Assembly: GCF_001307765.1 (NCBI RefSeq)
Contig: NZ_LKBA01000006.1
Coordinates: 586,001 to 650,000, forward strand
Length of the DNA stretch: 64,000 bases
Origin: Aliiroseovarius crassostreae
GTDB taxonomy: Bacteria; Pseudomonadota; Alphaproteobacteria; Rhodobacterales; Rhodobacteraceae
Direction of reading: 5' to 3'
Below are positions 1-64,000 of the stretch, piece after piece; within the stretch, counting starts at the first letter, position 1; each line of letters starts with the position of its first letter. The notes below the pieces were generated by a model. It did no database searches and had not been told where the DNA came from. It was given only the letters and a program-made list of their open reading frames with translations. The position numbers were made by a program, and so were the translations under genes.

Positions 1-263
1 AAGGGCCGTTTCTGACCGATGATCCGCCCCTTGTTCCAGGCTCTGCGTTTCGGGGTGGTTGCGGGAAGTTGGACTCTTGGCATGATATGCCCTCCGATCC
101 TCCCTCCGCACCCAATCATCAGCACCGCGCTGACAGGACGATCCTACCGTCTGATCGAAGGGCCGGTGTTAGAGACGCACGATGGCGATCGTTGCCGCGC
201 AAGCATTAGGCGGCTCTGAGCCCATCTTACCGAATGCTGCGCCGCGCATGAAGGTCTGGTCTT
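1..263. other. Left edge, no supported gene
   Basis: I see no convincing coding region in this edge segment. The short open frames resemble no family I know and have no ribosome binding site. The next gene ends at 264 on the minus strand, so this piece lies downstream of the LysE-type operon. Confidence 0.4.
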
Positions 264-881
264 TTATAGCGCTCGGTTCATCATGAATATGCCAAGTCCT
301 CCAAACAAAGTACCAAAGAGCGCTTCACTGGTCTTTTGAAATTTCCGATAAAGGCCTCGTGCGCGGCCTGTGGAAAACAGCCAGCCATATGTTCCGTAGA
401 TCGCAAAGATGATGACTGCCGACCCTGTTGTGAACAAAAACAGAAGTGACCAATCGGTGATCGCAGGCCCGACGAACGTAGAAAGCGATGCCCAAAGCAG
501 AGCAACCTTGGGGTTGGTCGATGTGACCGTCAGGCCATGTAAGAAGTCCTGCCATACCCCGCGCCCCTTGCTAGGCGCGATCTGTCCGCCTTTTCCGGTG
601 AGCGCGGCTCGCCATCCTTTGACACCAAGCCACAGAAGATATGCTCCACCGAATAGACCCATGACGTGCAGGAGAACCGGGTAAGCCTCAAACAAAGTCC
701 CAAGTCCTACCGCCGTGAGAAATGACCATAAGAACGCGCCACAGGCCAAGCCTGCCGCGACTATCAATGCGGCGTTCCTACCCGACCCAAGGCCACGGGA
801 TGCTACGGCAACGAGGTTTGGTCCGGGCGAGATCGCCGCGGTGGCGAGGGCGGCCCAAGCTGTTAAAATAAGTGAAATCAT
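264..881 (-). CDS. LysE/RhtB family translocator
   Basis: This is a 205-residue inner-membrane exporter of the LysE/RhtB family, which moves amino acids or related small metabolites out of the cell. The N-terminal segment has the family's SPGPN motif (about residues 18-22). Five to six hydrophobic spans follow, and the length is typical. The ATG overlaps the stop of the upstream monooxygenase gene by four bases (ATGA), so the two are translationally coupled. It is the third gene of a minus-strand operon NIPSNAP-ABM-LysE that faces an ArsR-type regulator. The substrate is unknown. The family call is secure, but specificity cannot be read from sequence. Confidence 0.9.
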   Translation of the reverse strand: MISLILTAWAALATAAISPGPNLVAVASRGLGSGRNAALIVAAGLACGAFLWSFLTAVGLGTLFEAYPVLLHVMGLFGGAYLLWLGVKGWRAALTGKGGQIAPSKGRGVWQDFLHGLTVTSTNPKVALLWASLSTFVGPAITDWSLLFLFTTGSAVIIFAIYGTYGWLFSTGRARGLYRKFQKTSEALFGTLFGGLGIFMMNRAL

Positions 882-1222
882 GAGTGGACCTTTTTACTGT
901 CTCTTGGAGCTTGCGCGCGATCAAACATGCCGTAATCACGGATGACGCTAGCGATGCGTAGGCGGTAGCCGTCGAAAACGCCACCTCTCCCTTTCGTCTG
1001 CGCCCCGCGATGCGCGTTCAGATTGCGCCAGCGCGCAATCGCTTCCTCGTCTTCGAAGAACGAAAGGGAGAGTATTTTTCGCGGATCGGCAAGGCTCTGA
1101 AACCGTTCGACCGAGATGAAACCCTCGATATCATCCAGCAGCGGTCTCATCTCAGCGGCGATATCGAGATAATCACCCTTGCGGCCCTCTGCTGGTTCGA
1201 CTTCGAAAATCACTGCGATCAT
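878..1222 (-). CDS. Antibiotic biosynthesis monooxygenase (ABM) domain protein
   Basis: This small protein of about 114 residues has a dimeric alpha/beta ferredoxin-like ABM fold. It begins MIAVIFEVEP and has the typical GFISVERFQS and LSLSFFEDEEAIARWR segments, the latter including the conserved W. Members of this fold include cofactor-free quinol monooxygenases and haem-degrading enzymes. I chose the ATG at 1222 because it overlaps the NIPSNAP stop by four bases; the longer frame upstream has no support. The gene overlaps the LysE gene in the same way. The substrate is not known. Pairing with NIPSNAP, another ferredoxin-like protein, suggests a small detoxification module. Confidence 0.85.
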   Translation of the reverse strand: MIAVIFEVEPAEGRKGDYLDIAAEMRPLLDDIEGFISVERFQSLADPRKILSLSFFEDEEAIARWRNLNAHRGAQTKGRGGVFDGYRLRIASVIRDYGMFDRAQAPRDSKKVHS

Positions 1223-1542
1223 GCGCCATCTCCATGCGGAGCCGACGCGAGCTTGAGCCATGTCCGATCCTCACGGAGCAGAAATTTCTCTTTCTGGGCG
1301 AACTCATAGTTCTCACGGCCCAGCGAGTCCGCCGACAATCGCGACCGATAGGCCTCATAATCGGCAAGGCTTTCAACATTATAGATGCCGTAGGCCAGCG
1401 TCGAAGATCCTTCATGGGGGGCGTAATAGCCGATCAGGTCTGCGCCACAGCGCGGGATCGCCTGTCCCCAGTTGCGGGAATATTCTTCAAACTGGGCCTT
1501 CTTGGTTGGGTCGATCTGGTAGCGAATGATACAGGTCAACAT
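1219..1542 (-). CDS. NIPSNAP family protein
   Basis: This 107-residue protein has the dimeric alpha/beta barrel typical of NIPSNAP proteins. It begins MLTCIIRYQIDP, followed by conserved stretches around FEEYSRNWG and a YGIYNVESLADYEAYR segment. The biochemical role of bacterial NIPSNAP proteins is not settled. It is the first gene of the three-gene minus-strand operon and ends in an ATGA overlap with the ABM gene. The promoter must lie in the 74-bp gap shared with the divergent ArsR-type regulator, which probably controls it. Confidence 0.85.
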   Translation of the reverse strand: MLTCIIRYQIDPTKKAQFEEYSRNWGQAIPRCGADLIGYYAPHEGSSTLAYGIYNVESLADYEAYRSRLSADSLGRENYEFAQKEKFLLREDRTWLKLASAPHGDGA

Positions 1543-1598
1543 AGCCGAATCCTTTCAGTGTGTTTTCTATGGTCTACCGGATTGCGACAGCCGAATGC

Positions 1599-1614
1599 TT
1601 CGATTAAGGTCGAA
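1599..1614. promoter_or_regulatory. Inverted repeat in the NIPSNAP/ArsR divergent promoter
   Basis: TTCGATTAAGGTCGAA has TTCGA arms separated by six bases. It sits immediately before the ArsR-type gene, in the gap shared with the NIPSNAP operon. An ArsR-family operator is a reasonable inference from position and symmetry only. Confidence 0.35.
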
Positions 1615-1616
1615 CC

Positions 1617-2300
1617 ATGAAAGAAGGCCCTGATATTGCACATGTAGCCGCGCTTATCGGTGATCCCGCCCGTGCCAACATGCTGACAGCATTAATGAGC
1701 GGGAAAGCCCTGACCGTGAGCGAATTGGCAGAGGAAGCAGGCGTTACCATCCAGACAGCCAGCTCTCACCTGTCCAAGCTTGATGACGGCGGTTTGCTGC
1801 GCCCTCGCAAACAGGGACGACACAAATATTTTTCTCTCGCAAATGAAGACGTTGCGCATGTTCTGGAAGGTTTGATGGGTTTGGCAGCAGGATCAGGCCA
1901 TCTGCGTAAGCGCACCGGGCCAAAAGATGCCGCATTGCGACAGGCACGCGTCTGCTACAATCATCTTGCAGGTGATATGGGCACGCAAATGTTCGACAGC
2001 TTGATGGCGCAAGGCCATCTGACCCTTGTTGGCGACGACCTAAATCTAACGCGTTCCGGCCAAGCCTTTGTAACAGAATTCGGAATTGACTTAGCAGAAC
2101 TGCGCAAAAACAAATCGCCGCTTTGCCGTGAATGTTTGGACTGGAGCGAGCGCAGATCACATCTGGCGGGTAGTATTGGCCGCGCGTTCCTTAGCCGGTT
2201 TGAAGACCTGTCGTGGGTCAAACGCGATCAGAAAACGCGCGTGGTTTCGTTCTCGACAAATGGAGCTAAAGAATTTGAGCGACTGTTTTCTGTTGGTTAA
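1617..2300 (+). CDS. ArsR-type winged-helix transcriptional regulator
   Basis: This 227-residue regulator has an ArsR-like winged helix in its first 90 or so residues. The core reads LIGDPARANMLTALM, then a recognition helix around TIQTASSHLSKLDDGGL and a wing at RKQGRHKYFSL. The C-terminal half (about residues 95-227) is an extension seen in longer ArsR-like proteins. It contains a CREC-type segment (residues about 165-169), but no classical metal-binding CxC in the recognition helix. It is divergent from the NIPSNAP-ABM-LysE operon and probably represses it until an unknown inducer binds. Confidence 0.85.
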   Translation: MKEGPDIAHVAALIGDPARANMLTALMSGKALTVSELAEEAGVTIQTASSHLSKLDDGGLLRPRKQGRHKYFSLANEDVAHVLEGLMGLAAGSGHLRKRTGPKDAALRQARVCYNHLAGDMGTQMFDSLMAQGHLTLVGDDLNLTRSGQAFVTEFGIDLAELRKNKSPLCRECLDWSERRSHLAGSIGRAFLSRFEDLSWVKRDQKTRVVSFSTNGAKEFERLFSVG

Positions 2301-2677
2301 GCTTCTCTAAAACTGGAAACCTGACATTGGCGCACCCGCAGCGAAAGCTCACTTTGTCCCGCGATCTGTGAATCTGCTCGGCGATGATCGCTGCGGCATT
2401 TACGAACGACCGGATTTCGAGCCGCGATGCAGCATGCAAAACTGCGCACCTGCAGAGATTTCCGCGCTGCGTGCGCACGCGGCGAGAAGATCGAAATCAC
2501 AGATCGGGCTCTGTCGTTGAATCCGCCGCACGCGAGACGAACGGCTGCTCTGTTGAAATCGCATGGGCAAAGAGCGTTCCGATATTTGGCGTCTACACGC
2601 TTTTTACCCATGCTAACGTTGGAACCAGGTGTTGACCGAAGCAACACGGTAGATATTTTCGGCAAGAGGAAGAGGGA
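2301..2677. other. Intergenic stretch of about 380 bp without a supported gene
   Basis: Open frames of 80-120 codons exist on both strands, but none resembles a known family and none has a clear ribosome binding site. The minus-strand frame is rich in R, S and C, as expected for a chance frame in GC-rich DNA. It may be a decayed gene, but I see nothing to name. Confidence 0.4.
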
Positions 2678-3541
2678 TCAGCGTCCATGTGATCGGTCGT
2701 AGCCATTTTCAGGTGGCGGGGTCCAATTGGCGAGGCTGCCGGGCTGCGGCTGGAAAACCTCTACCAGCAGCGGATAACACGCGGCGGCATCGGAGCTGTG
2801 TTCAGATGAGCAATCCCCGCCCGGGCAGGCGGAGAGGCCGCCAAGGAGGTCAATCTCGGCGAAAAACTCAAGATAGTCGCCCGGACGCACCGGGCTTGCC
2901 TTCATGAAATACTGGCCGGTGTCTTGGGTAAACCCCGTGCACATGAAGACATTGAGCACATCATGGACATGGGGTTCGGCATCGGAGGGATGGATCCCGA
3001 GGTGATCGGCCAGGGCGCGGGTCAGGTTCGAATGGCAGCAATGATGATACTGCCCGCCCGACAGGAGATTGTGGGTATAGGGGTCGCAGCGTGTGCCAAT
3101 CACGTCATGCACCGCACCCCCAAACGCATCGAACCCATACCAGTCCAGCGTGTCATCGATAATGGTCGCCATCGGGCGCATGGCGGGAAAGCTGCTCCAC
3201 ATCCGGTCCCCGGTGGACAGGTGGGTGCCGTGCAGCGCGCGGGTTTTGCCGGAGTAGAAACATTCGTGCGGGTCATGGGCATGCCAGAGGTTCAGATCAC
3301 CGACTTGCGGGCCATCGACGGAAGAAATGCGGAAGAACTGCCCCGCGGGGACCGAAAAGCAGCGTGCATCCCGGGCGGGCACAAGCACTTCATCGACCTT
3401 TTGGGCCGTCTGGCGCGCGGCCTGGTAGAGATCAAGGGGGGCCGCGGGCAATCCTTCTACCGGATAGCAGATCACCGGAGCGATGGCTTTGCGCTGATTC
3501 GCGTCCTCGGGCGCGGCATGGTCTGATACAGCATGTTTCAC
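2678..3541 (-). CDS. DUF1989 / urea-carboxylase-associated family protein
   Basis: This protein of about 287 residues belongs to the DUF1989 family, which is often encoded beside urea carboxylase and amine or aminomethyl metabolism genes. Family hallmarks are a cupin-like core with VPAGQFFRISSVDGPQVGDL, then CDPYTHNLLSGGQYHHCCHSN (histidine and cysteine rich), and DVLNVFMCTGF. I start it at the GTG at 3541, six bases behind an AGGGAGA ribosome binding site; a TTG 27 bases earlier is less likely. It stands alone here, with no urea carboxylase in view. The catalytic role of the family is unproven. Confidence 0.85.
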   Translation of the reverse strand: MKHAVSDHAAPEDANQRKAIAPVICYPVEGLPAAPLDLYQAARQTAQKVDEVLVPARDARCFSVPAGQFFRISSVDGPQVGDLNLWHAHDPHECFYSGKTRALHGTHLSTGDRMWSSFPAMRPMATIIDDTLDWYGFDAFGGAVHDVIGTRCDPYTHNLLSGGQYHHCCHSNLTRALADHLGIHPSDAEPHVHDVLNVFMCTGFTQDTGQYFMKASPVRPGDYLEFFAEIDLLGGLSACPGGDCSSEHSSDAAACYPLLVEVFQPQPGSLANWTPPPENGYDRSHGR

Positions 3542-3920
3542 GCGAAATCTCCCTGCGGTTTTCCCCAACAGGCCCGGTCATTTGGGAAAAATCAAGCCCT
3601 TCTTCATCTTGCCAGACATGCGTTGATTGGCCCGGCCCTCCTTTCCCGGCAAGGCGGGACCATATGTCACGAAGAGGGGTTGCGAATGAGATCTGCACGT
3701 CTTCGTCTGCTGTGCGGTGCCATCATGGCCGGATCCGAGCAGGCGCACATTTCGTTGAAAGCGACCACGATGGCAGCTGGCTGATGGATCAAGCCCCGCA
3801 CCCATGCAGCAAGCGGGTGGGCGGACGGGCGGATGCAGAAAAGCCCCCCGACCCAGCCGTGAATTGACAAGCCGCCAAACGGATGCGATGCGGGACCGGT
3901 ATCAAAACGGGACACGCGAG

Positions 3921-4430
3921 ATGAAACTGGCTTATGTCATTGCGCCGGGGCGCGGTAAGACAAATGAACTTCTGGCCGGTGTGGCCGATGCGCTTGGCGA
4001 ACGCGGCCTGCGGCTGGCAGGCACGGTGCAGCTTGATACCGAACGCGCGGAAGAGTTTCACTGTGATATGGACGTGTTGGTGCTGCCCGATGGGCCAAAG
4101 ATCCGGATCAGCCAGTATCTGGGGGCCAATGCGCGGGGCTGCAAGCTGAACCCTGAGGCGTTGGAAATGGCGGTCGCGGCAACGGAGGCCCAGATCACCA
4201 AGGGTGCCGATCTGCTGATCGTGAACAAGTTTGGCAAACAGGAAGCGGAAGGGCGCGGGTTTCGCCATGCGGTGGGCGAGGCACTTTCGCGCGACATACC
4301 CGCCATCATCGGCGTGGCAGGCACCACGGTTGACGCCTTTCTGGACTATGTGGGCGACGCGGAAGAGCTGCCGCCCGAGCCAGATGCGCTGTTGAACTGG
4401 GCGCTTGAAGCGACCGGTCAAACAAAATGA
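3921..4430 (+). CDS. DUF2478 domain-containing protein
   Basis: This protein of about 169 residues starts MKLAYVIAPGRGKTNELL and fits the DUF2478 family, which resembles nucleoside-triphosphatases and often occurs near molybdate or Mo-cofactor genes in alphaproteobacteria. Visible features are the N-terminal beta strand with an APGRGKT loop in the position of a phosphate-binding loop, and the core LLIVNKFGKQEAEGRGFR, characteristic of the family. No molybdate transport gene is adjacent in this window. The ATG at 3921 begins right at the conserved strand, and the open frame upstream is not conserved-looking. A hairpin terminator follows. Confidence 0.8.
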   Translation: MKLAYVIAPGRGKTNELLAGVADALGERGLRLAGTVQLDTERAEEFHCDMDVLVLPDGPKIRISQYLGANARGCKLNPEALEMAVAATEAQITKGADLLIVNKFGKQEAEGRGFRHAVGEALSRDIPAIIGVAGTTVDAFLDYVGDAEELPPEPDALLNWALEATGQTK

Positions 4431-4456
4431 AAAGGGCGCCCGTCCGGCGCCCCTTC
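4431..4456. terminator. Bidirectional terminator between DUF2478 gene and RND operon
   Basis: GGGCGCC and GGCGCCCC arms form a strong hairpin flanked by A residues on the left and T-rich sequence on the right. It lies between two convergent genes and can serve both strands. Confidence 0.7.
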
Positions 4457-4473
4457 CTGTTTCACCCCATCCA

Positions 4474-7400
4474 TCAGGTGCGGAACACCTTGTAGATTGC
4501 CGGGATGACCAGAACCGTCAGCAAGGTGGAGCTGAGCAACCCGAATAGAAGCGATATCGCCAGCCCCTGAAAGATCGGATCCGCCAGGATCACCACCGCG
4601 CCAATCATCGCTGCAATGGCCGTCAGAAGGATCGGTTTGAAACGGATCGCACCCGCTTCGATCAGGATCTCGGTCTTGTCCCGCGCGGGATCCGCGTGGC
4701 GGATGAAATCCACCAACAGGATCGAGTTGCGCACGATGATCCCGGCAAGCGCAATGAAGCCAATCATCGACGTGGCCGAGAAGGGGGCGGAAAAGAGCCA
4801 GTGCCCCGCCATGATGCCAAGGAAGGTCAAGGGGATCGGCGTCAGGATCACCAAAGGCAGCTTAAAGGACCCGAACTGCGCCACCACCAGGATATAGATC
4901 CCCAGCAGCGCCACCGCAAAGGCCGCCCCCATATCCCGGAAGGTGACCCAGGTCACTTCCCACTCGCCATCCCACAAAAGCGTCACCACGTTTTCATCTT
5001 CGGGCTGGCCGTTCATGCGGATGACAGGTTTTGTGCCCGGCGCCCATTCCATCTGGTCAAGCGCATCCGCCACGGCGAGCATCCCGTACAGAGGAGCTTC
5101 GAAATCACCCGCCAGTTCGGCCTGCACCATTTCCGTTGCACGACCATTGTGGCGAAAGATCGGATAGCTCGCACGTTCCTCACTGACCGTGATCACATCG
5201 CCCAGTTCGACCACACCCCGCGCGCCGGGCAGGGTGTTGGCCGGGATCGGAGTGGACAGGAACCGTTCATCCAGCACCCGGTCGGATTTGTCCCGCTCGA
5301 TCACGATCGGCAGCGGGTTGCGCCCCTCTCCGCGATGGGAATAGCCCACGGTATTGGCAGAGTTGAGCATCGCCAGCGTCTGGAACACGTCCCCTTCCTG
5401 CACGCCATGGAATTCCAGCGCATCGGTGGAAATCTCGGCCCGCAGCTTTCTGGGCTGGGTGCCGAAACTATCGTCCACATCCACCACGTAAGGCACGCTT
5501 TCAAAGGCCTGCCGGATTTTGGTGGCCGCCTCACGACGCGCCTGGGGCGTGGGGCCATAGACCTCGGCCAGCAGGGTGGCGATCACCGGCGGGCCGGGGG
5601 GCGGCTCTACCGTTTTCAGCGCGGTCCCGGCGGGCAGGTCCAGCGCCTTCATCCGCTCGCGGATCTCCAGCGCGATCTCATGGCTGCTGCGCGTGCGGTC
5701 ATGTTTCGGGGCCAGCAGGATGGCCACCTCCCCCATCTGCGGCTCTTCGCGCAGATAGTAATGGCGCACAAGGCCGTTGAAGTTGAACGGGCTGGCCGCC
5801 CCGGCATGGGTTTCGACCGACAGGACTTCGGGCAGATCCATCACCAGCTGCGCCACATCCTGTGCCACCGCATCCGTTGCCTCGACCGACGCCCCTTCGG
5901 GCAGGTCAATCACCACCGAAAGCTCTGACTTATTGTCAAATGGCAAAAGCTTGACCGTCACATCCTTGGTGTAAAGCAGCCCAAGCGAGCCGAAGCTGAG
6001 GACAATGGCGGCAAGCAGAAAGGCAAGGCTGCGCCCCTTGGTCTTCAGGACAGGGCGGGCGACAGCCGCGTAGAGCGCGCCGAGACGGCCGCCATGGGAC
6101 CCCTCCCCCGAGTGGTCATGTGCCGGCGCCTTGCCAGCGATCTTGATCATCAGCCAGGGCGTGATGATCACCGCCACAAAAAATGAGAAAATCATTGCCG
6201 CCGATGCATTGGCCGGGATGGGCGACATGTAAGGCCCCATCAGGCCAGAGACGAACAGCATCGGCAACAGGGCCGCCACCACGGTCAGGGTTGCGACAAT
6301 GGTCGGGTTGCCGACTTCGGCCACCGCCCGGATCGCTTTCGTAACTCGGTCTGCCTTGTCTTTCATCGCCCAGTGCCGCGCAATGTTTTCGATCACCACA
6401 ATCGCGTCATCCACCAGGATCCCGATCGAGAAGATCAGCGCAAAGAGCGACACACGGTTGAGCGTGTAGCCCATGATCCAGGCCGAAAACAGCGTGAGCA
6501 AAATGGTCACCGGAATGACCACCGCCACGACGATGCTTTCCCGCCAGCCAATCGCAAACAGCACAAGCCCGACAATTGAGATCGTGGCGAGGCCCAGATG
6601 GAACAGCAGCTCATTCGCCTTTTCATTGGCAGTTTCACCGTAATCGCGGGTGATGGAAACGTGGATGCTGTCCGGGATCAGCTGCCCCTTGAGGGCCTCA
6701 ACCTTGTGCAGCACCTCTTCCGCCACCACCACTGCATTGGCCCCCGCCCGCTTGGCAATCGCCAGCGTGACGGCGGGGGTGCGGTGCAGCCCGTGGTCGT
6801 CGCGCGTGACCTGGTTCACAATGCTTTGCGACGCATCGGGCACAAAGCTCACATCCGCCACGTCACGCACGTAAACGGCGCGCCCATCGCGCGCGGTGAG
6901 CAGCAGGTTCGCAATTTCCGCAGGGGCCCGCAGGGTCCGGCCTGCAACCAGCGCGATCTGCTCCCCGCGGTCGCGGACCAGCCCGGTTGGGAAGGCGCGG
7001 TTGGCGGCCTCGACCTTACCGGCCAGCTGCTGCAACGTGATGCCGTAAAGCGCCAGCCGCTCCGGGTCGGGGGCAATGCGGATCACCTCTGCGGCATCGC
7101 CGACCAGATAGGTCAGCCCGACATTCTGGATCTTGGCCATCTCGACCTGCAGCTCACGCGCCACGCGGGTGATGTCCCCGGCGGTCACATCGCCAGCATG
7201 GGGATCAGGCGTCAGTGTCAGCGCGACGATCGCCACATCATCAATGCCACGGCCCACAATCAGCGGTGCGTCTATCCCCACCGGAATCCGGTCAAGATTG
7301 GCATTCACCTTGTCATGCACCCGCAACACGGCCGCATCAGACGAGGTGCCGACAAGGAACCGCGCCGTGACCATGGCATAGTCATCACGGGTCGAGGAAT

Positions 7401-7677
7401 AGACATGGTCCACCCCGTTTATACCCTTGACCATGGTTTCCATCGGCTCGGTCACCAGCTTCATTGCATCTTCGGCCTTCAGGCCCGGGGCCTGAATGTG
7501 GATATCCACCAGCGGCACGGAAATCTGCGGCTCTTCCTCACGCGGCAGCGCCCCAAGCGCCACCAGCCCCACGGCAAGGGCTGCAAGGATCATCAGCGGG
7601 GTCAGGGCCGAGCCGATAAACGCCTTGGTCAACCCGCCAGCGATACCAAGCGCGGTCTTGTGCGATTGATCACTCAT
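4474..7677 (-). CDS. Efflux RND transporter permease subunit
   Basis: This inner-membrane proton-driven pump subunit is about 1067 residues long, the normal length for AcrB/MexB-like RND permeases. The first transmembrane helix is near residues 18-40, followed by the large periplasmic porter domain starting at EEEPQISVPLVDI. The helix-4 motif GILVDDAIVVIENI carries the two acidic residues of the proton relay. The second half repeats the plan, ending GLAISLLFGLLSSTLL. I use the internal ATG at 7677, since the longer frame overlaps the adaptor without homology. It overlaps the adaptor gene by eight bases. No outer-membrane factor is encoded next to it, so one from elsewhere may complete the pump. 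Confidence 0.95.
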   Translation of the reverse strand: MSDQSHKTALGIAGGLTKAFIGSALTPLMILAALAVGLVALGALPREEEPQISVPLVDIHIQAPGLKAEDAMKLVTEPMETMVKGINGVDHVYSSTRDDYAMVTARFLVGTSSDAAVLRVHDKVNANLDRIPVGIDAPLIVGRGIDDVAIVALTLTPDPHAGDVTAGDITRVARELQVEMAKIQNVGLTYLVGDAAEVIRIAPDPERLALYGITLQQLAGKVEAANRAFPTGLVRDRGEQIALVAGRTLRAPAEIANLLLTARDGRAVYVRDVADVSFVPDASQSIVNQVTRDDHGLHRTPAVTLAIAKRAGANAVVVAEEVLHKVEALKGQLIPDSIHVSITRDYGETANEKANELLFHLGLATISIVGLVLFAIGWRESIVVAVVIPVTILLTLFSAWIMGYTLNRVSLFALIFSIGILVDDAIVVIENIARHWAMKDKADRVTKAIRAVAEVGNPTIVATLTVVAALLPMLFVSGLMGPYMSPIPANASAAMIFSFFVAVIITPWLMIKIAGKAPAHDHSGEGSHGGRLGALYAAVARPVLKTKGRSLAFLLAAIVLSFGSLGLLYTKDVTVKLLPFDNKSELSVVIDLPEGASVEATDAVAQDVAQLVMDLPEVLSVETHAGAASPFNFNGLVRHYYLREEPQMGEVAILLAPKHDRTRSSHEIALEIRERMKALDLPAGTALKTVEPPPGPPVIATLLAEVYGPTPQARREAATKIRQAFESVPYVVDVDDSFGTQPRKLRAEISTDALEFHGVQEGDVFQTLAMLNSANTVGYSHRGEGRNPLPIVIERDKSDRVLDERFLSTPIPANTLPGARGVVELGDVITVSEERASYPIFRHNGRATEMVQAELAGDFEAPLYGMLAVADALDQMEWAPGTKPVIRMNGQPEDENVVTLLWDGEWEVTWVTFRDMGAAFAVALLGIYILVVAQFGSFKLPLVILTPIPLTFLGIMAGHWLFSAPFSATSMIGFIALAGIIVRNSILLVDFIRHADPARDKTEILIEAGAIRFKPILLTAIAAMIGAVVILADPIFQGLAISLLFGLLSSTLLTVLVIPAIYKVFRT

Positions 7678-8698
7678 GGCTTCCTCCCACACCCGCACCT
7701 GCGGCAGGGGGGATCGGATCAATGACCACATCCCCGGCATTCAGCCCGGTCAGAACTTCAACCATCTGCTGCCCCTCCAAGATGAAGGGATCGCCGAGGA
7801 CCACAGCCCGCTCAACCGCAACATCGCCACGCCGGATCGTTACGAAATCGAGCCCCATCCGGGTCACCGCGGCCTCAACCGGCACCAGCAGTTTCTCGCT
7901 TTGCCCAACCGGCAGGCGCACCAGCACACGGGCATCCACAAAACGGGCGTCAAGCTCTGCCACCTCAACGTCGGCAATCACCCGACCGTTTTCAATCTGC
8001 GGGTAGATCTTCACCAAACGGCCGGTTCTGTCCGTACCGTCCGTACCAATCTGGATCTCAGCCCCTTCGGTCAGAAAGGCCGTGTGGCGTTCCGGGATGG
8101 CCAGCCGCAGGTAAACCCCACCGCCGCCGATCTGCGCCACCACTTCACCGGGCATCACCACCGCGCCGCGGGTCACCGGCACCTGCAGCACCCGCCCGGC
8201 AATCGGCGCCATCACGGCGCCTTCGGCAGCCTGCTGTTCGATCACCTGCCGTTCCGCCTGTGTGGCTGCGATCCGCCCCTTCACCACATCAACCTGTGTG
8301 CGCAGGGCATCCAACCGCTGGGTGGTGACAACGCCCCGTTCCACCAGGTTTTCCGCACGTTTCAGTTCGCTCTCGGCATTTTCAAGCTGTGCGTTCAATG
8401 AGGTCAGCGCCGCATCCACCGCCCTCAGGCGCAGGTCGAGTTTTTCATCCCAAATCGTGGCAAGCACCTGCCCTTCAGCCACCCGCTCCCCTTCGGTGAT
8501 CCGAAGATCCACCACCGTTCCGCCCAAACGTGAACGGGCGGGGACATTGTCGCGCGGTTCAACCTTGCCAAACACCGCTTTCCAATCCGGCACAGAAACC
8601 GGGGTCACGGTATGGGACAGCTCGGCCCAGACAAATGTCGGCAGGACAAGCAAGGGCAAAGACAGCACAAGACGGGAGAGTGCAAAGACGCGCGACAT
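7670..8698 (-). CDS. Efflux RND transporter periplasmic adaptor subunit
   Basis: This membrane-fusion protein of about 342 residues couples the RND permease to an outer-membrane channel. The start at 8698 gives a clear signal peptide ending FVWA. A split lipoyl domain follows (GTVVDLRITEGERVAEGQVL and later GAVMAPIAGRVLQV). An alpha-hairpin of about 60 residues rich in L, E and R lies between the lipoyl halves, and beta-barrel and membrane-proximal domains come last. It is the first gene of the two-gene operon. The pump's substrate is not predictable from sequence. Confidence 0.92.
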   Translation of the reverse strand: MSRVFALSRLVLSLPLLVLPTFVWAELSHTVTPVSVPDWKAVFGKVEPRDNVPARSRLGGTVVDLRITEGERVAEGQVLATIWDEKLDLRLRAVDAALTSLNAQLENAESELKRAENLVERGVVTTQRLDALRTQVDVVKGRIAATQAERQVIEQQAAEGAVMAPIAGRVLQVPVTRGAVVMPGEVVAQIGGGGVYLRLAIPERHTAFLTEGAEIQIGTDGTDRTGRLVKIYPQIENGRVIADVEVAELDARFVDARVLVRLPVGQSEKLLVPVEAAVTRMGLDFVTIRRGDVAVERAVVLGDPFILEGQQMVEVLTGLNAGDVVIDPIPPAAGAGVGGSHE

Positions 8699-8816
8699 GA
8701 GATTTCCTTTCCATCCACAAGTCCGGGTGTAGGGCGGGTTGGCCGGCCATTCACAGGGCTGAATCTCATATGCACACAAATGAATATAATTCAACCCCGC
8801 AGGCAACAGATGCCAA

Positions 8817-8849
8817 AGAAAACCCCACCCCGGCCGGACCGGGGTGGGG
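8817..8849 (-). terminator. Terminator downstream of 3-hydroxybutyryl-CoA dehydrogenase
   Basis: CCCCACCCCGG and CCGGGGTGGGG arms form a GC-rich hairpin. On the minus strand it is followed by TTTTCTTT, and it lies 35 bp beyond the stop of the dehydrogenase gene. Confidence 0.7.
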
Positions 8850-8883
8850 TGGGGTGGGGCAGTATCTCATCCGTGAAACGCCA

Positions 8884-9759
8884 TCAGCGGGTCGGCACCG
8901 GCACCTCGCCACGGTAATCATAGAAGCCGCGCCCGGCCTTGCGCCCGACCCAACCCGCTTCCACATATTTTACCAGCAGCGGACAGGGGCGGTATTTGGT
9001 GTCCGCCAACCCGTCATACAGCACGTTCATGATCGCCAGGCAGGTATCAAGACCGATGAAATCCCCAAGCTCCAGCGGCCCCATCGGGTGGTTTGCCCCC
9101 AGCTTCATCGACGCATCAATCGACGCCACCGATCCCACGCCCTCGTAAAGCGCATAACAGGCTTCGTTGATCATCGGGATCAGGATCCGGTTCACGATGA
9201 ACGCGGGATAATCCTCGGCACTTGCGGCCGTCTTGCCCAGCCGCTCGACCACGGCCAGAAGGGTCTGATAGGTCTCCTCCGACGTGGCAATGCCGCGGAT
9301 CAGCTCCACCAGTTGCATCACCGGCACCGGGTTCATGAAATGAAACCCCATGAACCGCTCCGGGCGATCCGTTTTCGCCGCAAGGCGGGTGATCGACAGG
9401 GACGAGGTGTTGGTGGTGAGGATGGTGTTTTCCCCCAGCGACGGCGCGAGCCCCGCAAAGATCTGATCCTTGACATCCTCCCGTTCCGTGGCCGCCTCGA
9501 TCACCAGATCGGTGCCCCCCAGCTCTCCCAGCTCCGAGGTGGTGCGAATTCGCGCCAGCGCCGCTGCGCGCTCCTCGTCACTCAGCGCGCCCTTCGAGAC
9601 CTGACGCGCCGTGTTCTTTTCAATCCGCGCCAGCGCCGCCGCCAGCGCCTCTGCCGAAATGTCGTTCAGGACCACTTCGTATCCCGACGTTGCGAACACA
9701 TGGGCAATCCCGTTGCCCATCTGCCCTGCCCCGATAACGCCTACCGTTTGAATGCTCAT
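8884..9759 (-). CDS. 3-hydroxybutyryl-CoA dehydrogenase
   Basis: This soluble NAD(P)-dependent enzyme of 291 residues oxidises 3-hydroxybutyryl-CoA to acetoacetyl-CoA. The Rossmann motif GVIGAGQMGNGIAHVF is at residues 7-22. The catalytic His lies in GFHFMNPVPVM and the conserved Asn in FIVNRILIPM. Length fits the single-function HbdA/PaaH group rather than the fused FadB type. It follows the aldehyde dehydrogenase by five bases on the same strand. In this block it would act after glutaryl-CoA dehydrogenase and a crotonase, which is not encoded here and must come from elsewhere. Confidence 0.93.
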   Translation of the reverse strand: MSIQTVGVIGAGQMGNGIAHVFATSGYEVVLNDISAEALAAALARIEKNTARQVSKGALSDEERAAALARIRTTSELGELGGTDLVIEAATEREDVKDQIFAGLAPSLGENTILTTNTSSLSITRLAAKTDRPERFMGFHFMNPVPVMQLVELIRGIATSEETYQTLLAVVERLGKTAASAEDYPAFIVNRILIPMINEACYALYEGVGSVASIDASMKLGANHPMGPLELGDFIGLDTCLAIMNVLYDGLADTKYRPCPLLVKYVEAGWVGRKAGRGFYDYRGEVPVPTR

Positions 9760-9764
9760 TTCCC

Positions 9765-11195
9765 TTACCCCGCGCAGCAGTATTTAGTTTTGACGTTTGA
9801 GTAGAATTCTGCGGCGTATTTACCCTGTTCTCTTGCACCATAGCTAGAGGCTTTTGTACCGCCGAAGGGGACGTGGTAATCGACGCCTGCGGTTGGGAGG
9901 TTGACCATGACCATACCGGCCTGTGCGTTGTGTTTGAAGCTGCGGGCATGTTTCAGGCTTGCGGTGCAGATCCCTGCGGAGAGGCCAAATTCGGTGTCGT
10001 TTGCGGTGGCCAGCGCCTCGTCGAAATCGGCGACCTTGATGATCGAGGCGCAGGGACCGAAGATTTCTTCGCGTGAACTGCGCATCTGGTTGGTGGCCCC
10101 GACGAACATGGCCGGTGCCTGGAAGAAGCCTTCGGTGTCGCGATTGAGGCGTTCCCCGCCGATCACCTCGGCCCCTTCGGAGCGGGCCAGATCCACATAA
10201 CCCAGATTGCCGTTCAGCTGGTTTTCTGACACAACCGGGCCGATCTGCGTGGCCACATCCAGCGGGTTTCCCACGGTGAGCGCCTGCATTTCCGCCGCAA
10301 GCCGCTCCACAAACGCGTCATGGATACCCGCCTGCACGATGATGCGCGAGGACGCGGTGCAGCGCTGGCCGGTCGAGAAGAAGGCGCCATTGAGGACGGT
10401 CGAGACGGCAATGTCCATCTCGGCATCGTCCAGGATCACCATCGGGTTCTTGCCCCCCATTTCCATCTGCAGCTTTTTCATGCCGCGCGCGGCGTCCACA
10501 GCCATGTTGCGCCCCACCGGCACCGACCCGGTAAAGCTGATCGCCCTCACGCCGGGGTGATCCACGATGGCCTGCCCGACAACGGAGCCGCGCCCCATCA
10601 CCAGGTTGAAGATGCCCGCGGGCACACCGGCCTCGTGCAGGATTTCAGCCAGCAGATGCGCCGATCCCGGCGTCAGGTCCGCAGGTTTGAACACCACCGC
10701 ATTGCCATAGGCCAGCGCCGGGGCGATTTTCCACGCGGGGATCGCAATCGGGAAGTTCCAGGGCGTGATCAGGCCCACAACCCCCACCGGTTCGCGCGAC
10801 ACTTCCACATCCACATCCGGGCGCACCGAGGCAACCGCATCCCCGGTCACACGGATCGCCTCTCCGGCAAAAAAGCGAAAGATCTGCGCCGCGCGGACGG
10901 TTTCACCGATCGCCTCCGCCAGCGTCTTGCCCTCTTCCCGGGCCAGGATCGTGCCGATCTCATCCTTGCGGGCAAACAGCGCCCCCGCCACGGCCTCAAG
11001 CAGGTCCGAGCGCAGTTGCGGCGAGGCATTCGCCCAGGCCGGAAGCGCCGCATTGGCCGCCGCCACCGCGTCATTGACCTGTTCAATGGACGCATGGGCA
11101 TAGGTGCCAATCACATCCGACAGGTCGGCGGGGTTGAGATTTGGAACGGCATCCACGCCATCCAGCCATTCACCGGCAATCAGGTTTCGCTTCAT
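9765..11195 (-). CDS. NAD(P)-dependent aldehyde dehydrogenase, probably glutarate or related semialdehyde dehydrogenase
   Basis: This aldehyde dehydrogenase of about 476 residues has all family landmarks: VGLITPWNFPIAIP, the glutamate in MEMGGKNPMVILDD and the catalytic cysteine in FFSTGQRCTASSR. The MGGKNP and GQRCTASSR wording is common in the 2-oxoglutarate semialdehyde/succinate semialdehyde subgroup. Its position between glutaryl-CoA dehydrogenase and 3-hydroxybutyryl-CoA dehydrogenase, in an operon led by a GabT-like aminotransferase, suggests oxidation of glutarate semialdehyde (DavD role). I start it at 11195 (MKRNLIAGEW) rather than five codons upstream. Substrate choice is an inference from context. 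Confidence 0.85.
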   Translation of the reverse strand: MKRNLIAGEWLDGVDAVPNLNPADLSDVIGTYAHASIEQVNDAVAAANAALPAWANASPQLRSDLLEAVAGALFARKDEIGTILAREEGKTLAEAIGETVRAAQIFRFFAGEAIRVTGDAVASVRPDVDVEVSREPVGVVGLITPWNFPIAIPAWKIAPALAYGNAVVFKPADLTPGSAHLLAEILHEAGVPAGIFNLVMGRGSVVGQAIVDHPGVRAISFTGSVPVGRNMAVDAARGMKKLQMEMGGKNPMVILDDAEMDIAVSTVLNGAFFSTGQRCTASSRIIVQAGIHDAFVERLAAEMQALTVGNPLDVATQIGPVVSENQLNGNLGYVDLARSEGAEVIGGERLNRDTEGFFQAPAMFVGATNQMRSSREEIFGPCASIIKVADFDEALATANDTEFGLSAGICTASLKHARSFKHNAQAGMVMVNLPTAGVDYHVPFGGTKASSYGAREQGKYAAEFYSNVKTKYCCAG

Positions 11196-11330
11196 CGGCT
11201 CTCTCATCATGTTTGAGGGTCAGGGAAAGACGAGGAAAGCCGCAGATGTCAAATCTGGGGGGGATATGTACGGCTTTCCTCAAGGATCCGGCCACCAAGA
11301 GGAACAAGTGGCCGGATCTGTTCGACAGGA

Positions 11331-12545
11331 TCAGGCGAAGGCCTGCAGCCCGGTCTGGGCACGGCCCAGGATCAGCGCATGCACGTCATGGGTGCCTTCA
11401 TAGGTGTTCACGGTCTCAAGGTTCACCATGTGACGGATCACGTGGAAGTCCTGGCTGATGCCGTTGCCGCCATGCATGTCACGGGCCAGACGCGCAATAT
11501 CGAGCGCCTTGCCGCAATTGTTGCGCTTGATCAGCGACACCATCTCCGGCGCGGCTTTCGCCTCGTCCATCAGGCGGCCAACGCGCAGCGCCGCCTGCAG
11601 GCCCAGCGAGATCTCGGTCTGCATATTGGCGAGCTTCAGCTGGAACAGTTGCATCTGCGCCAGCGGCTTGCCGAATTGTTTGCGGTCCAGCCCATATTGA
11701 CGGGCACCGTGCCAGCAGGCCTCAGCCGCCCCCATCGCGCCCCAGGCAATGCCGTAACGCGCGCGGTTCAGACAGCCAAACGGACCTTTCAGGCCAGAGA
11801 CATCCGGCAGCAGGGCGTCTTCGCCCACTTCCACATTCTCCATCACGATCTCGCCGGTGATCGACGCGCGCAATGACAGCTTGCCTTCGATCTTCGGAGC
11901 AGACAGCCCCTTGGTGCCTTTGTCCAGCACAAAGCCCTTGATCTTGCCGTCATGCGCATCCGATTTGGCCCAGACCACAAACACATCCGCGATCGGCGCG
12001 TTGGAGATCCACATTTTCGACCCGTTCAGCACATAGCCGCCGTCGACCTTCCTGGCGGTGGTTTTCATCGAACCGGGATCGGACCCCGCATCCGGCTCGG
12101 TCAGGCCAAAGCAGCCGATCCATTCGCCCGACGCCAGTTTCGGCAGGTATTTCGCGCGCTGCTCTTCGGTGCCATAGGCATAGATCGGATACATCACCAG
12201 CGAGCTCTGCACCGACATCATCGAACGATACCCACTGTCGATGCGCTCGACTTCGCGCGCCACCAGACCATAGGTCACGTAACCTGCGCCAATGCCGCCG
12301 AACTTTTCCGGGATGGTGGTGCCCAGCAGGCCCATTTCACCCATCTCACGGAAGATCTCCGGATCGGTCTCTTCGCGCGCAAACGCCTCGGTCACACGCG
12401 GCATCAGCTTGTCTTCAGAGTAGGCGCGGGCCGCATCACGGACCATACGCTCATCCTCAAGCAGCTGGTCTTCCAGCAGGAAGGCATCATCCCAGTTGAA
12501 GGACGCAAGCGCCGGCTGGGATTGGGGGGAAAGATCTTTCGCCAT
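11331..12545 (-). CDS. gcdH: Glutaryl-CoA dehydrogenase
   Basis: This FAD enzyme of about 404 residues oxidises and decarboxylates glutaryl-CoA to crotonyl-CoA in lysine, tryptophan and glutarate breakdown. The segment [20 protein letters not shown] contains the arginine that in characterised homologues binds the glutaryl carboxylate. The C-terminal [20 protein letters not shown] carries the catalytic glutamate (YEGTHD). The FAD-binding [15 protein letters not shown] motif is also intact. I start it at [10 protein letters not shown] (12545), since the 22 codons upstream look non-coding. It follows the aminotransferase gene by about 22 bases and is probably in the same transcript. Confidence 0.95.
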
Positions 12546-12567
12546 ATCTTTGTCTCCTGTTCGCGGC

Positions 12568-13863
12568 TTACGCGGCGGTTTTGCTGATGGCAGCTTCAAT
12601 CGAAGCCTCAAGAATGTCCATCGCCTCGTCGAGCTGTTCCATCGGAATGGTCAGTGGCGGCAGAAGGCGCACAGCATTGGCGCGGGTGCCGCAGGGCAGA
12701 ATGATCAGGCCACGCGCCTCGGCCTCGGCCACAATGGCCTGGGTCAGCGCGGGATCCGGGGCGTTGGTGTCACGGTCGGTGACCAGTTCAAAGGCAATCA
12801 TCGCGCCCAGGCCACGCACGTCGCCAATCGCTTCCATCCCCTGACGCGCCGCCAGGGCGTTCAGACGGGATTTGACCTTCTCACCAATGTCAGTGGCGCG
12901 GTCGCAAAGCTTCTCTTCCTCGATCACGTCAAACACAGCATTCGCCGCCGCCACCGCCAGCGGGTTGCCCGCATAGGTGCCGCCGATGCCGCCCACCGGG
13001 GCAGCATCGACAACCTCGGCCCGGCCAGTCACGGCTGAGAGCGGGAAGCCGCCCGCCAGGCCCTTGGCCATGGTCACCAGATCGGCGGCCACGCCCGCAT
13101 GCTCAAACGCAAAAAGTTTACCCGTCCGCGCAATCCCCGCCTGCACCTCATCCGCAATCAGAAGAATGCCGTAATCGTCACAGATCTTGCGCAGCGCGCG
13201 CAGGAATTCAGGCTGGGCGATGTTGAAGCCCCCCTCGCCCTGCACCGGTTCAATGATCATCGCCGCCACACGCTCCGGGTCGATCGAGCTTTTGAACATA
13301 TTGTCCAGGATCGCCAGCGACTGTTCGACACTCACACCGTGGAATTCATTCGGAAACGGCGCATGCAGCACCTCGGGCGGCATCGCCCCGAAGGCTTTCT
13401 TGTAAGGGGTCACCTTGCCGCAAAGCGCCATGCCCATCAGGGTGCGCCCATGGAAGGCGCCGGAAAAGGCAATCACACCCGAGCGGCCGGTATAAGCGCG
13501 CGCCATCTTGACCGCGTTTTCCACCGCTTCCGCACCGGTCGTGACCAGCATGGTCTTCTTCTTGAACTCCCCCGGCGTCGACGCGTTCAGACGCTCCGCC
13601 AGCGCGATATAGCTTTCATAAGGCGCCACGTGGAAACAGGTATGGGTGAACGCCTCGGACTGCGCCGCCACCGCCGCCATCAGCTTCGGATGACGATGGC
13701 CAGTATTGTTCACGGCAATGCCCGCCGCAAAGTCGATATAACGCTTGCCATCGGCATCCCACAGCTCGGCATTCTCTGCACGCACCGCATAAATGCCACG
13801 GGTGGCCACACCATTGGCAACAGCCTCGGCGCGGCGGGATTTGAGGGTTTCAGTCTTGCTCAC
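12568..13863 (-). CDS. gabT: Class III aminotransferase, 4-aminobutyrate/5-aminovalerate type
   Basis: This PLP-dependent omega-amino acid aminotransferase of about 431 residues transfers the terminal amino group of 4-aminobutyrate or 5-aminovalerate to 2-oxoglutarate. The PLP lysine lies in [15 protein letters not shown]. The phosphate-binding [15 protein letters not shown] and the [14 protein letters not shown] segment with the cofactor aspartate are intact. The GTG at 13863 is preferred because GGAGGAG lies six bases upstream; a GTG five codons earlier lies inside that site. It leads the minus-strand gabT-gcdH-aldehyde dehydrogenase-3HB-CoA dehydrogenase series. With gcdH beside it, 5-aminovalerate (DavT role) is as likely as 4-aminobutyrate. 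Confidence 0.92.
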
Positions 13864-13952
13864 GTGAGGCTCCTCCACAGGTGACGGAATGTGTCTCCCC
13901 CCAAAAAAATCCGGGATCGATTCACATATTCATTGATTCTCGCATCCTGTAT

Positions 13953-13970
13953 TGCTCAATTTATTGAGCA
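13953..13970. promoter_or_regulatory. Palindromic operator in the gabT/XRE divergent promoter
   Basis: TGCTCAATTTATTGAGCA has perfect eight-base arms around TT, located between the divergent gabT operon and the XRE-cupin gene. A closely matching site lies upstream of the nearby TRAP transporter at 19176-19193. It is probably the binding site of the XRE-cupin regulator. Confidence 0.65.
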
Positions 13971-14043
13971 TTGCTAGAGGTGAGTTTGGACAAAACTCGC
14001 TGAATCGCCCAATCTGGCAAAAAGCGATGAAAGGACCCAATCC

Positions 14044-14625
14044 ATGGTGGACGAATTTGACGTTGGCGCCCGTTTGAAGCAGCTAAGACAGCAATTCAAC
14101 ATGTCTCAAAGGCAGCTCGCCGAATCCGCAGGCGTGCCACACGGGCAGATCTCAATGATCGAAACCAACAGATCCAGCCCGTCCGTCGCAAGTTTGCGCA
14201 AAATTCTGGGCGGCTTCGGAATTTCCATGTCAGAGTTTTTTGAACCCGACGCAACAACAACCTCACAAAACTTCTTCACACCCGCTGAACTCAGAGACCT
14301 CACGTCCCTCCTCTACCAGGGAAACGAAGCCGCACAGAAAAAAATAACCCTCAAACAGGTCGGAGACGCAAAACTCCACGGCCTCCAGATCCTACACGAA
14401 AGATACGAACCCGGCGCCGATACAGGCGAAACCATGATCGAACATGACGCAAATGAAGGCGGTATCGTCATCGAAGGCGAACTCGAAATCACCGTCGGAC
14501 CAGAAACCAGAACCCTCAAAGCCGGCGACGCATACCTCTTCAACTCAAAAGAACCACACAGATTCAAAAATAACTCCGACAGAGTATGCAAAGTCATCTC
14601 AGCTTGCACTCCACCATACCTATAA
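14044..14625 (+). CDS. XRE family transcriptional regulator with cupin domain
   Basis: This 193-residue regulator has an N-terminal XRE helix-turn-helix (residues about 8-65: LKQLRQQFNMSQRQLAESAGVPHGQISMIE) and a C-terminal cupin_2 sensor domain (about 110-190: GADTGETMIEHDANEGGIVIEGELEITVG to EPHRF). This layout is shared with PuuR-type regulators of polyamine and amino acid use. It is divergent from gabT and cotranscribed with the CoA-transferase ten bases downstream. It likely senses a pathway metabolite through the cupin domain and binds the palindrome at 13953-13970. From about 14220 the coding strand becomes strikingly poor in G, with many AGA, GAA, ACC and CTC codons unlike its neighbours. 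Confidence 0.92.
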   Translation: MVDEFDVGARLKQLRQQFNMSQRQLAESAGVPHGQISMIETNRSSPSVASLRKILGGFGISMSEFFEPDATTTSQNFFTPAELRDLTSLLYQGNEAAQKKITLKQVGDAKLHGLQILHERYEPGADTGETMIEHDANEGGIVIEGELEITVGPETRTLKAGDAYLFNSKEPHRFKNNSDRVCKVISACTPPYL

Positions 14626-14635
14626 AGGACCTCAC

Positions 14636-15742
14636 ATGACCCCACTCGCCGGACTAAAAGTTGTCGAACTTGCCCGAATTCTCGCGGGCCCCTGGATTGG
14701 CCAGTCGCTTGCCGACCTGGGCGCAGATGTCATCAAGGTGGAGAGCCCGGCAGGCGATGACACCCGCAAATGGGGGCCTCCGTTCATTGAACGCGACGGC
14801 GACAAAAGTGCTGCCTATTACTATGCCGCCAACCGTGGCAAGGACTGTGTGACGTGCGATTTCCGCACCCCCGAAGGGCAGGCGCAGGTGCGTGAGCTGA
14901 TCCGGGATGCAGATATTCTGATCGAGAATTTCAAGGTCGGCGGGCTTGCCAAATACGGGCTGGATTATGACAGCGTGAAAGATCTGAACCCGCGCCTGAT
15001 CTACTGCTCGATCACCGGGTTTGGGCAGGATGGCCCCTATGCCAAGCGGGCGGGGTACGATTTCCTACTGCAGGGCATGTCAGGGCTGATGTCGATCACT
15101 GGCGAGCCGGATCGTCAGCCCCAGAAAGTGGGGGTCGCGGTCACCGATATCGTGACCGGACTTTATGGCACCATTGGCGTGCTGGCCGCAGTTGAGCAAC
15201 GCCACCGCACCGGCAAGGGCCAGCATATCGACATGTCCCTTCTGGATTGCGCCACGGCGATGCTGGCCAATCAGGCGATGAATTATCTGGCCACAGGTGA
15301 AAGCCCCGAGCGGCGCGGGAACGCACATCCGAATATCGCGCCCTATCAGGTTCTGCCGACAGCGGACGGGCATTTCATTCTGGCCGTTGGCAATGATGGG
15401 CAGTTCCAACGGTTCTGCGAGGTGATCGACCGCGAAGACCTGCGGGAAAATCCCGATTTTGCCACCAATCAGCTGCGCGTTGAGAACCGGGAGGTTCTGA
15501 CGATCGAAATCGAGCAGGAAACGCAGAAATGGCAAAAGGCCGATCTTCTGGACGCGCTGGAGGCCGCCACGGTGCCCGCTGGCCCGATCAACTCGATCGG
15601 TGAAGCATTTGACGACGCTCAGATCAAACACCGGGGCATGGAAATTGCACCGGAAGGGGTGCGTGGGGTGCGTGGACCCTGGGTATTTTCGGATGCGAGC
15701 CTGGCACTGGACAAATCGGCACCCGTCTTGCCGAAACCCTGA
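14636..15742 (+). CDS. CaiB/BaiF family CoA-transferase, probable succinyl-CoA:glutarate CoA-transferase
   Basis: This family III CoA-transferase of about 368 residues begins MTPLAGLKVVELARILAGPW, a classic family start. The catalytic aspartate is in VAVTDIVTGLYGT, aligned with the active-site Asp of formyl-CoA transferase. I start at 14636 since the frame upstream only shadows the regulator gene. Encoded with the XRE-cupin regulator and divergent from gabT-gcdH, it most likely activates glutarate to glutaryl-CoA, the step before glutaryl-CoA dehydrogenase. Donor and acceptor CoA are inferred from context, not sequence. A strong terminator follows. Confidence 0.88.
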   Translation: MTPLAGLKVVELARILAGPWIGQSLADLGADVIKVESPAGDDTRKWGPPFIERDGDKSAAYYYAANRGKDCVTCDFRTPEGQAQVRELIRDADILIENFKVGGLAKYGLDYDSVKDLNPRLIYCSITGFGQDGPYAKRAGYDFLLQGMSGLMSITGEPDRQPQKVGVAVTDIVTGLYGTIGVLAAVEQRHRTGKGQHIDMSLLDCATAMLANQAMNYLATGESPERRGNAHPNIAPYQVLPTADGHFILAVGNDGQFQRFCEVIDREDLRENPDFATNQLRVENREVLTIEIEQETQKWQKADLLDALEAATVPAGPINSIGEAFDDAQIKHRGMEIAPEGVRGVRGPWVFSDASLALDKSAPVLPKP

Positions 15743-15770
15743 CCCTGCCCCCCAAAAAAAACGAGCATAA

Positions 15771-15799
15771 GGCCGGGCCATTCCGCCCGGCCTTTTTTT
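15771..15799 (+). terminator. Terminator after CoA-transferase gene
   Basis: GGCCGGGC and GCCCGGCC arms around six bases are followed by seven T residues on the plus strand, a textbook intrinsic terminator. Confidence 0.85.
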
Positions 15800-15831
15800 G
15801 GTCCTGCGGAAATGAGCGCAGAGCCAGAAAA

Positions 15832-15951
15832 CTAGTTTTCTAGTTTTCTAGTTTTCTAGTTTCCTAGTTTCCTAGTTTCCTAGTTTCCTAGTTTCCTAGT
15901 TTCCTAGTTTCCTAGTTTCCTAGTTTCCTAGTTTCCTAGTTTCCTAGTTTC
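15832..15951. repeat. 8-bp tandem repeat, 15 exact units (CTAGTTTY)
   Basis: Fifteen consecutive 8-base units fill 120 bp without interruption. The first three read CTAGTTTT and the next twelve CTAGTTTC. The array sits between the CoA-transferase terminator and the convergent TRAP operon terminator, so it is intergenic. The frequent CTAG tetranucleotide is unusual, because CTAG is normally rare in bacterial DNA. Two further units occur at 63501-63516. A repeat like this can vary in copy number by slippage. Confidence 0.95.
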
Positions 15952-15984
15952 CTTCGAAATCCACCTCACCTCCCAAAACCACAA

Positions 15985-16023
15985 CAAAAAAGGCCGCCCG
16001 CCTGAGAACAGGACCGAGCGGCC
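15985..16023 (-). terminator. Terminator of the first TRAP operon
   Basis: On the minus strand GGCCGCTCG pairs imperfectly with CGGGCGGCC and is followed by TTTTTTGTTG. It lies about 65 bp beyond the TRAP large-permease stop. Confidence 0.6.
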
Positions 16024-16089
16024 AGTTATGGGAGTGTCTGAACAGACACAGGCCGGCGCCACGGGGCGCAGCGCCGGATCTGGTTTGGC

Positions 16090-17403
16090 TTAGAACAACA
16101 GGTTCGGCAGCCAGAGGGCGATTTCCGGGAAGGCCACGACCAGCGCCAACCCGATGATCTGCAGCACCACAAAGGGCAATGCCGCTTTGTAGATATCCAC
16201 GATGGTGATCTCAGGCGGCGCCACAGAGCGCATGTAGAAAAGGTTGTATCCAAACGGGGGCGTCAGATAGGCCGACTGCATCGACAGGATGAACAGCACC
16301 GCAAACCAAGTGGTATCAAAGCCAAGGTCACGGACAATTGGCACAAAAAGCGGCACCGTGATGAACACGATCGCAAAGTCATCCAGAAACATGCCGAGCA
16401 CAAAGTAGGTGGCCAGCATGGCAATGATCACCCACATTGGCGACAGGTCAAAATCTTCGATCAACTCGCCGACAATCTGCCCGGCCCCCAGCCCCACATA
16501 GATCTTCGAAAAGAACACGGCCGCGATGGTGATCCACATCAGCATGCCCATCAGCTTGGTGGTGGTCAGCATCACATAGCGCAGCATGTCCCAGCTGAGA
16601 CGGCGCTGGATCCCGGCAATGACCAGCGCGCCGAACGCCCCAATCGCAGAGGCTTCGGAGGGTGAGGTTACACCACCGATAATACAGCCCAGAACGGTGA
16701 CAATCAGGATACCCGGCGCGATCAGGAAACGCAGCGACAGGAATTTCTCTTTGGCCGAGAACTGCTCTTCTGCCGGGGGACCCATAAGCGGGTTAATACG
16801 GCAACGCACGAGGATATAGGCAATATATATACCGGCCAGCATCAGGCCCGGCACAAGGCCCGCGGCAAAAAGCTTGCCCACGCTGTCACGCGACAGGAAG
16901 GCATAGATGATCATCAGAACCGAAGGGGGGATGAGAAAGCCCAACGCACCCCCGGCCATGATTGTCCCGGTCACAAGCTTGCTGTCATATCCGCGCTTCA
17001 GCATCGCCGGCAGCGCAATGATCCCCAGCGACACAGTTGCCGCCCCGGACACGCCAGCCATGGCCGCAATCAGCGCACAGATGATCACCGTACCGATGCC
17101 AAGCCCGCCGGGCAGACGGCCCATCAGCTTGTGAATCATTTCAAACAGGTCGTCGGTAATACCCGATCGCTGCAGCACCAACCCCATGAAGATGAACATT
17201 GGCAGGGCCACGAGAAGGAAATTGTCCATCGCCGAGAAGGTTGAGGAAATCAGCAGGTCCAGCCCGCCATCCCCGTAAATCATCCAGGCGCTGCCCACGC
17301 CGCAAATGGTCAAGGCCCAGGCCAGCGGCGCGCCCAGCGCCATCAGCCCCAGCATCGACAAAAACATGATCGCAGTGATCGTAAGGGGATCCAGATCCGC
17401 CAT
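16090..17403 (-). CDS. TRAP transporter large permease (DctM type)
   Basis: This integral-membrane protein of 437 residues and roughly twelve hydrophobic spans is the ion-coupled transport subunit of a tripartite ATP-independent periplasmic transporter. Family marks are the N-terminal MFLSMLGLMALGAPLAWAL, FIFMGLVLQRSGITDDLFE, and the GGVTSPSEASAIGAFGAL loop. It is the last gene of a minus-strand dctP-dctQ-dctM operon. Given the operator shared with the gabT/XRE promoter, the system probably imports a C4-C6 amino or dicarboxylic acid used by the adjacent pathway. Confidence 0.93.
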   Translation of the reverse strand: MADLDPLTITAIMFLSMLGLMALGAPLAWALTICGVGSAWMIYGDGGLDLLISSTFSAMDNFLLVALPMFIFMGLVLQRSGITDDLFEMIHKLMGRLPGGLGIGTVIICALIAAMAGVSGAATVSLGIIALPAMLKRGYDSKLVTGTIMAGGALGFLIPPSVLMIIYAFLSRDSVGKLFAAGLVPGLMLAGIYIAYILVRCRINPLMGPPAEEQFSAKEKFLSLRFLIAPGILIVTVLGCIIGGVTSPSEASAIGAFGALVIAGIQRRLSWDMLRYVMLTTTKLMGMLMWITIAAVFFSKIYVGLGAGQIVGELIEDFDLSPMWVIIAMLATYFVLGMFLDDFAIVFITVPLFVPIVRDLGFDTTWFAVLFILSMQSAYLTPPFGYNLFYMRSVAPPEITIVDIYKAALPFVVLQIIGLALVVAFPEIALWLPNLLF

Positions 17404-17444
17404 TTTACACTCCCAACCGGGGCCCGTTCCGCCCCTTTTTCGTA

Positions 17445-18020
17445 TTAGTCTTGCGCCTCGGGTACATATTCCGGGTCGGTCTGCGAACTGTCTTCGCCAT
17501 CGCGCGGATCTTCGAAATCAATCCCCAGCATGGTCAGGAAGGCACGCAGGAACTCGGCCAGGTTCTGCAGCCAGACCAGCCCGACAGCCACCGGGATCAC
17601 CGTCTTGATCGGATAAAGCGCCGGCTGCCAGATCGACTTGTTCGAATATTCGCGCACCGCCCAGCTTTCGGCGGCAAACTCCACCGCCATGACAAAAAAG
17701 ATCCCCATGACCAGCAGGCCGATGGCAAAAATGATCACGTCACAGGTGGCGCGGGCGCGCTCGCCCAACATACCCCAGATCACCTCGGAGCGCACATGTC
17801 CGCCATGGCGCAGCGTGAAGGCACCTGCGAGAATGCAGAAACCGCCATAGAGCATCGTCGACATTTCATGCGCCCAGATCGTGGGCGAATTAAGGAAATA
17901 GCGTGCGATAATTTCCAGCATCAGCACGGCAATCATCGCAAGCGTCAACCAAGAAATGGCCCGTCCGACGAACTCGGACAGGCCATCTTGAATGACAAGA
18001 TATCTTGTCACCCAACCCAT
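17445..18020 (-). CDS. TRAP transporter small permease (DctQ type)
   Basis: This 191-residue membrane protein with four hydrophobic spans has the DctQ pattern VGRAISWLTLAMIAVLMLEI near the N-terminus, then PTIWAHEMSTMLYGGFCILAGA. Its ATG overlaps the stop of the binding-protein gene by one base (TAATG), and the large permease follows about 40 bases on. The acidic tail after residue 170 (DPRDGEDSSQTDPEYVPEAQ) is a short hydrophilic extension. It bridges the binding protein and the large permease. Confidence 0.92.
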   Translation of the reverse strand: MGWVTRYLVIQDGLSEFVGRAISWLTLAMIAVLMLEIIARYFLNSPTIWAHEMSTMLYGGFCILAGAFTLRHGGHVRSEVIWGMLGERARATCDVIIFAIGLLVMGIFFVMAVEFAAESWAVREYSNKSIWQPALYPIKTVIPVAVGLVWLQNLAEFLRAFLTMLGIDFEDPRDGEDSSQTDPEYVPEAQD

Positions 18021-19036
18021 TACAGGCGCCCTTGGGCCTTCGCATTGGCAACCAGAGCGTCAATGAACTTCTGGTTACGCGGGCTGCGGGCGGCTTCTTC
18101 CTGCCACACGCCTTGTGCGGCCTGGGTCAGCGCTTTGCTGTCCGCATCCGGCAGGGTGGCGTATTGGAACGTGCCTTCAGCCACGCCTTCATTGCCATCA
18201 GCCAGCCACTGGTGGATGTCGTCGGCAAACTGCTGGATCGCGGTTTTCAGGATGTCCTTATGCTCATCCGAAAGCTTGTTCCAGCTGTCGGGGTTGGCAA
18301 GGAAGGTTTCGGTCCACCCCGGCATCAGCATGTTCATGAAGGTATAGTTGGTGGCGGTCTCGTGCAGTTTCAGCTGCTCGTATTCCACCGGGCCACCGTA
18401 GATCGCACCGTCGATCACGCCGGTCGACATGCCGATGTAAAGTTCCTGCGCAGGCAGGTAAACGGTCGGGATGTCAAAGGCCGACAGAACCTTGGCCACG
18501 TTCGAGGTGGCGCGGATCTTGCGGGTCTTCAGATCTTCCAGCGAGGTCACCGGCTCTTTGGTCAGCAGGTCGTAGTTGTGGCCATAACCTTTGCCCAGAT
18601 AAACGGTGCCCGCTTCGGCATAGGCCTCAGTCAGCAGCGCGTCCACTTCGGCGCTTTCGAACAGGCCCTTGGCCTCTTCCACGGTTGCCCACGCGCCCGG
18701 CAGACCAGCTTCGATATTGCCCACGTCAATCTGACCCGACCAGTAGCCACCAGTGCCGTGCACGATGTCGACGGTGCCCTTGGCAACAGCATCTGCAAAC
18801 TGGTCCGAAGCCACCAGCTCGCCACCGCGGAAATACTGGATCCGCAGCGTGCCGTTCGAGGCCTCCTTGACCGCATCACGGAACTTCTTGGCGATCGGGT
18901 CGATCTCGGTGCCATAGAAGGTGTGGAACCGCAGGCGCACGGTGTCAGCCGACGCGGTGGTTGCAACGGTGGCCAGGGCGGCAGCACCAGCCAGCGCACC
19001 AAGGGCCGCGCGGCGCGTAAAGGTTGTGAAAGTCAT
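18020..19036 (-). CDS. TRAP transporter substrate-binding protein (DctP type)
   Basis: This 338-residue periplasmic solute receptor has a twin-arginine-like leader TRRAALGALAGAAALATVA and a probable cleavage after ASA. The DctP fold shows in RLRFHTFYGTEIDPIAKKF, the KTRKIRATSNVAKV segment and VIDGAIYGGPVEYEQLKLHE. The conserved arginine near KIRA usually binds the substrate carboxylate. It is the promoter-proximal gene of the operon, with a GAGGAG ribosome binding site and an upstream palindrome at 19176-19193. Substrate is probably glutarate, 5-aminovalerate or a similar acid, inferred from regulation and neighbours. Confidence 0.92.
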   Translation of the reverse strand: MTFTTFTRRAALGALAGAAALATVATTASADTVRLRFHTFYGTEIDPIAKKFRDAVKEASNGTLRIQYFRGGELVASDQFADAVAKGTVDIVHGTGGYWSGQIDVGNIEAGLPGAWATVEEAKGLFESAEVDALLTEAYAEAGTVYLGKGYGHNYDLLTKEPVTSLEDLKTRKIRATSNVAKVLSAFDIPTVYLPAQELYIGMSTGVIDGAIYGGPVEYEQLKLHETATNYTFMNMLMPGWTETFLANPDSWNKLSDEHKDILKTAIQQFADDIHQWLADGNEGVAEGTFQYATLPDADSKALTQAAQGVWQEEAARSPRNQKFIDALVANAKAQGRL

Positions 19037-19175
19037 TTTGTCTCCTCCCGAGGCAAGGCCTCACAGTCTTCAGGGATACCGTCCGGTCACGCAGAGCTGC
19101 AGGCCGGTATGCCTCCGGCTCCTACAGTATCCCGCCGCCGCCGCGCAATATTTTAAGCACCTTACGCGGCGTTTT

Positions 19176-19193
19176 TGCGCAATTTAATGCGCA
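19176..19193. promoter_or_regulatory. Palindromic operator upstream of the TRAP operon, matching the gabT/XRE site
   Basis: TGCGCAATTTAATGCGCA is closely similar to TGCTCAATTTATTGAGCA at 13953-13970, with matching spacing and changes that keep the symmetry. A weaker related stretch lies at about 19143-19160. Probably bound by the XRE-cupin regulator. Confidence 0.6.
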
Positions 19194-19511
19194 CTTTTGA
19201 TCAAAAGAGACGGGTGTGTTTTTATAATATTTTTTATTTTCAGAGATTTAACCTGAAACCTAACGAATTACTGCAAGTTGTCTTTTTGCGATTTCCCACG
19301 CTGAATTCGCCCAAAATTATCGCATTATTTACCCCGTGTCACGATTCGAACCCTGATTGACATCCCCCAGGTAAATTTCGTTATCGCAAACAGAAACACC
19401 CTGAACCGTCAGGCTCAGGGTGCGATTGGGGAACCTCAGGCGTTTCGGCTCAATCCTGAGACACATATTTTCCTCGAAACACCCGGATCAGTGATACCCT
19501 CTTGCTGCGTT
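19194..19511. other. Intergenic region between TRAP operon and yghU gene
   Basis: AT-rich promoter-like sequence follows the palindrome. A hairpin with CACCCTGA and TCAGGGTG arms at 19397-19422 is followed by TTTCTG on the minus strand and may terminate the yghU transcript. No gene is supported here. Confidence 0.5.
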
Positions 19512-20372
19512 TCAGGTCACGTCGCCCTGGCTGAGTCGCTCGAAATCCGACGCGTCATGGCGTTCGTGCAGCTGCTCCTCTTCCGGGCCCCAGGTTCGGT
19601 TCACAATACGACCGCGCTGAACGGCGGGACGCTTCAGAATGTCTTCCGCCCAGCGCCGCAGATGCCTGTAGCTTTCGACCTGCAGGAACTCCCCCGCGCC
19701 ATAGGCCTGCCCCAGCACAAGGTTGCCATACCAGGGCCAGGTCGCGATATCGGCAATTGTATAGCTGTCGCCACCAAGGAAACGATGCTCTGCCAGCTCG
19801 CGGTCCAGCACATCCATCTGCCGTTTGACCTCCATCGTAAAGCGATTGATGGGGTATTCGTATTTTTCTGGCGCATAGGCGTAGAAATGCCCGAAACCGC
19901 CGCCCAGAAAGGGGGCCGATCCCTGCAACCAGAACAGCCAGTTCATGACCTCGGTCCGATGGGACAGATCTTCTGGCAGGAAGTGGCCGAATTTCTGGGC
20001 GAGATAGAGCAGAATGTGACCGCTTTCAAACACGCGGGTCCCGGTGCCGCGGTCGAACAACGCGGGAATTTTCGAGTTTGGGTTCACCGCCACAAAACCG
20101 GAGGAGAACTGGTCACCCTCGCCGATGCGGATCAGGTGGGCATCATACTCCGCCCCCGCAACGCCCAGCGCCAGCAGCTCTTCCAGCAAGATGGTGACCT
20201 TCTGACCATTTGGTGTGCCCAGAGAGTAAAGCTGGAGCGGGTGGACACCGACTGGCAATTCCCTGTCATGAGTGGCCCCGGCAATGGGTCGGTTGATCTT
20301 GGCCCATTCCCCCCCGTTTTCCTCATCCCAGACCCAGACCTTCGGCGGTTCATATATGTCTTTGGGTGCCAT
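19512..20372 (-). CDS. yghU: Glutathione-dependent disulfide-bond oxidoreductase, YghU type
   Basis: This soluble 286-residue glutathione-transferase-fold protein belongs to the YghU/YfcG (Nu class) group, which reduces disulfides with bound glutathione. The long N-terminal arm, with PPKVWVWDEENGGEWAKINRPIAGATHDRELP, is specific to YghU. The thioredoxin-like domain has YSLGTPNGQKVTILLEEL with the conserved T-P-N-G, and NPNSKIPAL with the cis-proline. The C-terminal helical domain contains DSYTIADIATWPW. It stands alone and probably serves stress tolerance. Confidence 0.93.
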   Translation of the reverse strand: MAPKDIYEPPKVWVWDEENGGEWAKINRPIAGATHDRELPVGVHPLQLYSLGTPNGQKVTILLEELLALGVAGAEYDAHLIRIGEGDQFSSGFVAVNPNSKIPALFDRGTGTRVFESGHILLYLAQKFGHFLPEDLSHRTEVMNWLFWLQGSAPFLGGGFGHFYAYAPEKYEYPINRFTMEVKRQMDVLDRELAEHRFLGGDSYTIADIATWPWYGNLVLGQAYGAGEFLQVESYRHLRRWAEDILKRPAVQRGRIVNRTWGPEEEQLHERHDASDFERLSQGDVT

Positions 20373-20525
20373 TGGTTCTCCTTACCACGTCCGTGACCAG
20401 CATCTGGGCTGGCGGCTGCTTTACACGTAAGATATGGAACGCCCCGGCCCAAAGGCAATGTCAGAGCATGATACCGCTGGGAAATACGCTGACAAATCCG
20501 TGCAATCCCAACCGGCCAACAGGGG

Positions 20526-22670
20526 TCAGGTTTCTGACTGTCTCAGCACATCCGCCAGAACCGGGAGGAGCTGTGACGGTCGGAAAGGCTTTGTCACAAA
20601 CGGGAAATCCACCAGTTCTGGAAACCCCGCATCCGCAGGCGAAATGGAAAAGCCGCTCATCATGATTGCCTTGAGGCCCGGCTGGATATCCGCCAGCGCG
20701 CGATAGGTTTCCCAACCGTTCCGGCCCGGCATGGTGATGTCGATCAAGGCACAATCAAACGGCCCTTTGCTGCGCATCAGGACCAGCGCGCCCTCGCACC
20801 CTTGCGCGACAAACGGGGCATATCCCGCCTTGGTCAGAGAGGTTCTGAGCATCGCCCCCAACACCTCTTCGTCATCCACCACCAAAACCTTCTGCGCACG
20901 CGCCACGCCCCCCTGCGCCGCATCATCCACACATGTCGTGCTCTCAGCCCCGGCAGACGGCGCGGCCGCCAGCGGAAAGGCGAAGCGGAACGTGGTCCCC
21001 TGCCCTTCCCCTGTGTCCAGCATGATCGACGCCCCATGGGCGCGGGCAATCCCCAGCACCGCCGCCATCCCCAGCCCCTTGCCGTTCTCTTTGGTGGTAA
21101 AATAGGGATCAAACACTTTTGCCGCGACCTCGGGCGACATGCCCGGACCTGTGTCAGACAGCTCCAAAAGCACGCACTCCCCTTCGGTGCGGGCAGGTTC
21201 AAACACCATGCGCCCGCGCTCCTCCAATGTCAGGGGGCGGCGCTGCACCCGGATTGTGATGCGACCCTCTCCTTCGGCCATGGCCTCCATCGCGTTCAGC
21301 ACGAGGTTCATCAGCAACTGGGCAATCTGCGTCTTGTCCGCCTGCACCCAGAGTGGCTGTTCGGGCAGCTCCAGCTGCAGGTCAAATTGCGTCGCTGAAA
21401 AGGGCAACAACCGCAGCGCCTCTCGGATCGTCTCTCCCAATTGCACCGGCTCCATCTGACCGGCGCCCGCCCCTTTGGCGTAATCCAGAAGGCGCCCCAC
21501 AAGGCTGGTTGACGCCTCCAGGCACGAGCTGATCACATCAAGGCTGTTGCGCGCCGGATGGTCCGGTTCCAGCACGTCCAAAGCAAGCTCCGAATGCCCA
21601 ACCATACTGGCCAGCAAATTGTTGAAATCATGCGACAGGCTGCTTGCCATCAATCCCAGACTTTCGGTCTTCTGTTTGATCAGAAACGCAGCCTCCGCCG
21701 CACGGCGCAGCTGATCCGACTGGTGGCGACGCAGCTCGGTCTCAACCCGATGCACAAGCAGCCGCAACAAATCGCTCTCTCCCAATCGTTCCGACATATG
21801 CCGGTCGTTTAGCAAAGCAACGTGACCAATGACCTGCCCCTCCGCATCATGCAAAGCAATTCCCAGATAAGCCTGCACCCCCTGTTCGGCAAAGGCGGGC
21901 TGATTGGGAAACATCTGCTGCAACCCCTCTTCAATCAGGAGTTTCCTTTTCTTCCGCAGCCCTTTGCAAGGCGACCCCTCATAAGGCACCAGCACCCCCT
22001 GAAGCGCGGGCACATCCACCCCGGCAAGGCAATATCCGAGGATACGGAAATGGTCGGGATCCCTATCGACACATTCGGCAATAAACACTGTTTTCAGCGC
22101 CAGCGCCGCCTGCAAGCTGGCAGCCAGCTGTGGAAACCGCGCCTTGCTGTCATCCGCCTCTGCGTCCTGCAAAAGCGCACTTAGCGTCGCGATCTTTCCG
22201 CGCATTTCCAGCTCATACCCCAGACGGGCCGAAAATCGCTCAAGCAGCTCAAGCGCGGACTGGCTGTCATCCTCGCCGACCTTACGTTTCCAACTGGCCT
22301 GCACCAGGCCAATGATTTCGCCAACCGAGTTTCGAAGCGGCATCCCCACATAGGAGTGAAACCCGTAGCGCTGGAAAAAACTGTCATGCGGATAGAGGTT
22401 TTGCACATTGCCCAACACGACCAGAGCCCGCCCCGACACCACCACCTCATGGCAAGGTGCCCCCAGGGTTTCATACTCAAACAACGCACGATCATTGTCC
22501 TTGAACGAACTGGCACAGACCTGCACCCGCTCGGTTTCAAACATCCGAAACGCACCGATTGTGACCATCTCAGCCTGCAACTGCAGGCCCGCTAATTGCA
22601 CAAACTGATCGAAAAACGCCTGACCGGAGGCTGATTGAAGCGGTGCTTCGGAGGAAAAGGGAACTGTCAA
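20526..22670 (-). CDS. Hybrid sensor histidine kinase with GAF-like domains and C-terminal receiver
   Basis: This 714-residue soluble kinase has two GAF-like sensory regions (about residues 15-160 and 170-320). A dimerisation domain with the phospho-histidine in SSLSHDFNNLLASMVGHSEL follows at about 345. The ATPase domain has NLVLNAMEAM (N box), LSDTGPGM (G1) and GKGLGMAAVLG (G2). A receiver domain completes it (about 590-710), with VVDDEE, the phospho-aspartate in CALIDITMPG and the lysine in VTKPF. No transmembrane span is visible, so the signal is probably cytoplasmic. It starts at a TTG at 22670. A stand-alone receiver gene lies 45 bp upstream in the same operon. Confidence 0.92.
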   Translation of the reverse strand: MTVPFSSEAPLQSASGQAFFDQFVQLAGLQLQAEMVTIGAFRMFETERVQVCASSFKDNDRALFEYETLGAPCHEVVVSGRALVVLGNVQNLYPHDSFFQRYGFHSYVGMPLRNSVGEIIGLVQASWKRKVGEDDSQSALELLERFSARLGYELEMRGKIATLSALLQDAEADDSKARFPQLAASLQAALALKTVFIAECVDRDPDHFRILGYCLAGVDVPALQGVLVPYEGSPCKGLRKKRKLLIEEGLQQMFPNQPAFAEQGVQAYLGIALHDAEGQVIGHVALLNDRHMSERLGESDLLRLLVHRVETELRRHQSDQLRRAAEAAFLIKQKTESLGLMASSLSHDFNNLLASMVGHSELALDVLEPDHPARNSLDVISSCLEASTSLVGRLLDYAKGAGAGQMEPVQLGETIREALRLLPFSATQFDLQLELPEQPLWVQADKTQIAQLLMNLVLNAMEAMAEGEGRITIRVQRRPLTLEERGRMVFEPARTEGECVLLELSDTGPGMSPEVAAKVFDPYFTTKENGKGLGMAAVLGIARAHGASIMLDTGEGQGTTFRFAFPLAAAPSAGAESTTCVDDAAQGGVARAQKVLVVDDEEVLGAMLRTSLTKAGYAPFVAQGCEGALVLMRSKGPFDCALIDITMPGRNGWETYRALADIQPGLKAIMMSGFSISPADAGFPELVDFPFVTKPFRPSQLLPVLADVLRQSET

Positions 22671-22715
22671 AGATGCCCCCCATGGCCGTGATATGCACCA
22701 CTCATCCCCACAACC

Positions 22716-23105
22716 TCATCCATCCGCAAGCAAAGTCGCCTCATCCGCCAGGATTGACAGCAACCGATCCTTGGTGACCGGTTTGAAAATATTGCGCCCC
22801 ACGGACAGGCTTCTTGCACGCGCAATCATCTTGGCCGCCATGATCGACGTATCCGCCCCCCCGGTCATGAAGCGTATCCGCAACGGGCGATCCACCCCGG
22901 CCAAGCCCTCAACCGCCTGGATCCCATCCAGTTCGGGCATATTGATATCCACCAGCAAAAGGGCCGCCCCCTGCGCCAACTGCACCTGATCCAGAAGCTC
23001 CCGCCCATTTGCGCAGACCACAACAGACCAGCCATCGCGCTCAGCCACCAGCTTGAGGAACAGAGCAAAATCGGAATTGTCATCTGCAATATACAGCTGC
23101 TTCAT
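22716..23105 (-). CDS. Single-domain response regulator
   Basis: This 129-residue receiver domain has no output domain. The acidic pocket is IADDNS, the phosphorylated aspartate is in LLLVDINMPELDG, the conserved threonine is in FMTGGAD and the lysine is in NIFKPVTKD. It is the first gene of a two-gene unit with the hybrid kinase. Such pairs usually act as a phosphorelay or as a sink that tunes the kinase. No DNA-binding partner is encoded nearby. Confidence 0.9.
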   Translation of the reverse strand: MKQLYIADDNSDFALFLKLVAERDGWSVVVCANGRELLDQVQLAQGAALLLVDINMPELDGIQAVEGLAGVDRPLRIRFMTGGADTSIMAAKMIARARSLSVGRNIFKPVTKDRLLSILADEATLLADG

Positions 23106-23751
23106 GTCAAAGAGGCCCTAACTGCGCTTACGCAACCTGAAGGATATTTCAAGATGCTATTAAAACTTTGAGATGCACAAATATGCAACCGCTTTCGACA
23201 CCTGAGAGCAAATTTCCCTCTGACTGGAGCCATCATGAAAGAGCAAGGGTGTCTGACATCACCAACAACTGTTTCTCTGGCGTTCCCTGTCAGGTAACCG
23301 GCCAACCATGCGACGACCGACAAGACTGTGCTCGAAGAAACCAAAACTTTTCGGTCCGTCATATCCGAAATCGTAAGGCGCCCGTGAATATACCCTATTC
23401 CTAAGAGAAATAGCACTATCACGCGCCTTAAAGCGTTTCGAGATTAACTTGAGACACAAGTTGATTTCGAAACGCCCGCAACATCAGTAGGTTTCGAGTG
23501 TTTCGCCTCATTATTGTGCCTCAATAACAAGTCGAAACACTTTAAAAGAAAGACGCCTGATCTTGGTCTAAGTGCTTCAGATAGAACGTACCAAGCCTCA
23601 ATCATTCATCCGTACCTTCGCTGGAAGCATCGTCTGTCAAATGTGCAGCATGGGAGGTTAAGATTGCTCTTCGGATTGCTGGGGGCGAAACTTGCCGCTG
23701 CGTTTGGGGCGGCATTTCATGCCGTTTGACACGCCGCCGCCCTGTTTTTTT
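23106..23751. other. Intergenic region of about 645 bp containing a double-hairpin repeat
   Basis: The main feature is the 122-bp palindromic repeat at 23427-23548. The rest contains only short frames with no recognisable product. The stretch lies between the receiver gene's promoter and the 3' end of a monooxygenase gene. Confidence 0.6.
23427..23548 (+). repeat. 122-bp interspersed double-hairpin repeat, copy A (full length)
   Basis: The element is bounded by inverted ends of the form CTTAAAGYGTTTCGA and contains two hairpins. The first has 19-base arms starting GCGTTTCGAGATTAACTTG, with few mismatches, around AGACA. The second is shorter, with TTATTG/CAATAA at its core. A linker containing CAACATCAGTAGG separates them. 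A second full copy of identical length is inverted at 38491-38612, and a 76-bp half copy lies at 62170-62245. No coding frame is inside, which fits a MITE or REP-like element. Confidence 0.9.
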
Positions 23752-24942
23752 TCATACCGACAGAATTTTTGTTTCGGCTTCTGCGTTCAGCTCGGCCAAC
23801 TTATTGTAAAAAGCATCAACCGCACCCTGTGCAGTAGCGGCAAAATCCAGGAGACGCTCTTCCATGCCCTCGCTGACTTCGCGCGCGCCAGCCTCGCCAA
23901 CTGCACGAGAGACATCCTGAACGAATTTGCATACCGGGAACCTGACGTCGCCGAATTTCTGAAGGGCATCCTCAACCTGGAGCGGACCAGATAGCAGGCG
24001 CGCCAGAATTATGGCGTCCTGCATCGCCATGGCACCGCCTTGCCCCATGAACGGGGTCGAGGCATGCGCAGCGTCACCGATGAGCACGACACGGCCCCGA
24101 TGCCAGGGCAAGGGTATCTTGACCTCTTCGACGGCGGTGAAGATGATTTCGGATGTCTCATTCAGACCGTCCAGAAATTGACTCGCAGGGCCTGCAAACT
24201 CTGCAAAGCGCGACCGCATGGTAGCGGACCATGTTTCCTTGGGGAAAAACATGCCTTCTTCTTCTTTGACCGTGCCGAACGTATACAACAGGTCTTCACT
24301 GATCGGCATGACCCCAAACCGCTTAGCGGGCCCCATCATCATGATCTTGTCGGTCAGATCTGCGGGGCGTTCGTGGACAGAGCGCCATACGCCAAACCCC
24401 GAATAACTTGGCTGAATATCGATTCCAATCTGTGCGCGTGTGGACGACCGCAGGCCGTCAGCACCGATCACCAGATCATAGCTGACTTCGCGGCCATCCG
24501 AAAAGGTGACATCGACCTGATCACCTTTCTGGCTGATTGACGCAACTGCGGTCCCAAGATCGACCGGAACGGCGAGCTCTTCCATCCGGGTGGCCAAAAC
24601 CCGGTGCAACTCAGCCCGTTTCATCCCAACGATTGCGGGGATCGCACCGTCAGCGGCAGTCGGGTAAACGGTGTTCACAATGGGCTTTCCGAGGTTGTCG
24701 TAATAGGCGTTGACCCCGCCGGGAATAGCGAAACCTGCCTCTAGTATTTCGTCCAGCACCCCCAAGTCGTTCAGAACTTCCAACCCGTTGCTGTAGATGA
24801 AGATCCCGGAACTGTGGAACGCCCATTCAGCCTGTTTCTCGGCGATCCGTACCTTGTGCCCTTCTTTCGAAAGAGCGATCGCTGCAGCACAGCCGCCAAT
24901 TCCACCACCAACGATCAGTATATTCATCTGAGGTTTCGTCAT
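23752..24942 (-). CDS. FAD-dependent aromatic-ring monooxygenase
   Basis: This 396-residue group A flavoprotein hydroxylase has the three family motifs: GxGxxG in LIVGGGIGGCAAAIALSK, DG in DLVIGADGLRSSTRAQ and GD in VVLIGDAAHASTPFMGQGG. Such enzymes use NAD(P)H and O2 to hydroxylate, and sometimes open, aromatic or heteroaromatic rings. It is the last gene of a minus-strand operon after a complete TRAP transporter and a NicC-like monooxygenase. The paired monooxygenases suggest two successive hydroxylations of an imported ring compound. Its substrate is not predictable. It starts at MTKPQMNILI with no upstream alternative. Confidence 0.9.
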   Translation of the reverse strand: MTKPQMNILIVGGGIGGCAAAIALSKEGHKVRIAEKQAEWAFHSSGIFIYSNGLEVLNDLGVLDEILEAGFAIPGGVNAYYDNLGKPIVNTVYPTAADGAIPAIVGMKRAELHRVLATRMEELAVPVDLGTAVASISQKGDQVDVTFSDGREVSYDLVIGADGLRSSTRAQIGIDIQPSYSGFGVWRSVHERPADLTDKIMMMGPAKRFGVMPISEDLLYTFGTVKEEEGMFFPKETWSATMRSRFAEFAGPASQFLDGLNETSEIIFTAVEEVKIPLPWHRGRVVLIGDAAHASTPFMGQGGAMAMQDAIILARLLSGPLQVEDALQKFGDVRFPVCKFVQDVSRAVGEAGAREVSEGMEERLLDFAATAQGAVDAFYNKLAELNAEAETKILSV

Positions 24943-25062
24943 TTGGTTTTCCTTTCTGGATTCGGATGTCTTCGACCAGGCAGCCCCCCTTTCCAGAGGA
25001 CCGCAATAAAACTGGTTTAAGACGTGCGTATCAAGCTATCCGTCGGGCCCTGTCCGAGCGGT

Positions 25063-26379
25063 TTATCGGAACATCGTTTCTACAGGCCAGATCACGAGCT
25101 GCGGAAAGAAGAACAGGATCAGGATCGCCAGGATGTCACACAAGATAAAGGGCGTCGCCGCACGGTAGATGTCTTTCATCGTGGTGCCGGATGGCGCGAC
25201 TGCTTTCATGACAAAAAGCGCACCTCCTAGCGGAGGCGATGTTGAACCGGTTTCGATTGCAACCAGATACATCGCCGCAAACCAGATTGGATTGAAACCG
25301 AACTGGGTCACGACGGGAATGAACACCGGCAGGGTGATCAGCATGATCGGCAGCGGTCCCATAAACATGCCGAGGATCACAACTGAGGTAATCATCAGCA
25401 GCACGACCGACGACGGACCAATATCGGTGGATACGATAGCGTTCACCATCCCATAGGTGGCCCCGGTAAATGCCAGCAACTGAGAAAATGCAACCGCACC
25501 GGAGACAATCAACAGAACCATTACGGAAATGTTGGCGCTTCCAAACATTGCCTTAGAAAAGACATTCCATGTCAACCGGCGCTTGGCTGCAGCCAGCGCA
25601 AGGGTTGCAACGGCTCCGGTCGCCGCTGCTTCGCTGGGCGTGGCAATCCCCATGAAAATCACGCCAACCACCGCAAAGACGACGATCGTGAGAGGCAGGA
25701 TGTTTGTCGCCGTGGCGTAAAGTTTCTCCCCCATCGGGACAGGTTCGACATCAAACGACGGTGCAACGTCCGGTTCGACCGTACAGCGGATGTAGATGTA
25801 TGCAGTGTAGATGACCGCCATCAACAAACCGGGCACGATAATCCCGATCAGGATCTTTCCGATGGAAAGCTCGGCAACAACGCCCAGTACAACCGCAAGC
25901 GAACTTGGCGGGATCATAATCGCAAGCCCTGCAGACCCCAGGATCGGACCAAGAGACATCGGCTTTTTATAGCCGCGCTTTTCCATCTCGGGCACCAAAG
26001 TCGACCCCAAGAGCGCGATAGAACCCATCGAGTTCCCGGTCAACGTTGAAAACAGAACGCCGCCACCGACGGCCATGAATGCCAGTCGACCACGCAATTT
26101 TCCAAACCATTTGTCCAGCGTATCCATCAAATCGATGGCTATGCGCGACTGGAACATACCTTCGCCCATGATCATGAAAAGAGCGATGGGCACCAACGTG
26201 AAGCTGGAAATGGAATCTGCGGTGTTAATAACCAGCTGTTCAACCCCTGCAAGCCCACCGAGAAGCACGTAGGCGCCAACCAGATTGACGACCAGAAAGG
26301 AGAAAGCTACGGGCAATCCCATAATCATCAAAAACAGGAGCGAAGCTACAACCAGCGCGATTACGCTATACCATTCCAT
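25063..26379 (-). CDS. TRAP transporter large permease (DctM type), second system
   Basis: This membrane protein of about 438 residues has the DctM fold. It starts MEWYSVIALVVASLLFLMIM at the ATG two bases after the small permease stop; the 22 extra codons upstream are inside that gene. Landmarks are IALFMIMGEGMFQSRIAIDL, GNSMGSIALLGSTLVPEME and GIATPSEAAATGAVATLALA. It is only distantly similar to the large permease at 16-17 kb, so the two systems carry different substrates. This one sits inside the aromatic catabolic operon and probably imports its starting compound. Confidence 0.93.
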   Translation of the reverse strand: MEWYSVIALVVASLLFLMIMGLPVAFSFLVVNLVGAYVLLGGLAGVEQLVINTADSISSFTLVPIALFMIMGEGMFQSRIAIDLMDTLDKWFGKLRGRLAFMAVGGGVLFSTLTGNSMGSIALLGSTLVPEMEKRGYKKPMSLGPILGSAGLAIMIPPSSLAVVLGVVAELSIGKILIGIIVPGLLMAVIYTAYIYIRCTVEPDVAPSFDVEPVPMGEKLYATATNILPLTIVVFAVVGVIFMGIATPSEAAATGAVATLALAAAKRRLTWNVFSKAMFGSANISVMVLLIVSGAVAFSQLLAFTGATYGMVNAIVSTDIGPSSVVLLMITSVVILGMFMGPLPIMLITLPVFIPVVTQFGFNPIWFAAMYLVAIETGSTSPPLGGALFVMKAVAPSGTTMKDIYRAATPFILCDILAILILFFFPQLVIWPVETMFR

Positions 26380-26381
26380 AA

Positions 26382-26882
26382 TCAGGTCCTCACGTCGTGC
26401 AGCGCGTCGACGCCCTGCCGGAAAAACTGAAACGCCATCAGGCACATACCCAAGGGAAGCGCTGCGGTGATCCAGAAGCTTTGTGGTGCCATCACAGTGG
26501 CTTCACGTACACCGGTTTCAATCTGATCCAGAACCACCCGAACGCCAACAATGGTCATGACGAGGCAGGCAGCGGTGCCGATCACGGCATTGAAAAGCTT
26601 TGCAAAAATCTTCAATCCGCGGCCAAGGTGATCGTAGAGGATGTCCAACATCACATGCATGTTCTTTTCCAGAAGATAGGGCGCGCCCAGAAAAGTAATG
26701 AACAATAGCGAGTATTCGCTCACTTCGATGACCCAAAGGCGAGACGTGCCAAGCATTGCCCGCGAAACGACCTCGATAAAGACGATAGCCGTGATGAAGA
26801 AGAGAATTACAGCGCCAGCAATTGCGCAGATCAGGTTGATCTGGCTGAACAGGCGCTTGGTCGTGTCATAGATATGAAGCAT
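26382..26882 (-). CDS. TRAP transporter small permease (DctQ type), second system
   Basis: This 166-residue membrane subunit has four hydrophobic spans. The DctQ signature appears as SRLWVIEVSEYSLLFITFLG and then YLLEKNMHVMLDILYDHL. It lies between the binding protein and the large permease in the minus-strand operon, two bases ahead of the latter. It is expected to form a permanent complex with the large permease in the inner membrane. Confidence 0.92.
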   Translation of the reverse strand: MLHIYDTTKRLFSQINLICAIAGAVILFFITAIVFIEVVSRAMLGTSRLWVIEVSEYSLLFITFLGAPYLLEKNMHVMLDILYDHLGRGLKIFAKLFNAVIGTAACLVMTIVGVRVVLDQIETGVREATVMAPQSFWITAALPLGMCLMAFQFFRQGVDALHDVRT

Positions 26883-26951
26883 AGGGATACCAGCAATTGT
26901 TGGGTGGAACCGGGTTTACGCCCAGTTCCACAGGTTTCTTCGACCAAGGCC

Positions 26952-27926
26952 CTAGTCAACCAGCATCGCGCGCAACTCGGCTGCCAGTTCTTCACCGGCA
27001 TTCTCGGCGATCACCGACCAGGCGGCGTCAATCGCGATCTTCCGGTACAGGGCGGTTTCCTCTTCAGAGAGGTCGATCCTTTGGAACCCTGCGGCCTCCA
27101 TAGCGATGGCACTGGCGGCAACCTTTTCGGCCCAGATCTGCTCGATCCGAGGGGACAGATCGTCGCGAACAAAGGTGATCAGACGGCTTTGCAGGTCTTC
27201 AGGCAGTTCGTTCCAGCTCTTCTCATTGACCAAAATTGGGAAGGCCGCACGATAGACACCGGGATACACAACGGCAGAGATGACGCCCTCGAACTGCTTT
27301 TCGGCATCAATCGGGCCCTGCATAAACCCATCAATGGTGCCGCGTTCCAGAGCAGTATAGATTTCGCCAATCGGCAGAACGATCGGCGTTGCGCCCAAAG
27401 CCTCGATCAATGGCACCAAAGTCGGGAAAACCCGAATACGCTTGCCCTTGAGGTCTTCCAGTGACGAAACTGGCTCTTTCAGATAAATCAGAAAGCTCAG
27501 GTCGGTTGCCGGAACCTCTCCAAGATACACCAGCCCTTTTTCGGCATGAATTTCTGTCATACGCTCATGATAGTCGGTCGCCGCGATCTCATCGTAAGTC
27601 TTGAAAGACATATTGAGCGTCGACGAGCTTGGGATCAGGCCCGAGTAATAGCTGGGGCTGGTGAAGGTCATGTCGATGGCGCCGTTGCGAACCGCCTCAG
27701 CCTGCTTAAACGGGGGCATGACCTCAGGACCGCCGCGCCAGTTAATCTTGATTTCGTCGGCAAACTCCCGGTTGACCTCATCAACGAAGACATGGAAGCC
27801 GGCCGCAATGCTCGCTTGCTTCGGGGCAAGACTGACAGCGTTCAACTTGATCTCGTCGGCAGCAGCGACAAACGGCAGGGCCGCGAAAATCGCACCTAGC
27901 GTGATTTTTTTCAGAAATGGTTTCAT
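26952..27926 (-). CDS. TRAP transporter substrate-binding protein (DctP type), second system
   Basis: This periplasmic receptor of about 324 residues has a standard Sec signal peptide MKPFLKKITLGAIFAALPFV ending in AAA. Typical segments include YLKEPVSSLEDLKGKRIRVF, with the carboxylate-binding arginine, and ERGTIDGFMQGPIDAEKQFE. I use the ATG at 27926, which follows GAGGAG; the longer frame reads into the upstream monooxygenase gene. Its ligand is presumably an aromatic or heteroaromatic acid, inferred from the operon. Confidence 0.92.
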   Translation of the reverse strand: MKPFLKKITLGAIFAALPFVAAADEIKLNAVSLAPKQASIAAGFHVFVDEVNREFADEIKINWRGGPEVMPPFKQAEAVRNGAIDMTFTSPSYYSGLIPSSSTLNMSFKTYDEIAATDYHERMTEIHAEKGLVYLGEVPATDLSFLIYLKEPVSSLEDLKGKRIRVFPTLVPLIEALGATPIVLPIGEIYTALERGTIDGFMQGPIDAEKQFEGVISAVVYPGVYRAAFPILVNEKSWNELPEDLQSRLITFVRDDLSPRIEQIWAEKVAASAIAMEAAGFQRIDLSEEETALYRKIAIDAAWSVIAENAGEELAAELRAMLVD

Positions 27927-27949
27927 TGAGTTCTCCTCCTCAGAACTAC

Positions 27950-29074
27950 TTAGAGTGTGACGCTCCAGGCATTGTATCCATATACCCAGTCCGCGTTGCC
28001 CTGGCCCTTCATCCACTCATTCGCCAGCGAGTTTTCCTGAATCTTGGCCGTGCGGGGTTTGCGTTCCGCCTCGTATTTCTCAAGCGCGGCTGCAATGTCA
28101 GCTTTTTCCGCGCCCTCCAGACAGCGCGCAAGCACGACCGCGTCTTCAATTGCCATACACGCGCCCTGCGCCATAAATGGCACCATCGGGTGGGCTGCAT
28201 CTCCCATGATCGTGGCGCAGCCTTTCGCCCATTTCGCCATCGGTTCGCGCACATGCAGGGCGGATTTCGTCACCTTGGCGCAGTTGGCCAGCAGCGCCTG
28301 CGCATCCGGGTGGAAATTCTGATACTCGGCGCGCAGTTCTTCAACATCGCCAGCCAGCGTCCAGCCCTCCTCGGTCCACCCATCCTGGGCGGTCGTCGCA
28401 AACACGAAGATCTCTTTGCCCAGCGTAAGCGGAAAGGTCACGATCTGCTTTTCAGAGGTTTCCCCCCACCACTTGGTGAAAGCGTCCGCATCCTTCAGGC
28501 CTTGCGCTTTCTCCAGAGGGAAGACTGCGCGATAGGATACGATACCGGTAAAGCGTGGATCGTCCTGCCCCCAGAGCGCTGCGCGCACAGCCGAGTGAAT
28601 GCCGTCTGCGCCGACAACCAGATCAAACGCGCGCGTCTCGCCATTGCCAAAGATGACGGTCGCGCCTTGGTCCGTGGTCTGGACATCGGCAACCGGCATA
28701 CCAAGGTGAATCGATTCTTGCGGCAACTGGCTCTGAAGTGAGGTCAAGAGGTCCGCGCGGTGAATGGTCAACTGAGGCGCGCCGTATTTTTCCTCGGCAG
28801 CGTCGCTCATCGGAAGGCGCGACGTTTCTTCTCCGGTTACACCGTCACGACTGATACGGAACGTCGGGCGCGCGGCAGACTTTCGAAGGTAATCTCCGAC
28901 ACCCAACTGATCGAGTGCGAAAACGGCATTTGGCGTCAGATTGATGTCGGCGCCAACACGGTTGAATGCGGACGCCTGCTCAAAGACGTCAACCCTGTGA
29001 CCCATTTTTCTCAGCGCGATCGCTGCCGAAAATCCACCGATTCCTCCACCACAAACGGCGATATGTAATGTCAT
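27950..29074 (-). CDS. FAD-dependent monooxygenase, similar to 6-hydroxynicotinate 3-monooxygenase (NicC)
   Basis: This 374-residue group A flavin hydroxylase has GGGIGGFSAAIAL, DLVVGADGIHSAVR and IMGDAAHPMVPFMAQGACMA motifs. From memory, several stretches parallel NicC of nicotinate-degrading pseudomonads: the SRDGVTGEETSRLP region, the AIEDAVVLARCLE helix and the ending DWVYGYNAW. NicC performs decarboxylative hydroxylation of 6-hydroxynicotinate. No nicotinate hydroxylase (NicAB) or dihydroxypyridine dioxygenase (NicX) is in view, so the substrate may differ. It is the first gene of the operon that continues into the TRAP system, with a promoter facing the IclR gene. Confidence 0.88.
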   Translation of the reverse strand: MTLHIAVCGGGIGGFSAAIALRKMGHRVDVFEQASAFNRVGADINLTPNAVFALDQLGVGDYLRKSAARPTFRISRDGVTGEETSRLPMSDAAEEKYGAPQLTIHRADLLTSLQSQLPQESIHLGMPVADVQTTDQGATVIFGNGETRAFDLVVGADGIHSAVRAALWGQDDPRFTGIVSYRAVFPLEKAQGLKDADAFTKWWGETSEKQIVTFPLTLGKEIFVFATTAQDGWTEEGWTLAGDVEELRAEYQNFHPDAQALLANCAKVTKSALHVREPMAKWAKGCATIMGDAAHPMVPFMAQGACMAIEDAVVLARCLEGAEKADIAAALEKYEAERKPRTAKIQENSLANEWMKGQGNADWVYGYNAWSVTL

Positions 29075-29105
29075 GTACCTTCCTTAACCCGTGAATGGTC
29101 TATAT

Positions 29106-29120
29106 TGAACAGTCTGTTCA
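29106..29120. promoter_or_regulatory. Palindromic operator TGAACAGTCTGTTCA between NicC-like gene and IclR gene
   Basis: Perfect seven-base arms flank a single central base. It lies 32 bp before the NicC-like start codon. The same GAACA-N3-TGTTC core occurs upstream of the cupin operon at 30555-30567. It is probably the IclR-family regulator's binding site. Confidence 0.65.
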
Positions 29121-29122
29121 CA

Positions 29123-29136
29123 TTGTGTGCACACAA
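29123..29136. promoter_or_regulatory. Second palindrome TTGTGTGCACACAA next to the IclR operator
   Basis: A perfect 14-base palindrome begins two bases after the GAACA-N3-TGTTC site. It could be a second regulator site or part of one composite operator. No copy was noticed at the cupin operon promoter. Confidence 0.5.
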
Positions 29137-29274
29137 ACAGTAAGTCAAGGAATTTTTCAGATTGCTCGCATCTGGCGGTACGAATTTCAAGAATGCAGTG
29201 GGAATGTCGTCGACTAGTTGCTAACCCTGAACATGATGGTCTAATCTGGTCCGATCAGAGAAAGTGGAGAACAA

Positions 29275-30063
29275 ATGTCCGGCGAAGCAGAGAATTCTTC
29301 AGGAGGCCCGGTGGAGCGTGCCGTCAAACTGTTACGTTTCATCGGAGAAGGAAATAGTTGCAGGAATCTTTCCCGGGCCTCTAAGGAACTTGCGATCAAC
29401 AGAACGACCCTGATTCGACTGATCCGCGCATTGGCAGACCACAACATGATCGAGGAAATTCAACCTGGCGCTGGCTACCGCCTGGGGCCAGGACTGATCA
29501 GCCTCGCAGCACAGGGCATTCATGGCCGGGACATTGTCCAAATGGCCCAACCCGTCCTCAGCGAACTGGTGGAAAAAACCGGCCTGTCCGCGCATCTGGG
29601 AATCCTTGACGGTACGGATATCGTCTATCTCAGCCGCGAGACACCCAACACGCATTTGGTCAGCAACGTGCGCGCCGGCTCGCGCCTGCCAGCGCATACA
29701 ACATCTATCGGCCGCGCGATTCTGGCGGAATTCAGCAAAGAGCACGTAACCAAACTCTACGAAGGCCTCGATCTTGGGCAAGTATCTGGGAAATCTCCTA
29801 AATCACTCGAAGAGCTACTTGATCAATGGGAAAACGACCGACGCCTTGGCTACGCATGGAGCGAAGGTAATTTTGAACACGGCATTGGTTCCTGCGCCGC
29901 CGTCATCTTTGACGGCACCAACAAACCCGCTGGCGGCCTGAACGTATCAGGTCCGCAAGACAGGTTTTCAAGCTCGGACAAAGCCGCGACAGATTCTATA
30001 AAACTTGCGATTGTCGAGGCCGCCAGAGAGGTCTCCATCGCACTAGGGTATGCGAGGCGCTAA
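29275..30063 (+). CDS. IclR family transcriptional regulator
   Basis: This 262-residue regulator has an N-terminal winged helix (about residues 12-75, with ASKELAINRTTLIRLIRALADHNMI) and the IclR effector-binding domain. That domain shows GLSAHLGILDGTDIVYLSRE, RAGSRLPAHTTSIGRAILAE and the C-terminal GLNVSGPQDRF. IclR proteins commonly control aromatic-acid breakdown in response to a pathway compound. It lies between the two catabolic operons, divergent from the NicC-like/TRAP operon and co-oriented with the cupin operon. Both operons carry the same inverted repeat, so it probably controls both. Confidence 0.93.
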   Translation: MSGEAENSSGGPVERAVKLLRFIGEGNSCRNLSRASKELAINRTTLIRLIRALADHNMIEEIQPGAGYRLGPGLISLAAQGIHGRDIVQMAQPVLSELVEKTGLSAHLGILDGTDIVYLSRETPNTHLVSNVRAGSRLPAHTTSIGRAILAEFSKEHVTKLYEGLDLGQVSGKSPKSLEELLDQWENDRRLGYAWSEGNFEHGIGSCAAVIFDGTNKPAGGLNVSGPQDRFSSSDKAATDSIKLAIVEAAREVSIALGYARR

Positions 30064-30597
30064 GCACTTTCCTCTCGGGTGTCCGGATCGAGACACCTCG
30101 GATATCCCCTCATCGGCGGCGTGCAGAATTTCAGATCAACCGTTTTTCTGCTGGCCAATTCTTCACGATGATTGCCGCCCCAGTGCTCGGTATCGGCCTG
30201 TCCGCAGGACGAACAGTCCTGGCTGAAACACCCCTCAACCACCGCCCTGCGCTTCGCCATATGAAGATCCCGCCGCCCCCTAGACGTCAAGCAGGCTTCA
30301 TGGCGCCCAAGCCCGAACAGCATCCCTAAAGCGCCCGACCTTTAAGCTAAGGCAGGGCAAAAGGCGGACACCGCGCAACATATCAGCGCTCCGCGCCCCC
30401 TTGCCTGCTTCATCCGTCATTGGGACCGAATTGCAGGGAATTGAGACCTCCGCCCAAATAAAGCTCCCAACATACCACGCTCAGTATTCTGTGCTCAATC
30501 ACGCCATCTCAAACCCCATTGACGGGCAATATAAAGTTGTGCTTTACAATATTCGAACACTTTGTTCATTATTGGACATACGACAAAGGAGATCATT
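30064..30597. other. Intergenic region of about 530 bp upstream of the cupin operon
   Basis: No gene is supported. An 87-codon minus-strand frame (30060-30323) is cysteine rich but resembles nothing I know. The right end carries the operator at 30555-30567 and a strong AAAGGAG ribosome binding site for the cupin gene. Confidence 0.5.
30555..30567. promoter_or_regulatory. Operator GAACA-N3-TGTTC upstream of the cupin operon
   Basis: GAACACTTTGTTC lies 31 bp before the cupin start codon and has the same arms, spacing and trailing A as the site at 29106-29120. This indicates common control of the two operons. Confidence 0.6.
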
Positions 30598-31140
30598 ATG
30601 ACTGCACCCGAAAAATTTCCGTCGATCGAACCCGGCGACGTCGAGATCCCGGAAGGCAAAACACTTGGCGAATGGATCGAAAGTCGCGTTGCGCGCTATG
30701 AAACCCGGACGCTCGACTGGAACGCCCTGAAGTTTCAAGCCGACCATGATCCCAAGTATAAGCGCGCTCAAATGCGCTATATCGGAACCGGCGCCACCGG
30801 CGTTAAGGCTGACGACAACGTCGTCCCGGCCGAGCATTTCACCTTCTCGACCATGGTCCTGCCCGCAGGTTGCGAAGGCCCTCTTCATATCCACCGTGAT
30901 GCCGAGGAAGTCTTCTTCATGCTGAAAGCGCACAAGGTGCGCCTGTTCGTCGAGCATGAGGGTGAGACCGTTGAAACCGTTCTGACCGAGCGTGACATCA
31001 TCTCGGTTCCGCCGGGAGTTTACCGTGGCCTGCGCAACGAAGGCATCGAAGAAGCCCTGATGTGCGTGATGATTGGCAATCCCAAGCCGGTGACCCCGAC
31101 CTATCCGGACGATCACCCTGTATCGAAACTCAAGCGCTAA
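30598..31140 (+). CDS. Cupin domain-containing protein
   Basis: This 180-residue single-cupin protein leads the seven-gene catabolic operon. Cupin motif 1 is GPLHIHRDAEEVFFMLKAHK, with HxH and Glu as likely metal ligands. Motif 2 is ISVPPGVYRGLRNEG, where the usual histidine is replaced by arginine, so the metal site may be incomplete. The ATG at 30598 follows AAAGGAG. Its role could be a small dioxygenase, isomerase or binding protein in ring breakdown; none can be chosen from sequence. It precedes the hydrolase gene by 14 bases. Confidence 0.85.
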   Translation: MTAPEKFPSIEPGDVEIPEGKTLGEWIESRVARYETRTLDWNALKFQADHDPKYKRAQMRYIGTGATGVKADDNVVPAEHFTFSTMVLPAGCEGPLHIHRDAEEVFFMLKAHKVRLFVEHEGETVETVLTERDIISVPPGVYRGLRNEGIEEALMCVMIGNPKPVTPTYPDDHPVSKLKR

Positions 31141-31154
31141 GGAGTGCTTCTGGC

Positions 31155-32000
31155 ATGGGGTCGAGCCTTGAAAAATCAGTCGGGCAATTCACGTATCTTG
31201 AACGTGAGGGTCTGGGCGTTCCCTTGGTTTTTCTTCATGGGATCGGCTCCAATGCCATGTCGTTTTCGGATATCCTGAGGCGGCTGCCAGATGGGCTGCG
31301 CGCAATTGCCTGGAACGCGCCGGGGTATCTGGATTCACAGCCATTAAGCAATGAGCATCCGCAAGCCGAAGACTATGCGGATGCTCTCGCCGACATGCTG
31401 GACCAACTGGGGGTGGCCGAGGCTATTCTGATTGGTCATTCACTGGGAACTCTGATAGCGGCAGCCTTTGCAGCAAAATATCCCCATCGGGTCAAGCAGC
31501 TCATTCTGGCTGCTTCCGCATGCGGTTATAGGGTTAAACCAGGCGAGGCGATGCCTGCCAACGTGATGGCGCGTATTGATGACCTGTCCCTTAAGGGGGG
31601 CGACGCCTTTGCGAAGGAACGGGCACCGCGTCTGGTATTTGAGCCTGTGCTCAATCCAGCCATTGTCGCCCGTATTGAATTCGACATGGCACGGGTCAAT
31701 CCCAAAGGTTACGCGCAGGCCGTATATATGCTGGCGGCAGGAGACCTTGAAGCGAGCTTGTCAGCAGTGACGGTAGACACCCGGTTCATCATCGGGATCA
31801 ATGATCGCGTCACACCGGAACAGCAAACACTACGTGCCGTAGCGGCATGCGCAAAAGTGGACGGCAAACCACCCGAGGTCGTCCGGATCGATCAAGCAGG
31901 TCATGCAGTGTACCAACAAAAACCGGACGAATTCGTTTCAGCGCTTTTGCGTATGGCTAATATCCAACAGGCGACTTTGGCCTCAGGAGAAAAAAAATGA
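31155..32000 (+). CDS. Alpha/beta hydrolase, possible ring-cleavage-product hydrolase
   Basis: This alpha/beta hydrolase of about 281 residues has the oxyanion HGIGSN motif, the nucleophile elbow LIGHSLGTLIAAAF (Ser), a probable acid Asp in IIGINDRVTPEQ and the catalytic His in DQAGHAVYQQ. The start at 31155 is preceded by GGAG; the upstream frame lies in the cupin gene. Its stop overlaps the dioxygenase start by ATGA. Next to an extradiol dioxygenase, the obvious proposal is hydrolysis of the C-C bond of a meta-cleavage product, but an ester or amide hydrolase such as NicD is also possible. Confidence 0.88.
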   Translation: MGSSLEKSVGQFTYLEREGLGVPLVFLHGIGSNAMSFSDILRRLPDGLRAIAWNAPGYLDSQPLSNEHPQAEDYADALADMLDQLGVAEAILIGHSLGTLIAAAFAAKYPHRVKQLILAASACGYRVKPGEAMPANVMARIDDLSLKGGDAFAKERAPRLVFEPVLNPAIVARIEFDMARVNPKGYAQAVYMLAAGDLEASLSAVTVDTRFIIGINDRVTPEQQTLRAVAACAKVDGKPPEVVRIDQAGHAVYQQKPDEFVSALLRMANIQQATLASGEKK

Positions 32001-32911
32001 CAGATCAAATCCCTGCTCTGAAGCTGCGCGGCATCGTTATGCGCGCACCAGACATCACCCAAACCATAGATTTCTATACAGAAATGTGGGGCCTGCGCGC
32101 CGAGAAGTCTGGCGAGGGTATCGTTTACCTCAGCGGAACCGGGTCCGAACCGTTCATCTATGGGCTGAAGGATTCCGACAGCTACGGCATCGAATACATC
32201 CACTTCGGAACCAATGATCGTGCGGACATGGACGCCCTTTATGCTCATGCAACTGCCAAAGGCGTTGCCACTGTGGCTGCTCCAGCAGAATTTGATGACC
32301 CGATCGGCGGCTATGGATTTGAGCTGCTGGACCCGGACAACCGGCGCATCCGCTTCACGACCGACCTGGAAATGCGCAAGACCGAAGACGTATTCGCCTA
32401 TCCGCGTAAAATTTCGCATGTCGTTTTGAATACGCCTGACATGGATGGCCTGCAAAAATTCTTTGAGGACACCCTTGGTTTCAAGGCAAGCGATTATTCG
32501 GCCGAGATGATGGTATTTTTGCGCTGCAGCAAGGACCACCATTCAATCGCGCTTGTGCGTGGCAAGTATCCGGCCATTAATCACGTTGCATTTGAGATGC
32601 CCGATCTTGATAGTTTCATGCGCGGCATCGGTCGGATGAAACAACAGGGACAGGTTCCCAGCTGGGGGCCCGGTCGCCATGGGCCCGGCAACAACCCGTT
32701 TGCCTATTTCGTGTCGCCATCAGGCTATGTGATCGAGTTCACCTCCGAACTGGCACAGATCGACGAGGAAAGCCACGTCGCACAAGTATGGTCACGCACT
32801 GACCCCGAAGCAATGGACCGCTGGATGACGGCAGGCCCGCCGACCACCGCACAGCGCACCATCATGGCCGGACGCCCCGATTTCGGCTTCCCTGAACTTC
32901 GCGAAGAGTAA
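31997..32911 (+). CDS. VOC-fold extradiol ring-cleavage dioxygenase
   Basis: This 304-residue two-domain type I extradiol dioxygenase would open a catechol-like ring next to the hydroxyls using Fe(II) and O2. The second domain carries the metal ligands: His in ISHVVLNTPDM, His in INHVAFEMPD and Glu in GYVIEFTSE. The WGPGRHGPGNN loop before the final strand is typical of catalytic members. It is translationally coupled to the hydrolase (ATGA) and followed by the SDR gene four bases on. The substrate is unknown. It is the clearest evidence that the operon degrades an aromatic ring. Confidence 0.92.
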   Translation: MTDQIPALKLRGIVMRAPDITQTIDFYTEMWGLRAEKSGEGIVYLSGTGSEPFIYGLKDSDSYGIEYIHFGTNDRADMDALYAHATAKGVATVAAPAEFDDPIGGYGFELLDPDNRRIRFTTDLEMRKTEDVFAYPRKISHVVLNTPDMDGLQKFFEDTLGFKASDYSAEMMVFLRCSKDHHSIALVRGKYPAINHVAFEMPDLDSFMRGIGRMKQQGQVPSWGPGRHGPGNNPFAYFVSPSGYVIEFTSELAQIDEESHVAQVWSRTDPEAMDRWMTAGPPTTAQRTIMAGRPDFGFPELREE

Positions 32912-32915
32912 TGTG

Positions 32916-33707
32916 ATGGATCTGGGGTTGTCTGGTAAAACGGCGGTGATCACGGGCGGATCATCCGGGATCGGATTAGCGACTGTGAAGCTGTTCCTAC
33001 AGGAAGGCGCGAATGTCGCGTTCTGCGCGCGTGGGGCCGAGCGGCTGAATGCCGTACATCGGGAACTTGCCGCCGAGTTTGGTGAAGAACGCCTTCTGTC
33101 GCAGGCCTTCTCGGTCCTGGACAGAAGTGAGGTGGACACCTTTGCCAAGGCCGTGCGGGATCAGTTTGGCGGCTGCGACGCGCTGATCACCAACGCGGGT
33201 CAAGGCCGAGTGTCGACCTTTGCCGACACCGAAGACGATGACTGGCGGAATGAACTGGACCTGAAGTTCTTCAGCCAGATCCTTCCTGTTCGTGCCTTTC
33301 AGGACATGCTTGTTTCAAGCGGTCAGGGGTCGATCACGGCGGTGAATTCCTTGCTGGCCTATCAGCCCGAACCGCACATGGTCTGCACCTCTGCAGCCCG
33401 CGCCGGGGTGCAGAGCCTTCTGAAATCGCTCGCAACTGAACTTGCGCCAAAAGTGCGCGTAAATTCGATTCTGATCGGCCTCGTGGACAGCCAGCAATGG
33501 CAGCGCCGTTTCGAGGCCCGTGAGGATCGCAACCAAACACGCGGCGAGTGGTTCTCAGCACTTGCTCGTAGAAAAAAAATTCCGCTGGAACGGCTTGGCC
33601 AACCTGAAGAGGCTGCACGTGCACTCGCCTTCTTGGCTTCTCCCTCCACCAGCTATGTGACCGGTGCTCAGCTCGAAATCTCGGGTGGTGTTTCGCGGTA
33701 TATCTGA
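32916..33707 (+). CDS. SDR family protein lacking the YxxxK catalytic motif
   Basis: This short-chain dehydrogenase-fold protein of about 263 residues has an intact nucleotide-binding GGSSGIGLA motif and NAG (ALITNAGQG). The active-site serine region reads ITAVNSLLAY, but where YxxxK should follow the sequence reads MVCTSAARAGVQSLLKSL, with Thr/Cys and Arg instead of Tyr and Lys. The C-terminal part is normal (ASPSTSYVTGAQLEISGG). It may use another mechanism or act as a binding protein. ATG 32916 is preferred over the GTG one codon earlier. It sits between the dioxygenase and the ThDP enzyme. Confidence 0.9.
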   Translation: MDLGLSGKTAVITGGSSGIGLATVKLFLQEGANVAFCARGAERLNAVHRELAAEFGEERLLSQAFSVLDRSEVDTFAKAVRDQFGGCDALITNAGQGRVSTFADTEDDDWRNELDLKFFSQILPVRAFQDMLVSSGQGSITAVNSLLAYQPEPHMVCTSAARAGVQSLLKSLATELAPKVRVNSILIGLVDSQQWQRRFEAREDRNQTRGEWFSALARRKKIPLERLGQPEEAARALAFLASPSTSYVTGAQLEISGGVSRYI

Positions 33708-33723
33708 CAATCAGGACAGGACC

Positions 33724-35376
33724 ATGACGGAAACAGTAGGCTATCAGATTGCAAACGCGCTCGCGGATGCAGGCGTTAAAGCGATTTTTGGCGTAATCTC
33801 AATTCACAACATGCCAATTCTTGACAGCATTGCGGAACAGGGCCGCATTCGCTTCATTCCCGCTCGGGGTGAAGCCGGCGCCATGAACATGGCCGATGCC
33901 TATTCCCGCGTCTCCGGCGAAGTCGGCGTGGCCCTGACCTCGACCGGCACGGCCGCAGGTAACGCGGCGGGCGCACAGGTAGAAGCCCTGACCGCAGGCA
34001 GCCGCGTTCTGCACATCACGACGCAGGTGGACCGCCAATTCATGGACCAGGATCGCGCGGCCATTCACGACGTGCCGAAACAGCCCGAGATGCTGAAAGG
34101 GATTTCGAAATCCTACTTCCGCATCTGGGACGACAAATCTGCCGTTTCAACGGTTGAGGCCGCCATTCGCGCCGCGGTCACCCCGCCCGCCGGTCCTGTA
34201 AGCCTCGAAATCCCCGTGGATGTCCAGCGTCTGCCCGCCATCCAGGGGCAAAAGGCAATCATGCCCAAGCCGACGCGCCCTCAGGCGGATCCGGCTCAGA
34301 TTTCTGCGCTGGCCAAACTGGTGAAGGACGCCAAGCGCCCGCTGATCTGGCTGGGGGGCGGTGCGCGCGAAGCCTCTGCCCAGGCAGAGGAGCTGGTCGC
34401 GCGCGGATTTTGTGCCGTGACCTCGACGCAAGGCAGGGCCACCGTGGCCGAGGACAACCCGGCCACTCTCGGTGCGTTCAATATGACGCCGGAAGCGCAG
34501 GAGATTTATGCAAAATCGGACCTAATGATCGTGGTGGGATCGCGTTTGCGCGGCAATGAAACCCTGAACAACAAGATGGTGCTGCCCAAGCCTTTGATCC
34601 AGATTGACGCCGAGCCGACCCAGGGCGGGCGCAATTATCCGGTGGACATGTTCATTCACGCAGATGCTGGTCTTGCCCTGCAGGCGCTTCTGGACGCACT
34701 TCCCGCAAAGCTGGATGTCGACGCAAACCACATTCACGACATCTCTGTCGCACGTGCCAAATCCGAAGGGGCCTTGCGCGGTCGTCTTGGACCGTATCAG
34801 GTTGTCGCAGATAAACTGCTTGAGGTGATCCCAGAAGGCAAACACCCCTGGGTGCGGGATGTGACCATTTCGAATTCGACCTTTGGCAACCGATATGTGC
34901 AGATCGGCGCACCCAATCTGGGCGTTCATGCGCTTGGCGGAGGTATCGGTCAGGGGATCGCAATGGGCATCGGCGCGGCCGTCGCCTCGCCCGAAGCACG
35001 CACAGTGACCCTGCTGGGTGACGGTGGGTCCATGCTTGGCATTGCCGAACTCATCACCGCCGTCGATGAAGGACTGAACCTTGTCTACCTCTTGATGAAC
35101 GACAGCGCCTATGGCGTGATCGAAAACATCCAGGACGCTCAATATGACGGTCGCCGTCACTATTCTAAAATCAAGGTGCCCGACTTTGGTAAGCTGTGTA
35201 GCTCGATCGACCTGCCGCATATGAAGGTGGATACCATTGATGCTTTCAGAGCAGCCTTTGACGAGGCAATGGCAAAAACCGGCCCAGTTCTGCTGGAAGT
35301 CGACATGGTGAAAATCGGCCCGTTTGCCGAGCAGTTCTCGGGCCCTCCGGCCGGTGCTGCAGGAAACAAGGTGTGA
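33724..35376 (+). CDS. Thiamine diphosphate-binding enzyme, acetolactate synthase/2-oxoacid decarboxylase-like
   Basis: This ThDP enzyme of about 550 residues has the three-domain layout of the pyruvate oxidase/decarboxylase superfamily. The catalytic glutamate is in FIPARGEAGAMNMADAYSR. The ThDP motif is LLGDGGSMLGIAELITAVDE, ending in LLMNDSAYG. No regulatory subunit is adjacent, so it is unlikely to make branched amino acids. In this operon it could decarboxylate a 2-oxo acid released from ring cleavage to an aldehyde for the aldehyde dehydrogenase two genes on. Start chosen at 33724; the upstream frame lies in the SDR gene. Confidence 0.9.
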   Translation: MTETVGYQIANALADAGVKAIFGVISIHNMPILDSIAEQGRIRFIPARGEAGAMNMADAYSRVSGEVGVALTSTGTAAGNAAGAQVEALTAGSRVLHITTQVDRQFMDQDRAAIHDVPKQPEMLKGISKSYFRIWDDKSAVSTVEAAIRAAVTPPAGPVSLEIPVDVQRLPAIQGQKAIMPKPTRPQADPAQISALAKLVKDAKRPLIWLGGGAREASAQAEELVARGFCAVTSTQGRATVAEDNPATLGAFNMTPEAQEIYAKSDLMIVVGSRLRGNETLNNKMVLPKPLIQIDAEPTQGGRNYPVDMFIHADAGLALQALLDALPAKLDVDANHIHDISVARAKSEGALRGRLGPYQVVADKLLEVIPEGKHPWVRDVTISNSTFGNRYVQIGAPNLGVHALGGGIGQGIAMGIGAAVASPEARTVTLLGDGGSMLGIAELITAVDEGLNLVYLLMNDSAYGVIENIQDAQYDGRRHYSKIKVPDFGKLCSSIDLPHMKVDTIDAFRAAFDEAMAKTGPVLLEVDMVKIGPFAEQFSGPPAGAAGNKV

Positions 35377-35381
35377 TCGCC

Positions 35382-36206
35382 ATGAACAGACTGGGCATTA
35401 TCGGGTTTGGAGCGATTTCCCAATCGCTCATCGAGGTGCTGCGTGAGCAGGGCCAGACCTACAGTTCGCTTGCTCTGCTGGTTCTGCCAGAAAAAGAGCA
35501 AGAGACGCGGGTGAAAGCAGAGGCGCTTTGTGGCAAGGCGGTCCAGAATCTGGTCGTGACAGGAGATTTGGAAACCTTTCTTGAAACGCGACCAGAGCTG
35601 GTGGTTGAATGCGCGGGACACAGCGCAGTGTTAAAATACCTCAAGCCGATCTGTGACGCCGGGACAAACGTTGTTCTGGCCTCAATCGGTGCGCTGTCAG
35701 ACCCTGACCTTTATGATCTCGTTTGGGACGCAGCCCGCAACAGCCCCGCACAAGTTCAGCTTCCGGCCGGGGCAATTGGCGGTATTGACGTTCTTGCTGC
35801 GGCCCGTCTGTCCGGGATTACGTCTGTCGTCTATACAGGTCGCAAACCGGCAAATGCCTGGGCCGGCACACCGGCAGAGAAAAAGCTGAACCTGAACGAA
35901 TTGACGGAACCAACCGTCTTTTTTGAAGGGTCGGCACGCGAAGCAGCGCAGGAATATCCGAAGAACGCGAATGTCGCCGCAACGCTTGCACTCGCAGGGA
36001 TTGGCATGGATGATACTCAGGTGCGCCTAATAGCGGATCCAACCACAACCAAGAACACCCATGAGTATTCTGTGGTCTCGGGAGCGACGGAGTACTCGAT
36101 GCGCATGACCGGTAAGGCCTCGGCATTGAACCCCAAAACCTCAATGACGACTGTATACAGCCTCGCACGGGCCGTTCTGAACCAATCCGCAGCGATCGTA
36201 ATCTAA
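35382..36206 (+). CDS. Aspartate dehydrogenase-like protein (NadX family)
   Basis: This NAD(P)-dependent dehydrogenase of about 274 residues starts MNRLGIIGFGAISQSLIEVL (Rossmann GxGxxx). It has the family pattern VVECAGHSAVLKYL, VQLPAGAIGGIDVLAAARL and the catalytic histidine in NTHEYSVVSG. L-aspartate dehydrogenases interconvert aspartate and iminoaspartate/oxaloacetate. Here it lies in a ring-breakdown operon, not a NAD synthesis one, so an amino or imino acid formed from the substrate is a plausible target. A GTG at 35373 overlapping the previous stop is an alternative start. The ALDH gene follows 11 bases on. Confidence 0.88.
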   Translation: MNRLGIIGFGAISQSLIEVLREQGQTYSSLALLVLPEKEQETRVKAEALCGKAVQNLVVTGDLETFLETRPELVVECAGHSAVLKYLKPICDAGTNVVLASIGALSDPDLYDLVWDAARNSPAQVQLPAGAIGGIDVLAAARLSGITSVVYTGRKPANAWAGTPAEKKLNLNELTEPTVFFEGSAREAAQEYPKNANVAATLALAGIGMDDTQVRLIADPTTTKNTHEYSVVSGATEYSMRMTGKASALNPKTSMTTVYSLARAVLNQSAAIVI

Positions 36207-36217
36207 GGAGCAATTTG

Positions 36218-37702
36218 ATGAGTCAGGACTTCCCTGAAAACGAACTCTTTATCGGGGGCGAGTGGCGTAAGGGCCGCGGTGCTGAAATCCGGTCGATCTT
36301 CGCCGCTGAAAACACCGAGAACACCGTCATCAACGGGGCCTCGCAAGAGGATGTTCTAGTTGCGCTGGAGCGTGCGAAGGCCGCACAGGCCGATCCGGCA
36401 TGGGCGTTTTTGAAACCACATGAACGCGCTACTTATCTGTATCGAATTGCAGATGGGATTACCCGAAACATCGAAGAGATTTCCTGGCTTCAGTCGCGCG
36501 ACACCTCCAAAAGCCAACGCGAGGCGCGGGCGTTAGCAGCCTCTGCGGCAGCGACTTTCCGCTATTTCGGCGCCGTGCTGGAAACCTCAGACGATTTGCT
36601 TACGACCCCTCGGGGCGATTATCTGACCGCATCAGTTTATGAACCACTGGGTTTGGTCGGGGCAATCACGCCCTGGAATTCTCCGATCGCTTCTGATGCT
36701 CAAAAACTGGCCCCGGCGCTGGCAGGGGGCAATGCTGTCTTGCTGAAACCGGCCAGTTGGTCGCCGCTGGTTTCGCTGTATCTGGCCCGTATCGCGGAAG
36801 AGGCAGGGCTGCCCAAAGGCCTGTTGTCCGTTCTCCCCGGATCCGGGCGTGAGGTGGGCAATTTCCTGGTCGAACATCCTGATATTGACAAGGTAACATT
36901 TACCGGCGGAACCGCGACCGGGCGCAAGCTGGCGCATATCGCGGCCGAAAAACTCATGCCGATTTCACTGGAACTTGGCGGGAAATCACCCACCATCGTA
37001 TTCGACGACTGTGATATCGACCAGGCAATTGCGGGCATCATGTTCGGCATCTTTTCGTCTTCGGGCCAGTCCTGCATCGCAGGCTCGCGCCTGTTCGTTC
37101 AGCGATCAATCTACGACGAATTCGTCTCTCGCCTGGTCCAGGCGACCGAGGCCCTGAAAACCGGCCATCCCTTTGACGAAAATACCCAGGTATCGTCGAT
37201 GGTGCATCACGACCATCGCAGCTCGGTCGAAGACTACATCGCCCTGGCACGTTCCGAAGGAGGGGAAATCCTCACCGGAGGGGGGCGCCCCGACAATCCA
37301 GCCTTGGCAGAAGGGGCCTATCTGCAACCGACGATCATCGCCGGTCTCGATAATACGGCGCGCACCTGTCGGGAAGAGATCTTTGGCCCGGTTCTTGTGG
37401 TCATGCCCTTCGACGATGAAGCCGATGTCATCGCGCAGGGGAATGATAATGAGTACGGGTTGGCCTGTGGTATCTGGTCGAAAGATGCGCCGAAATGCTG
37501 GCGTATCGCACAGGCCATTCGTGCGGGGACCGTTTGGATCAACACCTACAAGGTATTCTCGATCTCCACCCCATTTGGTGGTGATGGCGCAAGTGGTATG
37601 GGACGTGAAAAGGGTCGCGATGGATTGCGTGCCTATCAGCGCCAAAAATCGATCTATCAGGACCTTACGGGGCTTCCACACCCTTGGGCGCGTATAGGAT
37701 AG
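36218..37702 (+). CDS. Aldehyde dehydrogenase, end of the catabolic operon
   Basis: This NAD(P)-dependent aldehyde dehydrogenase of about 494 residues has VGAITPWNSPIASDAQKLAP, the glutamate in SLELGGKSPTIVFDD and the catalytic cysteine in FSSSGQSCIAGSR. It is typical of the hydroxymuconate-semialdehyde/betaine-aldehyde-like branch. The ATG at 36218 follows an AAGGAG site overlapping the AspDH stop. It ends the plus-strand operon and probably oxidises the aldehyde made by the ThDP enzyme or a ring-cleavage semialdehyde. The following DNA decays into IS relics. Confidence 0.92.
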   Translation: MSQDFPENELFIGGEWRKGRGAEIRSIFAAENTENTVINGASQEDVLVALERAKAAQADPAWAFLKPHERATYLYRIADGITRNIEEISWLQSRDTSKSQREARALAASAAATFRYFGAVLETSDDLLTTPRGDYLTASVYEPLGLVGAITPWNSPIASDAQKLAPALAGGNAVLLKPASWSPLVSLYLARIAEEAGLPKGLLSVLPGSGREVGNFLVEHPDIDKVTFTGGTATGRKLAHIAAEKLMPISLELGGKSPTIVFDDCDIDQAIAGIMFGIFSSSGQSCIAGSRLFVQRSIYDEFVSRLVQATEALKTGHPFDENTQVSSMVHHDHRSSVEDYIALARSEGGEILTGGGRPDNPALAEGAYLQPTIIAGLDNTARTCREEIFGPVLVVMPFDDEADVIAQGNDNEYGLACGIWSKDAPKCWRIAQAIRAGTVWINTYKVFSISTPFGGDGASGMGREKGRDGLRAYQRQKSIYQDLTGLPHPWARIG

Positions 37703-38133
37703 CAATTTCAAATTGATCTGATGACACGCTCCCAAAAATGAACCGGGTGATGTCATCACATCAGAAAATGGCTCCTATACCAACCGCTCTAACGGCGGAC
37801 CGGTGCCCATTCACTTTTTGTGATCGATGTGATGATATTCGTTTTTTGGTCGAAGACGTTCCAAGCGCGGCTGCATTTGCCGATGATTTCGCTGTATCGA
37901 CGGGCGCGTTTATTCTGGCTCTCAACCGATCCCTTTTGCAAAAGCGCCTGCGGATCGCAGAAACAACTATCAGTTCCAGTACCAGACTTGACCGACACCA
38001 TTCGCGGCATTCAAAAGCCGCGATCAAAAGCGATCGATTGGCCTGCGTCAGCCAGCAGGAGAGCCACTCCCTGAACAAGCGTCTCCATGATCGGTTTGGC
38101 TTCAGGTGATGATCGAACGACAAGGCAGGCCAA
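37703..38133. other. Intergenic stretch of about 430 bp without a supported gene
   Basis: Frames of 70-130 codons on both strands overlap each other and show no family features. The sequence leads into an IS3-type transposase relic and may itself be a decayed remnant. Confidence 0.4.
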
Positions 38134-38354
38134 GTGAACCACAAGAAGTTTCGGCGGATTTATCGCGAGGAGAAGCTTTAGCTGCGCCGCAGGGGTGATC
38201 GGAAACGGGCCCTGGGCACGCGAAGGCCAATGGTCGCCGCTTCCGCATCTTGACCGTTGTTGACGACACCACCCAAAGACCACACTCGGCGCTCGGAAAC
38301 ATGACGCCGAGGGAATTTGCAGAGAAAATGAACATGGACAAACTGGCCGCGTAA
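38134..38354 (+). pseudogene. IS3 family (IS407-like) transposase orfB remnant
   Basis: Two pieces of an OrfB transposase remain. The first reads VNHKKFRRIYREEKL, then an in-frame TAG at 38179, then LRRRGDRKRALGTRRPM, the usual N-terminal region. After an internal deletion and frame change, the typical C-terminus follows (RPHSALGNMTPREFAEKMNM to the TAA at 38352-38354). The DDE core is missing, so it is inactive. No matching OrfA or complete ends were found. Confidence 0.8.
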
Positions 38355-38490
38355 CCCCATCAAACCAAAACCAAGCTCTCTCCGTGAAATGGTGGAAACT
38401 TGGGGCTCAGGTCAGAAGGATTGCAGCCACGCACAGCTGCAATGCATGGAAGCGAGCAGGCGCCCCCCTTTGATCCGTGCAAGGCAGCAA

Positions 38491-38612
38491 CCCTAAAGTG
38501 TTTCGACTTATGATTGAGACACAATGATGAGGCGAAACGCTCGAAACCTACTGATGTTGCGGGCGTTTCGAAATCAACTTGTGTCTCAAGTCAATCTCGA
38601 AACGCTTTAGGG
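38491..38612 (-). repeat. 122-bp interspersed double-hairpin repeat, copy B (full length, inverted)
   Basis: Read on the minus strand this matches copy A at 23427-23548 almost throughout: CCCTAAAGCGTTTCGA end, first hairpin, CAACATCAGTAGG linker, second hairpin and inverted end. Differences fall mostly in the hairpin arms. It lies between the IS3 relic and the PAP2 fusion gene. Confidence 0.9.
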
Positions 38613-38686
38613 CAAAGGGGGTATTTCCGTCCGTGAGGCCACCGGATGCCCTGAAGACGACCTTTGGAGCGCAGCTCCTTGTGTTT

Positions 38687-40333
38687 TCAGTTCAAACCTT
38701 GTGAAGGTATTCTTGCAAACCATGGGGAATCGAGCGTCATTACATAAAGATGGTTTCCGGCGACTTTCCCACCTGATGTAATTCCTAAAGTGCCCTCGGG
38801 GTCCTGTAGTGTCTGGAGTATCCTTCCATCTCCATCGAACCTCACAAGCATACCCCGTTCAATGGGCCTCGGTCTTACCAGCGACCCAAGTCGCCAAATG
38901 ACCTGCCGAAGGAAAGGATAGGGCATTAATTTTTCTGACGGGATACGCGGGCTGGCAAACGCAAGCCAAAAGGTTCCATCCCCCTGTGCTTCAAGATTGT
39001 CTGGATAGCCGGGAAGATTATCCAAAAACACCTCCCGCTGTCCTTCCTTAGGACCCTTTATCCAGAGCTTGTGCACCTGGGCCCGGCCAGTTTCGTTGAT
39101 CAAAAGAAAATCTTCGTTCGGGGACAGGGCAATACCATTTGCGTAGACAAAACCATCAGCGAGCATTTCCGTTGTTCCATTTGGCAATATTCTTGCGACA
39201 AACCCTGTGTCGGACTGTTCCCATATTGTTAAAACAGAGGTCGGCTTAGTACCGCCCATGGTTTCAGGATCAAATCGGTCCGTCGAATTTGAAAAGTAAA
39301 TTGTACCATCAGAAGCAACAGCTATTTGATTGGCATAAGTGATCGGTTTTCCGTCAAAATGGCTCAATACGGTCTCTAGGGTTCCGGGGCCGGACCAGCG
39401 CATTATTCCTCGGAAGCTATCAGCAATATACAAAGCGCCATCAGGCCCGCTATCAAGGCCCAATGGGCGGCCGCCCAAACGGTCTACCTCAATCGGCTTT
39501 TCACCATCGATGCGGTAGAGTACTCCAGATAACGAGGTAGTATATATCACCCCATCCGGCATTACCGCGAGGTCCTCCGGACCTATTTCATCACCAAGCA
39601 AATGAACTATCTCAGACGACTCCAGAGCATTATTTACCGCAAAGGCGCCTGTGAAACCTGTTGATTTAGGTGGATAATAGGCTACGGGCTTGACGGGCAC
39701 AGGCCAAGCCAACAGATACCCGATAAAGAAAACAAGGGCTGCGAGTGCAACGCTCAGGATCTTGGATGTCAAAGTTCTTTCGGTTTTTTCGCTGATGGCC
39801 GTTGGATCATCAGGGAACAATCGCAACAAGAAAATGGCGACAATCATGGCGACGAGCGCGCAGGCAACCGCACCAATCATATCTAGGGGATAGTGGGCGC
39901 CAACATAGATACGAGCCCAAGCGGCTAGCACCCCAAGCCCCAAAATCATCCCGCCTAAGCCTCGCACATATGTTTTCGCCAGAACCAGCATGCTTGCGGC
40001 GATGGAAAAAATAATTGTTGCGTGAAGGCTTGGAAAAGATGGGGAGTCAGATTGCGGGATCAGCGAAATTCCCACCCCCGCAGCAGTCGGACGCTCCACG
40101 GGGAAAAACGACCGAATTAACATGGCAATGACGATGGCAGTAATGACAGAAAGTACAGCAATCAGCGCTATTCTTTTTTGCTTGTGCCAAGTTGTCCATA
40201 TCCAAAAGTGGAACAGAGCCACCGCAATAAGCAGCGGCCACTGAGCACCCCACAATGCGAGGGAAGTTGTCCACATTGCCGTTGTCGTTTCTGCATTCAG
40301 TGCCAGAAACATTTGTTCGTTCCAATTGCTCAT
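38687..40333 (-). CDS. PAP2-type phosphatase fused to an SMP-30/strictosidine-synthase-like beta-propeller
   Basis: This 548-residue protein joins two unrelated parts. Residues about 1-205 form a multi-span PAP2 lipid phosphatase with RSFFPVERP (motif 1), SFPSLHA (motif 2) and RIYVGAHYPLD (motif 3), all catalytic histidines present. One more span (about 190-212) leads into a periplasmic six-bladed propeller-like domain resembling gluconolactonase/strictosidine synthase (EDLAVMPDGVIYTT, RPLGLDSGPDGALYIADS, YANGIALSPNEDFLLINE). The base composition is visibly more AT-rich than neighbours, and it lies between IS relics, suggesting transfer. Role unknown; membrane-lipid phosphate hydrolysis coupled to ligand or lactone handling is conceivable. 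Confidence 0.85.
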   Translation of the reverse strand: MSNWNEQMFLALNAETTTAMWTTSLALWGAQWPLLIAVALFHFWIWTTWHKQKRIALIAVLSVITAIVIAMLIRSFFPVERPTAAGVGISLIPQSDSPSFPSLHATIIFSIAASMLVLAKTYVRGLGGMILGLGVLAAWARIYVGAHYPLDMIGAVACALVAMIVAIFLLRLFPDDPTAISEKTERTLTSKILSVALAALVFFIGYLLAWPVPVKPVAYYPPKSTGFTGAFAVNNALESSEIVHLLGDEIGPEDLAVMPDGVIYTTSLSGVLYRIDGEKPIEVDRLGGRPLGLDSGPDGALYIADSFRGIMRWSGPGTLETVLSHFDGKPITYANQIAVASDGTIYFSNSTDRFDPETMGGTKPTSVLTIWEQSDTGFVARILPNGTTEMLADGFVYANGIALSPNEDFLLINETGRAQVHKLWIKGPKEGQREVFLDNLPGYPDNLEAQGDGTFWLAFASPRIPSEKLMPYPFLRQVIWRLGSLVRPRPIERGMLVRFDGDGRILQTLQDPEGTLGITSGGKVAGNHLYVMTLDSPWFARIPSQGLN

Positions 40334-40370
40334 CAGTGTCTCCCCTCCTCTTTCATTCCCTGGCTCAAAG

Positions 40371-41303
40371 CTAACTGCCGCGACATAAGCTCACCGATAC
40401 GGTTGATCTTGTGATCCGAGAGGCGCTCAAGCCCCATGTGAGCCAGACTTCGGGATCGACGTTGTTCATCTTGGCGATCTCAATGAGGGTATATGCGATG
40501 GCGGCAGCTTTGCCACCACCGACGGCCCCCATGAAAAGGTAGTTTTTGCGTCCAAGAGTGATGGGGCGGATCAAGCGCTCACATATGTTTTTGTCCAGCT
40601 CCAAGCGCCCATCACTGAGATAGGCGCGCGCCTTGGGCATGCGGTTCAATGCATAGCTGATCGCTGCGGCCAGTTTGATTTTGCCCGAGATTTTAGGGAG
40701 TTGGGTTTGCAGCCAGGCTTCCAACTCATTGAAGATTGGCTTCGCCTTCTCCTGGCGCAGGGCACCGCGCTCTTCAGGGGATTTGCCCTTGGCTTCCTTC
40801 TCAACCGCGTAAAGCTCCGCAATCTGCCTGATGGCGTGTTTTGCGATATCCGAGCCGGTACGCTCGAATTTGCGGTGAACATGCACCAAACAGGCTTGTT
40901 CATCGGCTTTGTCTTTACCAAACAGCCCGTTGCCCCCCGCATAGCCATCTGCATACACAGTGCCGGTATAGCCCGAGAGGTGATTGAGTAGGTGTTCGCC
41001 CTTGCGGTCCGTGCTGAACTGATACCACGCGCAGGGCGGCACGTCTCCACACCACGAACGTTCATCGCGCACATAACTCCAGAGCCGGGCGGTTTGGATT
41101 TTCTTGGGATTGAGCCTGCTTTGCAGTTTGCCGGACATGTCATCGACAAAGAGTGCGTGGCCCGCCCTGACCAGTTTGCCGACATGATCGGCCAGCGGCG
41201 TCTCATGCTGGTAGGGTAGAGATTGAACCTCTGCCATCAAACGCTCGCTGACAGCACGAGGCTCAGCGGGGTCTTCTGGCAAGGATTTGAGGGCATTCAA
41301 CAT
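40371..41303 (-). pseudogene. IS66 family transposase (TnpC) remnant
   Basis: The frame retains IS66 TnpC hallmarks: KIQTARLWSYVRDER, RKGEHLLNHLSGYTGTVYAD, ACLVHVHRKFER, and near the end LELDKNICERLIRPITLGRK and YLFMGAVGGGKAAAIAYTL. The N-terminal zinc-finger and first catalytic region are missing or fused by deletion (MLNALKSLP joins a late part). A single-base shift near 40435 moves the conserved C-terminus (LERLSDHKINRIGEL) out of frame. It is inactive. Confidence 0.85.
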
Positions 41304-41379
41304 GCGCGGCTTATACCGGAATGCGTTTCTGGATGGAATGCAAAACCGCGCCAAAGCCCATGTTTTTTCGGGCTTTATC

Positions 41380-41454
41380 CTATCCCACCGTGGTAGGCGT
41401 CCAGGTCTTCTGCGGCATACGCCAGTCGATACCTTCCAGCAGTATCGACAGCTG
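41380..41454 (-). pseudogene. IS66 TnpB C-terminal fragment
   Basis: The minus strand encodes QLSILLEGIDWRMPQKTW and a short tail before a stop, the usual C-terminus of IS66 accessory protein TnpB. It lies upstream of the TnpC remnant in the correct order, so both derive from one IS66 element. Confidence 0.7.
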
Positions 41455-41526
41455 GGACAAGGGTGATGAAACGCGCCAGTTCGTGCTTGATCTGGGCATA
41501 GTCCGGCTGTTCCGCCAAAGGCGATG

Positions 41527-41655
41527 TGAACCGCGGCGGGTTTTACCGGAGGCTCCAACTCATGAGTAGGATGGAGCATCATGAACAAGACAACGAACAA
41601 GTATTCCCCGGAAGTGCGCGAACGAGCCGTGCGGATGGTTTTGGACAGTGAATGA
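41527..41655 (+). mobile_element. Left end and orfA start of an IS3 family element, interrupted
   Basis: An IS3-like terminal sequence (TGAACCGCGGCGGGTTTTAC) is followed by an orfA start at 41581, MNKTTNKYSPEVRERAVRMV. The frame stops after 24 codons where IS200-type sequence begins. It is a relic cut by another insertion. Confidence 0.65.
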
Positions 41656-41675
41656 CTACCGGCTGACGCCGGTAG
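41656..41675. repeat. Terminal hairpin of an IS200/IS605 relic
   Basis: CTACCGGC and GCCGGTAG arms form a perfect stem just beyond the tnpA stop, as expected for the subterminal hairpin recognised by Y1 transposases. Confidence 0.6.
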
Positions 41676-41677
41676 CA

Positions 41678-41950
41678 TCATTTGGAGGAATGTAATTCCA
41701 GATACTGCATGATGATGTCGTCGGAGACATTGCCCGAAGTGGTGGAAAAGTACCCACGCGCCCAAAAGCGCCTGCCCCAGTAGCGTTTGCGCAGTTCGGG
41801 AAATTCCATCTGGATGCGGCGGGAGGAACGGCCCTTGATCCTCTGCATGACATCCGACAGCGACAATTTCGGCGGGATCGACAGGAACATGTGGACATGG
41901 TCTCGCGCCAGCACACCGCGCACGATGTGAACGCCCATTTCGGCGGAGTC
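41678..41950 (-). pseudogene. IS200/IS605 TnpA (Y1 transposase) C-terminal fragment
   Basis: The frame encodes EMGVHIVRGVLARDHVHMFL, with the HUH-type HVH metal motif, then SIPPKLSLSDVMQRIKGRSS and FWARGYFSTTSGNVSDDIIM. The nucleophilic tyrosine region is probably kept near YFSTTSGN/IIMQYLE. The N-terminal third is absent because the sequence switches abruptly to IS3 orfB at about 41950. Confidence 0.8.
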
Positions 41951-42432
41951 CTGAATGCTACCGCCATCTTCAACGCCCGGATCGCCAAATCGCGCTTCAT
42001 GCGATTGCTGACTGCCCAGCCGATCACACGCCGGGAATGCAGGCCCAGAACGACGGCCAGATACAGCCATCCCTCACGCGTCCCGACATAGCTGATATCG
42101 CCCGCCCATTTTTGGTTGGGCTGGTCAGCAGTAAAGTTGCGATCCAACAGGTTCGGCGCAATGTTGAACGTGTGAGTGCTGTCGGTTGTCACCTTGTGTT
42201 TGCGGGTTCTCACAACGGATATGCCGTTCTGACGCATCAAGCGGCCTACACGGCGGTGCCCGACGTTCAGGCCAATCTCTTTCAGCTCTTCCGTCATGCG
42301 CGCTCTGCCATAGCTGCCCAAACTGAGACGCGACTGCTCTTTGATATGTGCCAGCGTCACCAGATCGGACCGCTGCCTGCGGCTGGCGGGACGACTGCGG
42401 AAGGCCCGCAGACCACGTGAACTGACATCCAT
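41950..42432 (-). pseudogene. IS3 family transposase orfB, truncated at the 3' end
   Basis: This encodes the N-terminal half of an IS3-group OrfB: SYGRARMTEELKEIGLNVGH, RRVGRLMRQNGISVVRTRKH and the start of the DDE core, QPNQKWAGDISYVGTREGWL, which carries the first aspartate. It ends after ALKMAVAFRTPPK, where IS200-type sequence begins, so the remaining catalytic residues are lost. Confidence 0.85.
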
Positions 42433-42524
42433 GACCTCGCAAAGACGGTTGGTCGGGAAATCGCGGTATGCTCTTCCCCTCTCGGGATCATGCTGCGCAT
42501 GACCCTGCCGGGCAGTGGATGAAC

Positions 42525-42755
42525 CTAAACCTCATGGCTTTTGGCCCGCGAAGAACTGCGTTGCTTTTTTAAGATCTCCCTCTCCTCCTTGAGGATGCGG
42601 ATCTCGCGCCGAAGTCGTTCGTTCTCCCGCGCAAGCTCGAGGTCTTTGTCCGACACCACCTCAGTGTCGCGATGCGCCGTGCCCCACTTGTTCAATGTCG
42701 ATAGGCCAACGCCCAGATCGTGAGCCACCTGTTTACCCACGTGAGCTTTCAACAC
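42525..42755 (-). pseudogene. IS3 family transposase orfA (N-terminally truncated)
   Basis: The 76-residue frame shows VAHDLGVGLSTLNKWG (helix-turn-helix) and the leucine-zipper-like DLELARENERLRREIRILKE. It ends EREILKK followed by AAAAAAG on the coding strand, the usual programmed minus-one frameshift site leading to orfB. The first 20 or so residues of a normal OrfA are missing. Confidence 0.8.
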
Positions 42756-42902
42756 TGTAAGCGTCTTACATGGCGATGCCGTCTGGCGAGAGCGGCATCC
42801 TCCCCAACTCCAGTAAGTAGGTGTCTTCTATTACCGCTGGACCGTGCAAAAATTGACGATTCCACGCTGCGCAAATCTGATGCGCCGTGAAAAGGCGTCC
42901 GA

Positions 42903-43220
42903 TCAACCGAGCCCGAAATCTTCCCCAAACCGGTCGATCTGATGCATGCGCTCATGCAGGATGGTCACGATCCCGATGTCGCCATTCGATAGATGACGCC
43001 AGTAGACGAAATGACGCTCGTATCGAAAGAAGAACCCTTCAACACCAAACTCGGCTGGGATCGGTTTCGACGCGACACCGTGTGCTGCTATCTTGTCGAA
43101 GGCGGCGAACAGGCCGGTTATGTATATCTCGGCTTGATCATCTCCCCACCTGTCACGGGTGTAGCGGTAGATGTCATCGAGGCGATGGGACGCTCCTTCT
43201 TGAATACGAATGGCGGCCAC
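42903..43220 (-). CDS. parE: ParE/RelE family toxin
   Basis: This 105-residue toxin of the RelE/ParE superfamily has DIYRYTRDRWGDDQAEIYI, a GFFFRYERHFVYWRH core and IVTILHERMHQ at the C-terminus. ParE toxins poison DNA gyrase. It begins four bases after the stop of the ParD-like antitoxin gene, in the usual antitoxin-toxin order. It sits at the edge of the accessory region next to IS remnants, where such pairs often stabilise mobile DNA. Confidence 0.9.
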   Translation of the reverse strand: MAAIRIQEGASHRLDDIYRYTRDRWGDDQAEIYITGLFAAFDKIAAHGVASKPIPAEFGVEGFFFRYERHFVYWRHLSNGDIGIVTILHERMHQIDRFGEDFGLG

Positions 43221-43224
43221 GGAG

Positions 43225-43479
43225 TCAGGTCCGGTTCCGTGCGATCACCTCGGCTGCCGTCAGCGCCTGATACGACTCCTCCGAGGACGCGAAGGCATGG
43301 GTCAGCTCGCCCTTCAGCCGGTTGAAGGCTTCCTGCTCCACCCTCTCCTTGTCACGCCGGATCAGGTCACGGATGTACTCGCTGACGTTCTCATAGGACC
43401 CGTCATCGCCTACGTTGGCCGACACGAAGTCACTCAGTGCCCCACCAAGGCGGACGGTCATCGTGGTCGTTCGGGACAT
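43225..43479 (-). CDS. parD: ParD family antitoxin
   Basis: This 84-residue antitoxin has an N-terminal ribbon-helix-helix (TTTMTVRLGGALSDFVSANV, then SYENVSEYIRDLIRRDKE), which binds its own operator, and a disordered C-terminal tail that wraps the toxin. It is encoded immediately upstream of the ParE-like toxin. Autorepression by the pair is expected. Confidence 0.9.
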   Translation of the reverse strand: MSRTTTMTVRLGGALSDFVSANVGDDGSYENVSEYIRDLIRRDKERVEQEAFNRLKGELTHAFASSEESYQALTAAEVIARNRT

Positions 43480-43578
43480 GGCACGGCACCTCTCATCTCA
43501 CCCGTATTCAATATAACCAAAAACGCACACAAAACAAGAGTGAGCTGCACCCTGCTCCTGCAAATCATCGTTCGCCCC

Positions 43579-43890
43579 TCAATCGTCTGCCTCCTCGACA
43601 ATGTGGCGGCCCGCAAGTGCAAGAACAACATAGAGCACAGCATCCGAATGCCGCGCGAGGGCGATCAGATGGTCGCCGCTCGGCCCCCGCTCACCCGAGA
43701 ACCAGTACTTCACGGTGCGTTCGCTGGCACCCGTCCAGCGCATGGCCATTTTGATTGCCCTGTGTGTGTCGTCCAACTCCTCGTGCAGAGCCATCGCTAT
43801 GGCGGTTCGATAATCGGTTGGTTCGTCGACCAGGTGCACAAATGTGCCCATTTTCGGCACAACTGTGCCCATCTTCACGCGCATTTTCAC
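43579..43890 (-). CDS. Small HTH-like hypothetical protein divergent from the recombinase
   Basis: This protein of up to 103 residues has a conserved-looking core DDTHRAIKMAMRWTGASERT, VKYWFSGERGPSGDHLIALA and RHSDAVL, which reads as a helix-turn-helix. I recall similar small proteins beside recombinase genes, but no function is known to me. Possible starts are Met 1, 7 or 14. It is divergent from the recombinase gene with a gap of about 240 bp, so it may regulate the recombinase cassette. Confidence 0.6.
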   Translation of the reverse strand: MKMRVKMGTVVPKMGTFVHLVDEPTDYRTAIAMALHEELDDTHRAIKMAMRWTGASERTVKYWFSGERGPSGDHLIALARHSDAVLYVVLALAGRHIVEEADD

Positions 43891-44038
43891 GTCCTTCTTC
43901 GTTAAACAATTGAAGAACTATGAAAACGGCGGGCGTCGATTTTGTCCGTTGCGGGTCATTGAACCGCGCTTGACGGACACTACTGATTTCAGGAGCGAAG
44001 TAATGAATTGGAATTTGAAAAATGACTGCCGGGCAAAC

Positions 44039-44073
44039 GGAAAGTCCTTGCCCGTTTCAGGAAACGACTTTCC
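44039..44073. promoter_or_regulatory. Inverted repeat upstream of the recombinase gene
   Basis: GGAAAGTC (44039-44046) and GACTTTCC (44066-44073) form an eight-base inverted repeat with a 19-base spacer, about 60 bp before the recombinase start. It could be an operator or part of a recombination site. Confidence 0.35.
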
Positions 44074-44134
44074 AGACGCGCTTGCGTCAGATGGAAAAAT
44101 AGAAACCAAACAATGCTGAAAAGGAAAACCCGAT

Positions 44135-45706
44135 TTGAATAACGGTCGATACAACAGCGAGGGCAAAGGTGACGAGGCCGGACAGGATATTCCGGCGGTC
44201 GCCTATGTGCGGATGTCGACTGATCACCAGAAATACTCTACGGAAAACCAGCTCGACATCATTCGGGGTTACGCCACCGCCCGGGGTTTGCAGATCCTGC
44301 GCATCTTCGAGGACTCCGGTCGGTCCGGGTTGCGGTTGGACGGCCGCGAGGCACTGCAGAAGCTGATGGCCGAGGTCCGAGCCGGTCAGGCGGATTTCAG
44401 GGCCATTCTGGTCTATGACGTCAGCCGCTGGGGCCGGTTTCAGGATGCAGATGAAGGTGCCTACCACGAGCATGTCTGCTCCCGTGCCGAGATCCGCGTC
44501 CACTATTGCGGCGAGCAGTTCGAAAACGATGGCAGCATCGGCTCCAACCTGCTGAAAACCGTCAAGCGGGTGATGGCGGGCGAATACAGCCGCGAGCTTT
44601 CGGTAAAGGTCTTCGCCGGGCAATGCCGCCTGGTTGAGCTTGGATACCGCCAAGGCGGTGCGGCTGGATATGGGTTGCGCCGGGTACTGATCGACGAACA
44701 CGGCAACCCGAAGGGTGCCTTGTCCCGCGGCCAACAGAAGAGTTTTCAGACCGACCGTGTCGTTCTCGTTCCGGGCCCTGAGCAGGAACAGGATGTCGTG
44801 CGCCGCATGTACCGAATGTTCGTCGAAGATGGCCGCTCGGAGCGTGAGATTGCGGAAACCCTGAATGCCGAGGGGCATCTGACGGATCTTGAGCGGCAAT
44901 GGTCCCGGGCATCGGTGCACCAGGTCCTGACCAACGAAAAATACATCGGCAACAACGTTTACAACAAGGTGTCCTTCAAGCTGAAGCACAAGCGAGTGGT
45001 GAACCCTCGCGAGATGTGGATCCGGGCCGAGGGCGCCTACCCCGCCATTGTGGACGAGGTGCTGTTTCTGCGCGCACGCGAAATCGTCGACGCGCGCAGC
45101 CAGCATTTCACGGACGCAGAACTGCTCGAAGCCCTGCGCGCCGTGCTGAAACAGAAAGGCGTACTGTCAGGACTGATCATTGATGAACAGGACAACGTGC
45201 CATCCTCCAGCGCGTTCCGGAGCCGCTTCGGCAGCTTGCTGCGCGCTTACCAGATGATCGGTTACGAGCCAGAGCGCGACTATCGCTACGTCGAGATCAA
45301 CCGGGCCTTGCGGCAGGCCCACCCCGGCATCGTAGCCCGGATCCTCGACGGTGTCGCGGAACGTGGAGGACAGGCGGCGCAGGATCCGGACACCGACCTG
45401 ATCCGCATCAACGACGAGTTCACGGCGTCGGTGGTGTTGGCACGATGTTTCGAGACGCAGGGCGGTTCCCTGCGATGGCGCATCCGTCTCGATACTGGCC
45501 TGGTGCCCGACATCACGATTGCCGTGCGAATGGACGAATTGAACGAAGCCCCGCGGGATTACTACCTACTGCCGAGCATCGACATGACCATGGCCAAGTT
45601 GAGGTTGGCCGAGCAGAACGGGCTGTCGCTGGACGCCTACCGCTTCGACACGCTCGACTATTTTTATGCGCTCGCTGGCCGGGCCCGGATCACGGAGGCC
45701 GCCTGA
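44135..45706 (+). CDS. Large serine recombinase
   Basis: This 523-residue site-specific recombinase has an N-terminal resolvase/invertase catalytic domain. The nucleophilic serine is in AYVRMSTDHQKYSTENQLD and the conserved arginines in VYDVSRWGRFQDADE. A recombinase domain follows (RRMYRMFVEDGRSEREIAETLNAEG, then VLTNEKYIGNNVYNKV). The zinc-ribbon cysteines of many large serine integrases are not evident; the last 200 residues form a different C-terminal region. Its stop overlaps the next start (TGATG), and two ParB/RepB-like genes follow in the same operon. Confidence 0.93.
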   Translation: MNNGRYNSEGKGDEAGQDIPAVAYVRMSTDHQKYSTENQLDIIRGYATARGLQILRIFEDSGRSGLRLDGREALQKLMAEVRAGQADFRAILVYDVSRWGRFQDADEGAYHEHVCSRAEIRVHYCGEQFENDGSIGSNLLKTVKRVMAGEYSRELSVKVFAGQCRLVELGYRQGGAAGYGLRRVLIDEHGNPKGALSRGQQKSFQTDRVVLVPGPEQEQDVVRRMYRMFVEDGRSEREIAETLNAEGHLTDLERQWSRASVHQVLTNEKYIGNNVYNKVSFKLKHKRVVNPREMWIRAEGAYPAIVDEVLFLRAREIVDARSQHFTDAELLEALRAVLKQKGVLSGLIIDEQDNVPSSSAFRSRFGSLLRAYQMIGYEPERDYRYVEINRALRQAHPGIVARILDGVAERGGQAAQDPDTDLIRINDEFTASVVLARCFETQGGSLRWRIRLDTGLVPDITIAVRMDELNEAPRDYYLLPSIDMTMAKLRLAEQNGLSLDAYRFDTLDYFYALAGRARITEAA

Positions 45707-46617
45707 TGCCAGACGACGCCCAAGACATCGCCCGGAAACAGGTCACTCTCATCCCCACCGACCGGATCCGCATCCTCAATCCCCGTGTGCGCAACCGGCG
45801 CACTTTTGAGGAAATGGTCGAGAACATCGCGAAAATCGGTCTGAAGCGACCCATCACTGTAGCGCAGCGCGCCGGAACAGACCCTGCGGAATATGATCTC
45901 GTCTGTGGCCAGGGGCGGCTTGAGGCGTTCATGGAGCTTCAGCAGCATGCCATACCGGCCATCATCATCGACGCCGACGAGAGCGATTGCCTGGTCATGA
46001 GCCTCGTGGAGAACTGCGCGCGCCGCCAGCACAACCCGATCGACCTGATGCGCGAGATCGGTAACCTGCGCAAACGCGGCTACAACGACCGCCAGATCGC
46101 CAACAAGATCGGCGTCACGCCAGACTATGTCGGCATGATTGCGGGGCTTCTGGAGCGCGGGGAAGAACGGCTGGTCTCGGCCGTCGAAACCGGCCTTCTG
46201 CCGCTGAACCTCGCCATCGACATTTCAAAGACAGATGCCGAGGGCGGGCAGCGCGCTCTGATGGACGCCTACACCCAGAAAAAGCTGCGCGGTAAGAAAC
46301 TGGCCGCCGTGCGCCGTCTCATCCAGCAGCGCGACGCACAGGGTCCGCACCTTCATCGCAACCGATATGGCAGAAGCGACGGTGCCAAGCGGCCCCTGAC
46401 CAGCGACGCGCTTGTACGTGCCTATCAACAGGAAGCGGAGCGACAGAAGGTGCTGATCAAGAAGGCCGAGCTGACGCAGGGCCGCCTGATGTTTGTCGTA
46501 GAGGCATTTCGCTCGCTGCGCGATGATGACCACTTCCTGACGCTCCTGCGCGCGGAAGGACTGGACACCCTACCCACATATCTCGGTCAATCGCTGGATG
46601 CGGGAGCGGCAGAATGA
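45706..46617 (+). CDS. ParB/RepB-like protein, first of the pair
   Basis: This protein of about 303 residues has an N-terminal ParB nuclease-like domain: IPTDRIRILNPRVRNRRTFE, then PAEYDLVCGQGRLEAFMELQ and VMSLVENCARRQHNPIDLMR. A helix-turn-helix (GYNDRQIANKIGVTPDYVGM) follows, and a helical C-terminal part resembles the RepB C-terminal domain. True partition ParB needs a ParA and parS; neither is seen. Coupling to a recombinase (one-base overlap before, ATGA after) suggests a role in recombination or element maintenance. The start is set by that overlap. Confidence 0.88.
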   Translation: MPDDAQDIARKQVTLIPTDRIRILNPRVRNRRTFEEMVENIAKIGLKRPITVAQRAGTDPAEYDLVCGQGRLEAFMELQQHAIPAIIIDADESDCLVMSLVENCARRQHNPIDLMREIGNLRKRGYNDRQIANKIGVTPDYVGMIAGLLERGEERLVSAVETGLLPLNLAIDISKTDAEGGQRALMDAYTQKKLRGKKLAAVRRLIQQRDAQGPHLHRNRYGRSDGAKRPLTSDALVRAYQQEAERQKVLIKKAELTQGRLMFVVEAFRSLRDDDHFLTLLRAEGLDTLPTYLGQSLDAGAAE

Positions 46618-47531
46618 GCCGGGGCAAGCGCAAAACCCCGGACGCGGTCACGCTTGGCTTCGAGAGCGATTGCGTCACGGTGCCGGTAGAGGCCGTCCTG
46701 CCTGCGCGCGCCCTCAGCGCATCCGTCAAATCCAGCCGCAAGTACCGCCAGATCACCGCGTCGATCAAAGAGGTTGGCTTGGTCGAACCGCCGGTGGTCA
46801 CGCGATCCGCGGGTGAGGAAGACACCTACATGCTGCTCGATGGACACATCCGGATCGAGGTGCTGAAGGATCTCGGCATCGAACGGGTCGAATGCCTGAT
46901 TTCCACGGACGACGAGGCCTTCACCTATAACAAGCGGATCAGCCGTCTTGCGCCCATCCAAGAGCACAAGATGATCCGCAAGGCCATCGAGCGCGGTGTC
47001 TCCGAGGAAAAGATCGCCCTGGCGCTGGACCTCAACCCGCGCAGTATTGTGCGCAAAGCCAAATTGCTCGACGGGATCTGCGAAGAGGCCGTCGGCATCC
47101 TGAAGGACAAACACTGTGCGACCTCCGTGTTCGAAATCCTGCGCAAGATGAAAGCCATGCGCCAGATCGAGGCGGCAGAGCTGATGATGAACGCGAACAA
47201 TTATTCTCCGGCTTACATCTCTGCAATTCTGGCGGGGACGCCCCAGGCGCAGCTGGTGGACACCAAGAAACCCAAGAAGATGAGGGGCATCACCCCCGAG
47301 GCCATGGCCCGCATGGAGCGCGAGCTGGCCCGGCTGCAGGAAGGGATCACATCGATCCAGGCCTCCTACGGCCAGGACCACCTGCAGCTGACCGTCATCA
47401 AGGGGTATCTGGCAAAGCTGCTCGGGAATGCCAGGATCGTCCGGTATCTGATGCAGCATCGGCCGGAGTTTCTGACAGAATTTCAAGCCATCACTGAGAT
47501 GGCATCTGCCCCACCGCCCGAGGCGGAATAG
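46614..47531 (+). CDS. ParB/RepB-like protein, second of the pair
   Basis: This 305-residue paralogue has the same layout as its upstream partner: a ParB-like domain (KYRQITASIKEVGLVEPPVV, YMLLDGHIRIEVLKDLGIER), a helix-turn-helix (VSEEKIALALDLNPRSIVRK) and a RepB-type C-terminus rich in helices (TVIKGYLAKLLGNARIVRYL). The two are clearly different in sequence and probably form a heterocomplex. It overlaps the first ParB-like gene by ATGA. No ParA ATPase is encoded. Confidence 0.88.
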   Translation: MSRGKRKTPDAVTLGFESDCVTVPVEAVLPARALSASVKSSRKYRQITASIKEVGLVEPPVVTRSAGEEDTYMLLDGHIRIEVLKDLGIERVECLISTDDEAFTYNKRISRLAPIQEHKMIRKAIERGVSEEKIALALDLNPRSIVRKAKLLDGICEEAVGILKDKHCATSVFEILRKMKAMRQIEAAELMMNANNYSPAYISAILAGTPQAQLVDTKKPKKMRGITPEAMARMERELARLQEGITSIQASYGQDHLQLTVIKGYLAKLLGNARIVRYLMQHRPEFLTEFQAITEMASAPPPEAE

Positions 47532-47727
47532 CCAAAGCGGCCACAACTGATGGGGACCCGGACCCGACAAGCGCGGGGACCGCAGGAGACGCCGGACAGT
47601 GGGCCGGATCGAGCGCGGCGGTGGGGATGGCGGCAACCCACCAAATTTCGTGCGCGTAGCGGGTCCGTTACTTTCGCCTTCCCCAACTGGGTCCAGAATT
47701 CATAGTGGGCTTGGATCATGCAGGCCC

Positions 47728-48696
47728 TCAAGACTTCTCCGGGCGTTTGCTGGGCTTGGCTTCGCGCAGATAAACCAGCAGGTTCTTCAGCATCTCCAGA
47801 ACCTCATCAAACGTGACGATCCGCACCCCGTGGGAGTTCTTTCGATATAGCTGAAACGACCTGCGCTGATCCTTGTCTGTGGGCATCGTGCCAACGATCA
47901 GAACACAATCAATCTCATAGTCCGCGACTTCGTTTTCCCCATGCCAGTCGTTGTCAGACTGATGCAACGGAAACTTGCGGGTGAAGTGATACCGCTGATC
48001 AAGAACCTGCGTCACGCCGCCTGACAGCTCATCATGCGGGCCAAAGACGCCATCCCGGCACCTCTTCACCACAGGCGACTGAGGCTTTTTAATCTCGACA
48101 AGCGCAGCGTTGTTGTTGACGCTGTTCTTGTACAGAAAGTCTCCGATCTTCTCGCCCTTTCCGTCTATGCGCCGCCCGCCGACATAGGACTGCCCATTGA
48201 CACAAACCAACGGATACCCAAACGCGAAAGACAGCAGGAAGGGGTCATCCTCAAAGAATTTTTGCCACTTATTTTCGTTGTGGTTCTTGCCCATCAGCTC
48301 TTCGAACTCTTGGATCGCCAGCTCCAGCCGGGTCAGTTCCAGCTCTGAAATCAGCTGCTCGGTGGCTTCGGGGGCTTGCTGGGCGAAGGTGCGGGCTGAA
48401 CGGCCAAGCTCCGTAACGAGCGCCTTCTGTGCCTCTGGGTCTCGGAAGTCTGGATCAGCGGCGTAGTTCTGGATGAGCTGCCGAATTTCGTTTCGACCGA
48501 GCCTGAATGGGCGTGGCTGCTTGCCTGCTTGCTCGGCCAGCGCGTTGAAAACCGTCGTATCCTTGACTTCGCTCTCGGCTTTCTTCGCCCTTTGGTCGAT
48601 GCGCTTCTCCAAGCGCTGCAAGACGAAGGCAAGCTTTCCCCACAGGAGCGGGAAATACTGAACCCGGTAGTGGAAGCCGGAAATGCCGCCGCACAC
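47728..48696 (-). CDS. Shedu-like anti-phage nuclease (DUF4263), 5' end uncertain
   Basis: The C-terminal half matches the Shedu immune nuclease core: ENKWQKFFEDDPFLLSFAFG, then a glycine-rich loop GRRIDGKGEKIGDFLY with Asp, and ALVEIKKPQSP with the ExK of a PD-(D/E)XK nuclease. Shedu proteins are single-gene phage-defence systems. The first 30-35 residues of the longest frame run antisense to a DUF4145-like gene, so the true start is probably a TTG near 48640-48600 or the gene is truncated there. It sits in the accessory block between the recombinase cassette and tRNA-Ser. Confidence 0.8.
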   Translation of the reverse strand: MCGGISGFHYRVQYFPLLWGKLAFVLQRLEKRIDQRAKKAESEVKDTTVFNALAEQAGKQPRPFRLGRNEIRQLIQNYAADPDFRDPEAQKALVTELGRSARTFAQQAPEATEQLISELELTRLELAIQEFEELMGKNHNENKWQKFFEDDPFLLSFAFGYPLVCVNGQSYVGGRRIDGKGEKIGDFLYKNSVNNNAALVEIKKPQSPVVKRCRDGVFGPHDELSGGVTQVLDQRYHFTRKFPLHQSDNDWHGENEVADYEIDCVLIVGTMPTDKDQRRSFQLYRKNSHGVRIVTFDEVLEMLKNLLVYLREAKPSKRPEKS

Positions 48697-49208
48697 CGAG
48701 GGTGGGCACCTACCAAAGAACAGCTAGCCGTCATTCTGGATACGGTTGAAGGGCTTCTTCACCGGCTCTTGGTACTTCCTACTCTCGCCGAAGAACTGAA
48801 AGAGGCGGTTCCAGATCGTGGCGGCAATGCTTCTGCTAAACCCGGCAAGCCTGTTGTCACAGTGAAGGACAAAATCGACGCCGCGCCGAAAGACGTTCGT
48901 GCAACGTACGATGAGCTTGCGAAGAAACTGGTGGCATTGGCGATGACGTTTCATTGCATCCACAGAAACACTACATGGCCTTTCGACGGAACAGGAATTT
49001 CGCTTCGGTCCAAGTCTACAATCAAAAGCGCGTCGTTCGCGTGTATCTGAACCTTGACCCTGATACAGTCGCACTTGACGCTTCCATGATGCGCGACGTT
49101 CGCCAGATCGGGCATTTTGGGACTGGTGATCTAGAAATCACGCTAAAAAACAAGAATGACATCACCAAGATAGATACGCTCATTGCCGCTAGCTATGCGG
49201 CTTCATAG
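48592..49208 (+). pseudogene. DUF4145-DUF5655 protein gene, frameshifted and probably 5'-truncated
   Basis: The first frame (to 49050) carries the DUF4145 end LSPQEREILNPVVEAGNAAA followed by HRGWAPTKEQLAVILDTVEG. The second frame (to 49208) carries a DUF5655-like C-terminus: HYMAFRRNRNFASVQVYNQK and RDVRQIGHFGTGDLEITLKN. They join if one G is added near 48938, restoring LVALGDDVSLHPQ. So a one-base deletion, real or a sequencing error, splits one gene. Its N-terminus collides with the oppositely oriented Shedu-like gene. Confidence 0.7.
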
Positions 49209-49282
49209 CCATACATGAACTATGGGTAGGGCGTGGGTAGAATTGCCGCGCATCCAATTCCTTCAATGAAATCAATGTATGG

Positions 49283-49372
49283 TGGCGGAGACGAAGGGAT
49301 TCGAACCCTCGAGACCCTTCCGGGCCTACTCCCTTAGCAGGGGAGCGCCTTCGACCACTCGGCCACGTCTCC
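49283..49372 (-). tRNA. tRNA-Ser (anticodon GCU)
   Basis: On the minus strand the acceptor stem GGAGACG pairs with CGTCTCC, followed by discriminator G and an encoded CCA. The anticodon loop is CTGCTAA (anticodon GCU, reading AGC/AGU). The long variable arm and TTCGAATC in the T-loop are typical of serine tRNAs. It borders the accessory region and is a possible integration site. Confidence 0.95.
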
Positions 49373-49459
49373 GTCGACCCGTTTAATGGGATGCGACGGG
49401 GGGGGCAAGAGGGAAAAGTGAGAAAACCATGAAGCTTGTGCAATCCCCGACTTTGCGGG

Positions 49460-49966
49460 TCAACCGTCAGGCCTGGACGGATCGCGGGGCGGGAGCTTAT
49501 GTGCAAACTTCTCTGCTATTTCATCGGAAAGGAGGTATTGCAGCCCCTGCCCCAAAGCATGAGCCAGATCTGCCGGCAGTTTTTCTTCGATTTCAGAGAT
49601 CATCAACCCGCCATAGATCTGCCACATCCTGGCCCGCAGATCGCGCCCCGCCGCTGTGATGCGCAGCACCCGGCCCCGTCCATCATTTTCCGCGGCGCAT
49701 TGGGTAACCAGGCCCGACGCGACCATTCGCTTGAGCGTGCGCGACAGGTTGGGTTGATCAAACAGACTGAAGCTTTCCAGCTCAAACTGGCGCAGCCCCT
49801 TGTCGCCGCCATTTTTTTCAAGCGCCCACAGGACATCATACCAGCGTGCATTGGGCAGGCCGGCACGCTTGAGTGCAGCCTCAAACGTGCCGGTTACCTG
49901 TCGGTGTGCCAAGTTTAGCAGCACCCAGATTGCTGTTGTACTGTCATTTGGGTTTGGTGTGTCCAT
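49460..49966 (-). CDS. MarR family transcriptional regulator
   Basis: This 168-residue winged-helix regulator has MarR core features: LKRAGLPNARWYDVLWALEK, the recognition region FSLFDQPNLSRTLKRMVASG and the wing QCAAENDGRGRVLRITAAGR. It is divergent from the yceI-cytochrome b561 operon, and a large palindrome lies in the shared promoter. It probably represses that operon and itself. Confidence 0.92.
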   Translation of the reverse strand: MDTPNPNDSTTAIWVLLNLAHRQVTGTFEAALKRAGLPNARWYDVLWALEKNGGDKGLRQFELESFSLFDQPNLSRTLKRMVASGLVTQCAAENDGRGRVLRITAAGRDLRARMWQIYGGLMISEIEEKLPADLAHALGQGLQYLLSDEIAEKFAHKLPPRDPSRPDG

Positions 49967-50012
49967 CTCACATTCCAGTTATGACACCCTCGTTTCGCTT
50001 GCAAGGGCACAA

Positions 50013-50044
50013 TTATTTAGATACATGCACATGCATCTAAATAA
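50013..50044. promoter_or_regulatory. Large palindrome, probable MarR operator
   Basis: Arms TTATTTAGATACAT and ATGCATCTAAATAA are inverted copies with one mismatch around a short centre, 32 bp in all. It lies between the divergent MarR and YceI genes and ends 24 bp before the YceI start, so binding would block that promoter. Confidence 0.7.
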
Positions 50045-50068
50045 CACAACACTGCTTGGAGTGATTCC

Positions 50069-50668
50069 ATGAAACAGATCCTGCTTGGCACCGCCCTTGC
50101 CTCTTTGACCTTCACAACCGCCGCCAGTGCGGACATCTACAAATTTGATCCGGGCCATACCGAAATCCATTTCTACTACAATCACGCTGGCCTTTCCGAT
50201 CAGCACGGCCAGTGGAAAGTGATCGACGGAGAGGTGGATTTCGACCCGGCCAATGTCGAAGCCACCAAAGTCACCGTCACCATTGATCCGGCCTCGATCG
50301 ACACCGGCGTGACCGCGCTGGACGAGCATCTGAAAAGCGCCGATTTCTTTGATGTGGAAACCTATCCCACAATCACCTTCACCTCGACCGGGGTAGAACA
50401 GACCGGTGACAACACCATCAACCTGACCGGCGACCTGACCATCAAGGACAATACCAAGCCGATCACGATGGCTTTCACCCTCAACCATAATGGCGCCCAC
50501 CCGCTGGGGGAATTCGTCGAATTCTATCAAGGCGACTGGATCGGCGTGCAGGGCACGGGCGAGATGCTGCGCTCAGATTACGGGGTGGGCATGTTTGCGC
50601 CGCTGACCTCGGATGAGGTGCGCCTGGGCATTTCGGCTGAACTGCGCAAAGGCGGATGGCCGGAGTAA
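50069..50668 (+). CDS. YceI family periplasmic lipid-binding protein
   Basis: This 199-residue secreted protein has signal peptide MKQILLGTALASLTFTTAAS and a YceI lipocalin-like beta barrel that binds isoprenoid-type lipids in homologues. Typical segments are YKFDPGHTEIHFYYNHAGLS, VTIDPASIDTGVTALDEHLK and TGDLTIKDNTKPITM. It overlaps the cytochrome b561 start, a common pairing that hints at a link to quinone or electron transfer at the membrane. Confidence 0.93.
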   Translation: MKQILLGTALASLTFTTAASADIYKFDPGHTEIHFYYNHAGLSDQHGQWKVIDGEVDFDPANVEATKVTVTIDPASIDTGVTALDEHLKSADFFDVETYPTITFTSTGVEQTGDNTINLTGDLTIKDNTKPITMAFTLNHNGAHPLGEFVEFYQGDWIGVQGTGEMLRSDYGVGMFAPLTSDEVRLGISAELRKGGWPE

Positions 50669-51240
50669 TGATCCGCAACACGCATACCAGTTGGGGGGCG
50701 CCTGCGCGCCTCCTGCATTGGGCCACGGCCGGGGTGATCCTGTTTTGCCTCGGGCTGGGGATATACATGACACAATGGGTCACCGATGCGCTGACCCAGT
50801 TTCCACTGATCCAGACACATAAAAGCTGGGGATTTGTGGCCTTTGTTCTGGCGGGATTGCGCATTGTCTGGCGGCTGATGAATCGCGCGCCCGATATGCC
50901 CGACCACATGCCGGCCCATGAACGTCTGGCCGCCCATCTGGGTCATCTTGCGCTTTACGCCCTGATGCTGATCATGCCGCTTTCCGGCTGGCTCATGGCG
51001 TCGGCCTCTCCCTTGCAGGATACGTTTGGCATCAAGAACAAGGTGTTTGACCTGTTTGAGATGTATGACCCGTTTGTGCCGGGCGACAAGGCGCTGTCTG
51101 AACTGTTTTCAACGGTTCATTTCTATGCGGCATGGGCGCTGGTGGCCGTTTTGATCGGCCATATCGGGGCGGCACTCTATCACCATCTCTACCACAAGGA
51201 TGACGTGCTGAAACGTATGAGCTTCGGACGGTTTGACTGA
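50668..51240 (+). CDS. Cytochrome b561 family protein
   Basis: This membrane dihaem cytochrome of about 190 residues has four transmembrane helices. Probable haem-ligand histidines are visible in PARLLHWATAG, LIQTHKSWGF, LGHLALYALML and STVHFYAAWALVAVLIGHIG. The start at 50668 overlaps the YceI stop by one base; an ATG at 50656 is an alternative. It likely passes electrons between quinol and a periplasmic partner. Cotranscription with yceI under the MarR regulator is inferred. Confidence 0.9.
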   Translation: MIRNTHTSWGAPARLLHWATAGVILFCLGLGIYMTQWVTDALTQFPLIQTHKSWGFVAFVLAGLRIVWRLMNRAPDMPDHMPAHERLAAHLGHLALYALMLIMPLSGWLMASASPLQDTFGIKNKVFDLFEMYDPFVPGDKALSELFSTVHFYAAWALVAVLIGHIGAALYHHLYHKDDVLKRMSFGRFD

Positions 51241-51255
51241 CCCTGAAACAAAAAT

Positions 51256-51281
51256 GGCCGGAGCAATGCCCCGGCCGTTTT
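51256..51281. terminator. Bidirectional terminator between cytochrome b561 and ychF
   Basis: GGCCGG and CCGGCC arms around nine bases, flanked by AAAAA on the left and GTTTTC on the right, between convergent genes. Confidence 0.75.
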
Positions 51282-51299
51282 CATTGATCTTGCGCCCGA

Positions 51300-52397
51300 T
51301 CAGGCGTTGAACAGGAAGTGCAGCACGTCACCATCCTTGACCATATAGCTCTTGCCCTCAGCGCGCATCTTACCCGCTTCCTTGGCCGGCCCTTCGCCCC
51401 CCAAAGCCACGTAATCATCATAGGCAATGGTCTCGGCACGGATGAAACCGCGCTCAAAATCCCCATGGATCACACCAGCTGCCTGCGGCGCCAAAGTGCC
51501 TTCGCGGATGGTCCAGGCCCGCGCCTCTTTCGGGCCAACCGTGAAATAGGTTTCCAGGTGGAGAAGTTCGTAACCGGCACGGATTAGCCGGTCGAGCCCC
51601 GCCTCTTCCAGCCCAAGCTCCTCAAGGAACATCTCCATGTCATCCGCGTCGAGCTGGCTGATTTCCTCTTCGATTTTGGCAGAAATCACCACTGAGGCGG
51701 CACCCTGTTCTTCAGCCATTTTCGCAACGGCATCCGAGTATTTGTTACCGGTCGCCGCATCGCCCTCATCCACATTGCAGACATAAAGGATCTTCTTGGT
51801 GGTCAGAAGCTGAAGCATGTTCCATGCTTTGCGGTCCTCGTCGTCCACCTCAACCGTGCGGGCGGGCTGACCGTTTTCCAGGGCCGCCATGGCCGCCTTC
51901 ATCAACCGCTCCTGCTGAACCGCTTCCTTGTCGCCCCCACGCACCTTGCGCACGATGTTCTGAAGGCGCTTTTCGATCGATTCCATGTCGGCCAGCATCA
52001 GCTCGGTTTCGATCACTTCCGCGTCTTCGACCGGGTTCACGCGGCCTTCGACATGGGTCACATCGCCATCATCAAAACAGCGCAGGACATGGGCAATGGC
52101 ATCCACTTCGCGGATATTGGCCAGAAACTGGTTGCCAAGACCTTCCCCCTTGGAGGCCCCTTTCACGAGCCCCGCAATATCGACAAAGGTCATCCGGGTG
52201 GGAATGATTTCCTTGGACCCGGCAATCGCCGCCAGCTTGTCCAGACGGCTGTCCGGGACCGCCACTTCCCCCACATTGGGTTCGATGGTGCAGAACGGAA
52301 AATTGGCCGCCTGTGCCGCAGCCGTTTTGGTCAGCGCATTGAAAAGCGTCGACTTGCCCACATTCGGCAGGCCCACGATGCCCATTTTGAAACCCAT
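51300..52397 (-). CDS. ychF: Redox-regulated ATPase YchF (Obg-related)
   Basis: This conserved soluble ATPase of about 365 residues is associated with ribosomes. The P-loop is [18 protein letters not shown]. The switch region is [20 protein letters not shown]. The NVDE segment (YVCNVDE) replaces the NKxD of true GTPases, which is why family members prefer ATP. The coiled coil lies in the middle, and the TGS domain ends [20 protein letters not shown] to VLHFLFNA. The ATG at 52397 follows CGGAGG. Length and sequence are normal. Confidence 0.97.
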
Positions 52398-52513
52398 CAC
52401 GGCCTCCGTTCATAGTATAACACGTATCTGTCGCCATAATTCGGCTGGACGCGTTCTAGGGCTTTGACCGTCAGGGCGCAAGTGGGCTGGCCCCACAGGA
52501 GAGGCAACGTTCC

Positions 52514-52693
52514 ATGAAAATGCCCCCCTATGTGACCTTCAACAGCACATGCCGCGACACCTTTGAAACCTGCGCCCGCATTTTGGCGGAGAGGAGCTGT
52601 TTTTCCAGCTTTATGATGAAATACCCGGCGCTGAGACGCGGCCCAGGGCGAGCCTGCCCCTGCATGGACAGGCGCCCCCTTGATACGAAGACA
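52514..52693 (+). pseudogene. Fragment of a VOC (PhnB-like) gene, frameshifted
   Basis: The first frame starts MKMPPYVTFNSTCRDTFETC, resembling the start of PhnB/3-demethylubiquinone-like VOC proteins. After a shift near 52590 another frame continues ELFFQLYDEIPGAETRPRAS and stops. Both pieces suit one truncated, degraded gene of the kind that normally has about 140 residues. Confidence 0.5.
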
Positions 52694-52765
52694 AAAGACA
52701 GCCGGGATTGATTTCCCCGCCCGCTTCCGGCACATCGGTGAAGAGACAAGAACAGGGAACCACCG

Positions 52766-53569
52766 ATGACACGCCCAGCAACCCGTATTGACGCCAAATT
52801 CGCCGAGCTGAAAGCTCAGGGCAAAAAGGCATTCGTTTCCTATACCATGGCCGGGGACCCGGACGTGGCCACGTCACTTGAGGTCATGAAAGGCTTGCCG
52901 GGGGCTGGCGTGGACGTGATCGAGCTGGGCCTGCCCTTCACAGACCCGATGGCAGATGGCCCGACCATCCAGCTGGCGGGGGGGCGTGCGCTGGACGGGG
53001 GCATGACCCTGCAAAAGACACTCGATATGGCGGCAGAGTTTCGCAAGAGCGACGACACCACCCCCATTGTGCTGATGGGTTATTACAATCCGATCTACAA
53101 CCGCGGGGTCGACACGTTCCTGAAAGACGCCAAAGCCGCAGGCATCGACGGGCTGATCGTGGTGGACCTGCCGCCCGAAGAAGATGACGAGCTGTGCATC
53201 CCGGCGCAGGCCGCGGGCCTGAACTTCATCCGCCTCGCCACCCCCACCACCGATGACAAGCGCCTGCCCACCGTGCTGCAAAACACCTCGGGCTTTGTCT
53301 ATTACGTCTCGGTCACCGGCGTCACCGGGTCGGCCGAAGCGCAAGCTGTCGACGTTGCCCCGGAAGTGGCCCGGATCAAGGCCAAAACCGATCTTCCCGT
53401 GATTGTCGGCTTCGGCGTGAACACGCCCGAGAAGGCCGAAGCCATTGCAGGGGCCGCCGATGGCACCGTGGTCGGGAGCGCCATCGTCAGCCAGATCGCC
53501 GCCGGGAAACCGGTGCGGGACGTGCTGGAATTTGTCAAATCCCTGGCCGACGGCGCCCATCGCGCCTGA
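52766..53569 (+). CDS. trpA: Tryptophan synthase alpha subunit
   Basis: This 267-residue TIM-barrel enzyme cleaves indole-3-glycerol phosphate to indole, which passes to TrpB. The catalytic glutamate is in [19 protein letters not shown] (Glu of IELG) and the catalytic aspartate in [15 protein letters not shown]. The phosphate-binding end is [13 protein letters not shown] and GTVVGSAIV. It is a single gene here; trpB lies about 10 kb away on the other strand. A strong terminator follows. Confidence 0.97.
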
Positions 53570-53589
53570 TCCGGCGACAGATACGCATG

Positions 53590-53625
53590 CTGCCCCCGGC
53601 GCTTCAGACGGGGGCAGGTTTTTTT
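53590..53625 (+). terminator. Terminator after trpA
   Basis: CTGCCCCCG and CGGGGGCAG arms around ten bases are followed by GTTTTTTT on the plus strand. Confidence 0.85.
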
Positions 53626-53900
53626 AGGTGGACCGGGCAATTCCTCGCCGCCACCTTCTCCCCCCCTTCAAAGATGACCTCCTTTGACCGCAGCCCCCTG
53701 TGCCGCCCCGATCCGGGCGACACAGGGGGCTGTGGCTGGCCCAAGTCGTATGACATGGCTTTGCGCGCGAAACCCATGAGCCCATTTCCGCACGCGACCC
53801 CGAAGGGAAACAGCAGGCGAAAACCGCAGGACAGAAGAGGATTGCATAACCACATCTCAAGTGGTAAATAATTTTTACCAATTCAAGAAATGAGCCGATC
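53626..53900. other. Intergenic region upstream of lldD
   Basis: No gene is supported. A CCCTGTG...CACAGGG inverted pair lies at about 53696-53728. The last 60 bp are AT-rich (GGTAAATAATTTTTACC at 53865-53881 is a near-palindrome) and probably hold the lldD promoter and operator. Confidence 0.45.
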
Positions 53901-55076
53901 ATGCCCCTTCTCAACCCTGTCATCACCGAGGTCGAAGACCTGAAACGGATCTACAAACGCCGCGTCCCGAAGATGTTCTATGATTACGCTGAAAGCGGGT
54001 CCTGGACGGAACAGACCTTCCGCGAGAACACATCGGACTTCAACCGGATCTACTTCAAACAACGGGTCGCGGTGGATATGGACGGGCGGTCGACCAGGAC
54101 GCAGATGATCGGGCGGGATGTGGAAATGCCTGTGGCACTTGCGCCGGTGGGGCTGACTGGCATGCAATGCGCCGATGGCGAAATCAAAGCGGCGCGCGCT
54201 GCGGAAAAATTCGGTGTGCCTTTCACCCTCTCCACCATGTCGATCTGCTCGATCGAAGATGTGGCGGAACACACCAACACGCCCTTCTGGTTTCAGGTCT
54301 ACACGCTGAAAGATGATGATTTCATGCAACGTCTGTTTGATCGCGCCAAGGCGGCGGGATGTGACACGGTGGTGATTACGGTTGATCTGCAAATGCTGGG
54401 CCAGCGCCACAAGGATCTGAAAAACGGTCTGTCAGCCCCCCCCAAGCTGACGGTGAAATCGGTGGCCAACATGATGACCAAAGTGCAATGGGGCCTTGGC
54501 ATGCTGGGCACCAAGCGGCGGTTTTTCGGCAATATCGTGGGGCATGCCAAAGGGGTCGAAGATCCCTCATCGCTCGCCACCTGGACCGCCGAGGCCTTTG
54601 ACCCGTCCCTGGATTGGGACCGCATCCGCCAGTTCCGAAAAATGTGGGACGGCAAGCTGATCATCAAGGGGATCATGGAACCGGTGGACGCGCTGGAAGC
54701 CTGTAACGTCGGGGCGGATGCCATTATTGTCTCGAACCATGGCGGGCGCCAATTGGATGGAGCACTGTCTTCGATCCGTGCTTTGCCTGCCATTCTGGAC
54801 GCGGTGGGCGACAAGATCGAAGTGCATATCGACAGCGGTATCCGCTCGGGGCAGGACGTTCTCAAGGCCGTCGCCATGGGGGCCAAAGGCACGTATATCG
54901 GCCGTGCCTTTGTCTATGGCCTCGGCGCGCAGGGCGAGGCCGGCGTGACCAAAGTCCTTGAAATGACAAAGAAAGAGCTGGAGGTGTCGATGGCATTTTG
55001 CGGCCATACGGACATCAACACCGTGACAAGGGATATCCTTTATGTCCCCAAAGGATTTTCGGGCGACTGGGAGTAG
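53901..55076 (+). CDS. lldD: FMN-dependent alpha-hydroxy-acid oxidase / L-lactate dehydrogenase
   Basis: This 391-residue FMN enzyme of the LldD/glycolate oxidase family oxidises L-lactate, or a related 2-hydroxy acid, to the oxo acid. The N-terminal FYDYAESGSWTEQTFREN, the FMN-binding PVALAPVGLTGM and the catalytic histidine in IIVSNHGGRQLDGALSS are intact. GSGIRSG-type phosphate binding is seen as DSGIRSGQDVLKA. Electrons probably go to the quinone pool. An AT-rich near-palindrome upstream may bind a regulator; none is encoded next to it. A terminator follows. Confidence 0.93.
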   Translation: MPLLNPVITEVEDLKRIYKRRVPKMFYDYAESGSWTEQTFRENTSDFNRIYFKQRVAVDMDGRSTRTQMIGRDVEMPVALAPVGLTGMQCADGEIKAARAAEKFGVPFTLSTMSICSIEDVAEHTNTPFWFQVYTLKDDDFMQRLFDRAKAAGCDTVVITVDLQMLGQRHKDLKNGLSAPPKLTVKSVANMMTKVQWGLGMLGTKRRFFGNIVGHAKGVEDPSSLATWTAEAFDPSLDWDRIRQFRKMWDGKLIIKGIMEPVDALEACNVGADAIIVSNHGGRQLDGALSSIRALPAILDAVGDKIEVHIDSGIRSGQDVLKAVAMGAKGTYIGRAFVYGLGAQGEAGVTKVLEMTKKELEVSMAFCGHTDINTVTRDILYVPKGFSGDWE

Positions 55077-55102
55077 CCACCCCTCACGGATTTCCCAATC
55101 GA

Positions 55103-55133
55103 CCCCCTGCCTGAGCCATCAGGCGGGGTTTTT
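55103..55133 (+). terminator. Terminator after lldD
   Basis: CCCCTGCCTGA and TCAGGCGGGG arms around four bases are followed by five T residues on the plus strand. Confidence 0.75.
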
Positions 55134-55583
55134 CGTCTGACCGTCAGCGACCGTGCGGGCCAGATCCCGCAATAGCGCCATCGCCTCTTCGGCACGGTGT
55201 TCCGGCACGAACAGATGATCATGATAAAACCCGGATACCGGGTTCACCCCCATTCCCAGCGCGGCAAGCTCGGAGGCGATACGCGCGATAAGCCCCACCG
55301 CCTCAAGCGAGGAATGCACCTCAAGTGAAATCATCCGACAGGGAAAGACATGGTCGAGCCCCGCTGCCCGGGCCTCAGCCTGCGTGAGGATGAGTGTCAC
55401 CCCCTCCGCCTCCTGAAAGGACATCCGTGGAGACACCCCCGCCGGGCAGGCCCCTTTGAGCGTTGCAAACACATATGTTTCCCCGTCGAGCCGGGGCGAC
55501 AGGCTTGCCAGCAGCGTCGCCAGATCCGTTTCACCCGGTGTGCCGGGAGAAGCGGAAGTGGGGGAAGGAGAATTCAGTGACAT
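55119..55583 (-). CDS. ACT domain-containing protein
   Basis: This 154-residue protein has a small-molecule-binding ACT-like domain: DGETYVFATLKGACPAGVSP near residues 33-52 and the second strand-helix unit FPCRMISLEVHSSLEAVGLI to GMGVNPVSGFYHDHLFV. Such stand-alone ACT proteins probably sense an amino acid. The N-terminus is rich in S, P and T and may be partly unneeded; the ATG at 55583 is the only good start. It is convergent with lldD. Confidence 0.85.
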   Translation of the reverse strand: MSLNSPSPTSASPGTPGETDLATLLASLSPRLDGETYVFATLKGACPAGVSPRMSFQEAEGVTLILTQAEARAAGLDHVFPCRMISLEVHSSLEAVGLIARIASELAALGMGVNPVSGFYHDHLFVPEHRAEEAMALLRDLARTVADGQTKNPA

Positions 55584-55865
55584 GTAAACCTCGCCAATTG
55601 CGGGTCGTCCCGGATCGCCCTGTCAAAGCCGGGTCGTCCCGGCGGGCCTTGATCTTTCCTAAAGCGTTTCCACAGTCCGTTGCAACAGCGAGATATGGAG
55701 CCGCCGCGCGCCGCGGTAAGGATAGCCGACATTTCCGGTTCGTGCTTTGACCCGCGCCAGCCATCAGATCAGGCGCAGACCCCACATCGCAATCTGCCTC
55801 TATCCTTTTGCCTCGAAACCCTGTATGCGCAGGTCTTTCGCGCCTGCACCCTGCCCGGCGCCCCG

Positions 55866-58040
55866 ATGAAAGACGCCGCCATGACGACCCCGACCCCTGC
55901 CCCCAACCTTGTTCCCACCCTTGCCCAGGCCCTTGCGGACAAAGGGTATGAGACCCTGACGGATGTGCAGGAGGCGGTGACCAACCCGGAGCTGGCCGAT
56001 CAGGATCTTCTGGTTTCAGCCCAGACCGGTTCGGGTAAAACCGTTGGGTTTGGCCTGGCAATTGCCCCAACCATTCTGGAGGGTGACCGCTTCGGCCCCG
56101 CCGCCACGCCGCTGGCGCTGGTGATCGCCCCAACCCGCGAACTGGCCATGCAGGTGAAGTTTGAGCTGAGCTGGCTCTACGCCCATGCCGGCGCGCGGAT
56201 CGCATCTTGTGTGGGGGGGATGGATCAGCGCACAGAACGGCGTGCCCTTGAGCGCGGCGCCCATATCGTTGTCGGCACACCGGGCCGCCTGCGCGACCAC
56301 ATCACGCGGGGCGCCTTGGTGCTGGACGCGCTCAAGGCCGTGGTGCTGGATGAGGCGGATGAGATGCTGGATATGGGGTTCAAGGAAGATCTTGAATTCA
56401 TGCTGGACGCCGCCCCTGAAGAGCGCCGCTCGCTGCTCTTCTCAGCCACGGTGTCACCGCTGATCTCGAAACTCGCCAAGCAATACCAGCGCGACGCGGT
56501 GCGGGTCTCAACCGTGTCGAAGGAAAAGCAACACGCGGACATCGATTATCAGGCGTTGCGCGTGGCGGATAAGGATGAAGAACACGCGATCATCAACCTT
56601 CTGCGCTTTCACGATGCGCAGAATGCGATCGTATTTGCCAATACCCGCGCCACGGTAAACCGCCTGACCTCACGCCTGTCAAACCGAGGCCTGTCGGTGG
56701 TGTGCCTGTCCGGTGAACTGACCCAGTCCGAACGTTCCAACGCGCTGCAATCCATGCGCGACGGGCGGGCGCGGGTCTGTGTGGCCACCGACGTGGCCGC
56801 GCGCGGTATCGACCTGCCGATGCTGGATCTTGTGATCCATGCAGAGCTTCCCACAAACACCGAAGGTCTGCTGCACCGCTCGGGCCGCACCGGGCGCGCC
56901 GGGCGCAAAGGCGTGTCTGCGCTGATCGTCCCCCCCCGCATGGTCAAACGCGCCGAACGCCTGCTGGGTTGGGCCAAGATCACCGCAAAATGGAACTTCC
57001 CCCCCTCCGCTGACAACATCCGGGCCCGCGATGTGGAACGCCTTATGGACCACCCGATGTGGCAGGAAGGCCAATCCGGTGATGAAGGACAGCTGGCAGG
57101 TGACCTGATCGCCCGCTTCACCCCGGAACAGATTGCCACCGCCTGTATCCGCCTGCACCGCGAACAGTTCTCAGCCCCTGAAGAACTTGCTGAAATCGCG
57201 GCCAAACCGGCACGCCGGGAAGAGCGGGATTTTGGCCCGTCGACCTGGTTCTCCCTGTCGGTCGGGCGCAAGCAGAATGCCGAGCCGCGTTGGCTCCTGC
57301 CGATGCTCTGCCGGTCAGGCAATCTCGACAAAAACGACATTGGCGCCATTCGGGTCCAGTCGCGTGAAACCTTTGTCGAACTGACCAATGACGCGGTTGA
57401 GAAATTCCTGGCTGCAGCCCAAGGGGGGGAGCTGGAGGACGGCATCCGCGCCACGCAGCTGGACGGCAAGCCGGACCTGACCCCTGCCCCGCGCAAGACC
57501 GGTGGAAAGCCGGGCGGAAACTATGGCGACAAGCCCGGTTACAAGGGCCCCGGTTACAAGGGCAAGGACAGGTCAGATCGGGAAGATCGCGCGCCGAAAC
57601 CGCACCGCAAGGGGGATAGCTCCGAACGCCCTGCAAAACCCAAGAAATCGCTGCGCCCGCAAAACCAGCGCGATGACCGCGCCACGGCCCCGTCAGCCAA
57701 CACGCCTGCGCAATGGGCTCCCGCACTGGCCCCGGAAGTGAACCCCGAAACACGCAGCGAGTATCAGCCGCCCAAATCGCGTGACGAGAAAAAAGCCACC
57801 ACGCCGGGCACATCCCCCAGCAAGAAACGCGATGCGGAGGGGAAGAAACAGCGCTGGAAAAAAGACAAACCCAGCAAGACAGGCAAAGCGGGTAAACCCG
57901 AAGGCAAGTTCGGAAAACCGGTCGGAAAAACGGCCAAATCGCCCTCCAAATCACCGGCAAAATCACCGGCCAAGCCGCCAAAAGCCCGCAAGGACCAGCC
58001 GCGCGGAGCCAATGCCCTGCCGCGCCGAACCAAGAAATAA
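55866..58040 (+). CDS. DEAD-box ATP-dependent RNA helicase with DbpA-like RNA-binding domain
   Basis: This RNA helicase of about 720 residues has motif I AQTGSGKT, Ia PTRELA, Ib TPGRL, II VVLDEADEMLD, III LFSATVSP, IV IVFANTRATVNRL, V VAARGIDLPMLD and VI HRSGRTGRAGRKG. A DbpA-type RNA-binding domain follows (WFSLSVGRKQNAEPRWLLPM to RVQSRETFVEL). The final 180 residues are a very basic, low-complexity tail rich in K, P, S and R with SPAK repeats. It probably works in ribosome assembly or RNA turnover. Starts at 55866 or 55881 are both possible; the frame further upstream looks non-coding. Confidence 0.95.
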   Translation: MKDAAMTTPTPAPNLVPTLAQALADKGYETLTDVQEAVTNPELADQDLLVSAQTGSGKTVGFGLAIAPTILEGDRFGPAATPLALVIAPTRELAMQVKFELSWLYAHAGARIASCVGGMDQRTERRALERGAHIVVGTPGRLRDHITRGALVLDALKAVVLDEADEMLDMGFKEDLEFMLDAAPEERRSLLFSATVSPLISKLAKQYQRDAVRVSTVSKEKQHADIDYQALRVADKDEEHAIINLLRFHDAQNAIVFANTRATVNRLTSRLSNRGLSVVCLSGELTQSERSNALQSMRDGRARVCVATDVAARGIDLPMLDLVIHAELPTNTEGLLHRSGRTGRAGRKGVSALIVPPRMVKRAERLLGWAKITAKWNFPPSADNIRARDVERLMDHPMWQEGQSGDEGQLAGDLIARFTPEQIATACIRLHREQFSAPEELAEIAAKPARREERDFGPSTWFSLSVGRKQNAEPRWLLPMLCRSGNLDKNDIGAIRVQSRETFVELTNDAVEKFLAAAQGGELEDGIRATQLDGKPDLTPAPRKTGGKPGGNYGDKPGYKGPGYKGKDRSDREDRAPKPHRKGDSSERPAKPKKSLRPQNQRDDRATAPSANTPAQWAPALAPEVNPETRSEYQPPKSRDEKKATTPGTSPSKKRDAEGKKQRWKKDKPSKTGKAGKPEGKFGKPVGKTAKSPSKSPAKSPAKPPKARKDQPRGANALPRRTKK

Positions 58041-58048
58041 CAACCGAA

Positions 58049-58077
58049 GGCAGCTCCTGCAAAGGGGCTGCCTTTTT
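58049..58077 (+). terminator. Terminator after the helicase gene
   Basis: GGCAGC and GCTGCC arms are followed by five T residues on the plus strand. Confidence 0.75.
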
Positions 58078-58210
58078 CGCGCGCCCGACTGCGCGCGAAC
58101 CCAGTTGGAACAGGGCAGTCTGATCGGTAAGTTGACACGAACCCATGTCTTACCGAGTATCAGCCATGTATTTATATTTAACCTAAGGCTTTTTGCCCCA
58201 AGTTTTTGCA

Positions 58211-58873
58211 ATGCGCCGCACCCTGTTTTCACATGCCGCAACCATCCTCTTGTTTGCCATCGCCTTGACACCCAACGGTGTCATTGCCGGATCCTGCATC
58301 TGTTTTTCCTGCGCTGTTAACCCAAAACTGGAAAATTTCCGGGCATCCTCCGCGGCGATGGCGCCCACGATGATGACCGGGGACTGCGCCGTCATGCGCC
58401 ATATTGACCCGCAAATAGATCAGGTTCAGCGCGGCGACATCATCGGCTTCACGCATCCGGTGCAGCCCGCCACGCTTGTTTTCAGGGTGATGGGGATTGC
58501 CGGGGACCGAATCCAGCTAAAGGATGGGGGTGTCGTGCTGAACGGACACCCTTTGCCGCAGGTGATGCTGAATGAGGACATATCCACGGTTCCAACAACA
58601 CCCCCCTTCCCGCGATGCGCTGAGCGCCCTGCCATTCCGGGGAAAAGCTGCACCCGCTTTCGGCTGCGTGAAACCCTGCCATCAGGCAAGAGCTACGAGA
58701 TCTGGAATGTCGGGACGTCCAGATTTGACACCACCCTCGAATTCATTGTTCCACCGGAGCATGTTTTTGTCCTGGGGGACCATCGCGATAACGCCGCAGA
58801 CAGTCGCGTCCCTCAAGCCGCCGCCGGCCTTGGCATGATCCCGGTTGAAAACATTCTCGGCATCTTTGAATAA
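58211..58873 (+). CDS. Signal peptidase I-like protein without the catalytic Ser-Lys pair
   Basis: This S26-type protein of about 220 residues keeps the fold motifs of signal peptidase I: GD after box B (MAPTMMTGD), FRVMGIAGDRIQLKDGGVVL (box D) and VLGDHRDNAADSRVP (box E). The box B nucleophile position reads AAMAPT instead of GSMxPT, so Ser is Ala. In box D the general-base lysine of KRVxGxPGD is Phe. It also starts with a cleavable-looking hydrophobic segment (SHAATILLFAIALTPNGVIA), not two membrane anchors. It cannot act by the usual mechanism and may bind but not cut. A TTG at 58193 is an alternative start. Confidence 0.85.
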   Translation: MRRTLFSHAATILLFAIALTPNGVIAGSCICFSCAVNPKLENFRASSAAMAPTMMTGDCAVMRHIDPQIDQVQRGDIIGFTHPVQPATLVFRVMGIAGDRIQLKDGGVVLNGHPLPQVMLNEDISTVPTTPPFPRCAERPAIPGKSCTRFRLRETLPSGKSYEIWNVGTSRFDTTLEFIVPPEHVFVLGDHRDNAADSRVPQAAAGLGMIPVENILGIFE

Positions 58874-58979
58874 GCGCAGAAATACCTTCCCTTTTGAATG
58901 ATTCCCCTGTATGGGCAGGGCTTCATCGCGGGGCTACAGCCTTGGAGGAGCCCCGCCCTATCTATATTGGAGAATTAAA

Positions 58980-59609
58980 ATGGCAAAAGAGATCCCTGAT
59001 CTTGTTGCTCAGAAACGCGCGGGGACGGGCAAGGGCGCCGCTCGCCAGGCACGTCGTGACGGGCTGGTTCCGGGTGTGGTTTATGGTGGCGACGCCGATC
59101 CCCTGTCGATCAACATTCCGTTCAACGACCTGCTGAAGAAACTGAAAGCTGGCCGCTTCCTGTCGACCCTTTGGAACCTGAAGGTTGAAGGTGAAGAAGA
59201 TGTGCGCGTGATCTGCCGCGGCGTTCAGCGTGACGTTGTGAAAGACCTGCCGACCCATATCGACCTGATGCGCCTGCGCCGCACCTCGCGGATCAGCCTG
59301 TTCATCCACGTGGAATTTGAAAACCACGATGATGCGCCGGGCCTGAAAAAGGGTGGCGTTCTGACTGTTGTGCGTCCGGAAGTCGAACTGAACGTTGTTG
59401 CCGGTGACATCCCCGAGCAGATCGTTGTCGACCTGGCCGGCCGTGACGTGGGTGACGTGATCCACATTTCGGACGTGACCCTGCCGTCGGGCGCCAAGCC
59501 GACCATCGACCGTGACTTCGTGATCGCCAACATCACTGCACCGAGCTCGCTACGCTCGTCGGATAACGAAGACGAGGGCGAAGGCGAAGAGGCCGCAGCT
59601 GAAGAATAA
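58980..59609 (+). CDS. rplY: 50S ribosomal protein L25 (Ctc/TL5 form)
   Basis: This protein of about 209 residues has the two-domain long form of L25 that binds 5S rRNA. The N-terminal RNA-binding part includes [20 protein letters not shown] and VPGVVYGG, followed by the C-terminal TL5-like beta domain ([20 protein letters not shown]). The last 20 residues are strongly acidic ([15 protein letters not shown]). The ATG at 58980 follows GGAG. The peptidyl-tRNA hydrolase gene lies downstream, its common partner, here separated by a DUF411 gene. Confidence 0.96.
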
Positions 59610-59632
59610 GCCCTGGGCGCAAGCCGAGGCGG

Positions 59633-59662
59633 AAACGGGGCCCAATCGGGCCCCGTTTTCTT
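59633..59662 (+). terminator. Terminator after rplY
   Basis: ACGGGGCCC and GGGCCCCGT arms around AATC are followed by TTTCTTTT on the plus strand. Confidence 0.85.
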
Positions 59663-59787
59663 TTACCCAAACGACTGCGCAGTACAGGAGCTGTTCACAC
59701 ATTTTCGTGAAATTGACACAGGTCAACACATCAGGGGATCTGGCAAGGGTAGCAATGGACAAACCTATCCAGACGACAGGACACTCC

Positions 59788-60261
59788 ATGACACAGAACC
59801 TTATCACGCGCCGCCACATCCTAGCTGGTCTTCTAGCAACCCCGGCACTTTCCGCCCTGCCCGCAATCGCGGCCACCCCACACCTGATTGTTCACAAGGA
59901 TCCAAGCTGCGGCTGTTGCGGGGCTTGGGTCAAGGTGATGCAACGCAGCGGGTTCACGGCCGAAATCAACAACATGGATTATGATACGCTTTATGAATTC
60001 AAGCGTGCTGGCGGCATTCAGGATGATCTGATGTCCTGCCACACTGCCGAGGTCGAAGGCTATCTGATTGAGGGTCATGTGCCGGCGTCGGATCTGAACC
60101 GCCTGCTGGCGGAGCGTCCTGAGGCCATTGGCCTGACGGTTCCCGGCATGCCTTATGGTGCCCCCGGCATGGGGCCGGAAAGCGAGCGGGACGCCTATGA
60201 TGTGCTTTTGATACGCAAAGATGGTTCGACCGAACTGTTCGCACGCTACCCAGCGGCCTGA
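59788..60261 (+). CDS. DUF411 family protein, probable periplasmic metal-binding protein
   Basis: This protein of about 157 residues has a twin-arginine-like leader (LITRRHILAGLLATPALSAL ending AIA). The DUF411 core follows: HLIVHKDPSCGCCGAWVKVM with a CGCC motif, DDLMSCHTAEVEGYLIEGHV and GLTVPGMPYGAPGM. DUF411 proteins are often linked to copper or other metal handling and the cysteines suggest binding. The ATG at 59788 gives the clean leader. It separates rplY from pth; an insertion between those two core genes is possible. Confidence 0.88.
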   Translation: MTQNLITRRHILAGLLATPALSALPAIAATPHLIVHKDPSCGCCGAWVKVMQRSGFTAEINNMDYDTLYEFKRAGGIQDDLMSCHTAEVEGYLIEGHVPASDLNRLLAERPEAIGLTVPGMPYGAPGMGPESERDAYDVLLIRKDGSTELFARYPAA

Positions 60262-60468
60262 TCTCCTCAGGCCGGACCAGGGCAGCCCCCTCAAACAGGG
60301 GCGCTGCCCCTCGGACTTCGTCCTCACCCCGAGGTATTTGGGGCAAGAAAAAGCCCCACGCTCCCCATGGAAAGCGGTTGCAGACGCAGTTAGATGCGGC
60401 ATCAGTTGAGCCGTGGTGACAGTTGCGCTACATCAGGCAGATAAATTTCTGCTCATGTGGAGAATGCC

Positions 60469-61146
60469 ATGCGACTTTTTGTTGGCCTTGGGAACCCTGG
60501 ACCGAAATATGCGGGCAACCGGCATAATATCGGCTTTATGGCCCTGGATCAGATCGCCTCTGATCATGGGTTTTCTCCGTGGCGGGCGAAATTTCAGGGG
60601 CAGCTCTGCGAAGGCAAGCTGGGTTCCGAGAAGGTGATCTTGCTCAAACCCGAAACCTTCATGAACCTTTCGGGGCAATCCGTCGGAGAGGCGATGCGGT
60701 TTTACAAACTGTCCCCCGCGGATGTGGTTGTGTTTCATGATGAGCTGGATCTGGCGCCGGGCAAGTGCCGGGTCAAGACCGGGGGCGGGCATGCCGGGCA
60801 TAATGGGTTGCGCTCCATCCATCAGCATATCGGTGCCGAATATGACCGGGTGCGGATGGGGATTGGCCATCCCGGTCACAAGGATGCGGTTTCGCGCTAT
60901 GTGCTGAATGACTTTGCCAAGGCGGATCAGGGGTGGCTGGACGATGTGTTACGGGGCTGCGCAGATGGCGCGCCTGACCTTGCGCGTGGGGATAGCGGGA
61001 AGTTCATGAACGCCATCGGCCTGCGCGTGAACCCGCCCCGCTCGTCAAACGGGTCAAAGACGCCCCCCGAGAAAAAGCCAGAAAAAGCGACGCCCGCTGA
61101 GGACACGCGGTCGCCATTGCAAAAACTGATGGACAAGTTCTCTTGA
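60469..61146 (+). CDS. pth: Peptidyl-tRNA hydrolase
   Basis: This soluble enzyme of about 225 residues frees tRNA from peptidyl-tRNA that drops off ribosomes. The conserved start MRLFVGLGNPGPKYAGNRHN holds the catalytic histidine in NRHNIGF. Further family marks are KPETFMNLSGQSV, the aspartate in VFHDELDLAPGK and GGGHAGHNGLRS. The C-terminal tail of about 40 residues (PPEKKPEKATPAEDT) is a disordered extension common in alphaproteobacteria. Start at 60469 with GGAG six bases upstream. Its stop overlaps the DUF2332 start. Confidence 0.97.
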   Translation: MRLFVGLGNPGPKYAGNRHNIGFMALDQIASDHGFSPWRAKFQGQLCEGKLGSEKVILLKPETFMNLSGQSVGEAMRFYKLSPADVVVFHDELDLAPGKCRVKTGGGHAGHNGLRSIHQHIGAEYDRVRMGIGHPGHKDAVSRYVLNDFAKADQGWLDDVLRGCADGAPDLARGDSGKFMNAIGLRVNPPRSSNGSKTPPEKKPEKATPAEDTRSPLQKLMDKFS

Positions 61147-62174
61147 CCTTGCGCGCCGCCCTGGAGCAACAGGCACGCAGCAATGCCAGTCTGGGGTCGC
61201 CTTTTACCGCACGTATTTTACACCTTCTTGCACAGCGGCTGACCCCGGGCACCGAATTGACCGACAGGCTGTTTCATTGGCCCGGCGAACTGGGGCCCCT
61301 TGGGCAGTCCGTCCCCTTGCGCCTTTTGGCAGGGCTTCATGCGCTGGTTCTGACCGGAGCCTGCCCGGAGCTTGTGGCAGTGTACCCACCCCATCCTGCC
61401 CCGGAGGAGGATGACAGGCTTTGGGCAGCCCTTGAGAGTGCCCTGCACGAGCAGAGCACGCTGCTGCACCACTGGCTCGACAATCCCCCACAAACCAATG
61501 AGGTGCGCCGCGCGGTGGTGATGATCGCGGCGGGGCATTTTCTGGCATCCCACTTTGATCTCCCCTTTCGAATGCTGGAGCTTGGCGCCTCTGGCGGGTT
61601 GAACCTGATGTGGGACCGGTTCGCGCTTATGCTTCCAGACGGGCAAATGGGACCGGCAGACGCGCAAGTGGTGCTCAGGCCTGACTGGCGCGGGGACCTT
61701 CCGAAACAGGCGGCACATGCCCCCGTTATTCTGGACCGCCGTGGGGTGGATATCTCTCCGTTAAATGTGCGCAACACCGATGATGCGCTGCGCCTGCAAT
61801 CCTATCTTTGGGCAGATCAGCCGGAACGTCTGGATCGGACCCGCGCCGTGATCGGAGTTTTTGATGCCAAGGTCGATCAGGGCGACGCGGTGGATTGGCT
61901 TGCGGACCAGCTGACGCGCACGGCGCCGGACCACCTGACGCTGATCTATCACACCATTGCATGGCAGTATTTCCCAACCGAAACACAAACGCGCTGCCTG
62001 TCCGCGATCAAGGCCGCAGGCAGGCGGGGGCCTGTCGCCCACCTGTCGATGGAGGCCGATGAGCATATTGGCAAGGGCGCCGCCATCACGCTGACCTTGT
62101 GGCCTGACGGGCAACGCCTGACGTTAGGTCGTGTGGATTTTCATGGACGTTGGATCGATTGGGCGGCACCTTAA
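61143..62174 (+). CDS. DUF2332 family protein
   Basis: This 343-residue protein fits DUF2332, a family of unknown function. Visible hallmarks are NEVRRAVVMIAAGHFLASHF and MLELGASGGLNLMWDRF, a glycine-rich motif like that of SAM-dependent methyltransferases. The DLP/R segments and DHLTLIYHTIAWQYFP near the end are also typical. It starts at TTG overlapping the pth stop (TTGA), so it is coupled to pth. Its TAA stop lies inside a repeat element (62170-62245), whose TTAAAG end supplies the stop codon. Confidence 0.88.
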   Translation: MTLRAALEQQARSNASLGSPFTARILHLLAQRLTPGTELTDRLFHWPGELGPLGQSVPLRLLAGLHALVLTGACPELVAVYPPHPAPEEDDRLWAALESALHEQSTLLHHWLDNPPQTNEVRRAVVMIAAGHFLASHFDLPFRMLELGASGGLNLMWDRFALMLPDGQMGPADAQVVLRPDWRGDLPKQAAHAPVILDRRGVDISPLNVRNTDDALRLQSYLWADQPERLDRTRAVIGVFDAKVDQGDAVDWLADQLTRTAPDHLTLIYHTIAWQYFPTETQTRCLSAIKAAGRRGPVAHLSMEADEHIGKGAAITLTLWPDGQRLTLGRVDFHGRWIDWAAP

Positions 62175-62245
62175 AGCATTTCGAGATTAACTTGAGACAC
62201 AAGTTGATTTCGAAACGCCCACAACATCAGTAGGTTTCGAGCGTT
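62170..62245 (+). repeat. Interspersed double-hairpin repeat, copy C (half, first hairpin and linker)
   Basis: This 76-bp piece matches the first 75 or so bases of copies A and B: TTAAAG end, first hairpin and CAACATCAGTAGG linker. It stops abruptly at GAGCGTT, so the second hairpin and the other inverted end are missing. The left end overlaps the DUF2332 stop codon. It lies 30 bp before the serine hydrolase start. Confidence 0.85.
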
Positions 62246-62275
62246 CAACCCCATTCTCGCAAACCCGGAGACCTC

Positions 62276-63445
62276 ATGGAAAACCTGTTTAAGCGCATCA
62301 TCAAGCTGCTGTTGGCTGCTTTTGTCCTGGTGGCCTTTCTAGGGCTGTGGAAAGCCGAGGAACTGAAGCGACTGCTGGCGGTTAACACGCTGTTTTCCGC
62401 AGAAAAGATCGTGCAGAACTTCTCACATATGAAGGACGCTTTTCTGACGGTGCCATTGTCGCGAGGCGACGGCCCGGTCAGCCCGCTGCCAAAAGGCGAC
62501 GATCTGGAACTGCCCGACGGGGCCCAGGCGTGGATCACGGATCGCTCTGTCACTGCGCTTGTCGTCCTCCAAGGGGGGAAGCTGCGCCATGAGAGCTATC
62601 ACCTTGATACCCAAGCCGATGACCTGCGCATCAGTTGGTCGGTGGCCAAAAGCTTTCTTTCCGCCCTGATGGGGGTGCTGGTAGAGCAAGGCTCTGTCGC
62701 CTCTCTGGACGACCCGGTGACCCAATATGCACCCAGCCTGATTGGGGGCGCATATGATGGGGCAACAATCCGCAATGTGCTGAACATGGCCTCGGGCGTC
62801 ACCTTCAACGAAGATTACCTGGACAGCGGTTCGGACATCAACAGGATGGGACGGGTGCTTGCGCTTGGAAAATCCATGGATGATTTCACCGCAGAGCTGA
62901 CCGAACGTTTCGCCCAACCAGGAGAGACCTGGCAATATGTCTCGATCGACACCCATGTGATCGGCATGGTCATCCGCGGGGCCACCGGGCGCACAATCCC
63001 GGACCTGATGAACGCCTATATCACCGGCCCGATGGGCTTTGAAATGGCCCCCTATTATCTGAGCGATGGAGAGGGCGTGGCCTTTGTGCTGGGGGGGCTG
63101 AACCTGCGCACCCGAGACTATGCCAGGTTTGGGCAGATGTTTTTGCAAAAGGGTGAATGGCAGGGGCAGCAGGTGGTGCCAGCGCAGTGGATTTCTGCCT
63201 CTACCATACCCTCGGCCCCCACAGAACCGGGTGAACAGCAATATGGCTATCAATGGTGGATTGCGCCGGATGCTCCCAAGGGGGAGTATTTTGCCCGTGG
63301 TATTTATGGCCAATACATCTTCATCGACACGAACCGAGATGTGGTTGTCGCGGTGAACGCAGCGGACCGTGGTTTTCGGGAACAGGGAGCACATGAAGCG
63401 AATATCAACATGATGCGCAAAATCGCTGCCGCAGCAGGATCATAA
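62276..63445 (+). CDS. Serine hydrolase of the class C beta-lactamase/penicillin-binding family
   Basis: This 389-residue protein has an N-terminal membrane anchor (IIKLLLAAFVLVAFLGLW) and a periplasmic beta-lactamase-like domain. The SxxK motif is in ISWSVAKSFLSALMG (Ser and Lys). The second motif is YVS in WQYVSIDTHVIGMV, and a YGYQWWI segment precedes a GIYGQYIFID strand near the third motif. Family members include esterases, peptidases and 6-aminohexanoate-dimer hydrolases; the true substrate is unknown. A repeat element lies just upstream and may affect its promoter. Confidence 0.9.
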   Translation: MENLFKRIIKLLLAAFVLVAFLGLWKAEELKRLLAVNTLFSAEKIVQNFSHMKDAFLTVPLSRGDGPVSPLPKGDDLELPDGAQAWITDRSVTALVVLQGGKLRHESYHLDTQADDLRISWSVAKSFLSALMGVLVEQGSVASLDDPVTQYAPSLIGGAYDGATIRNVLNMASGVTFNEDYLDSGSDINRMGRVLALGKSMDDFTAELTERFAQPGETWQYVSIDTHVIGMVIRGATGRTIPDLMNAYITGPMGFEMAPYYLSDGEGVAFVLGGLNLRTRDYARFGQMFLQKGEWQGQQVVPAQWISASTIPSAPTEPGEQQYGYQWWIAPDAPKGEYFARGIYGQYIFIDTNRDVVVAVNAADRGFREQGAHEANINMMRKIAAAAGS

Positions 63446-63500
63446 CCTGCCTTTAAGCTGGCAAGAACGGGGGTGCCCCAAAACAGGTAAAACCAGAATA

Positions 63501-63516
63501 CTAGTTTTCTAGTTTT
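63501..63516. repeat. Two units of the 8-bp repeat CTAGTTTT
   Basis: CTAGTTTTCTAGTTTT repeats exactly the unit that opens the 15-unit array at 15832-15951, 47 kb away. It lies in the short gap between the serine hydrolase and the trpB terminator. Confidence 0.85.
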
Positions 63517-63582
63517 GCGGCCCGAGATCTGAGGGGCAACCACGTTCCCCCTGATCCGCAATTTTAACCTGTCGGATATGAC

Positions 63583-63613
63583 AAAAAAAGCCGCGCTGGA
63601 TTTGCGCGGCTTT
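63583..63613. terminator. Terminator of trpB, usable from both sides
   Basis: AAAGCCGCGC and GCGCGGCTTT arms around seven bases; seven A residues on the left become T residues on the minus strand, directly after the trpB stop. Confidence 0.8.
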
Positions 63614-63637
63614 CTCTTTGACCGTTGATCGCGTGGA

Positions 63638-64000
63638 TCAGTCCACCTCGCGCCCTTCTGTGTCAGACATATCGAACCCAAGGTATTTCGCCACTGTGAA
63701 AATGTCCTTGTCGCCGCGGCCACACATATTCATGCAAATGATGTGATCCTCGGGCAGTTTGGGCGCAATTTTCATCACATGGGCCAGAGCATGGCAGGGT
63801 TCCAGCGCCGGAATGATCCCTTCGGTCGAACAGCTGAGCTGAAACGCCTCAAGCGCCTCTTTGTCGGTGATCGAGACATATTCTGCGCGACCAATTTCAT
63901 GCAGCCAACTGTGTTCAGGACCAATCCCCGGATAATCCAGACCCGCCGAGATCGAATAGCCGTCCAGAATTTGACCGTCATCATCCTGAAGCAGGTAGGT
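63638..64000 (-). CDS. trpB: Tryptophan synthase beta subunit, 3' part only
   Basis: The minus strand from the window edge encodes the TrpB C-terminus: [60 protein letters not shown] and [19 protein letters not shown], ending EGREVD and a TGA at 63638-63640. TrpB is a PLP enzyme that joins indole with serine. The start and the PLP lysine lie beyond the window. The trpA gene is 10 kb away in the opposite orientation. Confidence 0.96.

Follow-up and report, generated by a model that had tools for sequence, protein, structure and literature searches.

The catabolism of kynurenate by Pseudomonas was reportedly described as cell-free biochemistry by Hayaishi, Taniuchi and others in 1961-63. In the older pathway, a reduction is followed by a decarboxylation and then by an aldehyde oxidation. 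To our knowledge, the enzymes of this pathway are orphans with no genes assigned, and none assigned to it were found by a search of the open-licence PMC literature. The enzymatic formation of 7,8-dihydroxykynurenate from kynurenate is given in the title of Taniuchi & Hayaishi 1963 (cited in PMC5610271), and a passage of PMC11354673 describes the conversion of kynurenate by pseudomonads to glutamate, alanine and organic acids.

The 64,000-nucleotide stretch of Aliiroseovarius crassostreae DNA analysed here (the window) carries a gene cluster that was compared with other described systems as well. One of its monooxygenases, FMO2, is related to NicC of the nicotinate (nic) pathway, from which the cluster differs by an extradiol VOC enzyme and a ThDP and ALDH route. 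The meta-cleavage pathways (mhp, hpa, bph) also combine a FAD hydroxylase or Rieske oxygenase with an extradiol dioxygenase and an alpha/beta hydrolase. However, the present cluster has an SDR, a ThDP enzyme, an ALDH, NadX and a cupin in place of hydratase and aldolase, and neither an mhp-type 2-oxopent-4-enoate hydratase nor a hydroxy-oxovalerate aldolase was among the matches listed for the 13 genes. The first-pass annotation could not match the gene set to a known pathway, and indeed no paper describing this cluster, or a gene set equal to it, was found in the open-licence PMC literature.

The window SDR was 58% identical to Q9HYA2 of P. aeruginosa PAO1 (PDB 3lf1/3lf2), whose PDB title names an "atypical" catalytic centre. 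We take this protein and the PAO1 aspartate dehydrogenase to be the neighbours PA3507 and PA3505, located beside ThDP, ALDH, cupin, hydrolase and ABC genes. No physiological pathway was found stated for either protein in the literature search, and the L-aspartate dehydrogenase has been characterised, according to a title cited in PMC5554190.

Organization and conservation of the locus

All 13 genes were open reading frames with profile matches to the families listed in Table 1, which bore out the annotated layout of two operons and one IclR regulator. The iclR gene sits between two tight operons, the left one (FMO2, DctP, DctQ, DctM and FMO1 in order of transcription) on the minus strand with intergenic gaps of 2 to 120 nt, and the right one (cupin, alpha/beta hydrolase, VOC, SDR, ThDP, NadX and ALDH) on the plus strand with gaps of -4 to 16 nt.

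Table 1. Genes and candidate operator sites of the cluster (window positions)
Feature	Position	Strand	Support
FMO1, FAD monooxygenase	23752..24942	-	PF01494 E 5e-35
DctM, TRAP large permease	25063..26379	-	PF06808 E 3e-68
DctQ, TRAP small permease	26382..26882	-	PF04290 E 4e-24
DctP, TRAP solute-binding protein	26952..27926	-	PF03480 E 1e-33
FMO2, NicC-like FAD monooxygenase	27950..29074	-	PDB best 5eow NicC E 6e-79
Palindrome GAACAGTCTGTTC between FMO2 and iclR, candidate operator of IclR	29107..29119
IclR-family regulator	29275..30063	+	PF01614/PF09339
Palindrome GAACACTTTGTTC, candidate core-operon operator	30555..30567
Cupin (cup1)	30598..31140	+	PF07883 E 7e-8
Alpha/beta hydrolase	31155..32000	+	PF00561 E 3e-23
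VOC extradiol ring-cleaving dioxygenase	31997..32911	+	PF00903
SDR with altered catalytic centre	32916..33707	+	PRK07062 above cut-off
ThDP-dependent enzyme	33724..35376	+	PRK07064 above cut-off
NadX, L-aspartate dehydrogenase (iminosuccinate/aspartate)	35382..36206	+	PRK13303 models above cut-off
Aldehyde dehydrogenase (ALDH)	36218..37702	+	BADH, HpaE models E<=4e-137, under cut-offs

The grouping of the genes exceeded chance, since six core genes (hydrolase-VOC-SDR-ThDP-NadX-ALDH) were complete and in identical order in 54 of 57 long homologous loci. Two kinds of entry module accompanied this core. Module A, as in the window, consists of two flavin monooxygenases and the TRAP importer, while module B comprises a Rieske oxygenase with its own SDR, a reductase and an ABC importer. 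Within the stored stretches of the 57 loci, a Rieske oxygenase was found in 42, FMO2 in 41, both in 26 and neither in 0. Hence, the proposed linkage of the two operons was retained, with FMO2 or a Rieske oxygenase near the core in every locus, but the fixed 13-gene supercluster of the first-pass annotation gave way to a six-gene core plus cupin with variable entry modules.

FMO2 and the Rieske oxygenase often co-occurred at one locus (26/57). Among seven genomes examined, the window's own and two others had the core and FMO2 and no Rieske oxygenase of the family at E<=1e-20, so FMO2 can replace the Rieske oxygenase and its SDR. Such an exchange would be expected if one enzyme used a hydroxylated form of the compound that is used by the other.

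Related, uncharacterised sets with the same families (Rieske, HTH, SDR, cupin, hydrolase, SDR, ThDP, NadX, ALDH and VOC) were present in Caballeronia, Burkholderia, Cupriavidus, Novosphingobium and Acinetobacter baumannii (L130-L133, L135), and another Caballeronia plasmid (L134) had only Rieske, HTH, ThDP and VOC together. The same ten families were grouped in one beta- and one gammaproteobacterial record. These sets differ from the window by a VOC of another subfamily and by adjoining MFS or porin genes, and no TRAP/FMO module was seen in the stretches covered. The SDR, ThDP, NadX, ALDH and cupin of the beta-type set were 45-61% alike to those of the window and the hydrolase 34%, whereas its VOC matched at only 33% over 123 residues; the ring cleaved may thus differ between the two. 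The core is thus widespread among marine bacteria, and soil as well as human-associated bacteria carry gene sets related to it.

The palindrome GAAC-N5-GTTC preceded the core, flavin and Rieske operons across loci, and both operons in the window. It occurred 149 times in 85 sequences, versus 6-45 times for seven control palindromes, and 98 times just upstream of a listed gene, versus 1-4 for the controls. Therefore, the three kinds of operon probably share one regulon. The IclR protein, which did not reach the cut-off of either the BhcR or the PcaR model, is the presumed binder of this candidate operator. The window has five exact sites, three of which (1300, 16093 and 19932) lie outside the cluster.

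Properties of the encoded enzymes

For three of the enzymes, the residues at the active site agree with a functional extradiol dioxygenase, ThDP decarboxylase and aspartate dehydrogenase, respectively. The VOC protein matched the HpaD/C23O models below their cut-offs, and the 2-His-1-Glu ligands of type I extradiol dioxygenases were intact (H141, H196 and E247, kept in at least 97% of 89 sequences). In the ThDP enzyme, proposed to be a 2-oxo acid decarboxylase, E50, G432-D433-G434 and N459 were kept in at least 97% of 87. NadX scored 281 bits against a cut-off of 226 with the PRK13303.1-2 model and kept the N-x-H and NPKTS motifs in alignment with 1j5p and 2dc1, and these features suggest a C4 imino acid as its substrate.

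The SDR, annotated earlier as odd, proved to be so. It lacked the classical Ser-Tyr-Lys centre and kept TGxxxGIG and NAG, while the Tyr and Lys of YxxxK were replaced by Thr159 and Arg163 (spacing from Ser146), conserved in 96 and 97 of 97 aligned homologues, respectively, some loci being the same place twice. A role as C=C (enone) reductase was proposed.

The cupin showed a weak match to the quercetinase QueD, and a cup1- or cup2-like match was present in 18 of 18 cluster genomes. HxH...E and RAQMRY were kept in seven aligned cup1/cup2 proteins. Many cupins carry a third His metal ligand in motif 2; here Arg144 stands where three-His metal cupin dioxygenases have it. The predicted structure model was poor (pLDDT 60), and a ring-opening dioxygenase was proposed. 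In the alpha/beta hydrolase, S96, D217 and H250 were kept in at least 97% of 87 sequences, and no solved relative was found at E<=1e-15. It was proposed to be an amide or C-C hydrolase; the C-C hydrolysis claimed earlier was not established, and the scheme below would place the enzyme last, on an amide.

The best solved relative of FMO2 was 6-hydroxynicotinate 3-monooxygenase, in accordance with its NicC-like label, followed by tropone 2-monooxygenase (8rqh), and FMO2 matched the FMO of a Nitratireductor Rieske cluster at 64%. It was proposed to hydroxylate a phenolic substrate (xanthurenate at C7). For FMO1, the nearest solved relatives were 3rp6 and then 2-methyl-3-hydroxypyridine-5-carboxylate oxygenase (MHPCO). 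Matches to FMO1 of at least 61% occurred in 10 of the 14 genomes of the FMO type (window included) and in 0 of 10 chosen Rieske-type genomes, with a 51% relative in one Rieske locus (L035). It thus appears to be mostly an accessory of the FMO/TRAP module, of uncertain role. A sulfatase gene directly adjoined dctM in 9 of 11 extended loci, with fmo1 on its far side in 8 of these 9. The scheme proposed below assigns no firm role to FMO1, this sulfatase or a pentapeptide protein.

Proposed pathway and alternative substrates

We proposed that the cluster serves the breakdown of N-heteroaromatic acids of the 4-hydroxyquinoline-2-carboxylate type, most likely xanthurenate/kynurenate, a reading with about an even chance of being correct. 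The substrate, the order of steps and the roles of the SDR, cupin and hydrolase were inferred. The TRAP importer would bring in the acid, most likely xanthurenate, which FMO2 would convert to 7,8-dihydroxykynurenate; in related genomes, a Rieske oxygenase and its SDR would form the same compound from kynurenate. The VOC enzyme would then cleave the catechol ring, the altered-centre SDR would reduce the double bond of the side chain, the ThDP enzyme would remove CO2 and the ALDH would oxidize the aldehyde to 5-(2-carboxyethyl)-4,6-dihydroxypicolinate. The cupin, as a beta-diketone dioxygenase, would open the remaining ring to an amide, from which the hydrolase would release 2-oxoglutarate and aminofumarate/iminosuccinate, and NadX would reduce iminosuccinate to L-aspartate. 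IclR would control the operons through GAAC-N5-GTTC.

The ten proposed steps all balanced atom by atom when computed, with carbons totalling CO2 + C5 + C4. Iminosuccinate fits as a product because the ring N, C2, C2 carboxylate, C3 and C4 of kynurenate are exactly iminosuccinate. As families, the SDR, ThDP enzyme and ALDH, present in conserved order across loci, would match the reduction, decarboxylation and aldehyde oxidation of the kynurenate route. Its initial hydroxylation is likewise represented at the level of gene families, by a Rieske oxygenase plus SDR in 42 of 57 loci and by FMO2 in the window. The proposed intermediates are the same as in Pseudomonas, whose glutamate and alanine would correspond to 2-oxoglutarate and aspartate/oxaloacetate here, while the flavin entry and the cupin/hydrolase/NadX end are proposals for the present cluster. 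At the family level, the uptake, ring hydroxylation, extradiol cleavage and formation of a 2-oxo acid and an amino or imino acid suggested by the first-pass annotation were supported.

Tryptophan dioxygenase was present in 36 of 47 cluster genomes versus 69 of 149 genomes of the family (p 4e-4), a difference confounded by kinship and genome size. Against the proposed route, it was found in 0 of 110 neighbourhoods, and neither in the window nor in the window's own genome. A molybdenum hydroxylase beside one cluster gives no support to a quinoline, its nearest relative being 4-hydroxybenzoyl-CoA reductase and not quinoline oxidoreductase. The divergent beta-type VOC, Arg144 and the poor model of the cupin, the genes with no firm role and the three palindromes outside the cluster also count against this route.

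The same architecture could serve another N-heteroaromatic acid (pyridine-, indole- or another quinoline-carboxylate) with the ring N ending in iminosuccinate/aspartate, which we consider quite possible, though doubtful. NadX needs just an N-C(COOH)-C-C(=O) unit, FMO2 is nearest to a hydroxynicotinate hydroxylase and FMO1 near a pyridine-ring oxygenase, and the VOC diverges between clades. However, the Rieske/FMO pair would call for a carbocyclic ring that can be dihydroxylated, and a monocyclic pyridine could hardly employ extradiol cleavage, reduction, ThDP decarboxylation and ALDH plus cupin and hydrolase.

A route for a carbocyclic aromatic acid (phenolic or a sulfated phenol), with NadX merely assimilating ammonia into route-derived oxaloacetate, is unlikely. 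Benzenoid routes typically employ extradiol, FMO and Rieske enzymes, and the sulfatase adjoining dctM would suit such a route, but the hydratase and aldolase families were missing from the listed matches, and NadX in the ordered core of 54 of 57 loci is odd for a nitrogen-free substrate. A recurrent RidA-like gene also speaks for the proposed N-heteroaromatic route and against this one: a small gene was seen in 9 loci, the single member scanned belonged to the RidA family, and this family comprises imine deaminases. That two operons with unrelated substrates are neighbours by chance is very improbable and already disfavoured: they are separate transcription units and in 16 of the 57 loci the stored stretch lacked FMO2, but the shared palindrome and the constant presence of FMO2 or a Rieske oxygenase near the core argue against it.

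Implications of the xanthurenate/kynurenate reading

In full, the xanthurenate/kynurenate reading would comprise a gene set for bacterial catabolism of both acids, entered in parallel by a Rieske and a flavin enzyme, with an enone-reductase SDR of altered centre, a new dihydroxypicolinate-opening cupin and an aspartate dehydrogenase catching iminosuccinate. Marine alphaproteobacteria would use it, and A. baumannii and P. aeruginosa would have a related version. We put it forward tentatively, at somewhat less than even chance.

If true, it would supply genes for a classical tryptophan-derived pathway known from enzymes that were reported in the 1960s with no genes attached, explain the aspartate dehydrogenase inside a catabolic operon in many bacteria, and give a reaction to the solved but unexplained SDR Q9HYA2. 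The bacteria would be predicted to remove kynurenate and xanthurenate, which are host signals. Even with another N-heteroaromatic substrate, the shared core and the recurrent palindrome would define a regulon amenable to testing, together with the related sets of beta- and gammaproteobacteria.

Composition and distribution of the gene set

All 13 genes claimed in the first-pass annotation were present as described, based on open reading frames and family matches. The left operon, on the minus strand, contained FMO2 (a NicC-like FAD monooxygenase), DctP, DctQ, DctM and a second FAD monooxygenase, FMO1, in that order. The right operon, on the plus strand behind IclR, consisted of cupin, hydrolase, VOC, SDR, ThDP, NadX and ALDH genes separated by -4 to 16 nt. 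The curated NCBIfam cut-offs were passed by three of the ten scanned proteins, namely SDR (PRK07062), ThDP (PRK07064) and NadX (PRK13303). No published description of this cluster was found in open-licence PMC text.

VOC relatives of 63-66% identity were located on plasmids of Nitratireductor, Vibrio nigripulchritudo, Pseudosulfitobacter and Paracoccus, after which the identity fell to 43%. The order hydrolase-VOC-SDR-ThDP-NadX-ALDH, referred to here as the core, was present in all four organisms. The ThDP gene of one V. nigripulchritudo plasmid (L003, 15745-17419) was annotated in two pieces, and the plasmid of a second strain gave a single full-length match.

Further, scanning genome contigs gave 101 confirmed relatives, of which 80 were kept, and the core order was counted in the 57 of these loci that were at least 18,800 bases long. 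The masked version of the flank ORF clustering was used; the unmasked one was swamped by antisense frames. All six core genes were found in order in 54 of the 57 loci, the other three showing five in the test used, and the loci were non-independent, several each originating from Nitratireductor, Mameliella and Maritimibacter and two (L017 and L018) looking like the same contig. FMO2 was present in 41 of the 57 stored stretches. A conserved 110-residue protein that matched no Pfam family was observed in L060 (4001-4333) and eight relatives, and a RidA-like gene occurred in the same nine loci.

Since the VOC gene (E<=1e-80) was recorded in only 6 of 149 family genomes, own genome included, the cluster was regarded as a patchy, accessory trait. 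Across the phylum, the ThDP family (E<=1e-150) was detected in 9 of 299 genomes, again including the own genome.

ThDP relatives of 42-52% identity belonged to gene sets of Caballeronia, Novosphingobium and Acinetobacter baumannii, which were annotated, and of Burkholderia and Cupriavidus, which were not. Read by similarity, those sets comprised HTH, Rieske, SDR, cupin, hydrolase, SDR, ThDP, NadX, ALDH and VOC genes, some with additional ferredoxin and reductase genes; the Caballeronia plasmid locus L134 held only a part. The Caballeronia VOC was distant from that of the window (33% over 123 residues), and the window SDR was 58% identical to Q9HYA2 of PAO1. Adjacent A. baumannii aspartate dehydrogenase, aldehyde dehydrogenase and acetolactate synthase genes have values of 2.2-2.4 in an excerpt of a mucin table (PMC5757984), and an excerpt of PMC12892962 gives log2 values of 2.0-2.3 with vitamin B12 for cupin, aspartate dehydrogenase and aldehyde dehydrogenase genes whose tags are neighbours. 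Judging by order and names, both sets would correspond to the A. baumannii locus L135. An excerpt of PMC9732424 names PA3505 of PAO1 among the genes needed in three of four host-like media, under a nicotinate/nicotinamide metabolism label; this entry was set aside as evidence.

Several features were observed around the cluster (Table). The IS66-family transposase gene was near its right end, the pairing of two domains in one open frame was unusual, and the second TRAP transporter, adjoined by a GST gene, was ~5 kb away. The recombinase, the RepB/ParB-like genes, the Shedu-like gene and tRNA-Ser together resemble an integrated element with a defence gene on board.

Table. Promoter palindromes and neighbouring features in the window
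Feature	Position	Strand	Remark
Second TRAP transporter	16093-19036		DctM, DctP
GST gene	19515-20372		
GAAC-N5-GTTC promoter site	29107-29119		exact
GAAC-N5-GTTC promoter site	30555-30567		exact
PAP2 phosphatase + SMP-30/strictosidine-synthase-like domain	38690-40333		one open frame
IS66-family transposase	40374-41765		
Large serine recombinase, then two RepB/ParB-like genes	44135-47528		PF00239/PF07508 (recombinase)
Shedu-like SduA_C gene	47731-48696	minus	
tRNA-Ser	49283-49372		

Proposed chemistry and substrate

The active-site residues were kept in VOC (H141/H196/E247), ThDP (E50 and GDG...N), hydrolase (S96/D217/H250) and NadX (N225-x-H227), motifs that we take to have their usual catalytic roles. 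The SDR kept its cofactor motifs and lost the catalytic Tyr and Lys. The motif Tyr is also lost in 2,4-dienoyl-CoA reductase, which reduces C=C bonds, therefore the enone step was given to the SDR. The presence of NadX suggests formation of a C4 imino dicarboxylate.

We proposed a scheme in which xanthurenate, through FMO2, or kynurenate, through a Rieske oxygenase, would be converted to 7,8-dihydroxykynurenate. Cleavage of kynurenate at 8-8a, decarboxylation at C8 and opening at C4/C4a would give exactly CO2, 2-oxoglutarate and iminosuccinate, the latter leading to aspartate. All ten proposed steps balance in atoms, and the intermediates following ring cleavage were ordered according to general biochemical knowledge. 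Kynurenate yields glutamate, alanine and organic acids in pseudomonads according to an excerpt of PMC11354673, and 7,8-dihydroxykynurenate is the subject of a reference title within an excerpt of PMC5610271. With its substrate chosen by chemical fit, this scheme was judged to have an even chance of being correct.

It is possible, though less likely, that a different N-heteroaromatic acid is degraded by the same architecture. Riboflavin/lumichrome catabolism likewise employs a thiamin enzyme, a Rieske enzyme and an extradiol enzyme; it was set apart by its compounds, which differ. The mimosine/3-hydroxy-4-pyridone (pydA) and homarine routes did not match the gene set in excerpted literature listings. 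A quinaldate feeder was dropped as support, the adjacent molybdenum hydroxylase of L134 being closest to 4-hydroxybenzoyl-CoA reductase.

Alongside the kynurenate/xanthurenate scheme, tryptophan dioxygenase was sought; neither the window nor any of 110 neighbourhoods contained it. Genome-wide it was enriched, occurring in 36 of 47 cluster genomes (of 48, L085 being left out) versus 69 of 149 family genomes, and was absent from the window's genome.

A recurrent promoter palindrome

A total of 149 GAAC-N5-GTTC sites were counted in 85 sequences (1.63 Mb), compared with 6-45 for seven control palindromes of like build. The upstream zones of listed genes held 98 of the sites in 62 of the 85 sequences (controls, 1-4), distributed among HTH (36), FMO2 (32), hydrolase (15), cupin (10) and other genes (5). 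With at most one mismatch allowed, 22 of 25 loci had the palindrome in the iclR-fmo2 interval, a set that includes the window and second copies (L170/L014, L171/L021, L126/L024, L128/L028 and L017/L018). The window contained five exact sites, two at promoters and three elsewhere.

A plain match of the motif between the two window promoters was not beyond shuffles; its five matches represented three places, since both strands were counted at two of these. The case for the motif is carried by its palindromic form and its recurrence over loci. Because the pattern was picked after the window and some relatives had been seen, and the loci were related, this evidence was considered strong but not independent. 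IclR is presumed to be the binder of this candidate operator.

Entry modules and accessory genes

Across the 57 loci, the stored stretches contained Rieske alone in 16 cases, FMO2 alone in 15, both in 26 and neither in none. The Rieske oxygenase was accompanied by SDRup (the SDR of its module), an HTH protein, an FAD reductase and a flavodoxin in 42 of 42 loci, and 12 of the 15 loci with FMO2 alone had TRAP genes. A 100-residue HTH_62 protein (L002, 8437-8739; Pfam checked in L002) had a homologue in all 42 Rieske loci. A wider reading revealed a Rieske block near FMO1 or TRAP genes in six of the 15 (L021, L024, L025, L028, L030 and L031), that of L030 being on another contig which ends in TRAP genes; hence at most nine of the 57 loci were FMO-only. 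For one of these nine, L016, a separate contig of the genome carried a Rieske relative of 77% identity.

FMO1 was found at >=61% identity in 10 of 14 FMO-type genomes, window included, with a 39% relative in the L016 genome, and at E<=1e-60 in none of ten chosen Rieske-type genomes; however, a 51% relative in the Rieske locus L035 runs counter to restriction to the FMO type. The extended reading covered 11 genomes (L161-L171), with the own-genome stretch L172 left out. A sulfatase gene adjoined dctM in nine of them (L161-L168 and L171), with fmo1 on its far side in all but L171, and the window's genome had a sulfatase relative of only 30% identity, located elsewhere. The sulfatase beside dctM suggests that the aromatic acid may also be used in the form of its sulfate esters. 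FMO1, the sulfatase and a pentapeptide-repeat protein often near the HTH_62 gene of Rieske loci are unexplained by the scheme.

A cupin match was recorded in 18 of 18 genomes, all of them cluster genomes: the window type, cup1, at 90-100% in four and a 30-34% match in 14. A check of six among the 14 showed them to be the second type, cup2, 71-87% like that of Nitratireductor. The match in genome G735 had a TGA inside. RAQMRY and HxH...EE were kept in both types. The predicted cupin model was poor and its fold matches were weak.

Rieske proteins were searched for in seven genomes, and none of this family (E<=1e-20) was detected in those of the window, L014 and L081; L013 had a 34% relative only, and L021 and L041 had the expected ones. 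Genome-wide absence thus concerns three genomes, indicating that FMO2 suffices in at least three.

In 9 of the 11 extended loci, cup2-HTH-Rieske-SDRup formed a convergent operon behind a second IclR gene, next to the FMO1/sulfatase end; L169 and L170 carried cup1, with no such Rieske block in the stretch read. Based on these layouts, the Rieske and FMO modules were read as parallel inputs to the core.
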